Assembly: GCA_016786585.1 (NCBI GenBank)
Contig: JAEUUI010000015.1
Span: 186,001-250,000, forward strand
DNA: 64,000 nucleotides
Direction of reading: 5' to 3'
Origin: Cyclobacteriaceae bacterium
Lineage (GTDB): Bacteria; Bacteroidota; Bacteroidia; Cytophagales; Cyclobacteriaceae
Both the position numbers and the translations under genes were made by a program. The notes under the pieces are model-generated. The model saw nothing but the letters and a program-made list of their open reading frames with translations, searched no databases and was not told where the DNA came from. Shown here in pieces: positions 1 to 64,000 of the stretch (positions are counted from its first letter, which is position 1; each line of letters begins with the position of its first letter).

Positions 1-169
1 ACAGTCAAAGATCACCGTTCATAAAAAAATGATCAATCGAATTCTACTCGACTAAAAGAAATGTGGTTCAGTTTAAATAAAATCCAACAATTTAAACTCA
101 GGTAAAACAATATGCACCTGAAAGTGAACAGGGTGACAAGAGATGCTGGTCTCCGGATAACCAATTTAT

Positions 170-177
170 TATCTTTG
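170..177 (+). promoter_or_regulatory. Candidate Bacteroidota -7 box
   Basis: TATCTTTG matches the TAnnTTTG -7 element of Bacteroidota housekeeping promoters and ends 27 bases before the ATG of the protease gene. I see no clean TTTG at the -33 position, so only the -7 half is supported. Confidence 0.45.
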
Positions 178-204
178 ACTTGCTAAATCTCTACCCCTAA
201 CAAC

Positions 205-3200
205 ATGTCTGCGTTGGTCGAAGTTCATTGCGCGCGGGTTGCTCGCTTCTCTCCTGGTTCTTTTGCAATAGCCGTTATACTCACCTTTCTTCCCTATGCT
301 TCTGCCCTGGCGCAAGCAGATACGGAAAAGTATGACATCGTTCATATCAAGTTCAAAAAAGAATTTCTCCCTGCGTCAAACTCATCTGAAAATGGCAAAT
401 CCGCCCGTAGCGGAATGACGAGTATCGATCTTATAAGCGAGAAGTATGATGCAATTAGTATTGAGCGGATTTTTACAGAATCTCCAAAGTATGAAAAAGC
501 CCACGAAGCTTACGGGCTTAATCTTTGGTATAAACTTAAATTCCCGAAAGGAAGCGACACAGCAAGGGCAATCTCCGAATATAAATCGTTAAACTATTTC
601 CATACGGTTGAGGCGTGCAAGCCTTATGTACCTGCATGGGATCGCGCAGCCAAAGCAAAACGTGCGGAAGCTTCAAGTCTGTCATCTGGACCTAATGACC
701 CTCAATTTAAATATCAATGGCATTACCAGAACACCGGGCAAAATGGAGGTGTTGCCGGGGCAGACATTAATGTAATGAAAGCCTGGCGCATTGAAACCGG
801 CTCGCCTAATGTGATTGTTGCTGTAATTGATGGTGGTGTGGATATTAATCACCCTGATCTGAAAGGTGCTTTGTGGCGTAACCCGGGAGAAATTGCCGGT
901 AATGGAATAGATGATGATCACAATGGATATTCGGATGATATCCATGGGTATGGTTTTGGCGATCATTCTTCAAACATTTTTCCGGATCCACACGGAACTC
1001 ACGTTGCGGGAACGATTGGTGCGATCTCTAATAATGGAGTGGGAGTTGCCGGAGTAGCAGGTGGAAATGGAAAAGCAGACGGTGTTAGAATTATGTCGCT
1101 GGCAACATTCGGGCAGTTCTCAACCGGCAACTTTGAGAATGCGATGATTTATGCTGCTGATAATGGAGCGGTAATCTCTCAAAACAGTTGGGGAGGTGGT
1201 TCGACCGCAATTGAGGCAGCGATAGACTACTTCATCGCTCGCGCGGGATTCGACAATTCGAATGCTAATTTCCCAAATAATATTCAAACCGGTCCGATGG
1301 CCGGTGGTATTGTGATTTTTGCTGCAGGAAATGATAACAAATCTGAGGCGCTTTTTGGCTACCCTGGATCTTACCCTAAGGCTATCGCTGTTGCTTCCAC
1401 AAACAATGCCGATATAAAAGCCGCAACCTCGAATTATGGAAACTGGGTAGATATTACAGCTCCAGGTGACCGGGTTCTAAGCACATTACCTGATAGTGAC
1501 TATGGTTATTTTTCAGGTACATCTATGGCGTGTCCGCACGTTTCAGGTGTTGCAGCTCTTTTAATATCGTTTTTTCAACAACCAGGCCTTAAGCCGAACG
1601 AGATCCGAAGTCGGTTGCTCATGGCCACTAGGCCAATTGATGTCGAAAATCCCGATTACGTTGGCAAACTTGGCTCCGGCAGGTTAAGTGCTTACAATGC
1701 TTTTGCCACACGCGACCGCGTCCCTCCTGCCACGATTACAGATTTAAGGGTAATTGCTACCACAAGTACATCTATTAAACTTCAGTGGACGGCACCAAGT
1801 GAAAGCGGAGCGAAAGGTGGTCAAGTTGATAAATATGACATCCGTATTTCAAAAACACCCATTAATGAATTGAACTTTCAGTCTGCAGAATCAGTTGAAG
1901 CGCCTGCCCCGGGGACTCCGGGTCAAATACAAACTTGTGAAGCGAATTGGCTTAGCATAGGCTCAACTTACTACATCGCGATTAAGAGTACTGACGCACT
2001 TTACACGCAATCAGCACTTTCTAATGTTGTATCAACAAACACCTTTGAGGTTGGAATATTTGAACCCAGCAATATCGATCTAAATCTAACTATGCCGGCA
2101 GGGCGCATGAGCACGCAGCCAGTCGAGCTCAATCATATAGACGTTTCAGGCCTTAATGCGGAACCTATGGACCTGCTGCTGGTGTTTGAAGGCGGCCCGG
2201 TTCCCGTGTCGTTTCCACAAGAGCACATTATCATAAACAAAGGTGCCACCCAACAGATAATATTAACTTTTAATACTAAAGACGTGGCACCCGGGGAATA
2301 CTCCGGTCTTCTGAGAGGCGTACATAGAGAGTTCTGTTATCCGCTTGGAGTATCCATAAAATTGACGGTAACGCCTCCTATCGGACTTGGAATTGCAGAT
2401 GACGTTAATATTGGGAGTTTGCTCATAAATCAGACGCGCGATACAACCGTCCTGCTGCATAACAATAATACTACCGCCCTTATTATTCAAACGATTCAAA
2501 CAAGTGACCCTCGTATAACACTCTCTGCCACTGCCGTCACTCTCTCACCGGGAGAGGACTATCCACTAACGATTTCGATTACCGGATCAGAGGCCGGTGT
2601 ACTTGATGCCACATTAACGCTGCAAACAAATGATCCAGAAGATGAAACTGTTAGTGTTAAGATTCACGGAGAATTCTTTGAAGTACCTGAAATAACGATC
2701 AGCCCCTTATCGATCACAGCTACTCTTTCTCTTGCAGAACAGAAAAACTTTGATGTGTCATTGACTAACACGGGGCAAAGTTCCGTTTCATGGCATACAA
2801 ATTATCCGGCAACAGAAACACCGGCAGGGTTATATCAATTTACTGAGAAAGCTTCGGCACCTGCTGACCTCACTGCGCTGTCATTCGATCCTGTGGGTGG
2901 GTTCATCTACGGTAAAGCCATGTTTATCTCAAATTTTTATCGTTACAATTCTGTCACTAATTCTTGGTCAGCTTTGGCTCCGGGACCAACGAATATCTTT
3001 GGACAAGCTGCTTACCTAAATGGAAAGATTTATCACACTGGTCAAAAACTTGAAGTTTACACAGTTGCTTCCAATTCATGGTCGTCCATAAACTATCCCG
3101 TTGCAGTTTCTTGCCAGACAATAACAACCGATGGTCAATACCTTTATTTGGCTTTTGGAAAAGTTTTGTACCGATACGATATCCTTGGCAACAGTTGGCT

Positions 3201-6200
3201 GCAGTTGACAACCTTTACTGGAGGGTACTCATCTGAACTACGTTCTTTAAATTATTGGAACGGGATAATATTGGCAGCAGACCATTCGGGATTAACAGGA
3301 GACGGAAACACTCCCCTCTACAAGTATTTCGTGAATTCCAATACGTGGGTCCGTAGTGCAAACCTTAAGGGGAAGATTACCAGCAGTGCAGCAATTGACC
3401 CAGTTGGTGAAAAGTATATCGTTTTTCAATCAGTTGGGTCTGGGCCAGGTACGGCCTTTGATGTTCGCAACTTGCGCGAAAATTCGGAAGTACAACGAAC
3501 AAAAACCTTTTCCAGCGAAAGCAGCAGCTTGATATATGTCGACAACCCTGGCTATACTGGTATTTATGCCACTAACGGTAACAAGTTTTACCGATATCAA
3601 ACAGGTGTTCCGTCATCTTCATGGCTGTATACGACACCTGCGCTTGGAGAAATTCCTGCGGGAAGTTCGCAGATAATTCGTGTGAAGGTCGGCTCACCAA
3701 CTCTCGAGCCGGGAATCCATCATGCCGATGTCAAAATTTTAATGTCTAATGGAGCAGTTTTCAATCACATCCCGGTAGCTGTTACGGTAGCAAACGGACC
3801 TCATGGAGTTTTGAATTCAACGAGCGGAACTGTAGAAGAAACTGCTGTCGGCTCTGGTCGAATAAGTTCCCCGCGGCTGCAGAATACCGGTTCTTCCAAT
3901 TTGATTGTAAGCAGCGTGACCATTGATGATCCTAATTTCAGTATAAGTCCGAGTACTTTCTCGGTACCGCCAAGTGAATTTTTGTCATTACCATTCTTAT
4001 TTAAGCCACTGACATCCGGTACATTTACAGGGACTTTTATCTTACACACCAACGATCCCGATAACCCGGATTTTCATTACACACTAACCGGAAAGGGTGT
4101 TCAATCAGCAATTCCCCAAACTTCTCCTTCTTCAATAACTGCAACTATTGCTGCCGGAGATCATGTAACGGAAAATATTCACATAAATAATCCGGGCGAA
4201 AGTTCGTTGTACTTGTCATTGGGGTCAGACTTTCCTTGGATTACCAAGCCAAGTGAAGAATACATTATACAAGGGGGGCAATCTGCTGTTGGAAAAGTGA
4301 TTCTCAATGCGTCCAATAAAACTGCAGGGCAATATCAGGGTGTTGCAAACCTATTTTACTTAGATTTTGCAATAGGTTCATCTTATCTCGAGATTCCGGT
4401 AACGATGAATGTCACAGACGCACCCGGAATCAGGTGCAGCGTGGACAGCGTAGACTTTAAAAGTCGTGTACCAGGAAATACGTACGATAGCACAATTGCA
4501 ATCAGTAACACAGGAAGTTTGCCCCTATCAATCACTGACATAACTTCTACCAATCCGGCATTCAGTATTTCTGCAACATTTCCAATCACCCTTAATCCAG
4601 GGGAAAAGACCGATGCAACGATCACATTTGATACATCTCAGGAGGGCTTTCATGTGGGAACCGTATCAATCCTAAGCAATGATCCAACAGATGCAATTCT
4701 TACGCTCCCAATCAAAGGTTTGTCTATTGCTCAGGGTCAGCTTGTCGCTTCGGTAACACAAATCCACGAATCGGCACTTACCGACCAAAGTAAGTCGCAA
4801 GGATTTCAAGTTTCAAATCTTGGCTCTGATGAAATTTCGTGGCGATTATCGAACGTGGTTGATGATTTTGCTACGTTCACAGCATTGGAAAATACACCAA
4901 ATTTCGCTTTTATAGCTCTTGCAGCAGATTCGCAGACAGGCATGATTTATGGCCAATCTCCACGTCTTCAAAATTTATATCAGTATAATCCGACCACCAA
5001 TGCCTGGGCTATTGCTGCAGGACGCGCACCCGGCATGAATTCTTTTTCAGCCGCAGAAGCAGTGGTATTGAATGGTAAGATGTACTGCTCTTTCGACTCG
5101 GACATTGCTACTATTTATGTATACGATGTTTCTTTAAAAGAATGGACGAGATCACGCAACGTATTTAATAACATGATAACAGCCGCATGTTCAGATGACG
5201 ATGTTATCTATTTTGCAAGTGGAGACGGTGTAAAAATGTTTAACCCATCCCTTTCGTTGTGGACTACATTGCCATCTTCCCCACTTAACAATATCGATAA
5301 TTTGCAGTTCTTTAATGGGAATCTATATGCACATACAGGGCAAACGACAGCATTCGCCCGATACAACGTGGTCAATCATGCCTGGGAAGTCCTGCAAGCT
5401 CCACCAACTCAATTTGGAAGATCTGGTAGCATGAATAGATCTGCAGGTCGTTACTATTCGATTAGCGCTGACGGAAAAAAGCTGTTGGAGTATGATTTAC
5501 GGGTTGATCATTGGGCTGAGTTTGAAATCCCATTGTTTCCTGTTACAAACGGTACGATCGTTTACACCGGATCAAATGATATTTATTTCACGCAGGGTGA
5601 TAATGGAGTCGGGCTTGGCAAATATTCATCACCCGTATCCAATATTGAATGGCTACGTGTATCACCAACATCGGGCACGTTACATGGACTGGCAAGCAAC
5701 ACACTAAAGCTTGAATTTAATTCAGTTGGTCTCAACAGCGGTCGTTATGAAGCAATGATCGACATTCTTTCCAGTGGCAGTCAGGAACCAGCAGTGAAAA
5801 TTCCTGTCACATTCGATGTCACCTATCCCGGACCGGACATCAGTGTACCTCAAGAAATTACCGGTAATCTTGATCGGTTTGCTTCAATTTCGAAAACGCT
5901 CCGAATTGAAAACAAAGGTGGTGGATTATTAACCTGGTCCGTTGATAGTGAACTTCCGGCAGCACTAACGCTCAGCAAATCAACCGGAACAGTTGCGCCA
6001 GGGTCTTTCGAAGAGATTACCGTCCATTACGTGTCTGGTTTTTATTCTCCCCGGATTTTCAGCTATCCCTTGACCTTTAGTTCAGATGATCAGTTTTCGC
6101 CATCCGTGGAAACACAATTATCATTTATCACTCGGGCCGAATTGAATAGCGCGCCTTATCTTAATGGATCACTTGAAGATCAGTCGGTGCAATTCGGAGC

Positions 6201-6711
6201 GCCTCCAATTGAAATTTCAATCGCAGAACTTTTTCTCGACTCTGAGAATGACCCGATAAACTACTCAGTAATATCCTCTAATAGTCAGGTTGCCTCGGTT
6301 GATCTGGAAGGCACTACGCTTAAATTACTTCTATTTAAGACCGGGATATCTAACATAACAATTATCGCATCCGATGATTTGAATGCTTCGGGCATAACGG
6401 AATTCAGTGTTTCGGTTAATGAGTTAGTAACAGGTGTTGAACCGGGTATTTGGGAGAAACGCTTGCGCGCATTCCCGAACCCGTTTAACGAGCAATTCAA
6501 TATTCGATACGATGTATCACAGGCTTCTTACGTAAAAATTCAGGTATTTGACTCCAATGGAAAAATGGTTTTGAACTCTGACCGATATATTGAAGTAACT
6601 GGCGAAAACACGATATCCATTAAAGCAAATCAGCTCAGCCCTGGCATCTATCATTGCAGATTAAATCGGGCAAATGGTGAAACGGCAACTGTACGACTCC
6701 TGAAAAAATAG
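205..6711 (+). CDS. Giant secreted subtilisin-like (S8) protease with kelch-like blocks and type IX sorting tail
   Basis: A 2168-residue secreted endopeptidase. The ATG is followed by a hydrophobic signal segment (about residues 18-38). The S8 triad is complete: Asp209 (VIDGG), His263 (HGTHVAGT) and Ser440 (GTSMACPH), with oxyanion Asn376 (AAGND). Next come a fibronectin-III-like domain (about 506-612), repeated choice-of-anchor-D type beta-sandwich domains (for example about 720-830, 1230-1300 and 1430-1510), and two kelch/beta-propeller-like blocks (about 890-1140 and 1563-1812) with YN..TN.W repeats. A cadherin-like stretch (about 1993-2070) precedes the C-terminal tail (about 2090-2168, FPNPF start, GIYHCRL, final RLLKK) typical of cargo for the type IX secretion system. 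It is probably released to, or anchored on, the cell surface. The substrate is unknown; the propellers may bind carbohydrate or protein. The gene stands alone with its own promoter box. Confidence 0.93.
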   Translation: MSALVEVHCARVARFSPGSFAIAVILTFLPYASALAQADTEKYDIVHIKFKKEFLPASNSSENGKSARSGMTSIDLISEKYDAISIERIFTESPKYEKAHEAYGLNLWYKLKFPKGSDTARAISEYKSLNYFHTVEACKPYVPAWDRAAKAKRAEASSLSSGPNDPQFKYQWHYQNTGQNGGVAGADINVMKAWRIETGSPNVIVAVIDGGVDINHPDLKGALWRNPGEIAGNGIDDDHNGYSDDIHGYGFGDHSSNIFPDPHGTHVAGTIGAISNNGVGVAGVAGGNGKADGVRIMSLATFGQFSTGNFENAMIYAADNGAVISQNSWGGGSTAIEAAIDYFIARAGFDNSNANFPNNIQTGPMAGGIVIFAAGNDNKSEALFGYPGSYPKAIAVASTNNADIKAATSNYGNWVDITAPGDRVLSTLPDSDYGYFSGTSMACPHVSGVAALLISFFQQPGLKPNEIRSRLLMATRPIDVENPDYVGKLGSGRLSAYNAFATRDRVPPATITDLRVIATTSTSIKLQWTAPSESGAKGGQVDKYDIRISKTPINELNFQSAESVEAPAPGTPGQIQTCEANWLSIGSTYYIAIKSTDALYTQSALSNVVSTNTFEVGIFEPSNIDLNLTMPAGRMSTQPVELNHIDVSGLNAEPMDLLLVFEGGPVPVSFPQEHIIINKGATQQIILTFNTKDVAPGEYSGLLRGVHREFCYPLGVSIKLTVTPPIGLGIADDVNIGSLLINQTRDTTVLLHNNNTTALIIQTIQTSDPRITLSATAVTLSPGEDYPLTISITGSEAGVLDATLTLQTNDPEDETVSVKIHGEFFEVPEITISPLSITATLSLAEQKNFDVSLTNTGQSSVSWHTNYPATETPAGLYQFTEKASAPADLTALSFDPVGGFIYGKAMFISNFYRYNSVTNSWSALAPGPTNIFGQAAYLNGKIYHTGQKLEVYTVASNSWSSINYPVAVSCQTITTDGQYLYLAFGKVLYRYDILGNSWLQLTTFTGGYSSELRSLNYWNGIILAADHSGLTGDGNTPLYKYFVNSNTWVRSANLKGKITSSAAIDPVGEKYIVFQSVGSGPGTAFDVRNLRENSEVQRTKTFSSESSSLIYVDNPGYTGIYATNGNKFYRYQTGVPSSSWLYTTPALGEIPAGSSQIIRVKVGSPTLEPGIHHADVKILMSNGAVFNHIPVAVTVANGPHGVLNSTSGTVEETAVGSGRISSPRLQNTGSSNLIVSSVTIDDPNFSISPSTFSVPPSEFLSLPFLFKPLTSGTFTGTFILHTNDPDNPDFHYTLTGKGVQSAIPQTSPSSITATIAAGDHVTENIHINNPGESSLYLSLGSDFPWITKPSEEYIIQGGQSAVGKVILNASNKTAGQYQGVANLFYLDFAIGSSYLEIPVTMNVTDAPGIRCSVDSVDFKSRVPGNTYDSTIAISNTGSLPLSITDITSTNPAFSISATFPITLNPGEKTDATITFDTSQEGFHVGTVSILSNDPTDAILTLPIKGLSIAQGQLVASVTQIHESALTDQSKSQGFQVSNLGSDEISWRLSNVVDDFATFTALENTPNFAFIALAADSQTGMIYGQSPRLQNLYQYNPTTNAWAIAAGRAPGMNSFSAAEAVVLNGKMYCSFDSDIATIYVYDVSLKEWTRSRNVFNNMITAACSDDDVIYFASGDGVKMFNPSLSLWTTLPSSPLNNIDNLQFFNGNLYAHTGQTTAFARYNVVNHAWEVLQAPPTQFGRSGSMNRSAGRYYSISADGKKLLEYDLRVDHWAEFEIPLFPVTNGTIVYTGSNDIYFTQGDNGVGLGKYSSPVSNIEWLRVSPTSGTLHGLASNTLKLEFNSVGLNSGRYEAMIDILSSGSQEPAVKIPVTFDVTYPGPDISVPQEITGNLDRFASISKTLRIENKGGGLLTWSVDSELPAALTLSKSTGTVAPGSFEEITVHYVSGFYSPRIFSYPLTFSSDDQFSPSVETQLSFITRAELNSAPYLNGSLEDQSVQFGAPPIEISIAELFLDSENDPINYSVISSNSQVASVDLEGTTLKLLLFKTGISNITIIASDDLNASGITEFSVSVNELVTGVEPGIWEKRLRAFPNPFNEQFNIRYDVSQASYVKIQVFDSNGKMVLNSDRYIEVTGENTISIKANQLSPGIYHCRLNRANGETATVRLLKK

Positions 6712-6854
6712 GCGTGTCAAAAGCTTTCGTTATAAGACCTAGTCGCAATAGGACCGATTCGTCAGCAAGGTCAAAAAGTCGGTTTTGGGTTTAAAAAACC
6801 AGTTTTCGTTATTGGCTCATTCTTTGTTTTAACAGGGTTATAAACATAATTCTT

Positions 6855-8048
6855 ATGAAAACACTTGGATTGAGAATGGTTGCCGTATTCTTCCTGATAG
6901 CGGGCGGAACGGCAGTACGGGGTCAGGAACGTGACGCGGAAGTTCCGGGTGATTACTTTAGCCTTGAAGGCGCTCTTGAGCTCTTCAAGAAATCGTCTTC
7001 CCCCGAAGAATTTGAACGCATGTTAAATGACGAAGACTCGAAAGTTAACAACCTCGACTTGAATGGTGATGGAGACATCGATTACCTGCGGGTAATTGAT
7101 CGGACCAATAGAAATGTTCACACCTTCACAATTCAGGCTGTTATTTCCGATACTGAACTTCAGGATGTGGCTGTTATTGAGCTCGAAAAGCTGGCTAATG
7201 GCAAAGCTGTATTACAAATAACCGGTGACGCAGACGTATATGGTACCGAAACCATTATTGAACCTACTCAGGAAGTACGTGTCAATGCCGGCACCACCAC
7301 AACGACTACCGTTGTGAATGTGTGGACGTGGCCTGCGGTGCAATACGTATATGATCCATATTACTCTCCCTGGGTTTCACCGTGGGGTTGGTATTCACGC
7401 CCGATCTGGTGGGTAAGCTGGAGACCGGTTGGCTATTACCATTACTATTCCTGGTGGAATCCTTACCGTCCTTACTACACACGTTGCCACACACACCGGG
7501 TTGTATATGCTGATCACATTTATCGCCCGCATCGCAGCACTTCGGTAATTGTAACCAACAGGCATCGCGGTCAGTTAACAGACTATCGCGCTACGCACCG
7601 TGCGGATGTTCGTCACAACCGATATGATAATAATTCGAATCGCAGTCGCAGTGACTACCGATCTGATAACGCAAGGCCAACAGTCAGAACGCGGGATAAT
7701 TCGGATTATGTTAGCACACGACCAACAAGGACAAGAAATGAAAATATGGACAGCCAGACACGCTATGAAGCGCCAACAAACAGACGCTCATCGGATGACT
7801 CCCGGAAACGGACATTTGAGCGACAGGAATCCGGGCGTCAGCAACACGTTGTGACACGCGAACGGAGTAGTGAACGCAGATCATTTGAGAGTAGCAGACA
7901 ATCTCAAAATCGGTCAACCGGAAGCGTAAGTCGTCCGACTCAGCAACGCTCATCCGCACCGGTAATGCGTCAGGAACGCAGCCATAGCAGTGGTGGTGGC
8001 GGAGGATCGAAACCATCTTCTCAAGGTCGGTCGAGACGTTCGAGATAA
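6855..8048 (+). CDS. Secreted protein with EF-hand-like loop and Arg-rich low-complexity tail
   Basis: 397 residues, no family I can name. A signal peptide (about 1-23, ending near VRGQ) is followed by a folded-looking domain (about 30-150). That domain carries a DxNxDxDxD calcium-loop-like motif at residues 68-76. A segment very rich in Trp and Tyr (about 155-212) follows, then a tail (about 215-397) dominated by Arg, Ser, Gln and Asn with a short Gly run near the end. The composition suggests an envelope or matrix protein whose basic tail could contact polyanions such as DNA, LPS or polysaccharide; this is inference. The ATG at 6855 puts the Lys directly before the hydrophobic core. It lies 143 bases after the protease and ends in a strong terminator. 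Confidence 0.8.
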   Translation: MKTLGLRMVAVFFLIAGGTAVRGQERDAEVPGDYFSLEGALELFKKSSSPEEFERMLNDEDSKVNNLDLNGDGDIDYLRVIDRTNRNVHTFTIQAVISDTELQDVAVIELEKLANGKAVLQITGDADVYGTETIIEPTQEVRVNAGTTTTTTVVNVWTWPAVQYVYDPYYSPWVSPWGWYSRPIWWVSWRPVGYYHYYSWWNPYRPYYTRCHTHRVVYADHIYRPHRSTSVIVTNRHRGQLTDYRATHRADVRHNRYDNNSNRSRSDYRSDNARPTVRTRDNSDYVSTRPTRTRNENMDSQTRYEAPTNRRSSDDSRKRTFERQESGRQQHVVTRERSSERRSFESSRQSQNRSTGSVSRPTQQRSSAPVMRQERSHSSGGGGGSKPSSQGRSRRSR

Positions 8049-8050
8049 AG

Positions 8051-8080
8051 AAAAGGAGGGTTCGCCCTCCTTTTTCTTTT
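8051..8080 (+). terminator. Rho-independent terminator
   Basis: The stem aaaaggaggg / ccctcctttt with a ttcg tetraloop runs into a T-rich tract, three bases after the stop of the Arg-rich protein gene. Confidence 0.92.
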
Positions 8081-8189
8081 GAACCCGTTTTCAAAATCTA
8101 AACTCTCCTGCGCAGAAGATGGGCAGGCACGCGATAAAATTCAGCTTATGACAATTTTGCTATCATAATCTGTTTGACCAAACACGCAA

Positions 8190-10790
8190 CTATTGTCCAA
8201 TCGCCTGATTAAATTGCGTTTCATACTGATCCACAATTTCGAGCATTGCTTTGTCATCTTTAAAACGCTCGCGTAACAGCGGATAGATCTCCTTCCCTTT
8301 CGGTTCAGCAAGCGTTTCAATCAACAGCACATTATTAAAGATCACATTTAAGTCTTCTTCCTGAAGTGATTTTTTTAACCGGTCAAATATCAATGGATAT
8401 GCATCAGCACTTCGCTTGAGGCCCGCTATTGTTTGCACTGCAATGACCCGGTAGTCCCAAACGCTTGTACTTGCCTGCGGCAGATTCCATCTGGGCTCAT
8501 TCAGATCGCTGAGCGCCCGATATGCAATATCGTACGCACGCGGATCACCCAACTGCTGCAGGCCATTCAATGCGCTCATAAGACTTTGATTTTTCCATGA
8601 AGGGCGTGTAACAAGTTTTGCCAGCGCAGCATACGCTTTCGGACTTTTAGTGCCTCCCAAAGCAACAGCCGCATTTGCCACCACGCGATCGCTGTTATCG
8701 GCAAGTGCGTTGATGTACACATTTGTATACTTCGGATCTTGTGTTGTTCCGAGGAAAGCAATGGCCGTTGCCTTCACCCATGACTTTTCCTTAGCAATCA
8801 TATTAAGAAGCATCTTCGTGGAAACCGGATCAAGTTTTGCCGGGGTGCCCGGTGTCACCAAGAGGCCACGCAACTGACCAAGCGCACTCATACGCAGTCT
8901 CCAATATGCAGTACTTTGCACAATCTCACGCAAAGCATTCATAAAATCTGTTTTCATAGCTGTCACTGCGAATTCGCTCCTGGCACGGGCTCCGAGTTCA
9001 GTTATAGCCGATCGCCTCGCCAAAATGTCAGAAGAGTTTAGAGCTATGTATAGCAGTTCTTCCGTTGTTTTTTTGAAGATGAGTTCTTTCAGCCAGGTTG
9101 ACTGATAATCGAAGTTGACAAGTTTTGGTTCTTGTGATATTGGAAAACTGAAGACGTTTTCTTCCTGTGCATTCAGCCAGACCGTTTCGATCGCATCATC
9201 AATCTCTATCTCAACTTTGCCCTGAAAAAACTCAGCATGCGGATAAATTCCCAGGGAGTCAGGCTTTTGTTTCTGTGTAACGGTTAGTATTAGTTGTTTT
9301 GATGACTTATCGTACTGTTTTGTTACTTCGAACACCGGATGACCGACACGATATACCCACTGATCAAAAAACCACTCCATCGGATCACCCGTCACTTGTT
9401 CAATTGCTTTACGGAAATCTTCGGTCGTTACCGGCTTATGCGCATTTGTACTGAAATAGGTTTTCAGAATTTGCTTCCATTTTTCATCTCCGACATGTTT
9501 GTGCAACATTCGCATAACGGAGGCACCATAATAATACGGTGCGTTCCCTCCTACACCCGAATAGTTTTTTGTAACGACAGGCTCACATAATCCTGCATTC
9601 CAGTCTGCCAGGTAAATAGCCTGATCGGCCAATGCATGCTGCCAGATTAAAAATTCATCAGTGCCATTCTTGTACATGTTGTACAATCCCGAAAAGTACC
9701 GCGACAAACCTTTGCCAAGCCATTGCTGGCTCCAATCCGCTGGCGTAACGTAACAACCCGTCCATTGCCATGCGAGCGATTCTCCTTCCAAAGGATCCCA
9801 CAGGTAGAGATAGTCGGCATGCGTGTAATAGTCGTCAACCATATTTTCCGACTGGGCCGCTATTCCCATTCCGGCTGCGCCCCATGGTAAATCCTGAACG
9901 AAGACTTGACTATAACTCGCAAAAGGATAATTGACGCCTGTATATTCCGAGAAAAACTTAACCATATCCGGAAGGCGTTCAACGCTTGCAGTAGTTGCTT
10001 CAACTTCATTCGTATAGCTGTAGCTATGCAACGGGATGTTATTATAATCTTGTTTTACATCTGCATACTCACCTACAACGAACGAAGTGTTCTGATTTGC
10101 GTAAGGAACATCTTCCCGAAAGTGAAAGGTAATGGTGCCATCGGCATTACTTTTCCGTTCGAGCAAGCGACCATTGGCTACTGCAGTAAGACTTTTTTCA
10201 ACCGTAAGTTTTATATCGGTTGTACGAAAATCATTTGGATAGTCGTACCCCGGAAACCAATACCGGTTTGATTCAGGCTCGCCAAGCGACCAAATTTGTT
10301 TCTTGCGTTTTGGCTCGACTGGTGTCGGCCAGATGAACCGAAGACCGCCTTTCCCATTACTTCCACCCAGGTTTAGCGGATCAGTTTCATTGATGTGACT
10401 CGTGCGATACGCTATTGTTAGCGTTAACTCTTCGCCAGGCCGATAGATCCTGTCAAGTTTGATTTTTAATGCATCGTCTTTATCACTGCCATCGTACAAA
10501 AAGGTTAATGGTACTTTATTGACTGAAATCGAACTGATCGTCAGCATACCTGCATCAAGTGCGATATCCTGTGTCGCGTCAAGCGGAGCAAGCGTAATGG
10601 CCGTTGTACCAAAAGCCTGGCGCTTCTGCCAGTCGAATTGCAAATCAATCGAAAGATGGCGCACATCAATTTTTCGCGCTCTTGCCCAATGTTCTTCCGG
10701 CAACCGCCTGGCCGTGTCCTGAGCTGAAGAAACGTACGAGACACATACCATCGCGAACAGAGATAAAATGTATTTATTCATGGGTTGCAT
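8190..10790 (-). CDS. M1 aminopeptidase homologue with all zinc ligands replaced (predicted pseudoenzyme), HEAT-like C-terminus
   Basis: 866 residues with a signal peptide (VSSAQ cleavage-like) and full M1 architecture: N-terminal beta domain, gluzincin-like domain, and a helical HEAT-repeat-like C-terminal half (about 600-866). Where active M1 enzymes have HEXXH-X18-E, this protein has Glu337-Ser338-Leu-Ala-Trp341, and Lys360 sits exactly where the third ligand Glu belongs. Flanking residues (QW, VTPADWS, WL.KG) keep the family pattern, so the alignment is unambiguous. The GAMEN exopeptidase motif is also lost (GAAGMG). The frame is open throughout, so this is not obvious decay. It is expected to lack peptidase activity and may bind peptides or act as a scaffold. 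It is last in a - strand operon; its start overlaps the DJ-1-like gene by 17 bases (or 8 if Met4, at 10781, is used). Confidence 0.88.
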   Translation of the reverse strand: MQPMNKYILSLFAMVCVSYVSSAQDTARRLPEEHWARARKIDVRHLSIDLQFDWQKRQAFGTTAITLAPLDATQDIALDAGMLTISSISVNKVPLTFLYDGSDKDDALKIKLDRIYRPGEELTLTIAYRTSHINETDPLNLGGSNGKGGLRFIWPTPVEPKRKKQIWSLGEPESNRYWFPGYDYPNDFRTTDIKLTVEKSLTAVANGRLLERKSNADGTITFHFREDVPYANQNTSFVVGEYADVKQDYNNIPLHSYSYTNEVEATTASVERLPDMVKFFSEYTGVNYPFASYSQVFVQDLPWGAAGMGIAAQSENMVDDYYTHADYLYLWDPLEGESLAWQWTGCYVTPADWSQQWLGKGLSRYFSGLYNMYKNGTDEFLIWQHALADQAIYLADWNAGLCEPVVTKNYSGVGGNAPYYYGASVMRMLHKHVGDEKWKQILKTYFSTNAHKPVTTEDFRKAIEQVTGDPMEWFFDQWVYRVGHPVFEVTKQYDKSSKQLILTVTQKQKPDSLGIYPHAEFFQGKVEIEIDDAIETVWLNAQEENVFSFPISQEPKLVNFDYQSTWLKELIFKKTTEELLYIALNSSDILARRSAITELGARARSEFAVTAMKTDFMNALREIVQSTAYWRLRMSALGQLRGLLVTPGTPAKLDPVSTKMLLNMIAKEKSWVKATAIAFLGTTQDPKYTNVYINALADNSDRVVANAAVALGGTKSPKAYAALAKLVTRPSWKNQSLMSALNGLQQLGDPRAYDIAYRALSDLNEPRWNLPQASTSVWDYRVIAVQTIAGLKRSADAYPLIFDRLKKSLQEEDLNVIFNNVLLIETLAEPKGKEIYPLLRERFKDDKAMLEIVDQYETQFNQAIGQ

Positions 10791-11379
10791 AGTGAGATTG
10801 GTAGTTGTATTCCATGTATTCGGCAGTATTGAATGCTACATCCTCTCCCAGCAGCTGGGCAATAATATAAAATGACAGATCAATGCCGGCAGATATTCCG
10901 CCTGAGGTATAAAGCTTATCTGACGACTGTGTGAACCGTTTGTGCTGCTGAGGAATAGCCGTTGGTGCAATTTCAAGCATGTGTTCATACACATCATTAT
11001 GCGTGCAGAAGCATAAGCCATCCAGCAAGCCAATTTTACCCACCAGTCGCGAAGCTGAACAAATACTTAGTGTTAGCTCAGCCGATTGGTGGATTTGGTT
11101 AATCCAGGATAACAGGCTTACATCATTTAATAACGCTCTTGTCCCCTGTCCACCCGATAAAATCAAAATGTCAATTTCCGGATAATTGTCGATGGCGTAA
11201 TCGGGCTGAACTTTCAAACCGTTTACCGCCGATACCATCCTACCGTCTTTCGAGATGGTGAAGACATTGAACGGTTTCAGACTATTAATTTGAGAGGTTA
11301 CCGAGAACACTTCGAATGGGCCGGCAAAGTCGAGCACCTCGGCATCATCAAAAATGAGGATGCCAACATTTTTTATCAT
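10774..11379 (-). CDS. DJ-1/PfpI family protein, isonitrile hydratase-like
   Basis: 201 residues with the class I glutamine-amidotransferase-like fold of the DJ-1/PfpI superfamily. The nucleophile-elbow cysteine is Cys107 (SICSAS), and Asp17 in LDFAGPFEVF corresponds to the catalytic Asp of isonitrile hydratases. Those enzymes have Thr after the Cys; here it is Ser108. No signal peptide is seen, so it is cytoplasmic. It lies 13 bases downstream of the NIPSNAP-like gene and overlaps the M1 pseudopeptidase start, so it is almost certainly cotranscribed. The reaction could be isonitrile hydration or another thiol-dependent hydrolysis; a purely sensory role is also possible because the operon's first gene has the same fold fused to AraC. 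Confidence 0.85.
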   Translation of the reverse strand: MIKNVGILIFDDAEVLDFAGPFEVFSVTSQINSLKPFNVFTISKDGRMVSAVNGLKVQPDYAIDNYPEIDILILSGGQGTRALLNDVSLLSWINQIHQSAELTLSICSASRLVGKIGLLDGLCFCTHNDVYEHMLEIAPTAIPQQHKRFTQSSDKLYTSGGISAGIDLSFYIIAQLLGEDVAFNTAEYMEYNYQSHYATHE

Positions 11380-11392
11380 ATTGAATAAGGGG

Positions 11393-12175
11393 TTAATGTT
11401 TGAGCGGATAGAGTATCTGAGAATCTGACGACTCCAGAAGCGCTTTCATTTTGTTTTTTACATCGTCCGGTGTCAATACAGCCTGCAGCTTGATGGCTGC
11501 TTCGTAGGCTGCCACATCGCGATAGTGCGTAAGGACAACCAGAAGATTCGGATCCTGATAAACATGCTGTCGTGTATAATCGTTTTCCTGCGTTTCGCAG
11601 ATCAAAAGCGCCAGCACATCTCCGCCAGCTTTCTTTAGAATATCGAGCTGACCGGTAGCCATCACGTTGATCAGTTCTTTTCTTTTTCCCTTCGTCACAT
11701 AATAAGTTGCAACCGTTATGCCGTCAGGCTTTCTCAACGTCCCAAGTTTAATCCCACCGGTCGAATCAACGGATGTACCCCTAACCTGAAGCGGTTTCAG
11801 CAGATGAACATCATAACTATCCATGAGCATGCTGTTACATTCTGCAGCATTTTGTTTCCAGTAGTCGCTGTAGTAAAAATCTTTCATGAACTTGCTTCGT
11901 GATTGCATGGTGGTAAAACCCCTGATCCACAAGTAATGGTCGGTAGCCTGATTCAGGCTGAATGCATTCATCAGATATCCTCCCAACTCAGCCTGCCGGG
12001 GAATAATGATCCTGTCCATATACGATGAAAACTTGTCCCGCATGTTTTCGAGCAGTGTATAATTTCTTAATTCAACGCTTTTTATAACCAGCTCGTCATT
12101 TGATGGAGATTGGCTGAAGGCTGCAAAAGCGACAATGCAGAAAGCGAACACCAGAAAAAAAGATAGGCACTTCAT
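11393..12175 (-). CDS. Secreted NIPSNAP-like protein
   Basis: 260 residues with an N-terminal signal peptide (hydrophobic residues about 5-20, AAFSQ). The body looks like two dimeric alpha/beta-barrel (NIPSNAP-type) modules. The first, about 30-130, has the typical VELRNYTLL opening and a YLWIRGF strand; the second is about 140-240. NIPSNAP proteins have no settled enzymatic role, though the fold resembles small heme-degrading and monooxygenase-like proteins. It lies 10 bases after the GlxA-like regulator and 13 bases before the DJ-1-like gene. An exported NIPSNAP protein beside a DJ-1 protein suggests small-molecule detoxification, but this is inference. Confidence 0.72.
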   Translation of the reverse strand: MKCLSFFLVFAFCIVAFAAFSQSPSNDELVIKSVELRNYTLLENMRDKFSSYMDRIIIPRQAELGGYLMNAFSLNQATDHYLWIRGFTTMQSRSKFMKDFYYSDYWKQNAAECNSMLMDSYDVHLLKPLQVRGTSVDSTGGIKLGTLRKPDGITVATYYVTKGKRKELINVMATGQLDILKKAGGDVLALLICETQENDYTRQHVYQDPNLLVVLTHYRDVAAYEAAIKLQAVLTPDDVKNKMKALLESSDSQILYPLKH

Positions 12176-12185
12176 GCGAACATTT

Positions 12186-13109
12186 TTAAAGTGTTTGTAA
12201 TAGCCGGATCACCTGCCGCTCGCTTTTGAGGCCACACTGTTTGGCCATTTGCTTACGGCTCATATTCGGATCTTTCGAGAACTCTTTGAGCATACTCTTC
12301 CGGACTAGTGTAACATATTCGTTTACGGTAATGCCTGTTTCTTTTTTGAAGGTACGCGTGAGGTTGCGCGGGCTCATGCATGTGGTGTCGGCCAGTTGAC
12401 CGAGCGACACTTTCTGGTGAATGTTTTCCTGCAAATAATCCTGGGCTTTATGAATTCCGGTATGAATGTGATTCCGGTATTTCATGAAAATACTCTGCTG
12501 CGGATCGGAACCTTGTCTTCGCAGGTAAACCACCAGTTCCCGGGCTACCTGAAAGGCCACAGTCTCATTCGTAAGTTTTTCGACCACAGCAAGAGCCAGA
12601 TCGACACCTGCCGTTACACCTGCGCTCGTCATAACTCTGTTTTCCTCTGTGAACAGGATGTCGTCTACAACTTTTGCAGAAGGATATAATTGCTGAAGTT
12701 CTGCGGTGCGTTTCCAGTGGGTTGTACATTTCAGGCCATTTAGAATACCAGCCTCGGCCAGTAGAAAAGCGCCTGTACAGACCGAGCAAATTATCGCGCC
12801 CGATTCGTGAGCTGAACGTATCCATCGCTTCAATTCAAGCTGCGATTTTAGGTCGTGAGAAGTTAAATAACTTACTTCTGCACCCGGAATAAACAGATAA
12901 TCGCCAGGCAAGAAATTCACTCTATCAATATTAATTAAATTATTGATATTCAGATTAATAGATGATTTTATTTCATCCTGAATCGAGCAAAATTCTATTG
13001 AAATTTTCGCCCCGTGCTCCTGCGCTTCCTGAAACACCTGAAGCGGGCCTGCCAAATCGAGCATGTGAACTCTGGGCAAAACAAGGAATACTATCCGGGT
13101 GTTATTCAT
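12186..13109 (-). CDS. GlxA-type transcriptional regulator (DJ-1/PfpI domain + AraC HTH)
   Basis: 307 residues. The N-terminal DJ-1/PfpI-like domain (about 1-185) has the elbow Cys111 in SVCTGAFLLAEAG, and the AraC-type helix-turn-helix region is about 218-305. The first HTH (VSLGQLADTTCMSPRNLTRTF) is well formed. The C-terminus stops at about residue 307 without the usual FGxSPxxYR end, so the second HTH is slightly short compared with the paralogue at 18959. It is first of the four-gene - strand run and probably controls it in response to a small molecule sensed by the DJ-1 domain. Confidence 0.88.
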   Translation of the reverse strand: MNNTRIVFLVLPRVHMLDLAGPLQVFQEAQEHGAKISIEFCSIQDEIKSSINLNINNLINIDRVNFLPGDYLFIPGAEVSYLTSHDLKSQLELKRWIRSAHESGAIICSVCTGAFLLAEAGILNGLKCTTHWKRTAELQQLYPSAKVVDDILFTEENRVMTSAGVTAGVDLALAVVEKLTNETVAFQVARELVVYLRRQGSDPQQSIFMKYRNHIHTGIHKAQDYLQENIHQKVSLGQLADTTCMSPRNLTRTFKKETGITVNEYVTLVRKSMLKEFSKDPNMSRKQMAKQCGLKSERQVIRLLQTL

Positions 13110-13180
13110 AACGATTTCAACGGTAAACCTAGCCTAAAGGTAAACCGGAAACCGGACAACAAAATGACATTTTAAGCCAC

Positions 13181-13209
13181 AAAAAAACCACTCCTTTTCG
13201 GGGAGCGGC
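13181..13209 (-). terminator. Rho-independent terminator of the active M1 peptidase gene
   Basis: Read on the - strand, ccgctcc and ggagtgg form a 7-bp stem (one G-T pair) followed by seven Ts. It lies just after the stop of the M1 gene at 13227, and separates that gene from the GlxA operon. Confidence 0.85.
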
Positions 13210-13226
13210 TTGTAAATTCTGAAGGA

Positions 13227-15224
13227 TTATTGCTTCGGCCAGACGTTATCGGCCGGATTTGAATCCGGGAACCGGCCATGCGGGTCAAGTGTGATCTTTT
13301 TGATTTTACGGTCGCCAAAATTCATCTCTGCCTTGAAGGTCCTGTCGCCATTCATCCATACCGATACCGGCCACGTGACTTCGGCCATGGTGGCATCGAT
13401 CATTTTCGCGTTAGTAACATTCTTAATCGCCGGTCCTTCGGCTTCGAACTCTACCTTCAGCACCACGGGTGACGGCATCTGTCCTGCCTGATGCACGGTA
13501 ACGGTCGTTTTTCCCTTTACGGTCTTCACATCCTGGATAGAACCTTCCACCGATTCAGTTGTCCAGAGCCAGTAATACCAGAACCACTCCAGGTTCTGGC
13601 CGAGTTCATTATCCATAAAGAAGATATAATCCCATGGGGATGGATGCTTGTACGACCATGTTGTGGTGTATTTCTTCATGGCATTAATGACGGCTTCATC
13701 CCCAACAACTCCGCCCAGCATCGAAAGCATCAGCGGAGTTTTTGCATACGTCTGGAATCCATACCCGCTTCCTGCATCGTTGGCACTCCACATCATGGGT
13801 GCCTCATCTTCACTTCCGCTCGTGCGACCATAACTCTGTCCTAACCCATCAAGAGTGTACGGTTTCTTTTCATCATCAGCATCAGAAAGAATATTCATGA
13901 ACTGGTTAAAGCCTTCGTCCATCCAGCCATACCGCGTTTCGTTGTTACCTACGACCATTGGCCACCACTGGTGTGCTGTTTCATGGTCGGCAGCGCCCTG
14001 GTTTGAGTTGATAACCATCGGATATTCCATGCCTGCACTTGGTCCATCCTGCATGGTTAGCTGGGGAAACGGATACGGTGCCCACAAGGCTGAGTAAAAT
14101 TCAAGTGCGTGCCTTGCCACCGGGCCGGCCTTTTCGAAAAACTTTGCGCGATCCGGAAGGTACACCATGTGAATTGGAATGGGACCTTTGCCCGGAATTG
14201 TTGCACGGGTAGCTTTCCAGATAAAGTTATCTGCTGTTGCCCATGCGAAGTCGTTTACTTTATCGGCCACGAAATGCCACGTCAGTTTATCGCCAGCTGC
14301 GGTTGCTTTACCGGCGCCTTTTTCTGATTCGCTGACAATAATTACATCATCATTTGAGTTCAGTACAGTTGAAAGACGTTGCCGTGCTGTCTCGGTCAAC
14401 ACTTCATTCGGATTTTGAAGAACTCCCGTTCCGCTTACAATCCATCCACCAGGAACAGTGATGGAAACATCAAACTTTCCAAAGTTGTTATAGAACTCAG
14501 CCGGCCCGAGGTATGGACTGGTCTCCCATCCGCGGAGATCATCATACTTTGCGATTCTCGGATACCATTGAGTCGGTTGAAAAAGCCTACTTTCAAATCG
14601 CTGCGTCATGCGATGCCCGCGACCATTCTGGCCACCGGGTAATTTGGTATGCCATTCAATCTCCACTTCTACGGTCGAACCTGCCTTTACGGGTTCCAAC
14701 AAATTAACACTCGCTACCGTGCGTGTAAGTCCGGATACGGTAATCTTTGTTGGTGCTGGAGCATTACGGCCCATCGGAGGCGCAGCGGTTAGGTCTACTG
14801 TCTGACCTGCAACTTTAATGCTTGTCAGTACTATACCATCTGTTGCCTCAGCAGGCGTTGATCCACCCCGCATCGCTTCTGCGCGGAAGATGTTGTGATC
14901 AAGCCGGAGTACAATGTTCTTCAGATCGTCCGGGCTATTATTGTGCATGACTATTTTTTCAGAGCCCGTGATCGTTTGGGTTGCTGGATCAAGACTTGCT
15001 TTGATCGTATAGTCGGTTTCGAGTTGCCAATACTTCGGTCCAGGCTTTCCGGAGAAATTCCGTGTACCCGCCTGAAATGCTTTGCGGATCGAGTTGGTCA
15101 TTGGTACATCGGTACGGATAGCTCGCTTTTGCGTGTCGATAGAGGATCGAACCGGCGTGTGCGTAGTCTGCGCGGAAGCCAGTGTTGATAGGATAAGGAG
15201 GATACTTACTAAAAAACGCGTCAT
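13227..15224 (-). CDS. Secreted M1 family metallopeptidase (active-site intact)
   Basis: 665 residues with a signal peptide (LSTLASAQ). The zinc site is complete: His414-Glu415-x-x-His418 in HETAHQW, and Glu437 in MDEGF exactly 18 residues after the second His. The substrate-recognition segment is GMEY rather than GAMEN, a variant common among bacterial M1 proteins annotated simply as M1 metallopeptidases. It probably trims peptides in the periplasm or outside the cell. The gene has its own terminator and a 198-base divergent intergenic region shared with an FtsX-type permease. It serves as an internal reference for the substituted M1 homologue two kilobases away. Confidence 0.92.
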   Translation of the reverse strand: MTRFLVSILLILSTLASAQTTHTPVRSSIDTQKRAIRTDVPMTNSIRKAFQAGTRNFSGKPGPKYWQLETDYTIKASLDPATQTITGSEKIVMHNNSPDDLKNIVLRLDHNIFRAEAMRGGSTPAEATDGIVLTSIKVAGQTVDLTAAPPMGRNAPAPTKITVSGLTRTVASVNLLEPVKAGSTVEVEIEWHTKLPGGQNGRGHRMTQRFESRLFQPTQWYPRIAKYDDLRGWETSPYLGPAEFYNNFGKFDVSITVPGGWIVSGTGVLQNPNEVLTETARQRLSTVLNSNDDVIIVSESEKGAGKATAAGDKLTWHFVADKVNDFAWATADNFIWKATRATIPGKGPIPIHMVYLPDRAKFFEKAGPVARHALEFYSALWAPYPFPQLTMQDGPSAGMEYPMVINSNQGAADHETAHQWWPMVVGNNETRYGWMDEGFNQFMNILSDADDEKKPYTLDGLGQSYGRTSGSEDEAPMMWSANDAGSGYGFQTYAKTPLMLSMLGGVVGDEAVINAMKKYTTTWSYKHPSPWDYIFFMDNELGQNLEWFWYYWLWTTESVEGSIQDVKTVKGKTTVTVHQAGQMPSPVVLKVEFEAEGPAIKNVTNAKMIDATMAEVTWPVSVWMNGDRTFKAEMNFGDRKIKKITLDPHGRFPDSNPADNVWPKQ

Positions 15225-15335
15225 AATTGTGGTGTTTACATTAGTGAAGTGGAAGCTGCCGCAATTCCATTTGCGGACGGTTAAAGATACACCATTCGAA
15301 ATCGAACACAGCCACTTTCAAACGTTTATAACGCT

Positions 15336-15361
15336 GCTCATAATGAGCTCGTTCCGCTCAT
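15336..15361. promoter_or_regulatory. Operator-like palindrome with repeated GCTCAT
   Basis: GCTCAT-A-ATGAGC is a 13-base perfect palindrome (15336-15348), and a third GCTCAT copy follows at 15356-15361. The array sits in the divergent region between the M1 peptidase and the FtsX-type permease, 62-87 bases before the permease ATG, where a regulator could control either gene. No regulator can be assigned. Confidence 0.35.
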
Positions 15362-15422
15362 GTAGAATCAAAATCCAAGTCGCCCATATTTCCGTTTACC
15401 CTGCCTAACCAACCTCAGTTCT

Positions 15423-17834
15423 ATGCTTCGTAACTACCTAACCGTTGCCATCCGCAACGTACTCAAGGACAAGTTCTACTCGCTTATTAATGTTTTCGGG
15501 CTTACGCTCGGAATCGCCAGTTGCATTTTTATAACCATTTATATCCACGATGAACTCAGTTACGATCGGTTCAATGAAAAGGCCGACCGGATTTACCGGA
15601 TAACGGAATTCATCGAAACGGAAGGCTCCGGTGAGCGTTCCTCGAGTGCGCCTTTCCCCACCGGCCCTACACTACAGGAAGATTACAGTAACCTGATTGA
15701 ATCGCAGGTACGCTTTTTTGATTTTCAATCTCCCACCCTGTTAGTCGCCAATCGTGACGACAACGAGAAAGAATTCAACGAACCGAATGTTCTGTTTGTC
15801 GACTCTACGTTCTTCCGGATTTTCGATTATGAGGTTATTAAAGGCAACAAGGAGACCGCGCTGTCTCAGCCCAACTCGGTGTTGCTCACAGAAAGTGCAG
15901 CGAAGCGCTATTTCGGAGATCAGGATCCCATCGGAAAGTTTTTAAGAATTGAAGGCCGCCAGGAATTGATGGTTACCGCTGTGATGCCCGATACGCCACG
16001 CAACGCACATTTTCAATTTGATTTCCTTGTGTCGTTTTCAACGTTACGCAACTTCTTCAATGGTCAATATCCGCAAACGTGGTATTGGAATCCCTGCTGG
16101 ACATATGTATTGTTAAAACCAGGCGTTAATCCATCGGAGCTCTCTCAATATTTCCCTGCATTCATTCAAAAGTATTTCCCTGAATTCATCCGTGCCGAGG
16201 CCCGCATGGAATTACAGCCGTTAACCAAGATTCACCTTAAATCAGATCTGGAGTTTGAACTGGAAGCTAACAGCAGCGAGCAAAACATCTATGTGTTTAC
16301 GGTAATCGGGCTGGTGATTCTTTTCATTGCAAGCATGAACTTCATGAACCTTTCCACTGCGCGGTCAGCCAAGCGGGCGAAAGAAGTTGGATTGCGGAAA
16401 ACACTTGGCGGAGAACGTCCGCAACTGGTATTTCAATTTTTGCTTGAATCGCTCATCATCGTGTTTCTGGCAATTGTATTGGCGATCGGTCTCAGTATAG
16501 CAGGATTGTCATCGTTCAACTCACTGGCTGAGAAATCGATTGGTTACGACATATTCTTTAACTCGGTGATCCTGCTCTTGCTGTTGACCGTATTTATTAT
16601 TGTGGGCATCGGCTCGGGGTTGTATCCGGCATTTGTACTGAGCTCATTCGTTCCGGCAAAGGTTTTGAAAGACAGCCAGGCGAAAGGCGGCCGGGGTGCG
16701 GTGCTCCGCAAGGTACTTGTGGTTGTTCAGTTTTCATTGTCTATCATCATGATCATCAGCACGGTGATTGCCATCAACCAACTTGATTTCCTTCGCAAGA
16801 GTGATACAGGTTTTGATTCTGAACAGGTTGTCTACATCTCGGCCCTGCGAACCCCGATAACCCGGACTTACCCGGCTTTCAAAAAACAACTTGAACAACG
16901 CGAGGACATCGTGAGCATGACGGGTATCCTGGATGTGCTGGGTTCCAAGCATCAGGGCGACAACTTCCGGTTTGAGGGAATGGATAAGTCGAAGCTGTTC
17001 TCCGTGATCTGGATTAACCACGACTTCTTTAAAACATTCGATCTTAAGATGGCGGCCGGTCGCGAATTTGATGAAACAAAAACCACCGATGATACACTGG
17101 CAATTGTTGTTAATGAAGCTCTGGTAAAGCAAATGGGCTGGACTGCGGATAACGCCATCGGAAAGCCGTTTGACTACAATCAATATCATGGTGAGATCGT
17201 GGGCGTTGTCGAGGATTTTAACTTTGTATCCAAGCACAGAACCATTGAGCCGTTGATCCTTCAGCTAAGATCAAATCCTGGGCATTTCAGCTTTTCATTA
17301 AAATATGTTGCGATTAAACTCAACACGCAAGACATAAAAGGGACGCTTGCTGCGATTGAGCAAAAGTGGAAAGAACTCGCACCCGGTCGGCCGTTCGATT
17401 ACTTCTTTCTCGATGACGAACTTGATAAACTTTACAAGGATGAGGAGAAGCTTGGCAAAGTCGCGGGAATTTTCTCGGTGCTGGCCGTTGTTGTAGCCTG
17501 CCTTGGTTTGTTTGCACTCGCCTCGTTCATTGCAGAAGAACGCAAAAAAGAAATCGGTATCCGGAAAGTGATGGGAGGTTCAGTAGGCCAGATTGTTCTT
17601 CTGCTGTCAACCGATTTCTCAAAGCTGATTGCCATTGCATTCATTATCTCCTGCCCGATTGCCTGGTATGCCGTTAACAAATGGCTGAATGGCTTTGCGT
17701 TTAGGATCGATATCCATTGGGGGATATTCGCACTTGTCGGGCTGGTAACATTCGCGATTGCGTTGCTCACCACAAGTTACCGGGCGTTGCAAGCCGCGTT
17801 CTCAAATCCAATCAAGACGCTGCGGCACGAGTAA
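15423..17834 (+). CDS. FtsX/MacB-type ABC transporter permease (two-module)
   Basis: 803 residues of the long Bacteroidota permease type: TM1 (about 20-42), a MacB-like periplasmic domain, an FtsX three-helix module (about 280-425), a further TM helix and second periplasmic domain, then a C-terminal FtsX module (about 675-795). Conserved family features include LTLGIASCIF at the N-terminus, FMNLSTARSAKRAKEVGLRK before the third helix, and ERKKEIGIRKVMG near the end. Such proteins pair with a LolD/MacB-type ATPase in mechanotransmission or export, but no ATPase gene is adjacent. It may be involved in stress response or lipoprotein or peptide export. The ATG at 15423 opens directly with the typical MLRNYLTVAIRN. 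Confidence 0.92.
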   Translation: MLRNYLTVAIRNVLKDKFYSLINVFGLTLGIASCIFITIYIHDELSYDRFNEKADRIYRITEFIETEGSGERSSSAPFPTGPTLQEDYSNLIESQVRFFDFQSPTLLVANRDDNEKEFNEPNVLFVDSTFFRIFDYEVIKGNKETALSQPNSVLLTESAAKRYFGDQDPIGKFLRIEGRQELMVTAVMPDTPRNAHFQFDFLVSFSTLRNFFNGQYPQTWYWNPCWTYVLLKPGVNPSELSQYFPAFIQKYFPEFIRAEARMELQPLTKIHLKSDLEFELEANSSEQNIYVFTVIGLVILFIASMNFMNLSTARSAKRAKEVGLRKTLGGERPQLVFQFLLESLIIVFLAIVLAIGLSIAGLSSFNSLAEKSIGYDIFFNSVILLLLLTVFIIVGIGSGLYPAFVLSSFVPAKVLKDSQAKGGRGAVLRKVLVVVQFSLSIIMIISTVIAINQLDFLRKSDTGFDSEQVVYISALRTPITRTYPAFKKQLEQREDIVSMTGILDVLGSKHQGDNFRFEGMDKSKLFSVIWINHDFFKTFDLKMAAGREFDETKTTDDTLAIVVNEALVKQMGWTADNAIGKPFDYNQYHGEIVGVVEDFNFVSKHRTIEPLILQLRSNPGHFSFSLKYVAIKLNTQDIKGTLAAIEQKWKELAPGRPFDYFFLDDELDKLYKDEEKLGKVAGIFSVLAVVVACLGLFALASFIAEERKKEIGIRKVMGGSVGQIVLLLSTDFSKLIAIAFIISCPIAWYAVNKWLNGFAFRIDIHWGIFALVGLVTFAIALLTTSYRALQAAFSNPIKTLRHE

Positions 17835-17850
17835 CGAAATGAATAAACGG

Positions 17851-17880
17851 ACTGCCGGTAAGAAACACTTCTCCGGCAGT
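17851..17880. terminator. Bidirectional terminator hairpin
   Basis: actgccgg and ccggcagt form an 8-bp stem with a 14-base loop between the convergent permease (+) and SRPBCC (-) genes. The + side continues ttgattt. Its T-tract is modest. Confidence 0.6.
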
Positions 17881-17885
17881 TTGAT

Positions 17886-18392
17886 TTATTTGTTGGGCAA
17901 GCCCCACTTTTCAACTAACTCAGCATTCAGTCCGCCTTCGGAAGCATTTGGCTTACCAATTCCTGTTGTGATGAGTTCTCTCAGGCTCCCCTGAATGTAA
18001 CTGGTCCACGCGTCCTGACAAACGTTGTAACATTCGTATTCCGGCACAAGGCCTTCATGGGTAAAGGTCACCACGGTGTTAACGCCATCGGAAGAGATAT
18101 CAAAAATCAGTTTTGTGTTGATCCACTCCGTGGGATCATTTGTAAAATTGAATTGATTATCCACTACCAGATAAACCAGTCGAATACCGGGATTCCTTTC
18201 AATCAGTCTGATTCGACATAGATGAACATCTTTATAATGGTAAAAGAACGTTTCATTGAGTTTGTCAGTGGGTCCGTCAATTTCTTGCGACCACCAGCCC
18301 CGGAAATTCATTATTGCATTAAAAACCGTGGCTGCACCCTGCTGCACGGTAAAACTTGTAGTATAGTCTTTCATCGCGATGCTGGTTGTCAT
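17886..18392 (-). CDS. SRPBCC (START/AHSA1-like) domain protein, second of a tandem pair
   Basis: 168 residues when started at the ATG at 18392, which overlaps the stop of the preceding gene as ATGA and implies translational coupling. An internal Met (18374, MKDY) is the alternative. The sequence follows the AHSA1-like SRPBCC pattern: AATVFNAIMNFRGWWS helix, several beta strands, VTFTHEGLVPEYECY, and a C-terminal helix. These helix-grip folds bind hydrophobic ligands; no catalytic residues are known for this group. It is clearly related to the upstream gene (VFNAI, WWS, TFTH.GL.PE.ECY all shared), with an extra C-terminal extension (about 140-168). Its ligand is unknown. Confidence 0.85.
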   Translation of the reverse strand: MTTSIAMKDYTTSFTVQQGAATVFNAIMNFRGWWSQEIDGPTDKLNETFFYHYKDVHLCRIRLIERNPGIRLVYLVVDNQFNFTNDPTEWINTKLIFDISSDGVNTVVTFTHEGLVPEYECYNVCQDAWTSYIQGSLRELITTGIGKPNASEGGLNAELVEKWGLPNK

Positions 18393-18835
18393 AAAGTTGT
18401 TGCATGAATCATCGGTCGTAGCCGGTTTTGCAGGTATTGCGTCCAGGCCGGTGCGCATGCTTCGTAACATTCTACTTCCGGGTGGAGTCCTTGATGGGTA
18501 AAGGTCAAATAAGTTTTTCCGTTCGATTGCGATATGTCGAAAATCACCCGGGTTCCGGTCCACTCATCTTTCTGTTCCAGAAAGTTTAGTTTACTCTCCG
18601 TGACGAGCCAAACAATTTTTTTGTCGGGGACGACTTCCGTTAAGCGCTGACGTGAAAAGTGTTCTCCCCCGCCAGCTAAAAATGTAAATTCATCATTAAG
18701 GTTATCTGTATCGCCTTCCAGTTTTTCGGAATAGTACCCTGACCACCATTGACGAACGTTCCGGATAGCGTTAAACACCGTACGAGGCGATTCGTCAGAA
18801 ACCAGGGTAATTGTAAAGTCATTTGTCGATTTCAT
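18389..18835 (-). CDS. SRPBCC (START/AHSA1-like) domain protein, first of a tandem pair
   Basis: About 148 residues from MKSTNDF at 18835; ATGs at 18853 and 18880 are alternatives, but the chosen one aligns with the paralogue. SRPBCC hallmarks are RTVFNAIRNVRQWWSG, a beta-rich middle and LTFTHQGLHPEVECYEACA, then a C-terminal helix. It is cytoplasmic with no signal peptide. It is transcribed divergently from a GlxA-type regulator beginning at 18959, so that regulator probably controls the pair. The two proteins may have arisen by tandem duplication and could form heterodimers or share a ligand. Confidence 0.85.
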   Translation of the reverse strand: MKSTNDFTITLVSDESPRTVFNAIRNVRQWWSGYYSEKLEGDTDNLNDEFTFLAGGGEHFSRQRLTEVVPDKKIVWLVTESKLNFLEQKDEWTGTRVIFDISQSNGKTYLTFTHQGLHPEVECYEACAPAWTQYLQNRLRPMIHATTL

Positions 18836-18958
18836 TTCGTTGTAATTTCTCATCGAAACAAATGTAGCTGACAATATCATTTTCGAGGGGTTGCCAAATA
18901 GACATCTTCGAGGGTTGATTTAGACATCACTTTACTTTACCTTTTCCAAAAAAAATTC

Positions 18959-19942
18959 GTGAAGCATATCACTATTCTTGTACCAAACGGCCGGAACAAT
19001 TTGAGCAGCATTGTCGGGACCTACAAAATCCTCGCGCGCGCGAACAGCTATTGGAAAGAAAAGCGAAAGGAAGAACTGTATAAAATTCAGTTAGCAGGTC
19101 TTTCCAAAACAGTGGATTTTCACGAAGGCTTATTCACGGTAAATCCGCATGCGCACATCAACTCCATCCGTAAAACAAACCTAATCATCATTCCGTCACT
19201 GAATCACAACTACGCATTGGCGGTGAGCGAAAACGGGCCGATCATAAAATGGATCCATAACCAATACAAAGCCGGAGCCGAGGTGGCAAGTATTTGCACA
19301 GGAGCCTTTTTGCTCGCGTCATCAGGTTTGCTTAGCGGAAAGACCTGCTCTACACATTGGTCATTTGCTGATTCGTTTAGAGTGTTGTTCCCTGATATCG
19401 ATTTGCAAACTGACCGTCTTATTACCGATGAACATGGAATCTATACAAACGGAGGCGCTTTCTCGTTCCTGAACCTCGTCATCTACCTGGTGGAAAAGTA
19501 TTTCGATCGGGAAACGGCAATCTTCTGCGCTAAAGTTTTCCAAATAGAAATTGATCGACAAAGCCAGTCACCGTTTATCATCTTTACAGGACAAAAAAAA
19601 CATGGTGATGAAATTATCCGGAAAGCACAGGACTATCTTGAAAAAAACCTCCATGAAAAAATTTCCATGGAAAAGCTATCATCGCGATTTGCCGTTGGCA
19701 GGCGTAACTTCGACAGACGATTTATAAAAGCTACCGGTAACACACCGGTTGAATATGCGCAACGGGTTCGGATTGAAGCAGCCAAAAAAGCGTTCGAAGC
19801 AACCGGTAAAAACGTAAACGAAGTAATGTTTGATGTCGGGTATACCGATGTCAAAGCGTTTCGTGAAGTGTTCAGGAAAATCACAGGAATGTCGCCACTC
19901 GAATACCGGAACAAGTTTAATAAAGACGCTGATCGGTATTAA
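18959..19942 (+). CDS. GlxA-type transcriptional regulator (DJ-1/PfpI domain + AraC HTH)
   Basis: 327 residues from a GTG start (MKHITILVPNG); no upstream ATG is in frame nearby. The DJ-1/PfpI-like domain (about 1-190) has elbow Cys113 in SICTGAFLLASSG, and the complete AraC double HTH (about 220-322) ends with TGMSPLEYRNKF. It is the second regulator of this type in 7 kb, but is more canonical at its C-terminus than the one at 12186. It is divergent from the two SRPBCC genes with about 120 bases between starts, the usual arrangement for regulator and target. The likely signal is a small molecule bound in the DJ-1 pocket. Confidence 0.9.
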   Translation: MKHITILVPNGRNNLSSIVGTYKILARANSYWKEKRKEELYKIQLAGLSKTVDFHEGLFTVNPHAHINSIRKTNLIIIPSLNHNYALAVSENGPIIKWIHNQYKAGAEVASICTGAFLLASSGLLSGKTCSTHWSFADSFRVLFPDIDLQTDRLITDEHGIYTNGGAFSFLNLVIYLVEKYFDRETAIFCAKVFQIEIDRQSQSPFIIFTGQKKHGDEIIRKAQDYLEKNLHEKISMEKLSSRFAVGRRNFDRRFIKATGNTPVEYAQRVRIEAAKKAFEATGKNVNEVMFDVGYTDVKAFREVFRKITGMSPLEYRNKFNKDADRY

Positions 19943-20087
19943 CGCGATTCAGGTTTTCCGCCCGCCAGCGAACGGTTGCGTACAATTCCGGACTGACAAA
20001 TTGGGATAAAACGGCTTGATCAGGGCAGATTCTCAATATTTTACTTGGAATGATTTTCGTAAACCCTGCGGCAAATCAGGATAACCT

Positions 20088-22475
20088 ATGCTGCTCAACT
20101 ATCTGAAGATCGCCCTGCGCACCATGCTGCGCTACAAATCATTCAGTATTATCAACGTTGTTGGACTAACCCTCGGCCTAACCGCATTCCTGGGAATCAG
20201 TCTTTACGTAGCCGATGAAATGTCGTACGACAACTTTCATGTTAATAAAGACCGCATCTACCGCGGAGTATCAACATTCGGATCAGGGAACGAATCGCGA
20301 AAAATGGGAAGCACACCCAACAAGCTGGCTACCACGGCAGTTAAAGAAATCCCCGAGGTTGAAAAAGCTGCACGCTACTTTCATCATAATTTCGGTGACC
20401 TCGCATTTATTTCGCGCGACACCGAAAATTTCAGTGAACCGAACCTGTTTTATGCTGACCCGGAATTGTTCGACATCCTTACGTTTTCATTCGTAAAGGG
20501 TAACGCGACCGAGCTTGCCAAACCCGGAGTTGTTGTGATCAGCCAAACCGCTGCCCAAAAGTATTTCGGAGAATCTGATCCGATGGGTCAGACGTTAATG
20601 GTGGATGGAAATTTACAACTCGAAGTAACGGGTGTTTACAAAGATCTTCCCTCAAATTCTTCACTTAGCCCCGCGCTGATTGCCAGCTTCTCTTCTAACT
20701 GGTTTGGCCAGGAGCGGACGCAAAGCTGGAGCAATGCCAGCTTCGACTCATTCTTTTTATTGCATGAAGGTGTATCGCAACAAGCCGCTGAAGAAAAAAT
20801 TACCGCGATGGTGGAACGTAATGTTCCGGCAGATCAAAGACGATCAACCATCACGTTGCAACCCCTACTGGATATCCGTCTTCATTCCGGAGATTTTGAT
20901 CCCTCCGATCGCAGGCAATATGGCGATCTGAAACAGGTTAAGATTCTGACCGCCCTGGCAAGCATCATCCTCATTATCGCAGCAGTTAACTACATGAACC
21001 TGTCGACCGCACAATCACAGCGCAGAAATAAAGAGGTCGGTATAACTAAAACCCTGGGCGCGACATTCTTCCAACTCACCCGCAGATTTTACATGGAAGC
21101 TTCCGTATTCGTGCTCGTATCGCTGCTGGTTAGCTTGGCGCTCTTCAGTATCCTGTTACCTACGTTCAACCAGTTAAGCGGAAAAGCGATTACCATGAGT
21201 TTTGCCAGTTCGGGAGTGTTCTGGATTGGTTTTGCTGCAGTGTGGTTTGTACTTACACTCATGGCGGGCCTCTACCCAGCGTTATACTTGTCATCCTTTT
21301 CGCCCAAGCTGGCATTACAAAAACTTACGCCCTCGGGCGGACAGGCATTTATCCGGAAAGGCCTTGTTGTTTTTCAGTTCTCGGTTTCGATTATTCTCAT
21401 CATTTGCTCCGTAGTGTTTTATAAACAGATGATGTACATCCGCGACAAGAAACTAGGCTATGAACCGGAACAGGTTTTAGCAATCACAACCGCTCCTGCG
21501 AAAGACCGGGATCAGGTTTTGGCAGTGAAAACAGCATACGAAGGTTTAACGGATGTTGTACAAGTTGCACGATCACAATCTTACCCGTGCAACTATGCCA
21601 GCGGTCGCGCCATCTATAAACCGGGCGATGAAGAAGGAACGCCCATTCAAACCGTTCGCGCCACGCATGAAGCACTTGGAGTTTTGAACATCAAGTTGTT
21701 AGCGGGAACAACCCTACCAGAAACAAAAGACCCTGCTGACACCACCACGCAATTAGTGGTTAACCGGGCCACGGTGGATTACCTCGGCCTTACTCCCGAG
21801 CAAGCTATCGGGCAACGGGTTTCGGTGATGGGCTTCGGACAAGTAACCGAGATTGTTGGAGTAGTAGAGAATTTCCATTTTAACTCACTCCACCAGGCGA
21901 TCAAACCGTTCTGCTTTCATAACACAAACCAGTCCGAGCCTCTCAGGTATTTACTGGTTAAGGTCAACACTGGAAATCTTACGGCAACACTTAAGCAACT
22001 GGAAAACACCTACCAGAAAAATATCAGCGCATCGTTTGAATATTTGTTTTTAGACGAGCACCTCAACACGCTTTATCGCTCCGAACAGAACCTATCGAAA
22101 GTTGTATTGGTTTTTGCAGGCCTTGCCATCTTCGTGGCATGCCTGGGATTATACGCCCTCGCTGCATTTACGACCGAGCAACGCACAAAAGAGATTGGCA
22201 TCCGCAAAGTATTGGGCGCATCAGTTACCAATGTTATTGGTCTGCTGTCGCGGGATTTTATGACACTGGTGCTGATTGCTTTTGTGATCGGCATACCGGC
22301 CGGCTACTATATGATGGATAAGTGGTTGCAGGCTTTCGCGTACAGGACCGACATAACCGTGGTTGTTTTCATAGCCGCGGGGTTAATCAGTATGTTGATT
22401 GCCGGGGCAACGGTAAGTTTTGAATCACTCCGTGCGGCCAGAACGAATCCGGTAAAAAGTTTACGAAGCGAGTAG
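20088..22475 (+). CDS. FtsX/MacB-type ABC transporter permease (two-module)
   Basis: 795 residues, the same two-module design as the 15423 gene: opening MLLNYLKIALRTMLR, first TM (about 20-42), periplasmic MacB-like domain, middle FtsX module with NYMNLSTAQSQRRNKEVGITK, second periplasmic domain, C-terminal module with TEQRTKEIGIRKVLGAS and final PVKSLRSE. It works as the membrane part of an ABC mechanotransmission or export complex, with the ATPase encoded elsewhere. Its stop codon directly abuts the stop of the convergent TMEM175-like gene (no spacer), so there is no room for a dedicated terminator between them. Confidence 0.92.
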   Translation: MLLNYLKIALRTMLRYKSFSIINVVGLTLGLTAFLGISLYVADEMSYDNFHVNKDRIYRGVSTFGSGNESRKMGSTPNKLATTAVKEIPEVEKAARYFHHNFGDLAFISRDTENFSEPNLFYADPELFDILTFSFVKGNATELAKPGVVVISQTAAQKYFGESDPMGQTLMVDGNLQLEVTGVYKDLPSNSSLSPALIASFSSNWFGQERTQSWSNASFDSFFLLHEGVSQQAAEEKITAMVERNVPADQRRSTITLQPLLDIRLHSGDFDPSDRRQYGDLKQVKILTALASIILIIAAVNYMNLSTAQSQRRNKEVGITKTLGATFFQLTRRFYMEASVFVLVSLLVSLALFSILLPTFNQLSGKAITMSFASSGVFWIGFAAVWFVLTLMAGLYPALYLSSFSPKLALQKLTPSGGQAFIRKGLVVFQFSVSIILIICSVVFYKQMMYIRDKKLGYEPEQVLAITTAPAKDRDQVLAVKTAYEGLTDVVQVARSQSYPCNYASGRAIYKPGDEEGTPIQTVRATHEALGVLNIKLLAGTTLPETKDPADTTTQLVVNRATVDYLGLTPEQAIGQRVSVMGFGQVTEIVGVVENFHFNSLHQAIKPFCFHNTNQSEPLRYLLVKVNTGNLTATLKQLENTYQKNISASFEYLFLDEHLNTLYRSEQNLSKVVLVFAGLAIFVACLGLYALAAFTTEQRTKEIGIRKVLGASVTNVIGLLSRDFMTLVLIAFVIGIPAGYYMMDKWLQAFAYRTDITVVVFIAAGLISMLIAGATVSFESLRAARTNPVKSLRSE

Positions 22476-23078
22476 TTACTTATTGCGATAGTAGCGGTTC
22501 CCGATGATCTGAAACACGAAAATCAGAACGAATCCGGAACGGCCCGCGATGGGTGAGATCAATGCCAGCGGAATACACAACAGAAATACTACGGGTGTAA
22601 TGAATGCGCGTAGCCGCATCCATTGCGCCTGTTTTTTACCAAGCGTTTCAGCGAGATTTTCTTTTTTAATCACATAGGCGGTAATCGCGTAGCTGAATAA
22701 ACCAATAAACGCCAGATCGATGCAGTACAGGAAAAACGGACCGTTTGAACTGAAATTCTCGGAATAGAAACCGGAAGAAAACGGCAACAACGCCACAAAA
22801 ATCAAAAGCCACACATTCAGCCAAACCAGGCGATTATCAACCGATTTTACAAAATGCATAATTACCAGGTGCCAGCGCCAGAAAAGTGCGGTCACCAGGA
22901 AGCTTATCAAAAACCCTATGAACAGCGGGATAAGTTTCGAAAGCACTCCACTCATTCCCAGTTCATGAATCTGTTCATGCGTGGGAATTTTAATTTCAAT
23001 AACCAGAAGCGTGATGGCAATGGCAAACACCGCATCGCTGAAGAACACAACCCGGTCGTGGGGATATTTAAATTCCAT
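22476..23078 (-). CDS. TMEM175-like potassium channel family protein (DUF1211)
   Basis: 200 residues from the ATG at 23078 (MEFKYPHDR); a TTG seven codons earlier is less likely. The family signature FSDAVFAIAITLLVIEI begins at residue 13, with the FSD motif at the start of TM1 that is diagnostic for TMEM175 proteins. About five to six hydrophobic segments follow. Bacterial members form tetrameric cation channels with modest K+ selectivity; the hydrophobic filter is made by TM1 residues. It probably acts at the inner membrane in ion homeostasis. It is monocistronic and convergent with the permease at 20088. Confidence 0.88.
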   Translation of the reverse strand: MEFKYPHDRVVFFSDAVFAIAITLLVIEIKIPTHEQIHELGMSGVLSKLIPLFIGFLISFLVTALFWRWHLVIMHFVKSVDNRLVWLNVWLLIFVALLPFSSGFYSENFSSNGPFFLYCIDLAFIGLFSYAITAYVIKKENLAETLGKKQAQWMRLRAFITPVVFLLCIPLALISPIAGRSGFVLIFVFQIIGNRYYRNK

Positions 23079-23129
23079 AGGTTTAAACAGGTTGTTCAAA
23101 TATAGTAAACGGCAGGCAATGAAATACGG

Positions 23130-25178
23130 CTACTGTTTCACAAAGTGCGAAACCTCTTTCGTAAATGTCAGCGTAAGCCTATGCATGGCACGGGTACAGG
23201 CAATGTACAGCATGCTTTTATCGACATCGGTTTTATAATTCTTCGCAGAGGCGAACGGAATAATAACCCGGTCGAATTCAAGGCCTTTAGCCAGGTGTGC
23301 AGTAGTAACAATTACTCCTTCGTAAAAAGAAGAGCTGTCGGGTGTGAGAAGATGCAAATCGTGAGCCCTCAATGCATCAAATACAAATTCAGCCTGTTCC
23401 TGAATTTTGCAGATTATCCCAAGCGACACATGTTTGGACGCCCGGAATTCAACAATCATCTTTTTCAGCTCAGCCAATTCATCCGCGTTCGAGTCTAAAC
23501 CAATCACCTGTGGTTCAGGTCCGTGACGCTCCATCGGAATACTGTTAGCGTTGGCCGATAGCCGCTGCGCAAAGTTGGTGATTTCAAATGTGGAGCGATA
23601 GCTTCGGAAAAGTTTTACCACATCGCCTTGCGGAAATACGCGTTCGATACTTTCGGCCGATGACGCGCTGTAAGGGTTTACCATCTGGCTTACGTCACCC
23701 AGAATTGTTTTCCGGCAACTGAACAGCCGCGCCAAAACAGCATATTGAACCGGTGTATAGTCCTGCATCTCATCGATCAGCAAATGCTTCACCCGGTCGT
23801 GCGCCTCATAACCTTCCAGACGCATTTTGAAATAGATCAACGGAAACACGTCACTGAATTCCAGTTTGCCGCCGGGCATGGTCTTAAACATCTCCGGCTT
23901 GCCGATCCACGAATAAAAATCGCGATAAAGATCAAACGCATTTCCGAACCGGAACATTTTAGGAATGCCCTGCCAGATTGTATTCTTTTCTTCGCCCGTC
24001 AGCTTGCGCTGAACGACATTTCGCAGGTGATTGCTCACGTCACGAACCACTTCCGGAAAACGTTTCAGCAACGGCATGCGGTGATACGCACGAAAGCGTT
24101 CCTGGATGAATGGAAACGGAAGCATCACCTTCCCTACTTTCAGTTCGGTGAAGTCGAAGTAGTTATTTTCAATGTGAATCAGGTATCGATTCAGCGATGC
24201 AAGAAAATCGAACGTGGCTTTGAATTTAATTCGTTCGATAAAACTACTGTCATGGTGTTCGAGCAATGACGCAACCTGTTCGAAAAAGGTCTGGAACTGA
24301 ACTTTGTTTTCGAACATCTGATTGGCGATATCTTCCATGCCCGTTTCCGGGATATGCTCTTCACCCAGTTCGGGTAAGACGTTACTGATGTAGTCGGAGA
24401 AAACTTTGTTTGGAGAGATTACAAGAATATCCCTCGAACGGATCTCATCGCGAAAGCGATAAAGGAGGAATGCAATACGGTGAAGCGCAATACTCGTTTT
24501 GCCTGAGCCCGCCACTCCCTGGATGATCATAACCGGAGTAGTTTCATTTCGGATAACGGCATTCTGGTCGCGCTGAATAGTCGCGACAATGTTCTTCATT
24601 TTATCGTCACTCGATTTGCTTAATTCCTGCTGCAATACTTCATCGTGAATGTTAATGGCGTTCTCGATCATGAACTCCATTTTTCCGTCACGGATTTTGT
24701 ATTGCCGCTTTAGTGTGATTTCCCCCGAAATTTTTCCTGAAGGTGTTTGATACGAAGCTTCTCCCAGTTCATAGTCATAAAACATAGACGAGATCGGGGC
24801 GCGCCAGTCATGAATTAAGTTGGCACGGTCGAGTTCATCAAAAAAAGTATGGATGCCGATGTAAACTGCTTCTTCGGATTCGTTCTGCGGAATAAAATCG
24901 ATCCGCCCGAAGTATGGAGAATTTACAAGCTTCAGCAATCTGCGCTTGCGTGCAACCGCTCCTTCTCCCGTGAATGCCATCCGGTTGATCGACTGTTCGG
25001 CAGCAACGAGGTCAGCCTCATCAAGGCCCGACTGGTGTTCATGAATATATTCCTTGTTCTGACGAAGTTCTTCCGAAAAATGCTTGACATTTTCGTCTGC
25101 CCGCCTGACGGCCTGCTGAAGTTTTTCCTTGATCCGCTCTAAATAGTCACGTTCTTCCTGCTCGGTTCTGTTGATCAT
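23130..25178 (-). CDS. HelD-like UvrD/Rep-family ATPase
   Basis: 682 residues. An N-terminal coiled-coil-like region (about 1-60) is rich in Glu, Lys and Arg. The superfamily-1 helicase core has Walker A at residues 221-229 (GVAGSGKTS), Walker B with DEMQDYTPVQY (about 460-470), a GDVSQ motif III and a C-terminal motif VI region (YIACTRAMHRL). HelD proteins bind RNA polymerase and recycle stalled or hibernating complexes by ATP-driven remodelling. The N-terminal arm enters the RNAP secondary channel in studied Gram-positive members; whether the Bacteroidota type does the same is untested as far as I can tell from the sequence. A general DNA helicase is the alternative. Confidence 0.85.
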   Translation of the reverse strand: MINRTEQEERDYLERIKEKLQQAVRRADENVKHFSEELRQNKEYIHEHQSGLDEADLVAAEQSINRMAFTGEGAVARKRRLLKLVNSPYFGRIDFIPQNESEEAVYIGIHTFFDELDRANLIHDWRAPISSMFYDYELGEASYQTPSGKISGEITLKRQYKIRDGKMEFMIENAINIHDEVLQQELSKSSDDKMKNIVATIQRDQNAVIRNETTPVMIIQGVAGSGKTSIALHRIAFLLYRFRDEIRSRDILVISPNKVFSDYISNVLPELGEEHIPETGMEDIANQMFENKVQFQTFFEQVASLLEHHDSSFIERIKFKATFDFLASLNRYLIHIENNYFDFTELKVGKVMLPFPFIQERFRAYHRMPLLKRFPEVVRDVSNHLRNVVQRKLTGEEKNTIWQGIPKMFRFGNAFDLYRDFYSWIGKPEMFKTMPGGKLEFSDVFPLIYFKMRLEGYEAHDRVKHLLIDEMQDYTPVQYAVLARLFSCRKTILGDVSQMVNPYSASSAESIERVFPQGDVVKLFRSYRSTFEITNFAQRLSANANSIPMERHGPEPQVIGLDSNADELAELKKMIVEFRASKHVSLGIICKIQEQAEFVFDALRAHDLHLLTPDSSSFYEGVIVTTAHLAKGLEFDRVIIPFASAKNYKTDVDKSMLYIACTRAMHRLTLTFTKEVSHFVKQ

Positions 25179-25208
25179 CCCGCAAAGATAACGAGAAAGC
25201 GCTAATGA

Positions 25209-25592
25209 TCAGGCCAGTTCAGCGCGCAGGGCTTCCTCCTGCAGAGGCTTGGTCATGTAACGCGTCACACCAAACTTTCTCGCACGCTCCATGTCGGTGC
25301 TGTTTTGCGATGAGGTTAACACAATGATCTTGGCTTTTTCCTTGTCCGGATATTCAAGCTTGTTGAATGCATCTAAAAAACCAAAGCCATCCATGATGGG
25401 CATGTTTAAATCAAGCAAGATCAAATCAGGTAATGCTTTTCCTGCGGAATAAAATGAGGTAAGTAAATCGATGGCGTGCTTGCCGCTTAACGCGGACTGA
25501 ATGTTTTCAGGAGGAACGCCTACATATTTAAGTAAAGCTTTTCCGATAAACTGAAAAGTACTGTCGTCATCGATCAGTAGAACATTTTTCAT
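25209..25592 (-). CDS. Stand-alone response regulator receiver
   Basis: 127 residues, a single CheY-like receiver with no output domain. Acidic pocket residues lie in LIDDD (8-10), the phospho-acceptor is Asp61 in LLDLNMPIMDG, followed by the conserved Thr/Ser in VLTSSQ and Lys in TKPL. It presumably relays phosphate or signals by protein contact. The gene follows the HelD-like gene by 30 bases on the same strand, but both face a spacer; cotranscription is possible with HelD downstream. No histidine kinase is adjacent; the nearest is the propeller kinase at 28992. Confidence 0.9.
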   Translation of the reverse strand: MKNVLLIDDDSTFQFIGKALLKYVGVPPENIQSALSGKHAIDLLTSFYSAGKALPDLILLDLNMPIMDGFGFLDAFNKLEYPDKEKAKIIVLTSSQNSTDMERARKFGVTRYMTKPLQEEALRAELA

Positions 25593-25666
25593 CTTTACGT
25601 GTGTCCGCGGGGTGTTGGGTTCTTACAAGATAGTAAATTTCACGGAGTAAAATGCCCCGCAAATAA

Positions 25667-25695
25667 AAAAACCGCACCCTTTCAAATGCGGTTTT
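25667..25695 (-). terminator. Rho-independent terminator of the PEBP-like gene
   Basis: aaaaccgca and tgcggtttt form a 9-bp stem. Read on the - strand it continues into a run of Ts, 20-48 bases after the stop at 25715. Confidence 0.9.
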
Positions 25696-25714
25696 ACATG
25701 CACGATCGAATGAT

Positions 25715-26257
25715 CTAGCGTTTTCCGTACATCACGATGGACGCGCGTTCGATCGACTGGAAATGAAGGTTGAATCCGACATAGGCAGGCGTTACATTCT
25801 GATCCAGGTTAAGTTTGCTCTTAAGCGCAAATACGGTAATCAGGTATTCGTGCGGAGCACCGGGAGGCGGGCACGGACCAACGTAACCCGGCGTTCCTGC
25901 ATCGGTTTTTATTTGAATGGCTTCTTTCGGAGCAAGTCCTTTGGAAATATCACCCGCACCCGCTTTCAGTTCTTTTACATCAGCCGGAATGTTGAAAATC
26001 ACCCAATGCCAGAATCCGCTTCCCGTGGGCGCATCTTTATCATAAATCGTTACGGCAAAACTTTGTGTGCCGGCAGGAGCATTTTCCCACGAAAGCTGCG
26101 GTGAAATGTTTTCGCCATTGCAACCGAACACATTGGCAAACTGCTTTTGAGTTGCCTGTCCCCCAACATCATTACTCTTTAACGTAAAGGTTTGCGCGGA
26201 TACAACAGTAGTGATAGCCGCCAAAAAAATGCTTGCTGTAAATTTCTTCATACTCAT
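25715..26257 (-). CDS. Secreted YbhB/YbcL-type PEBP (Raf kinase inhibitor-like) protein
   Basis: 180 residues with a signal peptide (VVSAQT). Ligand-pocket motifs of bacterial phosphatidylethanolamine-binding-like proteins are present: YDKDAPTGSGFWHWVIFNIP (DxxAP, HW) and GPCPPPGAPHEYLITVFAL. Bacterial homologues bind small anionic ligands; a physiological role is not established. It is exported, probably periplasmic. Met1 or Met3 could start it. It is a single gene with a strong terminator and no evident partner. Confidence 0.9.
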   Translation of the reverse strand: MSMKKFTASIFLAAITTVVSAQTFTLKSNDVGGQATQKQFANVFGCNGENISPQLSWENAPAGTQSFAVTIYDKDAPTGSGFWHWVIFNIPADVKELKAGAGDISKGLAPKEAIQIKTDAGTPGYVGPCPPPGAPHEYLITVFALKSKLNLDQNVTPAYVGFNLHFQSIERASIVMYGKR

Positions 26258-26593
26258 CAGACTTATCTTTTTACGATTTAAGCTTCTTCAAAGTACTGAA
26301 ACAGGCCGGTATAGTCAAGTCGCTTGGGCTGGCCGGAAATTGCAGCACAAAAAGCGCTTGGCTGTCAGACTTTTAACAATAATTAACCTTAATAGTAAAA
26401 CCGGATTGAATGTCAGAACGTCATTTCTCTGACGCCGCACCATGAGGATGTATGTTAGCTACAATTAAAACCAACAAACACTATTAGGCGTCTGGGGAAA
26501 TCACGGAAAAATTTCTGACCCAACTTTTCGTTACTATGCATTGAATCTATATTCGCCCACCCGTACAAAACTCACAACCTTTTCATAAGAATT
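26258..26593. other. Intergenic region between divergent PEBP-like and MG2/plug genes
   Basis: 336 bases without a supported gene. It must hold promoters for both neighbours. A TATATTCG box near 26549 resembles a weak -7 element for the + strand gene. A short inverted repeat GTCAGA/TCTGAC lies at 26412-26433. No tRNA, small RNA or further ORF stands out. Confidence 0.6.
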
Positions 26594-28984
26594 ATGATGC
26601 CTTCTGCCCGACGTTTTAAAAAGCCCTTCCTCGCTTCTCTCGCTGTGCTTGCACTTATCTCCCTGACATCTCTTTCGGGCGAACCAGGCGTACTGGAAAA
26701 TTTGCTTAAAAAATTGCAGCAATACTATACCGATCGGCCACAGGAGAAAATCTATATCCATCACGATAAGCCCTTCTACGCAGCAGGCGACAATCTCTGG
26801 TTCAAGGCATACATTGTTGAGGCCTCCCTGCACCACCTCGACTCGCAAAGCAGGGTTGTATATGTTGAACTGATCGATAAACATAAAACTATTTTTGCAC
26901 GACAGATGCTGTACGCAGCAGGCGGGTTAACGTTTGGTGACTTTCAATTACCTGACACCCTGCAGGAAGGTAACTATGCAATCCGGTCGTACACGAATTA
27001 TATGAAGAACTTCGGTGAAGATTTCTTTTTCACGAAAGAGTTTTCCGTACTCAATCCTGTCATGGGAAATGCAGCAACATCAACCGACCAATTGAATCGC
27101 GATTCAGTCGACCTGCAGTTTTTTGCGGAAGGCGGAAACTTTGTGGCTTGTGGATTCAACCGGGTTGCATTCAAAGCCATCGGTCCGGATGGAAAAGGAA
27201 TTAACGTGGAGGGGGAAATTGTAGACGAGAAAGATGTGGTGGTGACCAGCTTTAAATCACAACACATGGGCATGGGGTCGGTTCGGATTAGTCCGGTTGC
27301 AGGAAAGCAATACGCAGCCCGCATCATCAAGCCCTATAAAATAAATCGACTTTATCCGTTGCCAACTGTTCAAAGTAAAGGATATGCCCTTCAGGTGGAT
27401 GCTGCCGGAAAGAACATTAAGGTGCTTGTGTTTACAAACATGGACAAGCCCGCATCGGGTGATCATGCGCTTAACATCATCGTCCAGTCACGGGGTCAGG
27501 CGTACTTTGCTGCCCCCGGGAAGTTCACCAATAATGGTTTCTACACACTGATTCCCCGATCGAAGTTCCCGGACGGCATTTCTCAAATTACAGTGTTTGA
27601 TGCCGAAGGCCGGCCGGTTGCTGAACGACTTGTCCATCAGGATCATCACGAAACGATAACGCTCAACGTTGAAACCGACACAACTAGTTATGGTAAACGA
27701 AAGATGGTAACGGTAATGGCCGATGCCTTGTACCGGAACGGCTCGCCAGCTTCGGGAAGTTTCTCAATTTCGGTTTACGATGACGCCTTGCTGAAAAATC
27801 AGGACGAATATCCACTGTCAATTTCTAACTACCTGTCGCTGAAGTCTGATCTGAAAGGTTATATCGAGAATCCGGGATATTATTTCCGGGATTCACTGGT
27901 TGAAACAAAGAAAAATCTCGACCTGCTTTTAATGACCCAGGGTTGGAGACGCTTCACCTGGAATGATATACTGCAACATAAATCAGGACCACCCGACTTC
28001 AAACATGAAGCTGGTATTCCAGTAAGCGGACAAGTTTTAAAAGTTGCCGGTAAACGTCCGCCCATCGGAAGCATTCTTAAAGTTTTGACAATGGATGGCA
28101 AAGTCGTGCGACTTCGCCCGGATAGTCTCGGCAGATTTTATACTGACAGTCTGTTGTATTACGATACAACCACGCTGGTTTTCCAGACGGAAAATGCGAA
28201 AGGAAAAAAGCAACCTTACAAATTTCTTCCCGATCCATTGAGACTGCCCCCGGCAATCGCTTACGAAATGATGCCGTTTAAACAATTTGACGCTACACAA
28301 TATCTGGAGGCGCAGGCCGATGAAAAGCTGATCGTAAATTCCACCAAAGTGAAAGTACTGGATGCGGCAAAAATCACCGCCAAACGAGAACCCGATCCGC
28401 GCCTTATTGGCGGCAATTCCGGTCGCGTGCTGGACGCTAAAAAGCTACACGGTGAAACCTATGCAAATGTATTTCAGATGATGCAAAGCAGGCTGCCGGG
28501 AGTCTGGGTAACCAGTGCCGGAGCCAGCTATCAGGTAACGGTGCGGGGTCAAGCCCCGATATTCCTGCTCGATGGCAGGGTTTCGGATGTAGACATGGTA
28601 GGCATGGTATCCGCTGCGGATGTTGAATACATTCAAGTGCTTCCAAACTCGGCATTGTATGGCGGAAGTGCGATTAACGTGATCTTGAGAAGGGGCGCAA
28701 TGCTCCGGGAAGAATCCATTGGCGTTAATCGCCTGAAGTATCCGGGGTTCTATCAGGCAAAAGAGTTTTATTCACCACGCTATGATGTGCCTGATAATCG
28801 CCATAGTATTGAAGACAAACGAACAACGTTGTTCTGGGAACCTATGATGACGACCGATCAGGCGGGCCGTGGTGCAGTGGCATTTTTCACCAACGATATA
28901 CCGTCCCGTTATCGGGTAGTTATTGAAGGAATCACCTCAGACGGGTATCCGGGAACCGCAACGACTACGTTCGAGGTAAAGTAA
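26594..28984 (+). CDS. Macroglobulin-like (MG2) surface protein with TonB-receptor plug-like domain
   Basis: 796 residues. Signal segment about 10-28; an MG2-type macroglobulin beta-sandwich starts near residue 50 (EKIYIHHDKPFYAAGDNLWFK style), with further beta-sandwich repeats to about 600. A TonB-receptor plug-like domain (about 610-705) has LPGVWVTS, a TVRGQAPIFLLDG stretch and INVILRRG. There is no C-terminal beta-barrel, so it is not a complete receptor. A closing beta domain ends in FEVK. This Bacteroidota family is usually annotated as TonB-dependent receptor plug or hypothetical carboxypeptidase-regulatory protein; it may dock with an outer-membrane transporter or bind peptides. It converges on the histidine kinase with a 7-base gap. 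Confidence 0.82.
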   Translation: MMPSARRFKKPFLASLAVLALISLTSLSGEPGVLENLLKKLQQYYTDRPQEKIYIHHDKPFYAAGDNLWFKAYIVEASLHHLDSQSRVVYVELIDKHKTIFARQMLYAAGGLTFGDFQLPDTLQEGNYAIRSYTNYMKNFGEDFFFTKEFSVLNPVMGNAATSTDQLNRDSVDLQFFAEGGNFVACGFNRVAFKAIGPDGKGINVEGEIVDEKDVVVTSFKSQHMGMGSVRISPVAGKQYAARIIKPYKINRLYPLPTVQSKGYALQVDAAGKNIKVLVFTNMDKPASGDHALNIIVQSRGQAYFAAPGKFTNNGFYTLIPRSKFPDGISQITVFDAEGRPVAERLVHQDHHETITLNVETDTTSYGKRKMVTVMADALYRNGSPASGSFSISVYDDALLKNQDEYPLSISNYLSLKSDLKGYIENPGYYFRDSLVETKKNLDLLLMTQGWRRFTWNDILQHKSGPPDFKHEAGIPVSGQVLKVAGKRPPIGSILKVLTMDGKVVRLRPDSLGRFYTDSLLYYDTTTLVFQTENAKGKKQPYKFLPDPLRLPPAIAYEMMPFKQFDATQYLEAQADEKLIVNSTKVKVLDAAKITAKREPDPRLIGGNSGRVLDAKKLHGETYANVFQMMQSRLPGVWVTSAGASYQVTVRGQAPIFLLDGRVSDVDMVGMVSAADVEYIQVLPNSALYGGSAINVILRRGAMLREESIGVNRLKYPGFYQAKEFYSPRYDVPDNRHSIEDKRTTLFWEPMMTTDQAGRGAVAFFTNDIPSRYRVVIEGITSDGYPGTATTTFEVK

Positions 28985-28991
28985 GTTGAAG

Positions 28992-31900
28992 CTAGCTGAC
29001 CGGAAGGGTAACATGAAATGTTGTTCCGCGGCTGTTGTTTGGTTCTACCCAAACGCGTCCGTTGTTCTTGTCAACAAATTCCTTAACAAGTAACAGTCCA
29101 AGTCCCACACCGGTTTCTCCTGCGGTGCCGCGCGTGGATACATTGGTCGCGATGGAGAACAACCCTGCGGCCTGTTCAGGGGTCATACCAACTCCAGTAT
29201 CGGATATTGAAATTGTTACGGACTGCTGATTGCCTGAGGCCGACACCCGCACGTTACCCTGTTCGGGTGTAAACTTTATCGCGTTGCTGATCAGGTTACG
29301 CAGAATCGCTCGAAGCTGGTTTATATCGGCAAACACCTGAAGGCCTGAACTGACATTGTTCGCTAATTCCACGTTCTTGTTTTCCGCAATGGGAACAAAC
29401 AACTTAACCATCTCCTGCATAATCATGTCAAGCTTCACCGTCTCGGGTTTCACCCGTTCTCCCTTCATCTGACTTTTCGCCCACTGCAGCAGGTTGTCCA
29501 TCACTGATGCAATGCTTTCAATCCGGGAGCTCAGGTTCGATTTCATGTTCGCAAGATCCTCTGACGTGAGAATTTTCGGATCCAGCAGCGACATGATTCC
29601 CTGGAGCGAATTCAACGGGCCGCGAAGGTCGTGCGCGATAATCGAGAACAATTTGTCTTTCGTGGTATTGAGTTCCTGCAAACGCTCCGCCTGCGACTGG
29701 ATTTCTTCTTTTTGCCGAACAACCTCAGCGGTTCGCACTCTCACCTGCTCTTCCAGCACTTTCTTTTGATGCTTGATGACGGATAATCGGACCTGCAAGA
29801 ATACAAATACGCATCCGAGAAGCGCTGCATAAAAAAGCGTCTGCGCCCACCATGTTTTCCACCAGGGCGGTATGATCGTTATAGCCAGTTTGATTCCTTC
29901 GTCATTCCAGATTCCATCATTATTGGATGCCTTAACCCGGAATGTGTAGTTACCCGGAGGCACATTCGTGTACACGGCTTTGCGATCGGCATACCCGGTT
30001 GTCACCCAATCCTTATCAAACCCTTCAAGCTTATACACATATTGATTACGTTCCGCCTGCCCGAAACTCAGTGCAGCAAACTCAAGCGCAAAAATGTAAT
30101 TCGAGTAATCCAGCGAAAGCCTTTCGGTTGTGTGAAGTGTTTGCGGCAAAACGGTGGTATCACTTACCGGAACCGATTTATTGAATAGTAAGAGGTTGGT
30201 GAGTTGTAACCGGGGCTTGAGTTTATTGGTGATAAGTTTCTGAGGATCAATTTCTGTCAGACCTTCACTTCCACCGAAGTAAAGCTTGCCCGATTTGCTT
30301 CTGAAACATGCGCGGCTTTCCGTGTCATTTCCTGCGAGACCGTCAGTGACATCATACCGGAATATCTTTCCGGTAGCGGGATTATACCGGTCGATGGCCT
30401 TGTTCGATCCGATCCAGATCCATCCTACCTGATCGGCCAGAACGGTATTCAGAAGATTTCCCGAGAGCCCATTTCGCTCCTGAATGAATTCATGCTTCCG
30501 GGTTTCCGGATCGTACCTGATCAATCCCTCGCTGCTGGCCAGCCAGAGTGTGCCATCCGCGTCTTCGGTGATCATCAAAACGGACGCCTTTCCAAGCCTG
30601 ACATGAGTAAAATTGCGTTTTTGGCCGTTAAACACGCTTAGCGAGTTCTCGGTAGCCACCCAAATCCTGCCCTTTTTATCTTGGTGGATGTCGGTGATGT
30701 TACTAGACGGCAGCGCGGTAGAATCGGTATCACTGCCAAAGAAATGCTCAAACTTACCGGTCTTGATATCGAGCCGATTCAAGCCACCGTACCATGTTCC
30801 AATCCACACACTACCCTTTCCATCATCCAGCACTTTCAGGACGTTGTTTGCCGACAAGCCTTCAGGTTTTCGATCATCAGGTTCGTAAAACGTACACGTT
30901 CCGGTAGCACGGTTAAACTTGCCTACTCCGCGTGACGTGCCAAGCCAAAGTATATTATCGGCTCCTGGGCTGATCGACCAAATCGTTCCCCGTGCGCGGC
31001 CATCCTGTGTGTTGTCGGGCTTGAGATATACCATAAACTTATCGGTTCGCGGATCATATTTGTTCAGCCCGCCATGCGTGGTACCGATCCACAGTACACT
31101 GTCGTCATCTTCATAAACCGATTTGATCAGGTTAGTAAAGAGCGAGTTTTCATCGCGGGTGTTATGCTGGTAGCGGACCATCTGCTGATCGCGTGCATTG
31201 AACCTTGCCACACCTCCATTGTCAGTTCCAATAAAGATGTCACCGGTAGACGCTTGCAACATGCACCGGATAGCGTTGTTTGGAATGCTATACGGATCAT
31301 CGGGGTTGTTCATGAAACGGGTTGCATACCCGGTTGAAACATCAAAAATGTTCAGGCCACTCGACCATGTACCAATCCACAATCGCTTTTGGTTATCAAG
31401 CAAAAACGAGAACGCACTGGTACTGGAGATCGAATGAGGATCAACAGGATTGTGGTTGAAATTTCTGAACGTGAACGTTGCAGGGTCCAGAACGTTGAAG
31501 CCCTGGTCGGAAGTACCTACGAGGATTTTTCCGTCAGGCATGGCGATCATTTTCCGCAGGAAGTCAGAAGAAATCGAAGCCGGATTTTTAGGATCATTCC
31601 GGAACACCCGGAAGGATTTCCTATCGGGCAACATCATGTTCAATCCACCCCTCGAAGTGCTCACCCAAAGCCTGTTTTTATTGTCGAGCAATACGTCAAA
31701 AATCTTCTCTTGTGAAAGGCTTGCCGAATCGCCCTTTACCGGCTTGTATGACGTTACTTTCCGGTCGGCCGAGATGAAGTATAGACCGCTTTTTGTCCCA
31801 ACCCACAAGTTGTCCTCGCCATCCGGAAGGATCCTGGAAATGTACGTTGGTTCAAGATTAAGTTCTTTGTGAACTTGAGTAAACCTCTCTAAGCGGCTAT

Positions 31901-32225
31901 CGAAGTATAATAGGCCCTCTTCAGTGCCTACCCAAAGGTCACCATTCTCAAGGGCAAGTAAGGCCGTGATCCAGTTACTGTTTAATCCATTATCATGGTC
32001 GGCCGACTTCCTGAAAACCTTAAAGTTGTAGCCGTCAAACCGGCATAGTCCGTCAGCAGTTCCGACCCATATAAATCCGTACGCATCTTCCGCAAGTGCG
32101 TTGACTGTAGAAGATGATAAACCCTCGCGGGTATCGTATCGATGAAACCGATAATGTGAGGGTTGGGCAAGCAGCTGAAGCGGGAGCAGCAGGCACAAAA
32201 AAATCCAGCTCTTTCTCAAAATCAT
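28992..32225 (-). CDS. Two-component-propeller histidine kinase without receiver or HTH domain
   Basis: 1077 residues. After a signal-like N-terminus come about a dozen Reg_prop repeats (about 25-690), forming two periplasmic beta-propellers, then a Y_Y_Y Ig-like domain (about 700-785), one TM helix (about 790-812), a coiled coil, a HisKA domain with phospho-acceptor His865 (AHDLRGPLNSL), and a HATPase (about 960-1077) with NAIKFTP, DTGVGM and GVGLGL motifs. It senses an extracellular ligand, probably a glycan or its breakdown product. Unlike typical hybrid regulators it lacks receiver and AraC HTH, so it needs a partner; the receivers at 25209 and 36888 are candidates by distance only. It is first and last gene of its transcript. 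Confidence 0.93.
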   Translation of the reverse strand: MILRKSWIFLCLLLPLQLLAQPSHYRFHRYDTREGLSSSTVNALAEDAYGFIWVGTADGLCRFDGYNFKVFRKSADHDNGLNSNWITALLALENGDLWVGTEEGLLYFDSRLERFTQVHKELNLEPTYISRILPDGEDNLWVGTKSGLYFISADRKVTSYKPVKGDSASLSQEKIFDVLLDNKNRLWVSTSRGGLNMMLPDRKSFRVFRNDPKNPASISSDFLRKMIAMPDGKILVGTSDQGFNVLDPATFTFRNFNHNPVDPHSISSTSAFSFLLDNQKRLWIGTWSSGLNIFDVSTGYATRFMNNPDDPYSIPNNAIRCMLQASTGDIFIGTDNGGVARFNARDQQMVRYQHNTRDENSLFTNLIKSVYEDDDSVLWIGTTHGGLNKYDPRTDKFMVYLKPDNTQDGRARGTIWSISPGADNILWLGTSRGVGKFNRATGTCTFYEPDDRKPEGLSANNVLKVLDDGKGSVWIGTWYGGLNRLDIKTGKFEHFFGSDTDSTALPSSNITDIHQDKKGRIWVATENSLSVFNGQKRNFTHVRLGKASVLMITEDADGTLWLASSEGLIRYDPETRKHEFIQERNGLSGNLLNTVLADQVGWIWIGSNKAIDRYNPATGKIFRYDVTDGLAGNDTESRACFRSKSGKLYFGGSEGLTEIDPQKLITNKLKPRLQLTNLLLFNKSVPVSDTTVLPQTLHTTERLSLDYSNYIFALEFAALSFGQAERNQYVYKLEGFDKDWVTTGYADRKAVYTNVPPGNYTFRVKASNNDGIWNDEGIKLAITIIPPWWKTWWAQTLFYAALLGCVFVFLQVRLSVIKHQKKVLEEQVRVRTAEVVRQKEEIQSQAERLQELNTTKDKLFSIIAHDLRGPLNSLQGIMSLLDPKILTSEDLANMKSNLSSRIESIASVMDNLLQWAKSQMKGERVKPETVKLDMIMQEMVKLFVPIAENKNVELANNVSSGLQVFADINQLRAILRNLISNAIKFTPEQGNVRVSASGNQQSVTISISDTGVGMTPEQAAGLFSIATNVSTRGTAGETGVGLGLLLVKEFVDKNNGRVWVEPNNSRGTTFHVTLPVS

Positions 32226-32318
32226 AACAACGTTACGGTACCGGAGGATGATCAGACCAAAATAAACAAAAACTCTTGGTTTCCTATTGTTTATAAGTTT
32301 TGCTATGATTGAAATGTT

Positions 32319-33590
32319 TCATTGGAGCGATGACCCTATCTTTTGAACAACTTCCTGCGCAGATACCAACGCTGCTTCCACGGTACCACCGGAAGCCCCA
32401 TCGTACATCGCTTCACCGGCAAAGTATAGCCTATCGTTCACCGGCTGAGCCAGTAGTTTTCGTGCTTCATTCGAACGCAACGTTGGATAACTGTACGCAC
32501 CATGCGCGTATTCATCCTGTACCCAGTTTGTAACATGCCAATGACGCAAAGAAGATTCGATCGCGTTGGGATTGCAGCGTAAAACATATTGCAGCGAAGA
32601 GAGGGCAGTTTGATACAAACCTTCGCTCGTAAAGTCCGGCTTAAATGTTCGCGGCCCGCTGAACCACCCTGTCAGCATCGGGGTTCTATCGGGTACCTGC
32701 GACCACCACGTTGGAACTTCAGCATCTGAGAAGGCGAATGCTAAATCCGGCAGGTGCCGATGGTTGCGCGACTCCCAGACAGGTTCTTTGAATTCGAAAT
32801 TAAATTTGATTACACCTCCGAATCCCATGGCTGAGAACGCAGCCTGATGTTGCGGCAGCGGTGGTGAGAATTTAATTGAACCGCGCTGAAGGACGCCCAG
32901 CGGCACGGTTACAATGACTTTGTCGGCACGATGGATTTTGTCCGAATCAGCAAGAATTTCAACGATTTTTGCTTTCAGACGTACTTCCCTGACAGGTGCA
33001 TTCAGGACTATCGGACCGCCATTATTGATCACGCCTTTTCTCAGGAACTCAATCAGTTTACTGTACCCGCCTTCCGGGTGGTATTGATGCTCGTCATCGC
33101 TGTTCTTCCATTCTTCCCGTAAGGCAAGTGAACTAACCCGGTCGGGGTCAGGAATATCAAACCCTTCTGCAAACTGAATAACACGGTGGCGCAGGTCTTT
33201 ATACTGCTCGCCAGCAAAATACCGTTGCAGAAAATGAGTAAGGGTAACATCGTGTTCAAGTTTATTGAGTTTTGAGAACAATTCTTTCCAGTGATCATCA
33301 AGCACATCTCCGCGCTGGAGTTCATCTTTTGCAATCGAGTAGAACTTACCCTTCATTAGATTTTTATCGATCCGTGCTTCTTTTAAAAGGGCAAGCGTTA
33401 CCGGCTGTTCGCCATGAATAAACTCTGCTCCGGTCTCAACCGGCTTTGAGAAATTCCCGGTAATCGCATGTATCCTGCCTCCCACCCGGTCGCGCGCCTC
33501 CAGTATGGTTACGGCATGTCCGCTTTGAATCAACTGCCGCGCGATGGAAAGTCCTGAAATTCCTGCACCGATTACGATAATTTCTGCCAT
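32319..33590 (-). CDS. FAD-dependent amine oxidase-like protein
   Basis: 423 residues. The dinucleotide-binding GAGISG motif is at residues 8-13, followed by the ILEARDRVGGRI ribose-binding region (about 30-41), a FAD-contact segment EGFDIP, and the C-terminal flavin motif YFAGEAMYDGASGGTVEAAL (about 390-410). This is the flavin monoamine oxidase/polyamine oxidase family, which oxidizes amines to imines with production of hydrogen peroxide. No signal peptide is seen, so it is cytoplasmic. Substrate is not predictable. It is divergent from the Nudix gene with 85 bases between starts. Confidence 0.88.
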   Translation of the reverse strand: MAEIIVIGAGISGLSIARQLIQSGHAVTILEARDRVGGRIHAITGNFSKPVETGAEFIHGEQPVTLALLKEARIDKNLMKGKFYSIAKDELQRGDVLDDHWKELFSKLNKLEHDVTLTHFLQRYFAGEQYKDLRHRVIQFAEGFDIPDPDRVSSLALREEWKNSDDEHQYHPEGGYSKLIEFLRKGVINNGGPIVLNAPVREVRLKAKIVEILADSDKIHRADKVIVTVPLGVLQRGSIKFSPPLPQHQAAFSAMGFGGVIKFNFEFKEPVWESRNHRHLPDLAFAFSDAEVPTWWSQVPDRTPMLTGWFSGPRTFKPDFTSEGLYQTALSSLQYVLRCNPNAIESSLRHWHVTNWVQDEYAHGAYSYPTLRSNEARKLLAQPVNDRLYFAGEAMYDGASGGTVEAALVSAQEVVQKIGSSLQ

Positions 33591-33675
33591 GCTAAAAGAT
33601 AAGCGTTTAATCCGTAGAAATGGAATACCGCAATAGGAATGCCTGTTGTATATTCCGGTCTTATCAAGAACGTTT

Positions 33676-34236
33676 ATGGCAAAGATACTTCACGAAGAAA
33701 CAGTCTTTCAGGATATACTAACACTCGAAAAAGGTACTGTTCGGGACGATGCCGGAAATACATTTTCCCGCGTGCGGATAAAACGCCAGGATGCTTCGTG
33801 TGTTCTGGTGTTGAATACCGACTCAAACAAAATACTTTTAACTAAACAGTTTCGGTATGGAGCCGCCCCTAAAACGAAGGAGCTTCTGCTGGAGGTTGTT
33901 GCGGGAAAAGTTGATGAAGGTGAAGAGCCGTTCGATACAGCCATTCGTGAAACCGAGGAAGAGATTGGCTATCGTGTGGCAAAAGATAATATGAAGTACC
34001 TTGTAACCTGTTTCTCCTCACCAGCCTACACGTCCGAACGATATCATATCTACTTTGCACGTGTAAAAGAATCTGACAAAAAAAGCAAAGGTGGCGGACT
34101 TGAAACCGAGAATGAATCGATCGAACTGGTTGAGATGAATCCGCAAGTTTTCAAAGACAAAATTCTCAGCGGGCAGTTTGCCGATGCGAAAACGTACGTT
34201 GCCGGTCAGCAGGCTATGTTAAAGAATCTGATCTGA
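33676..34236 (+). CDS. Nudix hydrolase, ADP-ribose pyrophosphatase-like
   Basis: 186 residues from the ATG at 33676 (MAKILHEE); a TTG ten codons upstream is less convincing. The complete Nudix box is at about residues 78-100 (G-x5-E-x7-REtEEEIGY), preceded by the LLTKQFRYG..KELLLEVVAGKVDEGE region typical of ADP-ribose and sugar-nucleotide pyrophosphatases. It hydrolyses nucleoside-diphosphate-linked substrates in the cytoplasm with divalent metal. The stop codon TGA directly abuts the stop of the convergent LpxR-like gene (TGATCA). Confidence 0.9.
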   Translation: MAKILHEETVFQDILTLEKGTVRDDAGNTFSRVRIKRQDASCVLVLNTDSNKILLTKQFRYGAAPKTKELLLEVVAGKVDEGEEPFDTAIRETEEEIGYRVAKDNMKYLVTCFSSPAYTSERYHIYFARVKESDKKSKGGGLETENESIELVEMNPQVFKDKILSGQFADAKTYVAGQQAMLKNLI

Positions 34237-35196
34237 TCAGAACGACCATGCCGCACGAACACTTCCCCAGCTATGCGCAGTTCCGCTTTTAAATTCACGC
34301 GTGATCAATGTCTGCGAATACTCGATCGTCAATGACCAAAGCTTGATAACGAGCCCGGCATTTTGCTGAAAAACAAGCCGGGAGATTTCATCGCGATGAA
34401 GCGTATATGGGCTATGGTCGTTAAAAACTCCGCCCTGCAACGTTGCATCGAACACGACCAGATTCAGCTGTGGTTCTGCATACAGGTAAACCTGAAATTT
34501 CTTGTCTTGCGAATTCGGAAACTGGAACGGGTTATCGAAATATCCGCCCATGAACGTAAATGAGGAACTCAACCGGGTATTGTAAGTACCGGCCCGCGCG
34601 CCTCCTTTTGCGGTTATCAGGAAATTGCGTTTTACCAGCAGGCCTTGCTCATACTCAACCTGGTAATTAAGAATAATGTCATTTCGAACCTGATTTTTCC
34701 AGCCTTTCGGAACCTTATCCGGGTTAATTCGCTCGTGCAGGGCAATCTGAATTTCCTTACCCATCGCCCACGGACCAATTACCCCGAGACTAAACTGGGT
34801 AGCCAGCCGATGATTTGTATACGGATTGCTGATGATGGAAAACGTCTTTAACATCAGGCTTGACGAGTATGGCCGGTCGTGTTCCAGTATCTCACCTTTC
34901 ACAATGTTGGATGGCGTAAAGCCCTGATGCTCCAGCGCAACTCCCGTCCGGTGAGGTAAATGCTTGTTCTGGAAAAGTAATTTGGCCAGCGGAAATTTCG
35001 CCATGGCCGGAGCAACGAATTCGATATTCACTCCCTGCGTATAATACTCGTCCGAAAGCGCAAAGAAGTCGTTTTCGTAGTTCAACCGCACGTATCGCTC
35101 TGCACCAATATTTCTGTAAGAAGATGTGTTCTCAACCCGCTGTCCAAAGGCAACCGTAGTTACCAACAGCATAAAAACCCAGTAAAATAATTTCAT
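34237..35196 (-). CDS. Outer-membrane lipid A deacylase-like protein (LpxR/DUF2219)
   Basis: 319 residues with a signal peptide (TTVAFGQ). The N-terminal family signature is Asn42-Asp43 in YENDFF, then YYTQG with Thr53, and His90 in ALEHQGF; in Salmonella LpxR the equivalent Asn/Asp and His line the calcium-dependent 3'-O-deacylase site. Alternating hydrophobic strands and a C-terminal Phe indicate a 12-strand beta-barrel of usual length. It may remove the 3'-acyloxyacyl chain from lipid A. Bacteroidota lipid A is generally under-acylated, which makes the native role interesting. It is monocistronic. Confidence 0.86.
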   Translation of the reverse strand: MKLFYWVFMLLVTTVAFGQRVENTSSYRNIGAERYVRLNYENDFFALSDEYYTQGVNIEFVAPAMAKFPLAKLLFQNKHLPHRTGVALEHQGFTPSNIVKGEILEHDRPYSSSLMLKTFSIISNPYTNHRLATQFSLGVIGPWAMGKEIQIALHERINPDKVPKGWKNQVRNDIILNYQVEYEQGLLVKRNFLITAKGGARAGTYNTRLSSSFTFMGGYFDNPFQFPNSQDKKFQVYLYAEPQLNLVVFDATLQGGVFNDHSPYTLHRDEISRLVFQQNAGLVIKLWSLTIEYSQTLITREFKSGTAHSWGSVRAAWSF

Positions 35197-35416
35197 GTAT
35201 ATCCAGTCCCTTCTCCAATTCGCCCACGTATTTGCAAGTCACATACCAGCTGTAGTGCAAACGCTACAAGGTGTTACGTTCACTGAAACAGGCTTTTCTA
35301 AAATTTAGTTGCAGAATGTGTGGATAAATATCTACAAGACAATTCATGAAAAACCTCGCTGGCGTGAACTCGTGTCTGGTACAATTTTTAACCACCCTCC
35401 TACTTTATACGCGCAT

Positions 35417-36385
35417 ATGACGAGGAGATCCGGCCATCAATCAAAAAAATCATTTTTATCTATCGTTCGAAATTTCGGACTGATGCTTAAAGACACGTTC
35501 AGGCAATGGATTGAGCGGGAACCGTTTGCCAACAGCGTGGTCATCGCCTACTACACGATTTTCTCCCTTCCGGGATTGATGGTTATCATCATCAACGTGG
35601 CAGGGTATTTTTATGATAAGGGTGAAATCACTTCGCGGCTCACGTCCCAAATCCAAAACATGATTGGTGGCGATACCGCGAAGGACATAGAGGCAATTAT
35701 TGGAAACGCCAGCCAGACAAAAGGCAGCACACTCGCTACCATCCTGGGAATTGCTACACTGGTTTTCGGTGCAACAGGTGTTTTCTACCAGATGCAGCAG
35801 ATTCTCAATAAAATGTGGGAAGTAAAACCAAAACCCAAACAGATGCTTTTGAAAATCATCCGTGACCGGGTCTTCTCATTCGGGCTTATCCTGGCGGTTG
35901 GATTCCTGTTGCTCGTGTCACTCGCGCTGTCGGCAGGTTTAAGCGCGTTCAGCGATTGGGTAAGCGTACACCTCTCTGACAGTCTGAATATTCTTTTCAA
36001 GCTCGCAGATATCATGCTTTCACTTGCCGTGATTACTGTTTTATTCAGTGCGATTTACAAATTCCTTCCGGATGCACAGATTCGATGGAAAGATGTATGG
36101 CCGGGTGCGCTGTTAACGGCCGTTCTGTTTACGGTGGCAAAATTCGGACTGGGCTTGTACTTCGGCAAGAGCGATCCGGGTTCCACGTACGGGGCAGCGG
36201 GAAGCGTTATCCTGATTATGCTGTGGGTGTCGTATGCCGGGTTGATTTTGTTGTTTGGTGCCGAGTTTACACAGGTGTATGCGAAACGCTATGGCAAGGA
36301 GATAAAACCTACCGAAGGAGCTGTTTCAACAGCCGGTGAAGATAACGGTGCATTGATTCATAAGAAACCCAACCGAAAAGGTTAG
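35417..36385 (+). CDS. YihY/BrkB family inner-membrane protein
   Basis: 322 residues from the ATG at 35417 (MTRRSGH); a TTG at 35309 would add 36 residues with no family character. Six transmembrane segments with the YihY motifs: AYYTIFSLPGL after the first amphipathic stretch, the GA.GVFYQMQ segment, a long polar loop with KPKPKQ, YKFLPDA, and a GSVILIMLWVSYAGLILLFGAEFT end. The family was once called ribonuclease BN by mistake; its real role is unknown, possibly envelope homeostasis. The stop codon overlaps the convergent DoxX stop (TTAG). Confidence 0.88.
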   Translation: MTRRSGHQSKKSFLSIVRNFGLMLKDTFRQWIEREPFANSVVIAYYTIFSLPGLMVIIINVAGYFYDKGEITSRLTSQIQNMIGGDTAKDIEAIIGNASQTKGSTLATILGIATLVFGATGVFYQMQQILNKMWEVKPKPKQMLLKIIRDRVFSFGLILAVGFLLLVSLALSAGLSAFSDWVSVHLSDSLNILFKLADIMLSLAVITVLFSAIYKFLPDAQIRWKDVWPGALLTAVLFTVAKFGLGLYFGKSDPGSTYGAAGSVILIMLWVSYAGLILLFGAEFTQVYAKRYGKEIKPTEGAVSTAGEDNGALIHKKPNRKG

Positions 36386-36777
36386 TGCTTTTCATTGTCA
36401 GCAGCAGCAATAACAATTAACGAACAGATCAGCAGCACACTATATTCCGATCCGCCTGTACCATGCTCACCTACAAACCAGCCATTCGCGGCATGAATAA
36501 TCACAATTCCGGCTGCTATAATCACGATAAAACCGATAGCCAGCCAACGACTGAAAATCCCGGCTGTTAACAGCAATCCGCCTGCTATTTCATAAATGGT
36601 AATCAGCCAAACGACTACTAAACTGAATCCGAATCCTTCATTTTCCAGAAAGTCTGCGAATTGGTGAATCGTTGAGTTCGCGATGCGCACAGTTGCGTGA
36701 GCGACAAATATCAAGGCCGTGACAATCCTGAGCAGAATGATCGCGCTTTGCGATGTTAATGAAGGAATTTTTACCAT
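36382..36777 (-). CDS. DoxX family membrane protein
   Basis: 131 residues, four transmembrane segments with the DoxX patterns: LLRIVTALIFVAHATVR in TM1, a FGFSLVVVWLITIYEIAGGLLLTAGIFSR middle, and a HAANGWFVGEHGTGG loop before TM4. DoxX proteins are small quinone-reactive or redox-associated membrane proteins, and some work with thiol metabolism; specificity is not readable. It overlaps BrkB at the 3' end by four bases. Confidence 0.87.
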   Translation of the reverse strand: MVKIPSLTSQSAIILLRIVTALIFVAHATVRIANSTIHQFADFLENEGFGFSLVVVWLITIYEIAGGLLLTAGIFSRWLAIGFIVIIAAGIVIIHAANGWFVGEHGTGGSEYSVLLICSLIVIAAADNEKH

Positions 36778-36887
36778 ACCGCGTAAGTCAACATGTTCCG
36801 GGATAGCAAAGAAAGAACATATGGCAATCCTGTCCGTCCCTCATTACGGAGGATTTTTATCGGGCGTGATTCAGCCGGGAGGAAACG

Positions 36888-37247
36888 TTATTTAAGATAC
36901 TTTTTGATCTTCTTGAGAAACTTTTCAACCGTAACCGGTTTTACGATAAAGTCGTTGATTCCCAGTTTCAGGGCCAGCGCAATAACCTCTTCTTCTCCAT
37001 CCGATGAAAACATCACGATCGGAATAGTGCTTTTCATGTCTTCGCGAACGAGCTTAAGAATATCATCGCCATTCTTATTCGGCATGTGCAGATCGGTGAT
37101 GATCAGATCGAATTTTTCTCCGCGTTCAAGCAGGTCAATGCCTTGCTGGCCATCGCGTACGGCAACCATTTCAACGTTTTGATCTTTCAATGCGACCTCA
37201 ACGATCTTAATCACCATTTCATCATCTTCGCAAACGAGTACACGCAT
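36888..37247 (-). CDS. Stand-alone response regulator receiver
   Basis: 119 residues, receiver domain only. Acidic pair Glu7-Asp8-Asp9 in VCEDDE, phospho-acceptor Asp52 in IITDLHMPNKNGDD, Ser in MFSSDG, and Lys in VKPVTVEKF. No output domain. It lies 2 bases after the stop region of the ABC ATPase gene on the same strand, so both are almost certainly on one transcript, a pairing with no obvious functional logic. The cognate kinase is not adjacent. Confidence 0.92.
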   Translation of the reverse strand: MRVLVCEDDEMVIKIVEVALKDQNVEMVAVRDGQQGIDLLERGEKFDLIITDLHMPNKNGDDILKLVREDMKSTIPIVMFSSDGEEEVIALALKLGINDFIVKPVTVEKFLKKIKKYLK

Positions 37248-37249
37248 GT

Positions 37250-38248
37250 TTAACGGGAGTTAAGTTTCTTTAACAGCGCAATATAAGCAGGAGAAAGTGA
37301 AATGTACACCGAATCTCCGGCCGCATACCTGCTCTTTTCTGTCTGGATGACAAGCTCCTCGTTTGCAGTCGCGACTTCAAGTTCATACCCATTACCGGTG
37401 AAGATCACTTTGGTAACTTTTCCCTTTACCGCCTTGCCGCCTTTTGACACAAGCTGAAGATTTTCCGGGCGTAGATATAGTTCTTTTTGTTTGATCTTAC
37501 TCCGAACGGGCAACGGCAGCGAAGTTTCCGCTACCGATACGCTTGAAAACTTGCCAAACAATCCGGCTGTATAGGAATTCACCGGCATCTTGTACACATT
37601 TTCAGGAGTGCCTTTCTGAACCACCTTGCCGTTGCGCATAATCAGAATTTTGTCGGCCCATGTGAGTACGTCCTGCGGATCATGCGAGACCAAAATGCAG
37701 GTTATCTTCAATCCTTTACAGATGTCTTCCAAAACCGTCTTCAGCGTATTACGCTGTGTCATGTCGAGATTGGAAAACGGTTCATCGAGCAAGAGTATGC
37801 GCGGAGCGGAGATTAACAATCTGGCAATGGCAATTCGTTGCTTCTCCCCGCCCGATAACTCATCGGTTCTTCGTTTCAGGAGGTGATCGATCCGGCATAT
37901 TTCGAACAACGTTTGTGCTTCATCGGCCGAAAGTTTATTCGCATACTCCAATACCTGTTCAACACGCAAGAACTTCTGGAGTTCAAAATGCTGCGACAGG
38001 TATGCGATGGCCGGATGTCCTGGAACGAGCTTGTCGTCAGGCCCCGCAATCAGTTTACCGTCAAAATGAATTGATCCGCTGTCGGGCTGTATGAGGCCGG
38101 CAACTATCTTTAAAAGCGTGCTTTTGCCCGAGCCGGTTTCGCCAGCGATGGCAATTTTCTCAAGCTTGTTTTGCGTAAAGGTGACGGCATTAACCGCAGC
38201 GGTGTCGTCAAAGTGGCGACTGACATTCGAAACTTTCAGTAACGGCAT
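37250..38248 (-). CDS. ABC transporter ATPase with TOBE-like domain, no adjacent permease
   Basis: 332 residues from the ATG at 38248 (MPLLKVSNV); a TTG three codons earlier is less likely. Walker A GETGSGKST (about 36-44), Q-loop AYLSQ, signature LSGGEKQR at 131-138, Walker B ILLLDEPFSNLD, H-loop LVSHDPQD. The C-terminal about 90 residues (LYLRPENLQLV and the GKVTKVIFTGNGYELEV segment) form a TOBE-like regulatory domain, as in FbpC/PotA/CysA importers. No solute-binding protein or permease is near; partners must be elsewhere. The short gap to the receiver gene suggests coexpression. Confidence 0.9.
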   Translation of the reverse strand: MPLLKVSNVSRHFDDTAAVNAVTFTQNKLEKIAIAGETGSGKSTLLKIVAGLIQPDSGSIHFDGKLIAGPDDKLVPGHPAIAYLSQHFELQKFLRVEQVLEYANKLSADEAQTLFEICRIDHLLKRRTDELSGGEKQRIAIARLLISAPRILLLDEPFSNLDMTQRNTLKTVLEDICKGLKITCILVSHDPQDVLTWADKILIMRNGKVVQKGTPENVYKMPVNSYTAGLFGKFSSVSVAETSLPLPVRSKIKQKELYLRPENLQLVSKGGKAVKGKVTKVIFTGNGYELEVATANEELVIQTEKSRYAAGDSVYISLSPAYIALLKKLNSR

Positions 38249-38283
38249 GGTGTGCAATCTATCAAAACCTTTACACTTTTCTC

Positions 38284-40128
38284 ATGTGTGATCTCCGTAA
38301 AATGAATACCTTCGACCCGGCACGTCCTGTTTCGCATACGCGTAATATGTTTTCCATAGTCTTCAAATCCGTAGCCTTTGCCTGGGAAACGAACCGTAAA
38401 CTGTTCGTTGTTTTGCTTTTGCTGAATGTATTCATGGGCTCCATCGTATACGCACAATTTGCAAGCTTCTCTTCCATTGTTGATGCTATTATCGCCATCA
38501 AACAAGGAAGCGCTTCATACAGCATTCTTCTCCGGCCCGCCATCATCCTGGGATTATCATTCTTGTTGCCGAGTATTGCAAGCAACGTTGTTTCGTATTA
38601 CCGGAATAAATTCCGCATGCAGCAGGGAATTCAGCTTGAAATGTTCAAGATCGAAAAACAGGGCGCGCTCGATATCGGCACGATTGAAAGCAACGACTAT
38701 CAAACACTGTTGCGCGGAGCACAGGAATGGGGCTCCGGAAGTATTCTGAATGTGCAGGATTTCATTTTCAACTCCGCGACCAACTTTGCCGGAATTATTA
38801 CATCGATGCTTATTCTCTGGGCGCTGAGCCCGTGGCTGGTGCTGTTTGCCTTACTCGCGGCCGGACCCGTTTATTTCTTCTACAAGAAATACAGCATGGA
38901 AGTTTTCCGGGTGCGGCATTTATCGATCGATGACCACCGGATGATCGGTAACCGGATCTCGCACTTCGAACAGCTTCAGAAGGCCGTTGACGTTATCCTA
39001 CTCAAGCTTAAACACTGGCTCAAGGAACAGGTGCGGGAAAAGAAAGTTGCCTTCAACGAAAAAATCATTGCCGCAGAACGAAAGCGATCAGTTTCGTACG
39101 GATTGCTGAGCATCTGGTACCTCGTTTTTCTTTTTGCGGCAATTGCGCTCATGACGCGTGAGGCACTTGCCGGAACGATTGCTGTCGGCGGATTGCTGCT
39201 GGCATTTAATACGTACACGCGTTTTTATCAAACCGTAAACGGATACATTGAATCCATTTCGTTTACCGAAGAAGCTGCGCGTTATGCTTCGCGGTGGTTC
39301 GAGTTGTTCGATCTGAAGCCAAAGATTGCTTCGGATGCAACTGCTACACGTACCAAATTCGAACAACCCCCGCTGGTCGAGTTCAGGAATGTATCGTTTC
39401 GGTATCCGGGCAACACCGCATTAAATCCGTACGTGCTGGAAAATCTTTCTTTCACACTCAAGCCGGGCGAAAAGGTTGCCATTGTCGGTGTGAACGGTTC
39501 GGGAAAAACTACTCTGATCAAGCTTCTTTGCCGCGTGTATGATCCGACCGATGGCGCGATCCTGGTTAACGGAACAGATTTGCGCGAAATCAATCTTGAC
39601 GACTGGCATCAGGCAATTGGAATTTTGTTCCAGGATTTTCCAATTTATAACCTGACCATCCGCGAATCCATTGGTGTTGGCAGAATTTCCGAAGAGCCCG
39701 ATGAAGAAAAAATTCGTGACGCAGCTAAATTCTCGGGCGCGGATGAGTTTATCACCAGCTACGATCAACTCATCTGGAAAGATTTCAAAAACGGTATTGA
39801 CCTTTCGAAAGGCCAGCATCAGCGCATGGCCGTGGCCAGAATGTTTTACCGCAATGCGCCAATAACCATCCTTGATGAACCGACCGCATCAATCGATGCT
39901 GTAACCGAGGAGAAAATCTTCACCTCGCTCGAAAAGAACATGGAGGGCAAAACGGTTATTCTGATTACCCACCGGTTTAGCACCGTAAAAAATGCCGACA
40001 ATATTCTGATGCTTGAGCATGGTAAAATTATCGAACAGGGTCCTCACAAATCACTGATGCAACTCAATCAGAAGTATGCTGAGCTTTATACGATGCAGGC
40101 CAAGCGGTACCTTGAAAAGGAGGGTTAG
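38284..40128 (+). CDS. ABC exporter, fused membrane and ATPase domains
   Basis: 614 residues (ATG at 38302 or 38347 could also start it; the protein family begins near the latter). N-terminal ABC-exporter membrane domain (about 20-330, six helices), ATPase domain with Walker A at 402-410 (GVNGSGKTT), Walker B ITILDEPTASID, H-loop THRFSTV. The signature is LSKGQ at 507-511 where most have LSGGQ. It would act as a homodimer in the inner membrane, exporting a lipid, drug or peptide. It is divergent from the ABC ATPase with 35 bases between starts, and its stop shares bases with the convergent small membrane gene (TTAG). Confidence 0.9.
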   Translation: MCDLRKMNTFDPARPVSHTRNMFSIVFKSVAFAWETNRKLFVVLLLLNVFMGSIVYAQFASFSSIVDAIIAIKQGSASYSILLRPAIILGLSFLLPSIASNVVSYYRNKFRMQQGIQLEMFKIEKQGALDIGTIESNDYQTLLRGAQEWGSGSILNVQDFIFNSATNFAGIITSMLILWALSPWLVLFALLAAGPVYFFYKKYSMEVFRVRHLSIDDHRMIGNRISHFEQLQKAVDVILLKLKHWLKEQVREKKVAFNEKIIAAERKRSVSYGLLSIWYLVFLFAAIALMTREALAGTIAVGGLLLAFNTYTRFYQTVNGYIESISFTEEAARYASRWFELFDLKPKIASDATATRTKFEQPPLVEFRNVSFRYPGNTALNPYVLENLSFTLKPGEKVAIVGVNGSGKTTLIKLLCRVYDPTDGAILVNGTDLREINLDDWHQAIGILFQDFPIYNLTIRESIGVGRISEEPDEEKIRDAAKFSGADEFITSYDQLIWKDFKNGIDLSKGQHQRMAVARMFYRNAPITILDEPTASIDAVTEEKIFTSLEKNMEGKTVILITHRFSTVKNADNILMLEHGKIIEQGPHKSLMQLNQKYAELYTMQAKRYLEKEG

Positions 40129-40472
40129 GGATTGTATGAACCGGGACGATCATTAATCATCCCGCCATCGAGCGTATTTGGCTGCGTATTTTTGTCTTTA
40201 CTCCAATTCCTCTCCAGCATTTTATAAAAACCCCAACAGATCAATGCGCCAAATGGAATTCCTAATACGCTAAATAATAATTCATTTGAATCGGTTATGT
40301 AACCAGGACTACTGATTTCAACAATAGTCGCAATGATGAAAACCGATAGCAAGTACCCCGCGTAGTAAGATACAACACCCGCTATTGCGTAGCCCCAGCG
40401 GCTTTTGTTGTATTCAAACGCAAGTTCATAGAATTTTTTCCCAACAAGGTAAATCAGAATTAAGCCAAGCAT
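40125..40472 (-). CDS. Small membrane protein, paralogue of 43038
   Basis: 115 residues, no family I recognize. Three hydrophobic segments (about 1-12, 30-50 and 68-90) and a polar C-terminus (about 95-115). It aligns with the gene at 43038 (MLGxI start, FYxLA, a Gly-Ile/Val helix, and GYITD versus GYISD before the last helix). It lies just downstream of an FtsX-type permease whose other side carries the paralogue, suggesting an accessory subunit, though this is inference. The stop overlaps the ABC exporter stop by four bases. Confidence 0.68.
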   Translation of the reverse strand: MLGLILIYLVGKKFYELAFEYNKSRWGYAIAGVVSYYAGYLLSVFIIATIVEISSPGYITDSNELLFSVLGIPFGALICWGFYKMLERNWSKDKNTQPNTLDGGMINDRPGSYNP

Positions 40473-40534
40473 AGAACAGGGGTTTAAAATCTAAATCTGG
40501 CAAAATCTTTTAAAAAAACGAACACCAAAGTCCC

Positions 40535-42910
40535 TTATTCCTTCAGTGAATTCACCGGGTTAGTTGTTGCGGCTTTAAGCGAATGATAACTGACGGTTGC
40601 AAAGGCAACTACCAACGCCGCGCCCGCTGCATAAATAAATACCAGCCAGCCAAAGCCTACGCTATAGGCAAAGCCCTGCAGCCATTTAGTCATGGCGTAG
40701 TAAGCCACCGGACTCGCTACCAACATTCCAATCAACACCAGCTTCAGAAAATCTTTCGACATCATAAACAGGATATTCGAAACTGATGCGCCCATTACCT
40801 TGCGGATCGCGACTGATTTGCGATTTTGTTCTAATGTAAACGAAGCTAGTCCGAACAGCCCAAGACAGGAAATGAGAATTGCGAGGCCGGAGAAAATTGT
40901 AAACAGCGTGCTTAAACGCTTCTCCTGGTCAAACAAACTGTTGAACGATTCATCCAAAAATTGGTATTCGAACTCATACTGAGGTAAAAATTTCTTCCAG
41001 ACTTCCTGGATATCGGCAACAGATTGCGTCACATCACCCGCGTTTAGTTTCATGGCCATAAAGCTGCCTTCGTATTGCGGCTCAAGGTACATCACCAGCG
41101 GGTCGATTGTTTTGTGCAAGTCTTTGAAGTGAAAATCTTCGACAATGCCGATCACCTTTCCCGGGGTCTCTCCCCGCTGCCCAAAATCAATCATCTTACC
41201 GATGGCCTCTTCCGGTTTCCAGCCAAAATGCTTCACAGCTGTTTCGTTGAGCACAAACTCTTTGCCGTACTGTTTGGTACCAGTCTCGAAGTACCGGCCG
41301 GCTTTCATCTTCATTCCCATGGTTTGAATCAAATCCACATCTCCGCTGAAGATGTAAAGATTCTCTGCGGTATTGTCCTTCACACCCTCGTACCAGATAC
41401 TCGTGGTACGGACCATCTTACCGGGAATCTCAATAAACTGGGTGACATTACTGACAGATGAAAGCCGCTTCATTTCATTTTTAATCGCTTCGCTTCCAAC
41501 ACTGTCGTTCGGCATTTTAACAATCAGCGTCTGTTCGCGGTCAAAGCCCATGTCTTTTGTGCGCATATAATCGAGCTGACTATGCACCACGTACGTTCCC
41601 ACCATGATCACAAATGCAATGGCGAATTGAAACACAACAAGCCCCTTTCGCAAGCCTTGTCCGCTCAGGTTTGTGGCAAAATTGCCTTTTAAAACGGTGG
41701 TTGGATTAAACCGCGAAAGAAAGAATGCCGGGTACAAGCCCGCGATAAATCCAACTACAGCGGCTATACCAACAAAAGCAAGAATAACGGTAATGTTTTG
41801 TACAGGATTTAAAATGAGTTGCTTCCCGGAGAGTTCATTGAACTTCGGAACGACCAGGGTTAACAACACTCCGGCTAATATGAGCGCAATCAGGCTGATC
41901 AAAACAGATTCACTTAAAAACTGGAGTACCAAATGGGAGCGCTTGCTACCGACCACCTTTCGTACACCAACCTCCCGTGCACGTTTCAGCGACTGGGCAG
42001 TAGTAAGGTTCATGAAATTGATACAGGCGATGACAAGAATAAAAAATGCAATGGCCGAAAGAATGTATACGGTATTCATGTTACCGTTGGCCTCTACCTC
42101 CAGCCCGCGGTTCGAGTGAAGATGGATATCTGTTAAGGGCTGCAGCCGCAACCGGTTTGGAGTATCCTCCGGCTTCAGTTCGTGATACTTATCCAGAAAT
42201 TTTGAAATGGTTTTCTCAAACGTTATGTAGTCGAAATTTTCCGGAAGCACAACGTACGTATAGTGATTGGTAAGGTAGTTCCAGCCGTCTTCGGCATTTG
42301 CCCGCATGATTGGAAAATTTTCAGACGACACCATCATGTCCATGTGAACGTGAGAGTTTGAGGGCAGCGGTTCAAAAATACCGGTGATCACGAATTCGGT
42401 TTTACTGTCAACACGGGTGAGCGTTTTACCAACAGGATCTTCATCACCAAAATAGGCCCGGGCACGGGCTGGTGTGATTACCATCGAATTAATCTTGGCC
42501 AAAGCGTTTACAGGGTTACCTTTCAGCAGTTTAATGTCGAGCACGTCAAACACAGTGCTGTCGGCAAAAAATATCTTTTCCTTATTCTTAACAAGATTGT
42601 CAGAATTCTGCACGAACGTTTCAATCGGCTTGATGCGTGTATAGTTCTCAACCTCCGGAAAATTCTCCTTCAGCAGGGCACCTAACGGGAAAGCCGAGAT
42701 TGCCCAATCGTTTGCCTCCAGGTCAACCGCCAGCCGATAAACGCGCGTAGCATTTTTATTGTGTCTGTCGTACCCTAACTCAAACTGAATGAAAAGTATG
42801 ATGAGAATGCAACACGTCATGCCGATCGCGAGACCGAGGATATTGATGGACGCATGAAGTTTATTGCGCTTAAGGCTGCGAAACGCGGTAAGGAAGTAAT
42901 TCTTTAACAT
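40535..42910 (-). CDS. FtsX/MacB-type ABC transporter permease (two-module)
   Basis: 791 residues from the ATG at 42910 (MLKNYFLTAFR), which matches the start of the two paralogues; an upstream in-frame Met at 42931 is less likely. Layout as in the others: TM1 with ILGLAIGMTCCILI, MacB-like periplasmic domain, FtsX module with NFMNLTTAQSLKRAREVGVRK, second periplasmic domain, C-terminal FtsX module with LEQNRKSVAIRKVMG and the end PVNSLKE. The third permease of this kind in the window, again with no ATPase adjacent. It is bracketed by two related small membrane genes (40125 and 43038), all on the - strand. Confidence 0.92.
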   Translation of the reverse strand: MLKNYFLTAFRSLKRNKLHASINILGLAIGMTCCILIILFIQFELGYDRHNKNATRVYRLAVDLEANDWAISAFPLGALLKENFPEVENYTRIKPIETFVQNSDNLVKNKEKIFFADSTVFDVLDIKLLKGNPVNALAKINSMVITPARARAYFGDEDPVGKTLTRVDSKTEFVITGIFEPLPSNSHVHMDMMVSSENFPIMRANAEDGWNYLTNHYTYVVLPENFDYITFEKTISKFLDKYHELKPEDTPNRLRLQPLTDIHLHSNRGLEVEANGNMNTVYILSAIAFFILVIACINFMNLTTAQSLKRAREVGVRKVVGSKRSHLVLQFLSESVLISLIALILAGVLLTLVVPKFNELSGKQLILNPVQNITVILAFVGIAAVVGFIAGLYPAFFLSRFNPTTVLKGNFATNLSGQGLRKGLVVFQFAIAFVIMVGTYVVHSQLDYMRTKDMGFDREQTLIVKMPNDSVGSEAIKNEMKRLSSVSNVTQFIEIPGKMVRTTSIWYEGVKDNTAENLYIFSGDVDLIQTMGMKMKAGRYFETGTKQYGKEFVLNETAVKHFGWKPEEAIGKMIDFGQRGETPGKVIGIVEDFHFKDLHKTIDPLVMYLEPQYEGSFMAMKLNAGDVTQSVADIQEVWKKFLPQYEFEYQFLDESFNSLFDQEKRLSTLFTIFSGLAILISCLGLFGLASFTLEQNRKSVAIRKVMGASVSNILFMMSKDFLKLVLIGMLVASPVAYYAMTKWLQGFAYSVGFGWLVFIYAAGAALVVAFATVSYHSLKAATTNPVNSLKE

Positions 42911-42957
42911 AGGAATAAAGTTGGCATACACTGCATTTCAATTGCCATGCCACTAAG

Positions 42958-42980
42958 AAAACGTTGATTTATAGCGTTTT
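42958..42980 (-). terminator. Weak terminator-like hairpin
   Basis: aaaacg and cgtttt form a short 6-bp stem about 60 bases downstream of the 43038 gene stop. On the - strand, Ts of the stem plus ctt follow. It could end the upstream small gene or be coincidence. Confidence 0.35.
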
Positions 42981-43037
42981 AATTAGGTTCCGCGTAAGCA
43001 TCACTGTGCGGGATCGGACCGATGCGGTCGCTGGCGG

Positions 43038-43337
43038 TCATACCGTCCAATGCGGCCGATGATTACGAAGCGCCAGCTTTAGCTGATCGTAATACATCCA
43101 CGTTATCAACGCGGAGATAAGCAATGGAATATAGTCGGATATGTACCCCGGAATCCGGTGGAAAGCGTTCCGTTCAATTAACTCCACTGAATTAAAAAAA
43201 AGTGTGAAGACAATATAGTCCCATAGATAGAAAGTAATAATACCCGAAATAACAAATCGACATCCCCTAGCAGCATTTCCATGCGCCAGTCTATAAAACG
43301 CACGGCATCCGAGGATGAAAACTATTATGCCTAACAT
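43038..43337 (-). CDS. Small membrane protein, paralogue of 40125
   Basis: 99 residues, unrecognized family. It has three hydrophobic stretches (about 1-12, 28-50 and 68-85) and a basic C-terminus (NHRPHW). Shared with the 40125 protein are the MLG opening, FYRLA, a GIITFY/GVVSYY helix start, and GYISD. It is upstream of the FtsX-type permease by 127 bases on the same strand, with a weak terminator-like hairpin between. The two copies either side of the permease suggest duplication around it. Confidence 0.65.
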   Translation of the reverse strand: MLGIIVFILGCRAFYRLAHGNAARGCRFVISGIITFYLWDYIVFTLFFNSVELIERNAFHRIPGYISDYIPLLISALITWMYYDQLKLALRNHRPHWTV

Positions 43338-43410
43338 AACGTATCTGTCGTGCTATAAAAATGCGAAAAGCATTCAATAATCAGGTACATCTGGATTAAA
43401 ATTATCGAAC

Positions 43411-44730
43411 TCAGTCCTTGAGAATTCCGTCTGCGACTCTGCCGTCTTCAGACGGGAAATCGATACCCAGTAACCTGGCGATGATCGGTGCGATATCAGG
43501 CACATTCATTTGAGGAACGATAACACCTGCATTAAGGCCGCTACCCCAGCCAACGAAGCCTGTCATGATTTCCGGAAAATCTGCGAAGTAGCCGTGAGCT
43601 CCTCCGGTTGCACTTCGGGTAAGTTTACCGGAGCCGGTTTGACGGAGAACGATTCCCTGAACCGGGTTCAGCGCAAGCAACGCGTCAGCATCTGCCCCCA
43701 GGGTTTGTAACTCTTCACGTTCGATGATTCGAAACATCTTCTTTTCTTCTTCGGAAAGATCATCCAGTATCTTCCTTACCCTGCGAAGTGTTCGTTCATC
43801 GTTCGGATCTTTCAGGTAGAGGAATGCAGATCCATTAGACGTATAGAATTTTGCTTTCCAGCGAGTGGAACTTTTGTACAGACCTTTTTTCTTAAGCCAC
43901 ACATTGGGTGCAAGCGCAAGATTCACATCATGAAATCCATGATCGCCCGTAATGAGTAATGTCGTATTATTCGTTATACCTGCCTGATCAATGGCAATTA
44001 GTATTTCATTCAAGGCCTGATCAATAATTCTCAATGCCTGGTCGACCGACTGATTGTTTATGCCGACTTTATGCTGTGCATGATCGATTCCCGCAAACCG
44101 TATGGCCGTGAACGTGGGTTTATGTGTCCGGATAATATATGAAGCCATCCTGCCGGTATTCATATCACTGTTAACATCGGCAACAGCAATTTTTCCAATA
44201 GCATTTTGTTCAAGTTCTTTCCACAAACCAGGTGAAGCAATGGCGTTCATGAAATCAGTACTTTTGCTCCCGGAAGCTTTCATTTGCCTGATGCGGGGAG
44301 AACCCGGGACATTATACTGTATGGATGCTCCTGCCGTAACCGGCCAAAACAGGGCTGAGGAAGACCTGCCTGTGGCCTGAACGGCATCAAATAATGTAGG
44401 AGATTTAATCATTGTCGGATTCCAACGCTTTTGTCCCATGCGCGGCCGATTGTAAAAAATCCCATGCTTATCGGGTAATACACCGGTAATCATACTAACA
44501 TGGTTCGGGTATGTTACACTTGGAAAGACAGGTTTAACCCCTGTGGCATAAACACCTTCATGCATCAAACGCTTGAGCGTTGGTGCGCTCCAACCCGAAT
44601 CAAGATAGAAGGCAGGCCTGAATCCATCAATGCTGATTAATATTACATATCGTTCAGACGAATAATCCTGACCAGAGGCAATGGTTGCCGGCAGAATAAA
44701 CAGGTGGAGGATGATTAACAGCTTCTTCAA
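43411..44730 (-). CDS. Secreted alkaline phosphatase superfamily phosphodiesterase (NPP-like)
   Basis: 439 residues with a signal peptide (ATIASGQ), read from a TTG start because no in-frame ATG fits and the n-region KK follows directly. NPP-type active-site features: metal-binding Asp35 in ISIDGFRP, Thr73 nucleophile in FPSVTYPNH, second-site residues in IDHAQH and GDHGFHD, and a C-terminal H in GGAHGYF. Enzymes of this family hydrolyse nucleotide pyrophosphate or phosphodiester bonds with two zinc ions. Probably periplasmic, scavenging nucleotides or phosphate. Ends before a strong hairpin region of the neighbouring gene. Confidence 0.88.
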   Translation of the reverse strand: MKKLLIILHLFILPATIASGQDYSSERYVILISIDGFRPAFYLDSGWSAPTLKRLMHEGVYATGVKPVFPSVTYPNHVSMITGVLPDKHGIFYNRPRMGQKRWNPTMIKSPTLFDAVQATGRSSSALFWPVTAGASIQYNVPGSPRIRQMKASGSKSTDFMNAIASPGLWKELEQNAIGKIAVADVNSDMNTGRMASYIIRTHKPTFTAIRFAGIDHAQHKVGINNQSVDQALRIIDQALNEILIAIDQAGITNNTTLLITGDHGFHDVNLALAPNVWLKKKGLYKSSTRWKAKFYTSNGSAFLYLKDPNDERTLRRVRKILDDLSEEEKKMFRIIEREELQTLGADADALLALNPVQGIVLRQTGSGKLTRSATGGAHGYFADFPEIMTGFVGWGSGLNAGVIVPQMNVPDIAPIIARLLGIDFPSEDGRVADGILKD

Positions 44731-44792
44731 GACAATGCTAATATCCGCATTATTTTCGGTTGATAAAACGGGGGAATTGCTATGAAAAATAA

Positions 44793-44817
44793 CAGCCCGG
44801 CTTTATGGGCCGGGCTG
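44793..44817 (-). terminator. Rho-independent terminator of the DUF4142 gene
   Basis: cagcccggc and gccgggctg form a 9-bp GC-rich stem. On the - strand it is followed by ttattttt, 29-53 bases after the stop at 44846. Confidence 0.92.
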
Positions 44818-44845
44818 CAGGTGTAGATAAAATATAATAAGAATC

Positions 44846-45427
44846 TTATTTTATTTCATCGACAGTTTTTTCGGTGGCTTTCGCCATTTCAAGGTGGTGC
44901 TCAAGCGCAGCAACTTTACCAGCCGCCCATGACTTCAGGTCAGCATCTTCGCCCTTATCAGCTTGCTTCTTGAATTTGTCAACCGCATCCTTGTGATCCT
45001 TCACCATGCAGTCGGTATACGCATCTTCAAAATCTTTTCCGGTTTTCTCCATCAGGTCATTGTACTTCTTCTGGCTCTTGTCGCTCAGCGTTGCCGGAAG
45101 AGAAATGTTCTTTTGCCCGGCAAGACCTTTCAATTCTTCATTTGCCTTGCTGTGATCGTCAATCATCATTTGTGCGAATTGCTTCACAGCAGGTGTTGAG
45201 GCACGTTCAAGCGCAAGTTTAGAAGCTTCCACCTCCATCATACCCATGTCAGCTACTGCAACAGCCCATTGGGTATCGTCTTCAATTTCAGAGTCGTCAA
45301 ACTTTGCTTCATTTTGGTCTTCAGCAACCTCTTTTGCATCCTCAGCCTTGTTTTTAGGTTGACAAGCCGCAAATGCGAAAGCAGCAGCAACAATTACAGT
45401 CCAAAAAGTATTACGGTTAATTTTCAT
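44846..45427 (-). CDS. DUF4142 lipoprotein
   Basis: 193 residues from the ATG at 45427 (MKINRNTFW). The reading frame extends to 45541 but only this start gives a lipoprotein signal: hydrophobic AAAFAFA then Cys22 (AACQPKN). After an acidic linker (about 25-55) comes a DUF4142 four-helix, ferritin-like bundle (about 55-190) with KQFAQMMIDDHSKANEELK, the helix typical of this family. Acid- and stress-induced in many bacteria, function unknown. Unlike surface lipoproteins of the locus at 48-51 kb, the residues after the Cys are not acidic, so it may stay periplasmic. Confidence 0.87.
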   Translation of the reverse strand: MKINRNTFWTVIVAAAFAFAACQPKNKAEDAKEVAEDQNEAKFDDSEIEDDTQWAVAVADMGMMEVEASKLALERASTPAVKQFAQMMIDDHSKANEELKGLAGQKNISLPATLSDKSQKKYNDLMEKTGKDFEDAYTDCMVKDHKDAVDKFKKQADKGEDADLKSWAAGKVAALEHHLEMAKATEKTVDEIK

Positions 45428-45590
45428 ATGCATTGGTTTTATTTGGTGTTTTGCACCCATGCTGATGATAACATCGTGCCACTCCAAAAAACATAACGAA
45501 AACATCCGATCTGCAAGTTGATAAAAAAGCATTGGGGACAATTTTGCTCAAACCTTGCCAACTTTGTAACGTTTGCAGGCCATGTTTGAG

Positions 45591-45627
45591 TTTGATTATT
45601 GCCGGAAATTGAAAAGCGGTATCTTTG
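45591..45627 (+). promoter_or_regulatory. Candidate Bacteroidota promoter of the ABC-F gene
   Basis: TATCTTTG (45620-45627) fits the TAnnTTTG -7 element and ends 19 bases before the ATG at 45647. A TTTG at 45591-45594 could serve as -33 element although the 25-base spacing is longer than usual. Confidence 0.45.
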
Positions 45628-45646
45628 CGGCTTATTTCACAGAAGT

Positions 45647-47287
45647 ATGATCTCAGTTGACGCGGTAACGGTAGAATTTAACGGTTCGGCACTTTTTAAG
45701 GACATTACCTTTAACATTAACGACAACGACCGCATAGCCCTGATGGGTAAAAATGGGGCCGGAAAGTCGACTTTGCTTAAAATCATAGCCGGGGTAAATA
45801 AGCCTACCCGCGGAAAGGTATCGGCCCCGAAGGATGCGGTAATCGCGTACCTTCCGCAGCACTTGCTTACGCAGGACACCGCCACGGTTTTTGAAGAGGC
45901 GTCCAAAGCGTTTGGCAAAATCCATGAGATGAAAAATCAAATGGAAGAGCTTAACAAGCAACTTGAAACGAGAACCGATTATGAGTCGGATGAGTACGCG
46001 AAAATTATCGAACAGGTATCTGAGCTCAGTGAGAAATATTACTCCATTGAAGAAATCAACTACGATGCGGAAGTTGAGAAAACGCTGATGGGTCTGGGCT
46101 TTTTGCGCTCGGATTTCACGCGGCCTACGAGCGAGTTCAGCGGTGGATGGCGTATGCGCATCGAACTGGCTAAAATCCTGCTTCAAAAACCCGATCTGAT
46201 TTTATTGGATGAGCCGACTAACCACATGGATATTGAATCCATCCAGTGGCTTGAGGAATTTCTGATCAACAATGCAAAAGCGGTAATTGTAATCAGTCAC
46301 GATAAAACATTCGTAGATAATCTTACCAACCGCACCATTGAGGTAACAATGGGAAGAATTTACGACTACAAGGCGAAATACACGCATTACCTGCAACTGC
46401 GGAAGGAAAGACGCGAGCAGCAGCAGAAGCAGTTTGACGACCAGCAGAAAGAAATTGCCGACATCCAGGCGTTCATTGAACGCTTCAAAGGAACTTACTC
46501 CAAAACATTACAGGTTCAGTCGCGCGTGAAGATGCTGGAGAAGATTGAGATCATCCAGGTTGATGAAGTTGATACATCCGCATTGAACCTGAAGTTCCCT
46601 CCTGCTCCGCGCTCCGGTAACTATCCGGTTATCGCAGAAGGCATTACAAAAAAATACGGTGATCATGTAGTGTTTAAGGACGCTTCGGTAACGATCGCAC
46701 GCGGTGAGAAAGTTGCCTTCGTAGGTAAGAACGGTGAAGGTAAATCGACTTTCATTAAGGCGATCATGGGTGAAATCGATTTTGACGGGAAACTGCAAAT
46801 CGGCCACGGGGCACAGATCGGGTACTTTGCACAGAACCAGGCCTCGTTGCTTGATGGTGAGCTAACCGTTTTCCAGACAATAGATCAGATTGCGTTTGGC
46901 GATATCCGTTCAAAGATCAAAGACATTCTTGGTGCGTTCATGTTCAGTGGAGATACGATTGAAAAGAAAGTGAAGGTATTGTCCGGTGGGGAGAAAACAC
47001 GTCTTGCCATGATCAAGCTTTTGCTTTCCCCGGTAAATCTGTTAATCCTGGATGAACCTACCAACCACCTCGACATCAAAACAAAAGACATCCTGAAAGA
47101 TGCCTTACGGGATTTTGACGGAACGCTGATTCTTGTCTCTCACGATCGTGACTTCCTGGATGGCCTGGCGAATAAAGTATTTGAATTTGGTAATAAGCGT
47201 ATCCGCGAACACTTTGAGGACATCACCGGATTCTTACGGAATAAGAAGATGGAAAACCTTCGCGAGATTGAACGAAGCGCGAAGTAA
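45647..47287 (+). CDS. ABC-F family ribosome-associated ATPase
   Basis: 546 residues from the ATG at 45647 (MISVDAVTVEF); the frame runs 16 codons further up only by a TTG. Two ABC domains without membrane segments: Walker A 34-42 (GKNGAGKST) and 360-368 (GKNGEGKST), signatures FSGGWRMR and LSGGEKTR, Walker B DLILLDEPTNHMD and LLILDEPTNHLD. The linker (about 230-310) is highly charged with a coiled-coil look, the P-site tRNA interaction motif of ABC-F proteins. They bind the ribosomal E site and act in translation control or antibiotic protection; the short linker and lack of a C-terminal extension suggest a housekeeping type (Uup/YbiT group) rather than a resistance protein. Confidence 0.92.
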   Translation: MISVDAVTVEFNGSALFKDITFNINDNDRIALMGKNGAGKSTLLKIIAGVNKPTRGKVSAPKDAVIAYLPQHLLTQDTATVFEEASKAFGKIHEMKNQMEELNKQLETRTDYESDEYAKIIEQVSELSEKYYSIEEINYDAEVEKTLMGLGFLRSDFTRPTSEFSGGWRMRIELAKILLQKPDLILLDEPTNHMDIESIQWLEEFLINNAKAVIVISHDKTFVDNLTNRTIEVTMGRIYDYKAKYTHYLQLRKERREQQQKQFDDQQKEIADIQAFIERFKGTYSKTLQVQSRVKMLEKIEIIQVDEVDTSALNLKFPPAPRSGNYPVIAEGITKKYGDHVVFKDASVTIARGEKVAFVGKNGEGKSTFIKAIMGEIDFDGKLQIGHGAQIGYFAQNQASLLDGELTVFQTIDQIAFGDIRSKIKDILGAFMFSGDTIEKKVKVLSGGEKTRLAMIKLLLSPVNLLILDEPTNHLDIKTKDILKDALRDFDGTLILVSHDRDFLDGLANKVFEFGNKRIREHFEDITGFLRNKKMENLREIERSAK

Positions 47288-47392
47288 TACATGTGCAGGG
47301 GCTGAGCCACCCATCCATGACCCAGGTGCCCGCACGATGTAACCTAAAACATTACACAAGAAAGTAACAAATCAATTAACGCAAGGGATTGT

Positions 47393-47409
47393 ATAGGAGT
47401 AACTCCTAT
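47393..47409. promoter_or_regulatory. 17-base palindrome masking a Shine-Dalgarno-like sequence
   Basis: ATAGGAGT-A-ACTCCTAT, a perfect palindrome with a single central A. On the + strand the left arm has AGGAG (47395-47399) and the right arm its complement CTCCT, ending in the AT of an ATG. It could be a protein operator or an RNA hairpin that hides the start of the tiny reading frame at 47408. Confidence 0.45.
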
Positions 47410-47452
47410 GGAAACTCATAAAAATCTTCGCTTTATCGAAAAAATTCGTTGA
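47408..47452 (+). CDS. Possible 14-residue mini-gene (METHKNLRFIEKIR)
   Basis: ATG to TGA, 14 codons, no recognizable family. It has an AGGAG 8 bases upstream of the ATG, unusual in a phylum that rarely uses Shine-Dalgarno sites, and that site is paired in a perfect hairpin. A bidirectional terminator follows at 47501. It lies between convergent genes and downstream of the ABC-F gene. It may be a real small peptide or leader, or simply the 3' tail of the ABC-F transcript. Confidence 0.25.
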   Translation: METHKNLRFIEKIR

Positions 47453-47500
47453 ACGGTAAAAAATTATGTAATCTGTATAGCTTAGAACATAGGAAAACAA

Positions 47501-47526
47501 AAAAGGCGCCCTTTTGGACGCCTTTT
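47501..47526 (-). terminator. Rho-independent terminator of the sugar-utilization operon
   Basis: aaaaggcg and cgcctttt form an 8-bp stem (extended by cc/gg). On the - strand it is followed by ttttttgtttt, 36-61 bases after the SusE-like stop at 47562. The + strand also has a short T-run, so it may serve the ABC-F side as well. Confidence 0.92.
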
Positions 47527-47561
47527 AATCAGATCACATACGATCCGCGGGTAAAGCCAAC

Positions 47562-48788
47562 TTAATTATTAATCGTTACTGTTTTTGCATTTGTTGCTGC
47601 ATCAATCACCAATGTCACATCGTACGATCCGGCATTGATCACGTGAAAGTTATGGTACGGACCGCTAACCGGGGCCGCTGTCGCATCGATGATGTTTCCG
47701 GAAGAGATTGTCGTTCCGCTTACCGTTGCTCCGGCGTAATCGATCTGCAATCCACCCCATGTTGCATTCTGCAGGAAGATAAACTCCTTGCCTGCAAGGA
47801 ACGGAACGTCATTCCATGTCCAAGTAAATACGGTGCCGGATTTTGTAGGTGTTTTAGCTTCGTAGCCACCGGTTCCGTCACCATTGAATGATCCGTTAGC
47901 GGTTGCGTCACCGATGATCGCCATTGAGAAATCTGAGAAGTCGGTTGTTGCCAATGCAGTCCACGTTCCTTCACCGCCCGTTGTGCTGGCCGTGTAGGTT
48001 AGCGTTAATGTATAATTACCCGCTGCAAAACTTGGAATGTTTTCGTTGAAGAAGCCCGGATCAACATGTTGTGCTTCCCATGCTGCACCATAGCTTTCAA
48101 CTCCGAGAAAAGAGAAGGTGGCAAAGTCGGCAGTATAATAGGAAGCCCAGCCTTCATTAAATCTGTACTTGTAACCATTTCCAAAAACCATTTCAACTGG
48201 TCCCTCAAAAACTGTTTGCTCTTTTGAAACAGACTTCAGGGGTAATGAAATGCTTTCCGTCCAGCTTCCGTCTGCGAGCGCATCTCCCACCACTTGCGGT
48301 TTTACCGGTGTGATTACCACACGCATTTCGTTAAGGTCGGCAACAACGTAGTACAAGCCTTCTGTTGTAACGGTAATTGGATCTGCATCTTCTTCCAGTG
48401 TCCCAATGATCACATGATCATCATCCACTGACATTGCTGCTTCTAGACCATTTTGTTCGTCTGCATCAGCAGAACCAATCAGCATACCGCCATCTTCGTT
48501 AACTAATGCAAACTGAATCTCGCTGTTCGCACCGATGTACATATATTTTCCATACACGCTGTCAACGGCTGCAGGACCATGTGCAGGATCAAGTTTAGCC
48601 AACGCCATGCGCGCTGCAATGTCCGTAGGCTGCTCTGCGATCGTGTTCGTTCCGAAGACGAAGAAACCTTCGGTTTTAGGCAGAAGAATTTTAGAGCCGC
48701 CACCATCGTCATCGCTGCACGAATAGAAATAAACCGGTATGACCAGCAGCAGGAGTATACGGAGCATTCTTTTAATTGATTGTTTCAT
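47562..48788 (-). CDS. SusE/SusF-like outer-membrane lipoprotein
   Basis: 408 residues from the ATG at 48788; a GTG two codons upstream also exists. Lipoprotein signal with Cys24 followed by SDDDGG, the acidic surface-export signal of Bacteroidota. The body repeats beta-sandwich modules like the starch-binding domains of SusE/SusF: TTEGLYYVVADLNEMRVVI, YKYRFNEGWASYY, and a C-terminal AGSYDVTLVIDAATNAKTVTI. It should bind glycan at the cell surface. Last gene of the sugar-utilization operon, 30 bases after the GH71/99-like gene, ahead of a strong terminator. Confidence 0.82.
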   Translation of the reverse strand: MKQSIKRMLRILLLLVIPVYFYSCSDDDGGGSKILLPKTEGFFVFGTNTIAEQPTDIAARMALAKLDPAHGPAAVDSVYGKYMYIGANSEIQFALVNEDGGMLIGSADADEQNGLEAAMSVDDDHVIIGTLEEDADPITVTTEGLYYVVADLNEMRVVITPVKPQVVGDALADGSWTESISLPLKSVSKEQTVFEGPVEMVFGNGYKYRFNEGWASYYTADFATFSFLGVESYGAAWEAQHVDPGFFNENIPSFAAGNYTLTLTYTASTTGGEGTWTALATTDFSDFSMAIIGDATANGSFNGDGTGGYEAKTPTKSGTVFTWTWNDVPFLAGKEFIFLQNATWGGLQIDYAGATVSGTTISSGNIIDATAAPVSGPYHNFHVINAGSYDVTLVIDAATNAKTVTINN

Positions 48789-48824
48789 AGACACTTGTTT
48801 TAGTTAATTATTGTTTATTGATCG

Positions 48825-50072
48825 TTAGTTAAGTTGATTCATGAGTTCGGTAGCTTTCGCTACATCCAGTTCGGTAAGGCTTTTGAAAATCTGCGCAAGT
48901 GTGAGTTCCGCCGCGGCATTGCCTTTCAGCGCTTTCTTTTTCAGGTAGTACTGATGGATAAGCTGAAGCTCATCAAGGCCATAGTTGACTCCGGTAAATT
49001 GCTGGAGCTGTTGAAGATTCAGGAACTCGTCTTCCAGCGTGGGTTCGATTACCGTACCTTCTCCGAAATCATTCCACGTTACCAGCTGGAGATAATCGAT
49101 ACCGCGGTCTTTTGCTTTGTTGAGGGTGCTAATAAAAGTCTGACCGTCAGTCGGGTCGACATAACCGTAACTATCGCCCCATCCGCCTTCTTCATAAAAA
49201 TCATGGAAGCGCGGATACGCAGATCCGATCATCATCTCAAACAGCGCTTTCTTGTTATAAAACAAATCCAGCTTGCTGAGTGAAGTGTTGAAATCTACCC
49301 AGGCAAATTCTCCGTTATCAGTTGAGCCGGTGTACGCTCCGTGATCCCAAAGCGGAAGGAACCTTGGTTTTGTTTTAAGGGCTGAAAAAATCTGTTCCCA
49401 CTTCGAGCCGTCACGGAAATACCGCGGACCAAACGTGAGCAGCAGCGGAGCTTTATTAAAACTTAAATATTCCGGCTTGCTGAAATACGTTTCCTCAGCG
49501 TACTTCATATCAAGCTGTGCCGCGTATAGTGCTGTTTTACCGGTTTGCGTCTGCACAGCTTCTGCCGTATACTCTTCGTAAACAAGCGCGAATTTCAACC
49601 CTACGTCATCCAGCTTATCAACCAGGGCATTAGCCCCGGAAAGATTTACACCATAATCATTTACGTTGTGTGATCCGTACCAGTCGATCAGCACGGCATC
49701 AACACCGGCATATTTCATCAGCAGCAAATGATACTCCACTACGTCCGGATCTTTCGAATCGTACGGTCCGATCAATGGATAGTAATGCGAAGCGATTTGA
49801 CGTTTGCCCGTTCCGTCTGTGATGTCGGGGTTTTGTGTCGACATTTTCCAGTGACTTCCCCAATAGCCGGAATAGGATTTAGTCTGAAACCAAGGCATGT
49901 AATGCATGTAAATCTGCATCGGATTGGTTTTCACCACGGGATGAGTATCAATCACCGGATCAACCGGAGCCTTGTCATCATCGCCTGAACAATTCGCGCA
50001 GAGCATCGTCACCATCAGCGCAACAGTTGCGATCATTCGGGTTGGAGTTGATAGAGTTATAAGTCGTTTCAC
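48825..50072 (-). CDS. GH71/99-like glycoside hydrolase, surface lipoprotein
   Basis: 415 residues from a GTG start (MKRLITL), which supplies the positive n-region; an ATG at 50036 would leave a poor signal peptide. Lipid Cys28 is followed by SGDDD, a surface-export signal. The barrel resembles the GH71/GH99 group: YMHYMPWFQTK, SGYWGSHW, the strand-end AGVDAVLIDWYGS, FALVYEEYT with Glu residues, and a late WNDFGEGTVIEP. GH99 acts on alpha-1,2-mannosides and GH71 on alpha-1,3-glucan; the family call cannot be narrowed from sequence alone. It sits in a SusC/D operon 17 bases after SusD. Confidence 0.82.
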   Translation of the reverse strand: MKRLITLSTPTRMIATVALMVTMLCANCSGDDDKAPVDPVIDTHPVVKTNPMQIYMHYMPWFQTKSYSGYWGSHWKMSTQNPDITDGTGKRQIASHYYPLIGPYDSKDPDVVEYHLLLMKYAGVDAVLIDWYGSHNVNDYGVNLSGANALVDKLDDVGLKFALVYEEYTAEAVQTQTGKTALYAAQLDMKYAEETYFSKPEYLSFNKAPLLLTFGPRYFRDGSKWEQIFSALKTKPRFLPLWDHGAYTGSTDNGEFAWVDFNTSLSKLDLFYNKKALFEMMIGSAYPRFHDFYEEGGWGDSYGYVDPTDGQTFISTLNKAKDRGIDYLQLVTWNDFGEGTVIEPTLEDEFLNLQQLQQFTGVNYGLDELQLIHQYYLKKKALKGNAAAELTLAQIFKSLTELDVAKATELMNQLN

Positions 50073-50089
50073 AAAAAGTCGTTGAACTG

Positions 50090-51625
50090 TTAATAGCCGG
50101 TGCTTGGTACCATCTTCGAATTTGTATCAATCTCCTGCAGTGGCACGGGGTAGTAATAGTCTTTCGGCTGGTACACGATCTCCCCTTGCGTTTTTCGCTT
50201 CACGTTATATTTGTTGACTTCTTCCTCGACAATTTTCCAGCGGACGATATCATACCAGCGATGCCCTTCTCCGAATAATTCGCGGAAGCGTTCCTCCCGG
50301 ATCGAATCGCGCAGCTGCGTACCGGTGACTGCATAGTCAACCGAAGGTTCAGGCGTGTTGGAATCAAAGCCATAAGCACGCCTCCTGATTTTATTCATGT
50401 ATTCTGCAGCAGTAACGTCATCACCGTCATGGTTCAGAACTTCAGCATACATCAGGTATACATCAGCCAGGCGCATGATCAGGTAGTTCGCACCACTGTT
50501 GCGATTGGTTGATAAAACACAATAGTCCTTTGGATTATACTTCCGGAAGCTATGCCCGGTGAAATTGAACTCGCTAGCACCAGCAGGTTCCATGGTTCCG
50601 TCAACAGTCGCCACTAAATCTTCCGGTGCGTAGGTGCAAACTTTCAATCGCGGGTCACTGCCAAAACGATCGATGTTCACACCGTGTGGTGTGCAATTAC
50701 TCCAGCCGCGTTCGGGTGCAGCAATCACCAGCGCGATGCCGGAACCCAACCCATTTTCCCAAATGTTGAGCGCCATATCAACGGTATAGTTGATTTCCCA
50801 CAGCGACTCCTTGCTGAATTCGTTCTTTCCCTGGAACAAATCATCATACCGGTCTGCAGGTACTAGTTCGTAGTTCGGGTTATTGATCACTTCTTCGAAG
50901 TATGTTCTTGCTCCGGCATAGTCTTCCATGTACAAGTGCACCTGTCCCAGAAATCCTTTAGCGGCAAATTTTGTGACGCGGGCAACATTGTCTGCGCTCC
51001 AGCTTTCCGGAAGGTCGGCCTCGGCAGCTTCGAAGTCCGCAAGAATCTGATCGTACACCTCGCCCACCGTTGCGCGCGGGATCATCATTTCCTCGCGGGA
51101 TGTAGCTACTTTCAGGATCAGTGGAACGGCCAGCCGTTCCTTGTCAACCGCGTACGATTCCTCACCCCATAAGCGAACCATATGGAAGTATGCGAATGCA
51201 CGCAGGAATTTGGCCTGGGCCACAATCTGCGTCAGCTGATTCATCTCTCCCGCTGATGCAGGCGAATACACTTTCGCATTCTCGATAATGTCGTTTGCCC
51301 GCGCAACGACCCGGTAAAATCCACGCCAGGCGATGTAAACGTTTCCATCGGCTGATGTTACTTCATTTCGGTTTTGCGCATTCCAGTAATCGGATTCATG
51401 GGGCAACGCCAGCAAGGTCTGGATGTAAAATGTTTGTCCGAATAGGTCGAGATTCTTAACGGCATCGTATGTACCGTTCAATGCAAGGTCGAATTGCGCG
51501 ATGTCGGTAAAAAAATTATCACCATTCAATTCATTAATGTTTTCTACTTCGAGAAAACTGTCGGAACATCCCAACATGATTCCCGCAGTGAGTGTCAGTA
51601 GTAAAAGCTTCTTGTGCATTTTCAT
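50090..51625 (-). CDS. SusD/RagB family glycan-binding lipoprotein
   Basis: 511 residues. Signal peptide with lipid Cys20 (IMLGCSDSFLE). Typical SusD features: N-terminal SFLEVENINELNGDNFF, TPR-like helices (about 80-240) with FLRAFAYFHMVRLWGE, RADIVYLMYAEVLNHD-type segment (LADVYLMYAEVLNH), and the C-terminal FGEGHRWYDIVRWK then YPVPLQEI. It forms the hinged lid over the SusC transporter at the cell surface and delivers oligosaccharides. Encoded 11 bases after SusC. The bound sugar is not predictable. Confidence 0.95.
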   Translation of the reverse strand: MKMHKKLLLLTLTAGIMLGCSDSFLEVENINELNGDNFFTDIAQFDLALNGTYDAVKNLDLFGQTFYIQTLLALPHESDYWNAQNRNEVTSADGNVYIAWRGFYRVVARANDIIENAKVYSPASAGEMNQLTQIVAQAKFLRAFAYFHMVRLWGEESYAVDKERLAVPLILKVATSREEMMIPRATVGEVYDQILADFEAAEADLPESWSADNVARVTKFAAKGFLGQVHLYMEDYAGARTYFEEVINNPNYELVPADRYDDLFQGKNEFSKESLWEINYTVDMALNIWENGLGSGIALVIAAPERGWSNCTPHGVNIDRFGSDPRLKVCTYAPEDLVATVDGTMEPAGASEFNFTGHSFRKYNPKDYCVLSTNRNSGANYLIMRLADVYLMYAEVLNHDGDDVTAAEYMNKIRRRAYGFDSNTPEPSVDYAVTGTQLRDSIREERFRELFGEGHRWYDIVRWKIVEEEVNKYNVKRKTQGEIVYQPKDYYYPVPLQEIDTNSKMVPSTGY

Positions 51626-51636
51626 ATTCGCAATGA

Positions 51637-54600
51637 TTAAAACTGAACTTCAAGACCGGCAGTCATGGTCCGCACTTGCGGATACTGACCGAAATCAATT
51701 CCTCTGCTCGTGTTCGAGCCTGCTACTTCCGGATCAAGACCCGAGTACTTGGTGAAGGTCAGGAAGTTGTTGATGTTGGCATAAAGCCTGAGCTTCTTAA
51801 GTCTTGTGCGTGACAACAAATCAGGCGGAAGATTAAAGCCAATCTGAATATTGCGGAGCTTCAGGTAGTCGCCACGCTCAATGAAGTAGGTTGAAGGTTT
51901 GCTCCAGTTTCCGTTCGGATCGTTGGCGATGTTTCTTGGATTACCGGTGTGATGATCCGCTGTCCATGCCTGCCGGATTTGTGTTGTTGTGTTGTTGTCG
52001 CCAAAGAAATTGCGCATGTATGCTTTGCTCGCATTGAAAATATCAACCCCCGCCACGCCCTGAAACTGCACAGAGAGGTCAATCATATTCTTATAAACCA
52101 CCGTAACGTTTAACCCATACGTAGCTTTCGGCCACGGATTGCCGATAAAGGTTCTGTCGTCTGTTGTGACTTCACTGTTCTGTTTCGTGGGATTTAAATC
52201 CCGGTACATGAAATCCCCGGCAGCTGTTCCGGCTTCCTGGTAAAGACCATCCTGGGCATAGGTATTGATCGCATAGATGTCGCTCGGTGAATTCAGCATC
52301 TGCTGAACTACGTACCCATAAAAGCTTGAGATCGGATGACCTGGCGCTGTACGTGTCATTCCTCCGATTTGCGGACCGCCATCACCCGATACGATGTATG
52401 CATCGCCATACAGCGTTTTCATTTCGTTTTTCATAAACGAGATGTTGCCACCCGCGGTGAACGCGAAGTTTCCGAATGTTTCACGATAACCCAGTTCGAT
52501 GTCGACTCCCTTGTTCACCATCGTTCCGATGTTGATGAAGGGCGCTACCGGATCGAAATTGTGTACGGCTATGCCGACCGAAATCGGAGGCGCTACCGGG
52601 TAAAGCATATCCTTTGTGTTGCGGATGTAATACTCTACGGTCAGGTAAATCTTATTCTGCAGGGCGGTTGCATCAAACGCAATGTTGTGCACGTAGATAT
52701 CTTCCCACTTCACATCTGCATTTGGAAACTTGGAAATAAAAAATCCGGATACCCTGTTCTGGCCAGCCGCGTCAAACGCGTAAGTCGAAAATTGTGATGT
52801 ATATGTTTTTTGAAACTGGAAGTTTCCTATTGGATTGTCGGATCCAAGACGGCCGGTGCTGGCGCGTAATTTCAAACTGTTGATGAACGGAACACCCTCA
52901 AAGAACTTCTCCTCGGAAATGCGCCATCCGGCAGAAACCGAAGGAAAAACTCCCCAGCGATTATTCGGGCCAAACTTCGATGATCCGTCTCTGCGGATGT
53001 TTGCTTCAAGTAAATAGCGTTCATCGTAACTATAATTGATGCGTCCGAATTGCGAGAGCATTCGTTCCTGAACCGGCATAAATTTGTCCGGAACGCTCGC
53101 AGGCCCGCTGCTCAGGTTGTAGCTATGCGCAACATCCACCACGAACTGTGAACCTGCTACGTTGAATGATTTCGGATCGTACTGATACGATTCGTATCCG
53201 GCCATTACTTTAAATCCATGCTTGCCGATTGTTTTACTGTAGGTTCCAACAAGGTTAGCGACCAGTGCCTGGTTGTTGGCAGATGTGTAATAAAGTCGGT
53301 TGATCGGATCGGCAAAGGTTCCGTAATCGAATGCCTCTTCAAAGCGCTCCCCCAGAAACGACATGTAGTTTAAGCCAACCGTTCCGCGTACGGTTAGTCC
53401 TGCGAGGGGTGTTACTTCTGCGTAGGCGTTTGCATCGAGGCGATTGTAATTTTTCTCTTCGTGTTGCTGATATTGTGTTGCTACCGGATTCGGACCGTTG
53501 AAGTAAGCCGGCCCCATACCCCATCCGCCAAACGGATTTGAAGCATCCTTAACCGGCATAATCGGAATAGAGCGATATGGAATCGCACCTGTTCTGTTTT
53601 CATTATTGTTGCCGATCGGGTTCTCAGAAACACGCGAAAGCAATGCACTCTCACCGATCTTTAACCAGGAAGCGAGTTTGATATCGGAGTTAACACGTGC
53701 ACTATAACGCTTAAAGCTGTTATCAATAAGAATACCTTGTTCATTATCATGCCCGAACGAAAGGAAGAAATTCATCTTGTCATCGCCTTTGCCAACCGAC
53801 AGATCGTACGATTGCAGCAAACCACTTCCGTTATAAAACTTGCTGATCCAGTCGGTATCTGCGGTATAATTATCCCATGACGGATCAGGGTTTTGGCCCG
53901 CTGCTTCTCTGCCCTGCTTGCGATACTTAACAAATTCCTCACTGCCCAGCATGGTTGGGAGCTTAACGGGCGAACGCTGACTGAGGGAACTCTTGAACGT
54001 TACCTTCAAGTCACCTTTGCCACGTTTCGTGGTAACGAGAATCACTCCGTGGGCAGCTTTGGCCCCGTAGATGGCAGCGGCTGCAGCATCCTTCAGAATT
54101 TCCATGCTTTCGGCATCATCGATGTCGAAGTGATTGCCGGGATCCATCCGAACGCCATCGATAATCCAGAGCGGGTCGGTGTTATAAATAGAACCTGCAC
54201 CGCGAATGTGAATGGTTGGCGCAGCACCGGGAGCGCCTCCGTTGCGTGCTACCGTAACTCCTGCAACCAAACCCTGTAATGCCTGGTCAAGACGAAGCTG
54301 TGTTTTGTTTTCCATGTTCGTCACATTGACAGACGATACGGAGCCGATCAGATTCGAGCGCTTTTGTTCACCATAACCAACAATAACAACTTCATCGAGC
54401 GCCTTCGAATCTTCTTTCAGCGTAATATTAAGTACCGTTTGACCTTCAACTTTTATCTCCTGTGTGACGTATCCAATTGAGCTGAAAACCAGCGTGGCAC
54501 CATTCGCTACTGTTATCCTGTACCCGCCTTCGGCATTTGTGATCGTTCCGTTTGATGTTCCCTTCTCGTAAACACTTACTCCGGGCAACCCCTCCATCCC

Positions 54601-54735
54601 TGTATCATCTTTTACGGTTCCGCTGATCGCGATTGTTTGCGCAAATGCTGATATCGAACAAAGAATGAACAGCACCGTTGCCAGTAACATACCTGACGCT
54701 GATACGGATTGCTTGTGAGGTATAGGTCTTGTCAT
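51637..54735 (-). CDS. SusC/RagA family TonB-dependent outer-membrane transporter
   Basis: 1032 residues with a signal peptide (SAFAQT). A carboxypeptidase-regulatory-like domain (about 35-110, ISGTVKDDTGMEGLPGVSV) precedes the TonB-box-like segment EVVIVGYGEQKR, the plug (about 125-235, with IHIRGAGSIYNTDPLWIIDGV), and a 22-strand barrel ending in a Phe (VQF). It imports oligosaccharides produced at the surface, powered by TonB-ExbBD. Directly after GH97 (15 bases) and before SusD (11 bases), so one operon. Length and motifs are standard for the family. Confidence 0.96.
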   Translation of the reverse strand: MTRPIPHKQSVSASGMLLATVLFILCSISAFAQTIAISGTVKDDTGMEGLPGVSVYEKGTSNGTITNAEGGYRITVANGATLVFSSIGYVTQEIKVEGQTVLNITLKEDSKALDEVVIVGYGEQKRSNLIGSVSSVNVTNMENKTQLRLDQALQGLVAGVTVARNGGAPGAAPTIHIRGAGSIYNTDPLWIIDGVRMDPGNHFDIDDAESMEILKDAAAAAIYGAKAAHGVILVTTKRGKGDLKVTFKSSLSQRSPVKLPTMLGSEEFVKYRKQGREAAGQNPDPSWDNYTADTDWISKFYNGSGLLQSYDLSVGKGDDKMNFFLSFGHDNEQGILIDNSFKRYSARVNSDIKLASWLKIGESALLSRVSENPIGNNNENRTGAIPYRSIPIMPVKDASNPFGGWGMGPAYFNGPNPVATQYQQHEEKNYNRLDANAYAEVTPLAGLTVRGTVGLNYMSFLGERFEEAFDYGTFADPINRLYYTSANNQALVANLVGTYSKTIGKHGFKVMAGYESYQYDPKSFNVAGSQFVVDVAHSYNLSSGPASVPDKFMPVQERMLSQFGRINYSYDERYLLEANIRRDGSSKFGPNNRWGVFPSVSAGWRISEEKFFEGVPFINSLKLRASTGRLGSDNPIGNFQFQKTYTSQFSTYAFDAAGQNRVSGFFISKFPNADVKWEDIYVHNIAFDATALQNKIYLTVEYYIRNTKDMLYPVAPPISVGIAVHNFDPVAPFINIGTMVNKGVDIELGYRETFGNFAFTAGGNISFMKNEMKTLYGDAYIVSGDGGPQIGGMTRTAPGHPISSFYGYVVQQMLNSPSDIYAINTYAQDGLYQEAGTAAGDFMYRDLNPTKQNSEVTTDDRTFIGNPWPKATYGLNVTVVYKNMIDLSVQFQGVAGVDIFNASKAYMRNFFGDNNTTTQIRQAWTADHHTGNPRNIANDPNGNWSKPSTYFIERGDYLKLRNIQIGFNLPPDLLSRTRLKKLRLYANINNFLTFTKYSGLDPEVAGSNTSRGIDFGQYPQVRTMTAGLEVQF

Positions 54736-54750
54736 GGTTGTTGATTTTCT

Positions 54751-56772
54751 TTAGTTGGTTTGATGAAAACGGATTGCGGTGCCACCACCTGCTGCAAGAT
54801 TCAGGGTCAGCGAACTTGTGCTGGTTACATCGGTACGTGTAATCTCAACCGGCAGTGGATTGGTATTGACGTCCGCGCCTTTTCCGTCCTGATAAATCTC
54901 TGCCTGATACGTTTTACCCGGAGTTAAGAAGTTGAGCTTAATGGTGAGCGTGCGTGGCTTCTCGTTCGTAATGCTGCCGAGATACCAGTCTGCGCTGTTA
55001 CGATCTTTGCGCACTGTAGTAACATATTCACCGATTGCCGCATTCAATACTTTTGTATCTTCCCAGTCGGTCGGCACATCTTCAATAAATTTCAGCGCGG
55101 GATTGCCTTCATAATTTTCAGGCAGGTCAGCAGCCATTTGCATCGGACTGTAGATGACAACATACAGCGCCAGTTGTTTGGCAAGTGTGGTGTGAACCCG
55201 AAAGGTTGATGTTTTGTCAAACAGAAGATTAAAGATTCCCGGAGTAAAATCAATTGGACCTGCAAGCCCTCGCGTGAACGGAATGATCGTTGTATGCGAT
55301 GGCGGATTGCCCGGACTCCATGCTTCGTATTCTGTTCCGCGAACCCCTTCCCGAGTCATCATGTTAGGCCATGTTCTGCGCAGCCCGGTATCTTTTATCG
55401 GCTCGTGCACATCCAGCATCACCTGATACTTTGCGGCAGTTTCGAGTACTTTCTGGTAGTGCCGCGCCATGAATTGGCTTTGGTGATATTCACCGCCAGG
55501 CATTTTGTTTACGTAGCCGGTTTTCAGCCGGTGAATCCCGTATTGCTGGCAAACTTTAAATGCATCTTCGAGTTGCTTTTCATAGTTCGCAACGTTACCA
55601 CCGGTTTCGTGGTGTGCAATCAGACCAACATGCTTCTCCTTTGCGTAACGGCTCAGCTCCGCCAAATCAAAATCCGGATATGGCTTGGTGAAGCTGAAGT
55701 TTCCATTCGCAACCCAATCGCCCTCCCAGCCTTCATTCCATCCTTCCGCCAACACAGCTGAAAGATTATGTTCGCTTGCAAAGTCGATTAACGATTTTAC
55801 ATTCGCCGTGGTCGCTCCGTGTTTTGGACCCATCTGCCACGTATTCTTTTGCATGTGCATACCCCACCACATGCCGTTGTACTTTCCGGGAGTTATCCAC
55901 GAGACGTCAGCGAGTTTATTAGGCTCATTCAGATTTAAGATGAGATAGGATGCTATTAGCCCACCGGGCGAATTTGCAACCTGAATGGTACGCCACGGAG
56001 TTTTAAGCGAACCGCGTACATCCACCAGCACGCCTGTACTCCAGGGAACAAGATCAGCTTTCAATGTTGTTCCCCGACTGTGAAGCAGCGTCATAGACGG
56101 GTAATCAATCAGGGCAGCCTCATGAATACTGATGAAGAGGCTGTCGCCTGATTGCATGGTGAGGGGCGTATGCGTTTTCTCTGTTAACGTGCTCACCAGG
56201 TTTTTGCGAAACAGATATTCGGAATCCATTTCAATGTCAGTGCTCTTCCGGTAAGCCGGAATCCACCAGGCAGTAAAATCATTTGCTAACGCGAATTCGG
56301 TAAGCTCATCGGTGATCAGGAAGTCCTTAATGGCATGCTGCGATGGCACTTCATACCGGAAGCCGAGCCCATCGTTGTAAACGCGGAACTCAATCATCAT
56401 CTGCCGCTTCGGAGCTTCGTCCTCTTCAAGCGTAATAACGATCGCGTTGTAGTTGTTACGGATGGTCTTTACTTCACCCCAGGGTTGGGTCCACTGCTCG
56501 TCAAGCGATGTCCGGTCAACCTTCAGAATCTTAAAGTTTTTATCAAGCGCAGGCAGTCCTTTCAGGATAAAACCCATACGGGAACTGTTGATAAGAGCCT
56601 GATGATGACGGGTAACGCGATAAAATGGAATGCCCTTTTCGAGTGAGAATTCAACCTTCAGGCTTCCGTCTGGTGACGCAACTTCAGCTGAATCCTGGCC
56701 CTTCAACACAAAAGCGATCAGGAGGACCGAAATTGATAAAATACTGATAATCAATAAAATATATTTCCTCAT
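54751..56772 (-). CDS. GH97 glycoside hydrolase, inverting (SusB-like) type
   Basis: 673 residues with an N-terminal signal segment. GH97 architecture: beta-super-sandwich N-domain, (beta/alpha)8 barrel (about 290-560), C-terminal beta domain. Three Glu residues match those of SusB of B. thetaiotaomicron in order and spacing: Glu389 (HHETGG) and Glu457 (DVHEP) as general bases, Glu481 (GTEYEAWS) as acid; the spacing of 68 and 24 residues compares with 69 and 24 in SusB. The strand where retaining GH97 enzymes have an Asp nucleophile reads KTGYV here. So an alpha-glucosidase-type inverting exo-enzyme is expected, probably periplasmic. First gene of the operon. Confidence 0.93.
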   Translation of the reverse strand: MRKYILLIISILSISVLLIAFVLKGQDSAEVASPDGSLKVEFSLEKGIPFYRVTRHHQALINSSRMGFILKGLPALDKNFKILKVDRTSLDEQWTQPWGEVKTIRNNYNAIVITLEEDEAPKRQMMIEFRVYNDGLGFRYEVPSQHAIKDFLITDELTEFALANDFTAWWIPAYRKSTDIEMDSEYLFRKNLVSTLTEKTHTPLTMQSGDSLFISIHEAALIDYPSMTLLHSRGTTLKADLVPWSTGVLVDVRGSLKTPWRTIQVANSPGGLIASYLILNLNEPNKLADVSWITPGKYNGMWWGMHMQKNTWQMGPKHGATTANVKSLIDFASEHNLSAVLAEGWNEGWEGDWVANGNFSFTKPYPDFDLAELSRYAKEKHVGLIAHHETGGNVANYEKQLEDAFKVCQQYGIHRLKTGYVNKMPGGEYHQSQFMARHYQKVLETAAKYQVMLDVHEPIKDTGLRRTWPNMMTREGVRGTEYEAWSPGNPPSHTTIIPFTRGLAGPIDFTPGIFNLLFDKTSTFRVHTTLAKQLALYVVIYSPMQMAADLPENYEGNPALKFIEDVPTDWEDTKVLNAAIGEYVTTVRKDRNSADWYLGSITNEKPRTLTIKLNFLTPGKTYQAEIYQDGKGADVNTNPLPVEITRTDVTSTSSLTLNLAAGGGTAIRFHQTN

Positions 56773-56979
56773 AGGAAGCTCTGTTTAGGATCAATCGAAC
56801 GCGGCATTGTAGTTCCGCTATCGATTGCAAAAGCCTAAAACAAAGCACGGCCATCAGACAAGCCTGGAGAATTCGTGGACAAAAAATATAGAAAAAATGA
56901 GGCCATAAATTCTGTAACGTATTGACGTTCAGATGAATGCTAACTATGCAAACGTTGGAAAATATAAACGGAATGTGGA

Positions 56980-58608
56980 CTACAAGTCGGCCTGAACGGC
57001 ACTTATCTCCATAATCTTACGCTCAAACTGTTCGTTCGGAACGATCGATTTGCCTTTGACCCGGGCTTTATAGTTGTAAATCGTGTTGATGGAGTAGTCG
57101 AGGATCTTGGCAATACGTTCAGTGTCTTGAATGCCCAGCCGGATCAGTGCGAATATCCTGAGTTCAGTGTTAAGCAACTGCCCCTCTTTCAATACTACCC
57201 GGCCTTCTTCCTTGAAATAGGAATTGAACGTACTTACGAAATCCGGGAAAAGTTTCAGGAAGATTTTATCGAAGTTGTCGTACAGATCTTCCCGGTCCTT
57301 TTGCGGATTAAAATTGGTTACGATGAACTTGATGTCCTCAAGCTTTTTGGTTACAAGCTTTAGCTCGATTGATTTTTTAAGGGCTTCTGCCTTGTTCAGG
57401 TATTCTGAATTGATGTTGAAATAGAAACCAATGTATTCTTCCTTGATCCGATTAGCTTCCAATAACGCCTTTTGCGTCAGACGCAGCTTCTTTACCTGTT
57501 TGAAAATGATCCACGCGAATACAACCACCAACACCGACAAGACGGTAATAATACTTGAATAAATCAGCCACAAGCGTCTCTGCGCATCTACGTTGTGAAG
57601 TTTTTCGGCAGCGATCAGCGGAAGTACAGCTCCCACCTGAATTTTACGTTGTCGTGCTCCGTAAAAAATGGCATCATCCATTGCCTGCTGAATATAAATG
57701 TATGCATTGGCGATATCACCCTTCTTATAAAGTTCCTGGGCAAGCAGTTGCATTGCTGATGTTTCCTTGGTTGCCGACTGGATGTCGGCAATGCCTGCGC
57801 GAATCAGCAAGTTGATTGCTTTTTCAGATTCATTATGGGTTATATAAAAATAGCTCAGTGTAGAAGCCACTACTGCCAGTTCATGCTGAGTAAGCTCATA
57901 CCCTTGGAGGATGCTGTTTAAATCATTCAGCGCATCCTCATCATTTTCATTCTTCAGATTCTTCAGCCCATTGAGATACATATAATCGTATGAGCCCGGT
58001 TTTCGCAGCGTTCTGGCGGAATCAATGTACTGATTGCCGAGTTTAATGTAGCGGGGCGTATAAAAACCATCGCGGTCAAAATCACTCAGGTCATAATATG
58101 TCCGAGCCAGGATAAAGTAATAATTAAAAAGAATGCTGTCAGGCATGTCTTTCATGTTGAGTGACGAAAGCGAGTCCAGCGTTTCTTTAAACAAACCGGA
58201 TGAAATTAAAATAAACCCAAGTTTTACACGCGCATGTGCAATGCGCACGGGATCTTTTATTCGATACGCGACCTGCTGAAGTTTCAGAATTTGAATGAAA
58301 GCGGAGTCATAAACAAAAGTCTTGTACTCATCCGACAACTTGTCCAGCAATTCAAAATGCCTGACATCCTCGCCACTTTTTAGCTTGTTAAGCTGCGTTC
58401 GATAGTTATTTATCCTGGTAAGCCGGGCTTGCACATACGATTCCTTATTGGCTAACGTAGTATTCAACACAGTCAATAAACTATCCTGTTGAGCCGCGGC
58501 AGTTTGGGCAATAAAAAAGACTATCACAAAAAGCTGTGTAGTCTTCAGAAAATTAGAAAGTACTTTTACCTTCGATTCTACTCCCGCGAAAACAGTCTGA
58601 AGCCGCAT
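56980..58608 (-). CDS. SusR-like membrane-spanning transcriptional regulator (DUF6377 type)
   Basis: 542 residues. A signal/anchor near residues 25-40, TPR-like periplasmic helices (about 45-335), one TM helix (about 343-366), a cytoplasmic coiled coil and a C-terminal helix-turn-helix (about 478-522, LGIQDTERIAKILDYSINTIYNYKAR). This is the SusR layout, in which a maltose or oligosaccharide signal sensed in the periplasm activates sus genes. It lies 207 bases upstream of the GH97 gene on the same strand and is very likely its activator. The intergenic 207 bases hold the operon promoter, but no clear -7 element is seen. Confidence 0.9.
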   Translation of the reverse strand: MRLQTVFAGVESKVKVLSNFLKTTQLFVIVFFIAQTAAAQQDSLLTVLNTTLANKESYVQARLTRINNYRTQLNKLKSGEDVRHFELLDKLSDEYKTFVYDSAFIQILKLQQVAYRIKDPVRIAHARVKLGFILISSGLFKETLDSLSSLNMKDMPDSILFNYYFILARTYYDLSDFDRDGFYTPRYIKLGNQYIDSARTLRKPGSYDYMYLNGLKNLKNENDEDALNDLNSILQGYELTQHELAVVASTLSYFYITHNESEKAINLLIRAGIADIQSATKETSAMQLLAQELYKKGDIANAYIYIQQAMDDAIFYGARQRKIQVGAVLPLIAAEKLHNVDAQRRLWLIYSSIITVLSVLVVVFAWIIFKQVKKLRLTQKALLEANRIKEEYIGFYFNINSEYLNKAEALKKSIELKLVTKKLEDIKFIVTNFNPQKDREDLYDNFDKIFLKLFPDFVSTFNSYFKEEGRVVLKEGQLLNTELRIFALIRLGIQDTERIAKILDYSINTIYNYKARVKGKSIVPNEQFERKIMEISAVQADL

Positions 58609-58670
58609 ATTCTATTCCCAATCTGAAAAATAGAAAAAATGCCGCTCAGGTTGGAAGGATTTTACGGTAT

Positions 58671-59219
58671 TTAGTTCGGCACAACAGGAACCATCAGCCT
58701 GACTTTTTCCCACTCGAAAAATACGTTGGTAGTATCTCCTTTAGCTTCCATCCGAATCGTGTATTGCTCAACGGGATTTGACAGTCGTTCCACCGGTACT
58801 TTGGTTCTTAAAACATCCTTTTCCGCATCCGGTTCAAAAACACCCCATACACCAAGCTCCGAGTTCAACGCAAGCTCAAACGCATCAGCGCCCGGTATCG
58901 CATAGATACGATATTTGCCGGCAGCCACTTCACTACCATTGAACGACACATTGCGGTTAAATGATATTTCCGTTGCCTCGTTCGCACCAAGTCGCCAGTA
59001 TTCACCGTAAGGCTGAAGAGCACCTTCTTCTTTTGTCCCGAAAATCATTCGGTTTCTCACGGAAGGCCTGCTGTATTGAATCGATACAGACAAATTTCCG
59101 TTTGCCAGTTGTTCACTTCCCGGAGGACTGAGCGTTCGGTTGCGGTTGTTCAGGTATATCAACGCACCAACAAGCAACAAGATTACAACGGCAACACCAA
59201 TAAGAATTTTCTTTTTCAT
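58671..59219 (-). CDS. Membrane-anchored DUF2911 protein
   Basis: 182 residues. One N-terminal TM helix (about 4-23), then a DUF2911 beta-sandwich: VSIQYSRPSVRNRMIFGT, PYGEYWRLGANEATEISF, AGKYRIYAIPG, and VFFEWEKVRLMVPV at the end. This family is widespread in Bacteroidota and its function is unknown; the fold faces the periplasm. It ends 63 bases before the SusR-like gene but is separated by a spacer with no terminator I can see, so a relation to the locus is uncertain. Confidence 0.87.
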   Translation of the reverse strand: MKKKILIGVAVVILLLVGALIYLNNRNRTLSPPGSEQLANGNLSVSIQYSRPSVRNRMIFGTKEEGALQPYGEYWRLGANEATEISFNRNVSFNGSEVAAGKYRIYAIPGADAFELALNSELGVWGVFEPDAEKDVLRTKVPVERLSNPVEQYTIRMEAKGDTTNVFFEWEKVRLMVPVVPN

Positions 59220-59274
59220 ATCGTTAGATTTAGGATGTTCGTTTCCGGGTCTATAAATTTAAAAAAATACAGGT

Positions 59275-59538
59275 TCAAGAATGTTTGCGCTTCAATTTAT
59301 TTAACCACGCGTCAGCCGCTTTATCGCGATCAATCGTTCCGTCTTTTTGCCGTTTTGCCAATGCATCGTTCACACCTCCCTTTGAGGTTAGGTGAAAGTA
59401 ACTACAATCTTCACATTGGTAGACGTTTACAGGGCCCTTCCCGGCCGGATAATCAAAACGCGTTCTCGCACCGATAAGCGCCTCTTCTGCCAGCTCGCGC
59501 GTGACATAAAACTTTTTACCGCTACTACACTTTATCAC
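59275..59538 (-). CDS. Small conserved-looking protein with CxxC...H motif
   Basis: 87 residues from a GTG start (MIKCSSGKKFY). A CEDCSYFHLTSKGG segment carries Cys42, Cys45 and His49 with Cys4 near the start, a possible zinc site. C-terminal half is charged and helical (QKDGTIDRDKAADAWLNKLKRKH). I recognize this type only as a Bacteroidota hypothetical. The gene is 55 bases upstream of DUF2911 and divergent from the cyclophilin gene. Confidence 0.65.
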   Translation of the reverse strand: MIKCSSGKKFYVTRELAEEALIGARTRFDYPAGKGPVNVYQCEDCSYFHLTSKGGVNDALAKRQKDGTIDRDKAADAWLNKLKRKHS

Positions 59539-59571
59539 GGAGCAAAATTAGCTTTGAAAAACGGGTGATGT

Positions 59572-59579
59572 TACCTTTG
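59572..59579 (+). promoter_or_regulatory. Candidate -7 box of the cyclophilin gene
   Basis: TACCTTTG matches TAnnTTTG and ends 20 bases before the ATG at 59600. A TTTG at 59553-59556 lies 15 bases before it, a bit close for a -33 element. Confidence 0.45.
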
Positions 59580-59599
59580 TAGACTAATTATTAAAATGA

Positions 59600-60046
59600 A
59601 TGAAAATAGCTGAAATCCACACAAAAAAGGGCGTTATGAAGATTAAGTTCTTCGAAAAAGATGCTCCGAATACCGTAAAGAACTTCATCGACCTGGCTGA
59701 CCATAACTTTTACGATGGACTGATTTTCCACCGCGTGATACCGAACTTTATGATTCAGGGCGGATGCCCGAACGGAATTGGCAATGGCGGACCCGGATAC
59801 AAAATCGATTGCGAGTTGACAGGCGACAATCAATACCACGATCGCGGTGTTGTATCGATGGCTCATGCCGGACGAAACACGGGCGGATCACAATTCTTTA
59901 TCTGTCATACCCGCGATACAACCAAGCACCTTGATCGGAACCATACCGTGTTTGGGAAAGTTTATGAAGGTCTCGATATAATCGACCAAATCCGCGCAGG
60001 CGATGTAATGGAAAAAGTCGTGATTAAAGAAGTTGAATCAATCTAA
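59600..60046 (+). CDS. Cyclophilin-type peptidyl-prolyl cis-trans isomerase
   Basis: 148 residues with all main motifs: FHRVIPNFMIQGG (catalytic Arg45, Phe50, Gln53), MAHAGRNTGGSQFFI, and HTVFGKVYEGLDIID. No signal peptide, so cytoplasmic. It speeds up proline isomerization in folding. The usual short bacterial form, with LDRNHTVFG in place of the more common LDGKHxVFG. A nearby ATG at 59596 is in another frame and closes after five codons. Convergent with the metallo-hydrolase gene, with a long inverted repeat between. Confidence 0.95.
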   Translation: MKIAEIHTKKGVMKIKFFEKDAPNTVKNFIDLADHNFYDGLIFHRVIPNFMIQGGCPNGIGNGGPGYKIDCELTGDNQYHDRGVVSMAHAGRNTGGSQFFICHTRDTTKHLDRNHTVFGKVYEGLDIIDQIRAGDVMEKVVIKEVESI

Positions 60047-60058
60047 AACCCAGACACC

Positions 60059-60093
60059 GAATGACGAGTTGAGAGTACCACGACTCGTCATTC
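60059..60093. terminator. Inverted repeat between convergent genes
   Basis: gaatgacgagt and actcgtcattc form a perfect 11-bp stem with a 13-base loop. It sits between the cyclophilin stop (60046) and the metallo-hydrolase stop (60122) but lacks a T-tract on either side, so it is an unusual terminator or an mRNA end-protecting hairpin. Confidence 0.55.
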
Positions 60094-60121
60094 TAACTTC
60101 TGCACGCTAACTCCCGTCTTC

Positions 60122-61162
60122 TCACTTAACTCCCTCCCACCATCTCTTCTTCGGCAACTCCCCTCCAATCACAACAGGCTCACCAATCATCGGAGTAGTT
60201 ATCGAAATTCCCAAACGCTCTGCAGCAGCCGTGGTACGTTCGATCGGATCTTTCCAGGTATGCAACGCCAGGGTAAACTTGGCCCAATGGACGGGCATGA
60301 AGACTTTTGCCTTAAGATCGACAGCAGCATGAGCAACTTCCTCCGGCATCATGTGAATGTTCGGCCACATGGTATTGTATTGACCGCACTCCAGCAACGC
60401 TAAATCAAAGGGCCCGTATTGATTGCCAATCGCAGCAAACGCAGGATCATACCCAGAGTCACCACCGACATAAATTTTTATGGAGTCAGTTTTTAGGATG
60501 AACGAGCTCCACAGTGTTTGATTGCGGGTAAGCCCGCGACCGGAAAAGTGTCGTGATGGAGCAGCAATCACATCAATTCCACTTTCAAAAGTTCTCGATT
60601 CCCACCAATCGAACTCACTGATTTTGGACCCGTTAACACCCCAATATTCAAGATGTGAACCAACACCCAGTGAAGTATAAAACTGCTTTACTCGCGGATG
60701 GAGCTTGAGCATTGTATGATAATCCAGGTGATCATAGTGGTCGTGCGTAAGAATCACAAGATCCAATGTATCTGGAAAATCAGTCAGCGAATAGGGTGTT
60801 TCGATCGCATAGGCTTTCTTCCCGATAAACTGGAAAGGCGATGTACGTTCGCTGAATACCGGATCAATGAAAATATTCTTTCCATTAAGTTTGATAAAGT
60901 ATGACGAATGGCCAAACCAAACGATGGTGGTTTTATCGTTTGGCAGTGACTTTAAATCTGTTTTAACTGAGGGCAACACATCCACCGGTTCACGGTCAAT
61001 TCCCTTGCTGAAAAAGTTGATCAGCATTTTGGGGTAAGAAGCACCCTCTGCCAGCATTTGTGTTGGTGTGAGGTTTTGGAAGCTTCCGTTGCGATAGTTG
61101 GGTGACGCTTTAATACGCCCGAGGCGATCGCCCGAAGGCAGTTTTCCGAAGGATTGGTTCAT
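60122..61162 (-). CDS. Metallo-beta-lactamase-fold hydrolase (NAPE-PLD/UlaG-like)
   Basis: 346 residues, cytoplasmic. Zinc motif His140-x-His142-x-Asp144-His145 in LTHDHYDHLD, an earlier WFGHSSYFI strand, GGDSGYD with metal-bridging Asp, and a late VHWAKFTL. This is the group of NAPE-phospholipase D- and UlaG-like hydrolases; substrates range from phospholipids to lactones. The N-terminus (about 1-75) before the fold is longer than in UlaG and like NAPE-PLD relatives. Single gene. Confidence 0.87.
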   Translation of the reverse strand: MNQSFGKLPSGDRLGRIKASPNYRNGSFQNLTPTQMLAEGASYPKMLINFFSKGIDREPVDVLPSVKTDLKSLPNDKTTIVWFGHSSYFIKLNGKNIFIDPVFSERTSPFQFIGKKAYAIETPYSLTDFPDTLDLVILTHDHYDHLDYHTMLKLHPRVKQFYTSLGVGSHLEYWGVNGSKISEFDWWESRTFESGIDVIAAPSRHFSGRGLTRNQTLWSSFILKTDSIKIYVGGDSGYDPAFAAIGNQYGPFDLALLECGQYNTMWPNIHMMPEEVAHAAVDLKAKVFMPVHWAKFTLALHTWKDPIERTTAAAERLGISITTPMIGEPVVIGGELPKKRWWEGVK

Positions 61163-61265
61163 TCAAGTAATAGACGTGCCGCTGGCACAATAGTTTATGC
61201 GCACTCGTTTTGAGTGCTTCAGAATGGAAGTCGCAGAATACAGGAAATTATTGTAACGAGCCGGA

Positions 61266-61697
61266 TTATTGTCCCGCGATGTACTGCTCGAGGTGCGCAA
61301 TCGTTGACTTCTGGTCTTCAATAATATGCTTCACCACATCACCAATCGAAATCATCCCGATTAATTTGCCGCTTTCCTCAACCGGTAAATGCCGGATATG
61401 CTTGCCAGCCATCAACTTCATACAATCTTCAATCGAGCTTTGCGGAGTAACCGTAAAGGGATTGGGTGTCATGAGATCTTTGATAGGTGTATCCTTCGAT
61501 GATTTCCCTTTGAGAATGAGCTTGCGCGCATAATCGCGCTCGGTAAAAATCCCGACAAGTTTTCCGTTTTCCACGATCATCAGGCCACCGATGTTTTTGT
61601 CGCACATTTGTTCGATGGCGCTGTAAACCATCACATGAGGTTCAACGGAGTAGACTACGCTACCCTTCGATTTTAAGATATCCTGAACGTATTTCAT
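61266..61697 (-). CDS. Tandem CBS domain protein
   Basis: 143 residues, two CBS domains (about 1-60 and 70-128) forming one Bateman module: IGGLMIVENGKLVGIFTERDYARKL and IRHLPVEESGKLIGMISIGDV. Such proteins bind adenine nucleotides and report energy state, sometimes acting as inhibitors or redox helpers. No attached effector domain. It lies next to the complex I genes, which may be chance. Confidence 0.9.
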   Translation of the reverse strand: MKYVQDILKSKGSVVYSVEPHVMVYSAIEQMCDKNIGGLMIVENGKLVGIFTERDYARKLILKGKSSKDTPIKDLMTPNPFTVTPQSSIEDCMKLMAGKHIRHLPVEESGKLIGMISIGDVVKHIIEDQKSTIAHLEQYIAGQ

Positions 61698-61765
61698 AGA
61701 GGCAAGAGTTTTAAAACAGGTCTATGAAAATAGCAATTAAATCCCTCAGATTCAAGCCATTTGGC

Positions 61766-63142
61766 TCAAAACAGTCCGAGCAGATAGTCAGGCAGCACCG
61801 CAAGTGCAAACATCAAGGCTACCAGGATTACAATAAGTGCTTTTTGGGACGCTGAAACTGACAGACTATCGCCAGCCGGTTCCTGCAAGTACATCGCAAT
61901 GATTACCCTGAAATAATAGTAGGCACCCATCAATGATGTTACAATGGCCAGGATAGTCAGCGAAATCAAACCATGATCAATCGCCTGGATAAATACCAGG
62001 TATTTCCCGAAGAAACCGGCCAATGGCGGGATACCCGCAAGCGATAAAAGTGCGATGGTAAGGCCAACCGCCAGTAACGGATTCCTTTTGAACAGGCCGT
62101 TAAAGTGAACGATATCTGTTCCTGAGCTGCTCTTTTCCACTTGAAGCAACACTGCAAATGCCGTGATGGAAGCCACTGAATATGCGCAGAGGTAATAGAA
62201 TATGCTTGAAGTCGAGGTTTCGGGTTGCGCAATGAATGCCAGTAGTATATAACCTACATGACCAACGCTCGAATATGCGAGCATACGCTTCACATTGTCT
62301 TGTGCTGCAGCAATTAAATTCGGAACCGCCAGCGTGAGGATCATGATAATCTTTAACACAAAACTCCAGCTTGGAGCAATGTGACTGAAGCACACGGAAA
62401 ACACTTTTACAAATGCCGCCACGGCAGCAATCTTCACTACGGTCGACATAAATGCCGTCACACTGGTTGGTGAACCTGAATAAACATCAGGTGCCCAGAA
62501 ATGGAACGGTACTGCCGATATTTTGAATGCGAGTCCCACCAAAATCAACAACACCCCTACATAAAAGAATGCGGGTAATGTGGAAGAGTTCAGGATTACG
62601 TTTACAGCGATCGTCTGAATATCGAACGACTTCGTTGCCCCGTATACCAGCGCTATTCCCAGCAACAAGAATCCGGTCGCAAATGAGCCCATCAGGAAAT
62701 ACTTGAAAGCAGCTTCGTTAGAAGCCAGGCTATCGCGCTTGCTTCCGGCAAGGGTATAAAGCGACAGCGATAAAACCTCAATGCCCAGGAACAGGATAGC
62801 CATATTATTGAAAGATGCCATTAACATCCCCCCTGCCACTGTGAATAAAATAAGCGATGCACGGTCGGTGTAGTGGTCAAGGTCGGAATTAAAATAATCC
62901 TGAGCCATCCAGAACCACAAAATTGTTACCGTCATGATCAGGATCGAAAACGCCATGGAGAAGTTATCGATCACCACCATGTTGGTGAAATACGAAATGG
63001 AAGTGCCGAGTTGCGGAATGGTTACACCAATGGCCACAGCCAACCCGATTACCATCAGGATACTCAGAATTTTTCGTGCATTGAAGAGTTCGGCAGCCAG
63101 TGCCGTTAATCCAAGTCCGCAAACAATGTATAACGCATTCAT
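61766..63142 (-). CDS. nuoN: NADH-quinone oxidoreductase subunit N
   Basis: 458 residues from the ATG at 63142 (MNALYIVCG); the longer frame overlaps NuoM. About 13-14 TM helices of an antiporter-like complex I subunit, with the conserved Lys in TM segments typical of proton pathway helices (LVLVGLAFKISAVPFHFW and KMLAYSSVGHVGY-like regions). It translocates protons in respiratory complex I. It begins 1 base after the nuoM stop, so they are cotranscribed; upstream nuo genes lie outside the window. Confidence 0.95.
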   Translation of the reverse strand: MNALYIVCGLGLTALAAELFNARKILSILMVIGLAVAIGVTIPQLGTSISYFTNMVVIDNFSMAFSILIMTVTILWFWMAQDYFNSDLDHYTDRASLILFTVAGGMLMASFNNMAILFLGIEVLSLSLYTLAGSKRDSLASNEAAFKYFLMGSFATGFLLLGIALVYGATKSFDIQTIAVNVILNSSTLPAFFYVGVLLILVGLAFKISAVPFHFWAPDVYSGSPTSVTAFMSTVVKIAAVAAFVKVFSVCFSHIAPSWSFVLKIIMILTLAVPNLIAAAQDNVKRMLAYSSVGHVGYILLAFIAQPETSTSSIFYYLCAYSVASITAFAVLLQVEKSSSGTDIVHFNGLFKRNPLLAVGLTIALLSLAGIPPLAGFFGKYLVFIQAIDHGLISLTILAIVTSLMGAYYYFRVIIAMYLQEPAGDSLSVSASQKALIVILVALMFALAVLPDYLLGLF

Positions 63143-63143
63143 A

Positions 63144-64000
63144 TTATCGGATCGCAGTGATAGGTGAATAAAGTTCCAGCAACTTGGCAACTGCCGGTTC
63201 TGAAATGGCCAGGATCGGTGCCGGGTAAACTCCGATCAGAATGATCAAAAGCGCAAGCGGGTATAGAACTGCTTTTTCATTCCACGTGAGGTCAGTGAAG
63301 GAGGCTGTCAATGAATTTGTTTCACCCGACATCGACTTTTGAAACGTTCTGAGCATGTACACCGCACCCAGAATGATGGTTAAACCTGCTGCAACGCCAA
63401 GCCATTGATGATACTGGAAGACGGAGTTGATTAACAGGAACTCTCCAATAAATCCGCTTGTCAGCGGAAGCGCAACGCTTCCCAACAAAACTATCACAAA
63501 CGCTGTAGCCAGTTGCGGAGCAACATTCCGGATGCCCCCCAGGTTGGCGAGCGCAGTCGTCTTCGTGCGGTCATACACAACATCAATGATAAAGAACATT
63601 CCCACCACAACGATACCGTGGCTAATCATTTGGATCATCGCGCCCTGAAGTCCGGTAGTGGAGAGCGTGAATAACCCGGCAGCGATCAACCCCACGTGAG
63701 CAATCGATGAATATGCGATTAAACGTTTGAAGTCTTTTTGAACGATCGCGATGCACGAAGCATAAATGATTCCGATGACGGAAATAAGCACAGCTGTAAG
63801 CCCCCAGGTGATCACACCGGCAGGAACAACCGGGATGAGCCAGCGGATAACTCCGTAAATACCCATCTTCAGCATGATTCCCGACAACAACATTGTGCCT
63901 TGCGTAGGCGCCACGCTGTATGTGTCCGGCTGCCAGGTATGAAACGGAAATACGGGCATCTTTACCGCGAACGCAGCGAACAAGAACCAAAATATTAAAC
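63144..64000 (-). CDS. nuoM: NADH-quinone oxidoreductase subunit M (3' part)
   Basis: The C-terminal 285 or so residues only; the reading frame stays open to the window edge (reads ...LIFWFLFAAFAVKMP at the edge). Family motifs are FAAFAVKMPVFPFHTWQPD, with the essential Lys in AVKMP, LIAYSSIAHVGLIAAG, and a long amphipathic end near YMLRTFQKSMSG. Antiporter-like proton-pumping subunit of complex I. Its 5' end lies beyond position 64000. Confidence 0.95.
   Translation of the reverse strand, partial: LIFWFLFAAFAVKMPVFPFHTWQPDTYSVAPTQGTMLLSGIMLKMGIYGVIRWLIPVVPAGVITWGLTAVLISVIGIIYASCIAIVQKDFKRLIAYSSIAHVGLIAAGLFTLSTTGLQGAMIQMISHGIVVVGMFFIIDVVYDRTKTTALANLGGIRNVAPQLATAFVIVLLGSVALPLTSGFIGEFLLINSVFQYHQWLGVAAGLTIILGAVYMLRTFQKSMSGETNSLTASFTDLTWNEKAVLYPLALLIILIGVYPAPILAISEPAVAKLLELYSPITAIR

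Follow-up and report, generated by a model that had tools for sequence, protein, structure and literature searches.

What does an M1 aminopeptidase homologue do once its zinc site has been replaced? This question is raised by a gene on the reverse strand, at 8190-10790, of the window, by which we mean the whole 64,000-nucleotide stretch of Cyclobacteriaceae DNA analysed here. The gene is defined by its open reading frame and translation, by Pfam matches and by its place in a clade of 16 members, and its 866-residue product is an M1 peptidase family homologue by domain scores, with the domain order M1_N - M1 - HEAT. A Peptidase_M1_N domain at residues 45-229 (10104-10658, reverse strand; PF17900, 2.3e-17) and a Peptidase_M1 catalytic-type domain without zinc ligands at residues 271-478 (9357-9980, reverse strand; PF01433, 1.1e-20) reach 64.1 and 74.7 bits, against curated cut-offs of 25.8 and 27.7, respectively. 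They are followed by a C-terminal, tightly constrained HEAT-repeat region at residues 576-866 (8193-9065, reverse strand), recognised from Pfam, from the helices of a structural model and from a comparison at matched divergence. The HEAT_2 match at residues 660-732 (4.4e-14, 53 bits against a cut-off of 27.7) and the helical repeats at the C-terminus of the model agree with the bacterial M1-HEAT architecture. The true start is probably the second ATG, Met4, at 10781, because the homologues at loci L010 and L011 start near there, and the residue numbers used here are therefore possibly 3 too high. Judged by eye, the N-terminus resembles a signal peptide, as in most members of the clade. Our favoured answer, to which we assign a probability of about 0.6, is that the protein comes from a long-established clade of M1-HEAT pseudopeptidases, exported-looking and maintained by selection, that act as a non-enzymatic scaffold.

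We first consider the former catalytic site. Alignment with 98 relatives confirms the proposal of the earlier note that the zinc site HEXXH-X18-E has been replaced by E337-S338-x-x-W341-X18-K360 and that the GAMEN motif is gone, the corresponding stretch reading DLPWGAAGMGIAAQ in the window protein. The resulting 99 proteins (16 clade members and 83 others) derive from loci returned by the searches and from a score threshold, and do not comprise every match. By alignment columns, the former HEXXH (E337 S338 L A W341), compared with 83 intact relatives, lies at 9768-9782 and the former third zinc ligand, a Glu that is now K360, at 9711-9713, both on the reverse strand. The accompanying statement that every catalytic residue is replaced holds for the zinc ligands and the general base but is slightly too strong, because the column of the catalytic Tyr is still Tyr (Y419, 9534-9536, reverse strand), so that the five catalytic columns of the window protein read E337, S338, W341, K360 and Y419. 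All five residues (H, E, H, E and Y) are kept in 83/83 related M1 proteins outside the clade. Within the clade, the first His is found in none of the 16 members (E7 Q6 N3), the Glu in none (A10 S4 T1 G1), the third-ligand Glu in none (K7 N6 R3) and the catalytic Tyr in 5/16, and the G(A/G)MEN exopeptidase motif is absent from all 16 rows. A random spectrum of substitutions, which the earlier note had regarded as a sign of decay, is apparent at the second His column, which is varied (N5 S4 H3 W1 A1 Q1 G1, thus His in 3/16), and not at the first and third, which are restricted. Positions 337 and 360 moreover covary in the clade (E with K or R in 7/7, Q with N in 6/6 and N with K in 3/3), which on the tree described below amounts to only two or three independent events; these matched pairs may substitute for the metal in linking two helices. 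Four further residues are invariant in 16/16 clade members and rare in the intact relatives, namely D319 (0/83), R151 (0/83), H324 (4/83) and N316 (7/83), and N316, D319 and H324 sit between the former GAMEN and HEXXH stretches. From the site alone, the window protein would almost certainly not be a zinc aminopeptidase.

The loss of the site is shared and appears to be old. With the site columns masked, the 16 proteins form one clade (SH-aLRT 100, one change) in a tree of 61 rows, comprising the 16 members and 45 of the 83 others after thinning, that was obtained by a quick search without bootstrap. Masking was applied because the search profile held the site columns and its own founding members, the first seven of which (set A1) had been gathered by overall similarity. 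When profiles were run against genomes from the order (390) and from the phylum (395), clade members scored 1000-1544 bits and the next protein 460.6. No intact HEXXH occurs in any of the 15 other members (15/15), and a private mutation or sequencing fault was therefore rejected. A single event is the simplest explanation for the clade-wide loss of the zinc ligands and the general base, and the full-length frame is open in 15/16 members, the sixteenth (G162) running off its contig end. The distribution of the clade is patchy, with carriers in 6/390 genomes of the order and in 3/17 of the genus (the window's own, G002 and G011); the pseudopeptidase is therefore dispensable, which we count against the scaffold reading. 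The neighbouring gene at 13227-15224 (reverse strand; Pfam 7.8e-10), which had been put forward as an active paralogue, does have an intact HEXXH-X18-E. It is nevertheless only a distant homologue, placed elsewhere in the M1 tree (label L009), and we treat it as a neighbour rather than as an established part of the system. It was rejected as an informative paralogue; the best-scoring other match in the window's genome is encoded on contig C16 (G000:C16:121063-123213), an M1-HEAT protein that is 29% identical and whose site is intact.

Measures of selection are in line with a gene under constraint. Pairs that include the window gene itself are saturated, and the two unsaturated pairs, L099/L100 and L097/L098, gave Nei-Gojobori dN/dS values of 0.148 at dS 0.62 and 0.127 at dS 0.67, respectively; L010/L011 gave 0.070 at dS 1.59. 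Since values of 0.13-0.15 in the unsaturated pairs are far below 1, the gene is not decaying. In L099/L100, ten neighbouring genes range from 0.035 to 0.214 and nine of them lie below the pseudopeptidase gene, which is therefore among the faster genes yet far from neutral; this faster rate is likewise counted against a scaffold. Together with the shared loss on the tree and the open frames, these values support the selected non-enzymatic role that had been suggested for the protein. The constraint now falls less on the catalytic domain and more on the HEAT region. At an M1_N identity of 0.4-0.5, the HEAT region is 0.429 identical in the clade (81 pairs) against 0.267 in the others (23 pairs), whereas the catalytic domain is 0.465 identical in the clade and 0.547 in the others (the same 81 and 23 pairs); these values come from separate pairwise alignments, made for each of the 120 clade pairs and for 300 pairs drawn at random from the others, and the pairs are not independent. 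A joint alignment gave the same direction, with 0.471 against 0.546 for the catalytic domain and 0.433 against 0.239 for HEAT (96 and 768 pairs). The HEAT tail, loose in the enzymes, is now nearly as conserved as the rest of the clade protein.

Despite the lost metal site, the complete M1 fold is predicted to be kept. An AlphaFold model from 71 rows (pLDDT 91.4, pTM 0.90) displays the M1 fold along residues 31-866, with PepN of Francisella as the best fold match (Z 37.9, rmsd 3.5 over 658 residues), although the model may be drawn towards the enzyme fold because intact relatives make up 55 of the 71 rows. An earlier model from 7 rows (pLDDT 65.9) was weak and was set aside. The whole chain matches the folds of PSA, PepN and IRAP, which are active zinc enzymes. 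A trimmed relative in G318 (L176:8800-10230, reverse strand) has a 476-residue open frame in which M1_N is joined to HEAT and the catalytic domain is missing in frame. It matches residues 37-233 and 672-864 of the window protein at 40-41% identity and adjoins a DinB-like gene and a DJ-1/PfpI-AraC regulator. This form was found in 1/36 genomes of its genus and may reflect a recent deletion (an accident) or an assembly fault; the parts that it retains are those favoured by selection.

The gene neighbourhood points to a regulated module. The pseudopeptidase gene is the last of a same-strand run that begins with a DJ-1/PfpI-AraC regulator of the FtrA/GbdR-like type (12186-13109, reverse strand; identified by Pfam, NCBIfam, a regulator tree and co-occurrence). 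This is followed by a NIPSNAP-domain protein (11393-12175, reverse strand; Pfam 4e-06), with gaps of 10 and 13 bases to its neighbours, and by a single-domain DJ-1/PfpI protein (10774-11379, reverse strand; Pfam 4.2e-15) that overlaps the start of the pseudopeptidase gene; L010 and L011 have the NIPSNAP gene in the same place and the DJ-1/PfpI gene in the same order. In the regulator, a DJ-1/PfpI domain precedes an AraC helix-turn-helix, as in FtrA/GbdR-type regulators, and its match to NCBIfam PRK09393 (4.9e-50) lies below the cut-off; because it scores below equivalog cut-offs, no sensed molecule is predicted. Terminator-like stems of 10 pairs with a T run lie 3' of the pseudopeptidase gene (8051-8074, reverse strand) and between the distant intact M1 gene and the regulator (13185-13211, reverse strand), and both, found by a pattern scan, are weak because the region holds 10 such sites against 7.5 expected. 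A promoter scan gave 5 matches against 11.6 expected in shuffles and was not used, and an Rfam search of window positions 5000-18000 returned nothing at gathering scores.

The association with this regulator extends across the clade. Some DJ-1/PfpI gene lies on the same strand within three genes in 13/16 loci and directly upstream in 10/16, and in 11/16 an AraC-fused regulator is encoded upstream, no more than three genes away and in the same orientation, the fused form being assigned by length and alignment, with Pfam run on two, from open reading frames called in this analysis. Among the loci without a nearby fused regulator, L012 and G169 are near contig ends and the contig of G680 ends 3.3 kb upstream; G169 has an orthologous regulator at the margin of a different contig, and G114 and the genome of L014 carry a related regulator elsewhere. 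In the regulator tree, the window regulator is related to that beside the gene in other clade members. In the nine carrier genomes that were checked, the number of DJ-1/PfpI genes per genome is 2-7. A search of 18 control loci spanning 252 kb turned up no DJ-1/PfpI gene; an intact M1 frame is present at 17 of these loci, and the remaining one, L031, was a 39-residue match. In the 390-genome sample, a regulator above 480 bits with profile A3 occurs in 6/6 carriers and 1/384 other genomes, and above 450 bits in 2/384 others (Fisher 1.5e-12 and 6e-12, respectively, with genomes treated as independent, thresholds picked after the scores had been seen, and a profile that is circular in containing the regulators of three of the six carriers, G000, G037 and G167). 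With a recheck profile built from five carriers outside the sample, the best 8 of the 30 best-ranked regulator loci were those of the 6/6 carriers, G333 and G318 (445-520 bits), the next scoring 376. The pseudopeptidase gene is linked to one DJ-1/PfpI-AraC regulator, which probably controls it. G333 has the regulator and a DinB-like gene, with no pseudopeptidase in the 15 kb seen around them; this regulator without a pseudopeptidase is an observation that we count against the scaffold reading.

Further genes accompany the module downstream in some loci, namely that of cluster 3, a protein of about 155 residues (next gene in 6/16), a GNAT acetyltransferase (4/16) and a DinB_2 protein (7/16). 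For cluster 3, one member had no Pfam match at E up to 0.01, the family had no NCBIfam match, and its profile found nothing below E 0.5 in the PDB. The family is present in 4/6 carriers and, with lower scores, in 2/384 others, according to a profile (A4) that is circular in containing its four sample members and was rechecked with a profile of carriers outside the sample. In the genome of L014, the regulator, cluster 3 and the DinB gene lie together, away from the pseudopeptidase gene. The window's genus has the NIPSNAP and DJ-1 proteins instead of the cluster 3 set, and no cluster 3 gene was found in the window's genome. The cytosolic type of these neighbours (regulator, GNAT, DinB-like) leaves the task of an exported protein unexplained, and was also counted against a scaffold.

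Taking these lines of evidence together, we envisage that the protein would neither bind zinc at the usual place nor cut peptides, and that it would be sent to the periplasm or the surface. Its production would be triggered by a small molecule that the cytosolic regulator senses. Some regulators of the DJ-1/PfpI-AraC type sense small amino-acid-like compounds, and the module may therefore respond to one of these. A partner protein or ligand would then be held by the HEAT and N-terminal beta domains, by analogy with the M1 domain of TAF2, which serves as a structural subunit. We consider a scaffold or binding platform outside the cytoplasm most likely because HEAT is guarded more than in the enzymes. 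Of the roles that had been listed for the protein (peptide binding, inhibitor or scaffold), a non-enzymatic one is supported, and what we observe favours the HEAT and N-terminal parts over the old pocket.

A different use of the fold, which we regard as possible but unlikely, is that the old substrate cleft is kept for catching peptides or a chain end without cutting them. Residues 296-345, around the former site, are the best conserved of 13 clade stretches (0.62 mean identity), more than a mere spacer needs, which speaks for such a cleft and against a simple scaffold; the catalytic Tyr kept in five members and the three invariant residues between the former motifs also speak for the cleft. 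However, the GAMEN Glu, which holds the peptide N-terminus in active enzymes, is gone, the catalytic domain is overall looser than in intact relatives at matched divergence, and the relative in G318 does without the whole domain. Peptide binding without cutting has been proposed for the yeast M1-family protein Tma108, which shares the idea of a non-enzymatic M1 fold (PMC11266112). Tma108 has retained its active-site residues, with the exception of one that serves substrate binding, and its targets are nascent chains (PMC11266112), whereas the pseudopeptidase is without zinc ligands and looks exported.

It seems more doubtful that the protein is a pseudo-subunit or inhibitor that pairs with and regulates an active peptidase, either an intact M1 enzyme or a DUF4932 protein (HEYIH/HEVIH). 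In keeping with such a partnership, a gene of the distant intact M1 cluster lies four genes upstream in all three loci of the window's genus, including L010 and L011, and DUF4932-cluster genes with HEXXH-type motifs occur in 3/16 loci; yet among the other 13 loci that M1 cluster is found only in L126, three genes upstream, and DUF4932 is present in 4/15 carrier genomes searched as well as in G318 and G333 (6/17 in total). We consider it improbable that the protein remains an enzyme that uses a novel active site or metal site. The invariant D319, R151 and H324 could, from their conservation, serve another chemistry, which was weighed against the scaffold, and N316 shares their pattern, but no known catalytic motif was recognised and the constraint has moved to HEAT. 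Finally, a decaying gene, to which the freely varying second His column and the comparatively high dN/dS of the L099/L100 pair might point, is scarcely credible and was rejected in view of the shared loss by one change on the tree, the open frames and dN/dS values of 0.07-0.15.

The scaffold that we favour also has to be seen beside known proteins. Bacterial M1-HEAT proteins with an intact site, such as G000:C16:121063-123213, have the same domain order but keep the HEXXH, third Glu and Tyr in 83/83 and mostly a GAMEN/GGMEN-like motif, and their HEAT region is poorly conserved, in contrast to the tight HEAT of the clade. Non-enzymatic M1-family proteins are already known from eukaryotes (TAF2, Tma108), and in the literature searched, with most subscription papers outside its scope, we found no description of a bacterial M1 pseudopeptidase family. 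With its ancient loss, shift of constraint, trimmed relative and linked regulator, the bacterial clade lends itself to studying how a peptidase turns into a scaffold. Moreover, it brings to light a short conserved set of genes that includes a protein family not yet described, and it warns that Pfam M1 matches above cut-off include proteins that should cut nothing.

The closest likeness is to TAF2, which in human TFIID has an M1 fold without zinc ligands, as does the pseudopeptidase. TAF2 ranked first in Foldseek (7edx_B, E 1.6e-36), nearly tied with the active enzyme IRAP in second place (1.8e-36), and the VIA match to TAF2 gave Z 26.7 and rmsd 2.9 A over 579 residues at 22% identity. Against solved structures, the clade profile likewise scored TAF2 best (146.1 bits, with 134.8 for puromycin-sensitive aminopeptidase, PSA), whereas a mixed profile of the clade and intact relatives placed TAF2 (229.7 bits) below PSA (259.1), and TAF2 was not among the best 60 matches of either of two intact relatives. 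Part of this preference is to be anticipated, since a profile that lacks HEXXH imposes no penalty on a second dead protein. The site columns of human TAF2 (Q-S-L-A-Q and K) are close to those of the clade (E/Q/N-S/A-L-A-x and K/N/R), while yeast Taf2 has other residues at the site. TAF2 is nuclear, eukaryotic and longer, and the pseudopeptidase is bacterial and exported-looking. TAF2 is described as a subunit of a large complex, TFIID (PMC6220335), and in complex with TAF8 and TAF10 (PMC6220335, PMC4309443).

Trees allow more than one history for this likeness. When only the site columns are masked, TAF2 joins the clade (SH-aLRT 100 and 99) and falls inside it in the free trees; nevertheless, a constraint that holds the clade together without TAF2 reached an even better likelihood than the free tree, and a grouping of TAF2 with PSA and IRAP is not rejected by the AU test (p-AU 0.466). 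When the pocket stretches are taken out (238 columns), the clade forms a group of its own (SH-aLRT 99) with TAF2 outside it in the free tree, and both placements of TAF2 are allowed (p 0.776 and 0.835). We take convergence as the default reading. It is very improbable that TAF2 and the bacterial clade share a common dead ancestor, such that TFIID recruited an already non-enzymatic bacterial scaffold; if this were true, the loss of catalysis in TAF2 would predate eukaryotes.

Downstream of the pseudopeptidase gene in some loci lies a gene for a small protein of about 155 amino acids, whose members (L134:11137-11601, L125:8377-8841, L126:11334-11789, L127:11131-11601, L132:8238-8711, L178:6242-6715 and L130:4773-5276) share 41 invariant columns in a seven-row alignment (A4). 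Using a profile that includes the four carrier members, we found this family in 4 of the 6 pseudopeptidase carriers versus 2 of the 384 other genomes in the 390-genome sample. Pfam and NCBIfam searches with one member gave no match and nothing in the PDB matched below E 0.5; the family is undescribed.

Three of the 16 pseudopeptidase loci also encode DUF4932-cluster proteins (L125:5505-6587, L126:13760-14875 and L130:1553-2737), of which the L126 protein was assigned by Pfam and the other two were placed by cluster. All three carry HEYIH/HEVIH motifs and are possible zincins; DUF4932 occurs in 6 of the 17 genomes searched.

Among relatives of the pseudopeptidase itself, one (L176:8800-10230, minus strand) has M1_N fused to HEAT, the catalytic domain being absent in frame. 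For the clade member at G543:C70:68338-70827, the profile search counted one TAA within the matched stretch, but its reading frame of 845 aa (L133:8691-11228) is open.

The DJ-1/PfpI gene that immediately follows the pseudopeptidase gene in L012 (3492-4289) encodes an exported-looking protein with a heavy-metal-binding domain. Close to the pseudopeptidase gene cluster, the window holds a second DJ-1/PfpI-AraC-type protein (18959-19942, plus strand) of a different subfamily. A 2168-aa protein (205-6711, plus strand) appears subtilase-like from a GTSMACPHVSG motif spotted by eye. Elsewhere in this genome, two short M1 proteins (L002 and L003, 532 and 554 aa) are encoded in tandem (G000:C24:65862-69073); adjoining pairs also occur in the same-genus genomes G002 and G011.
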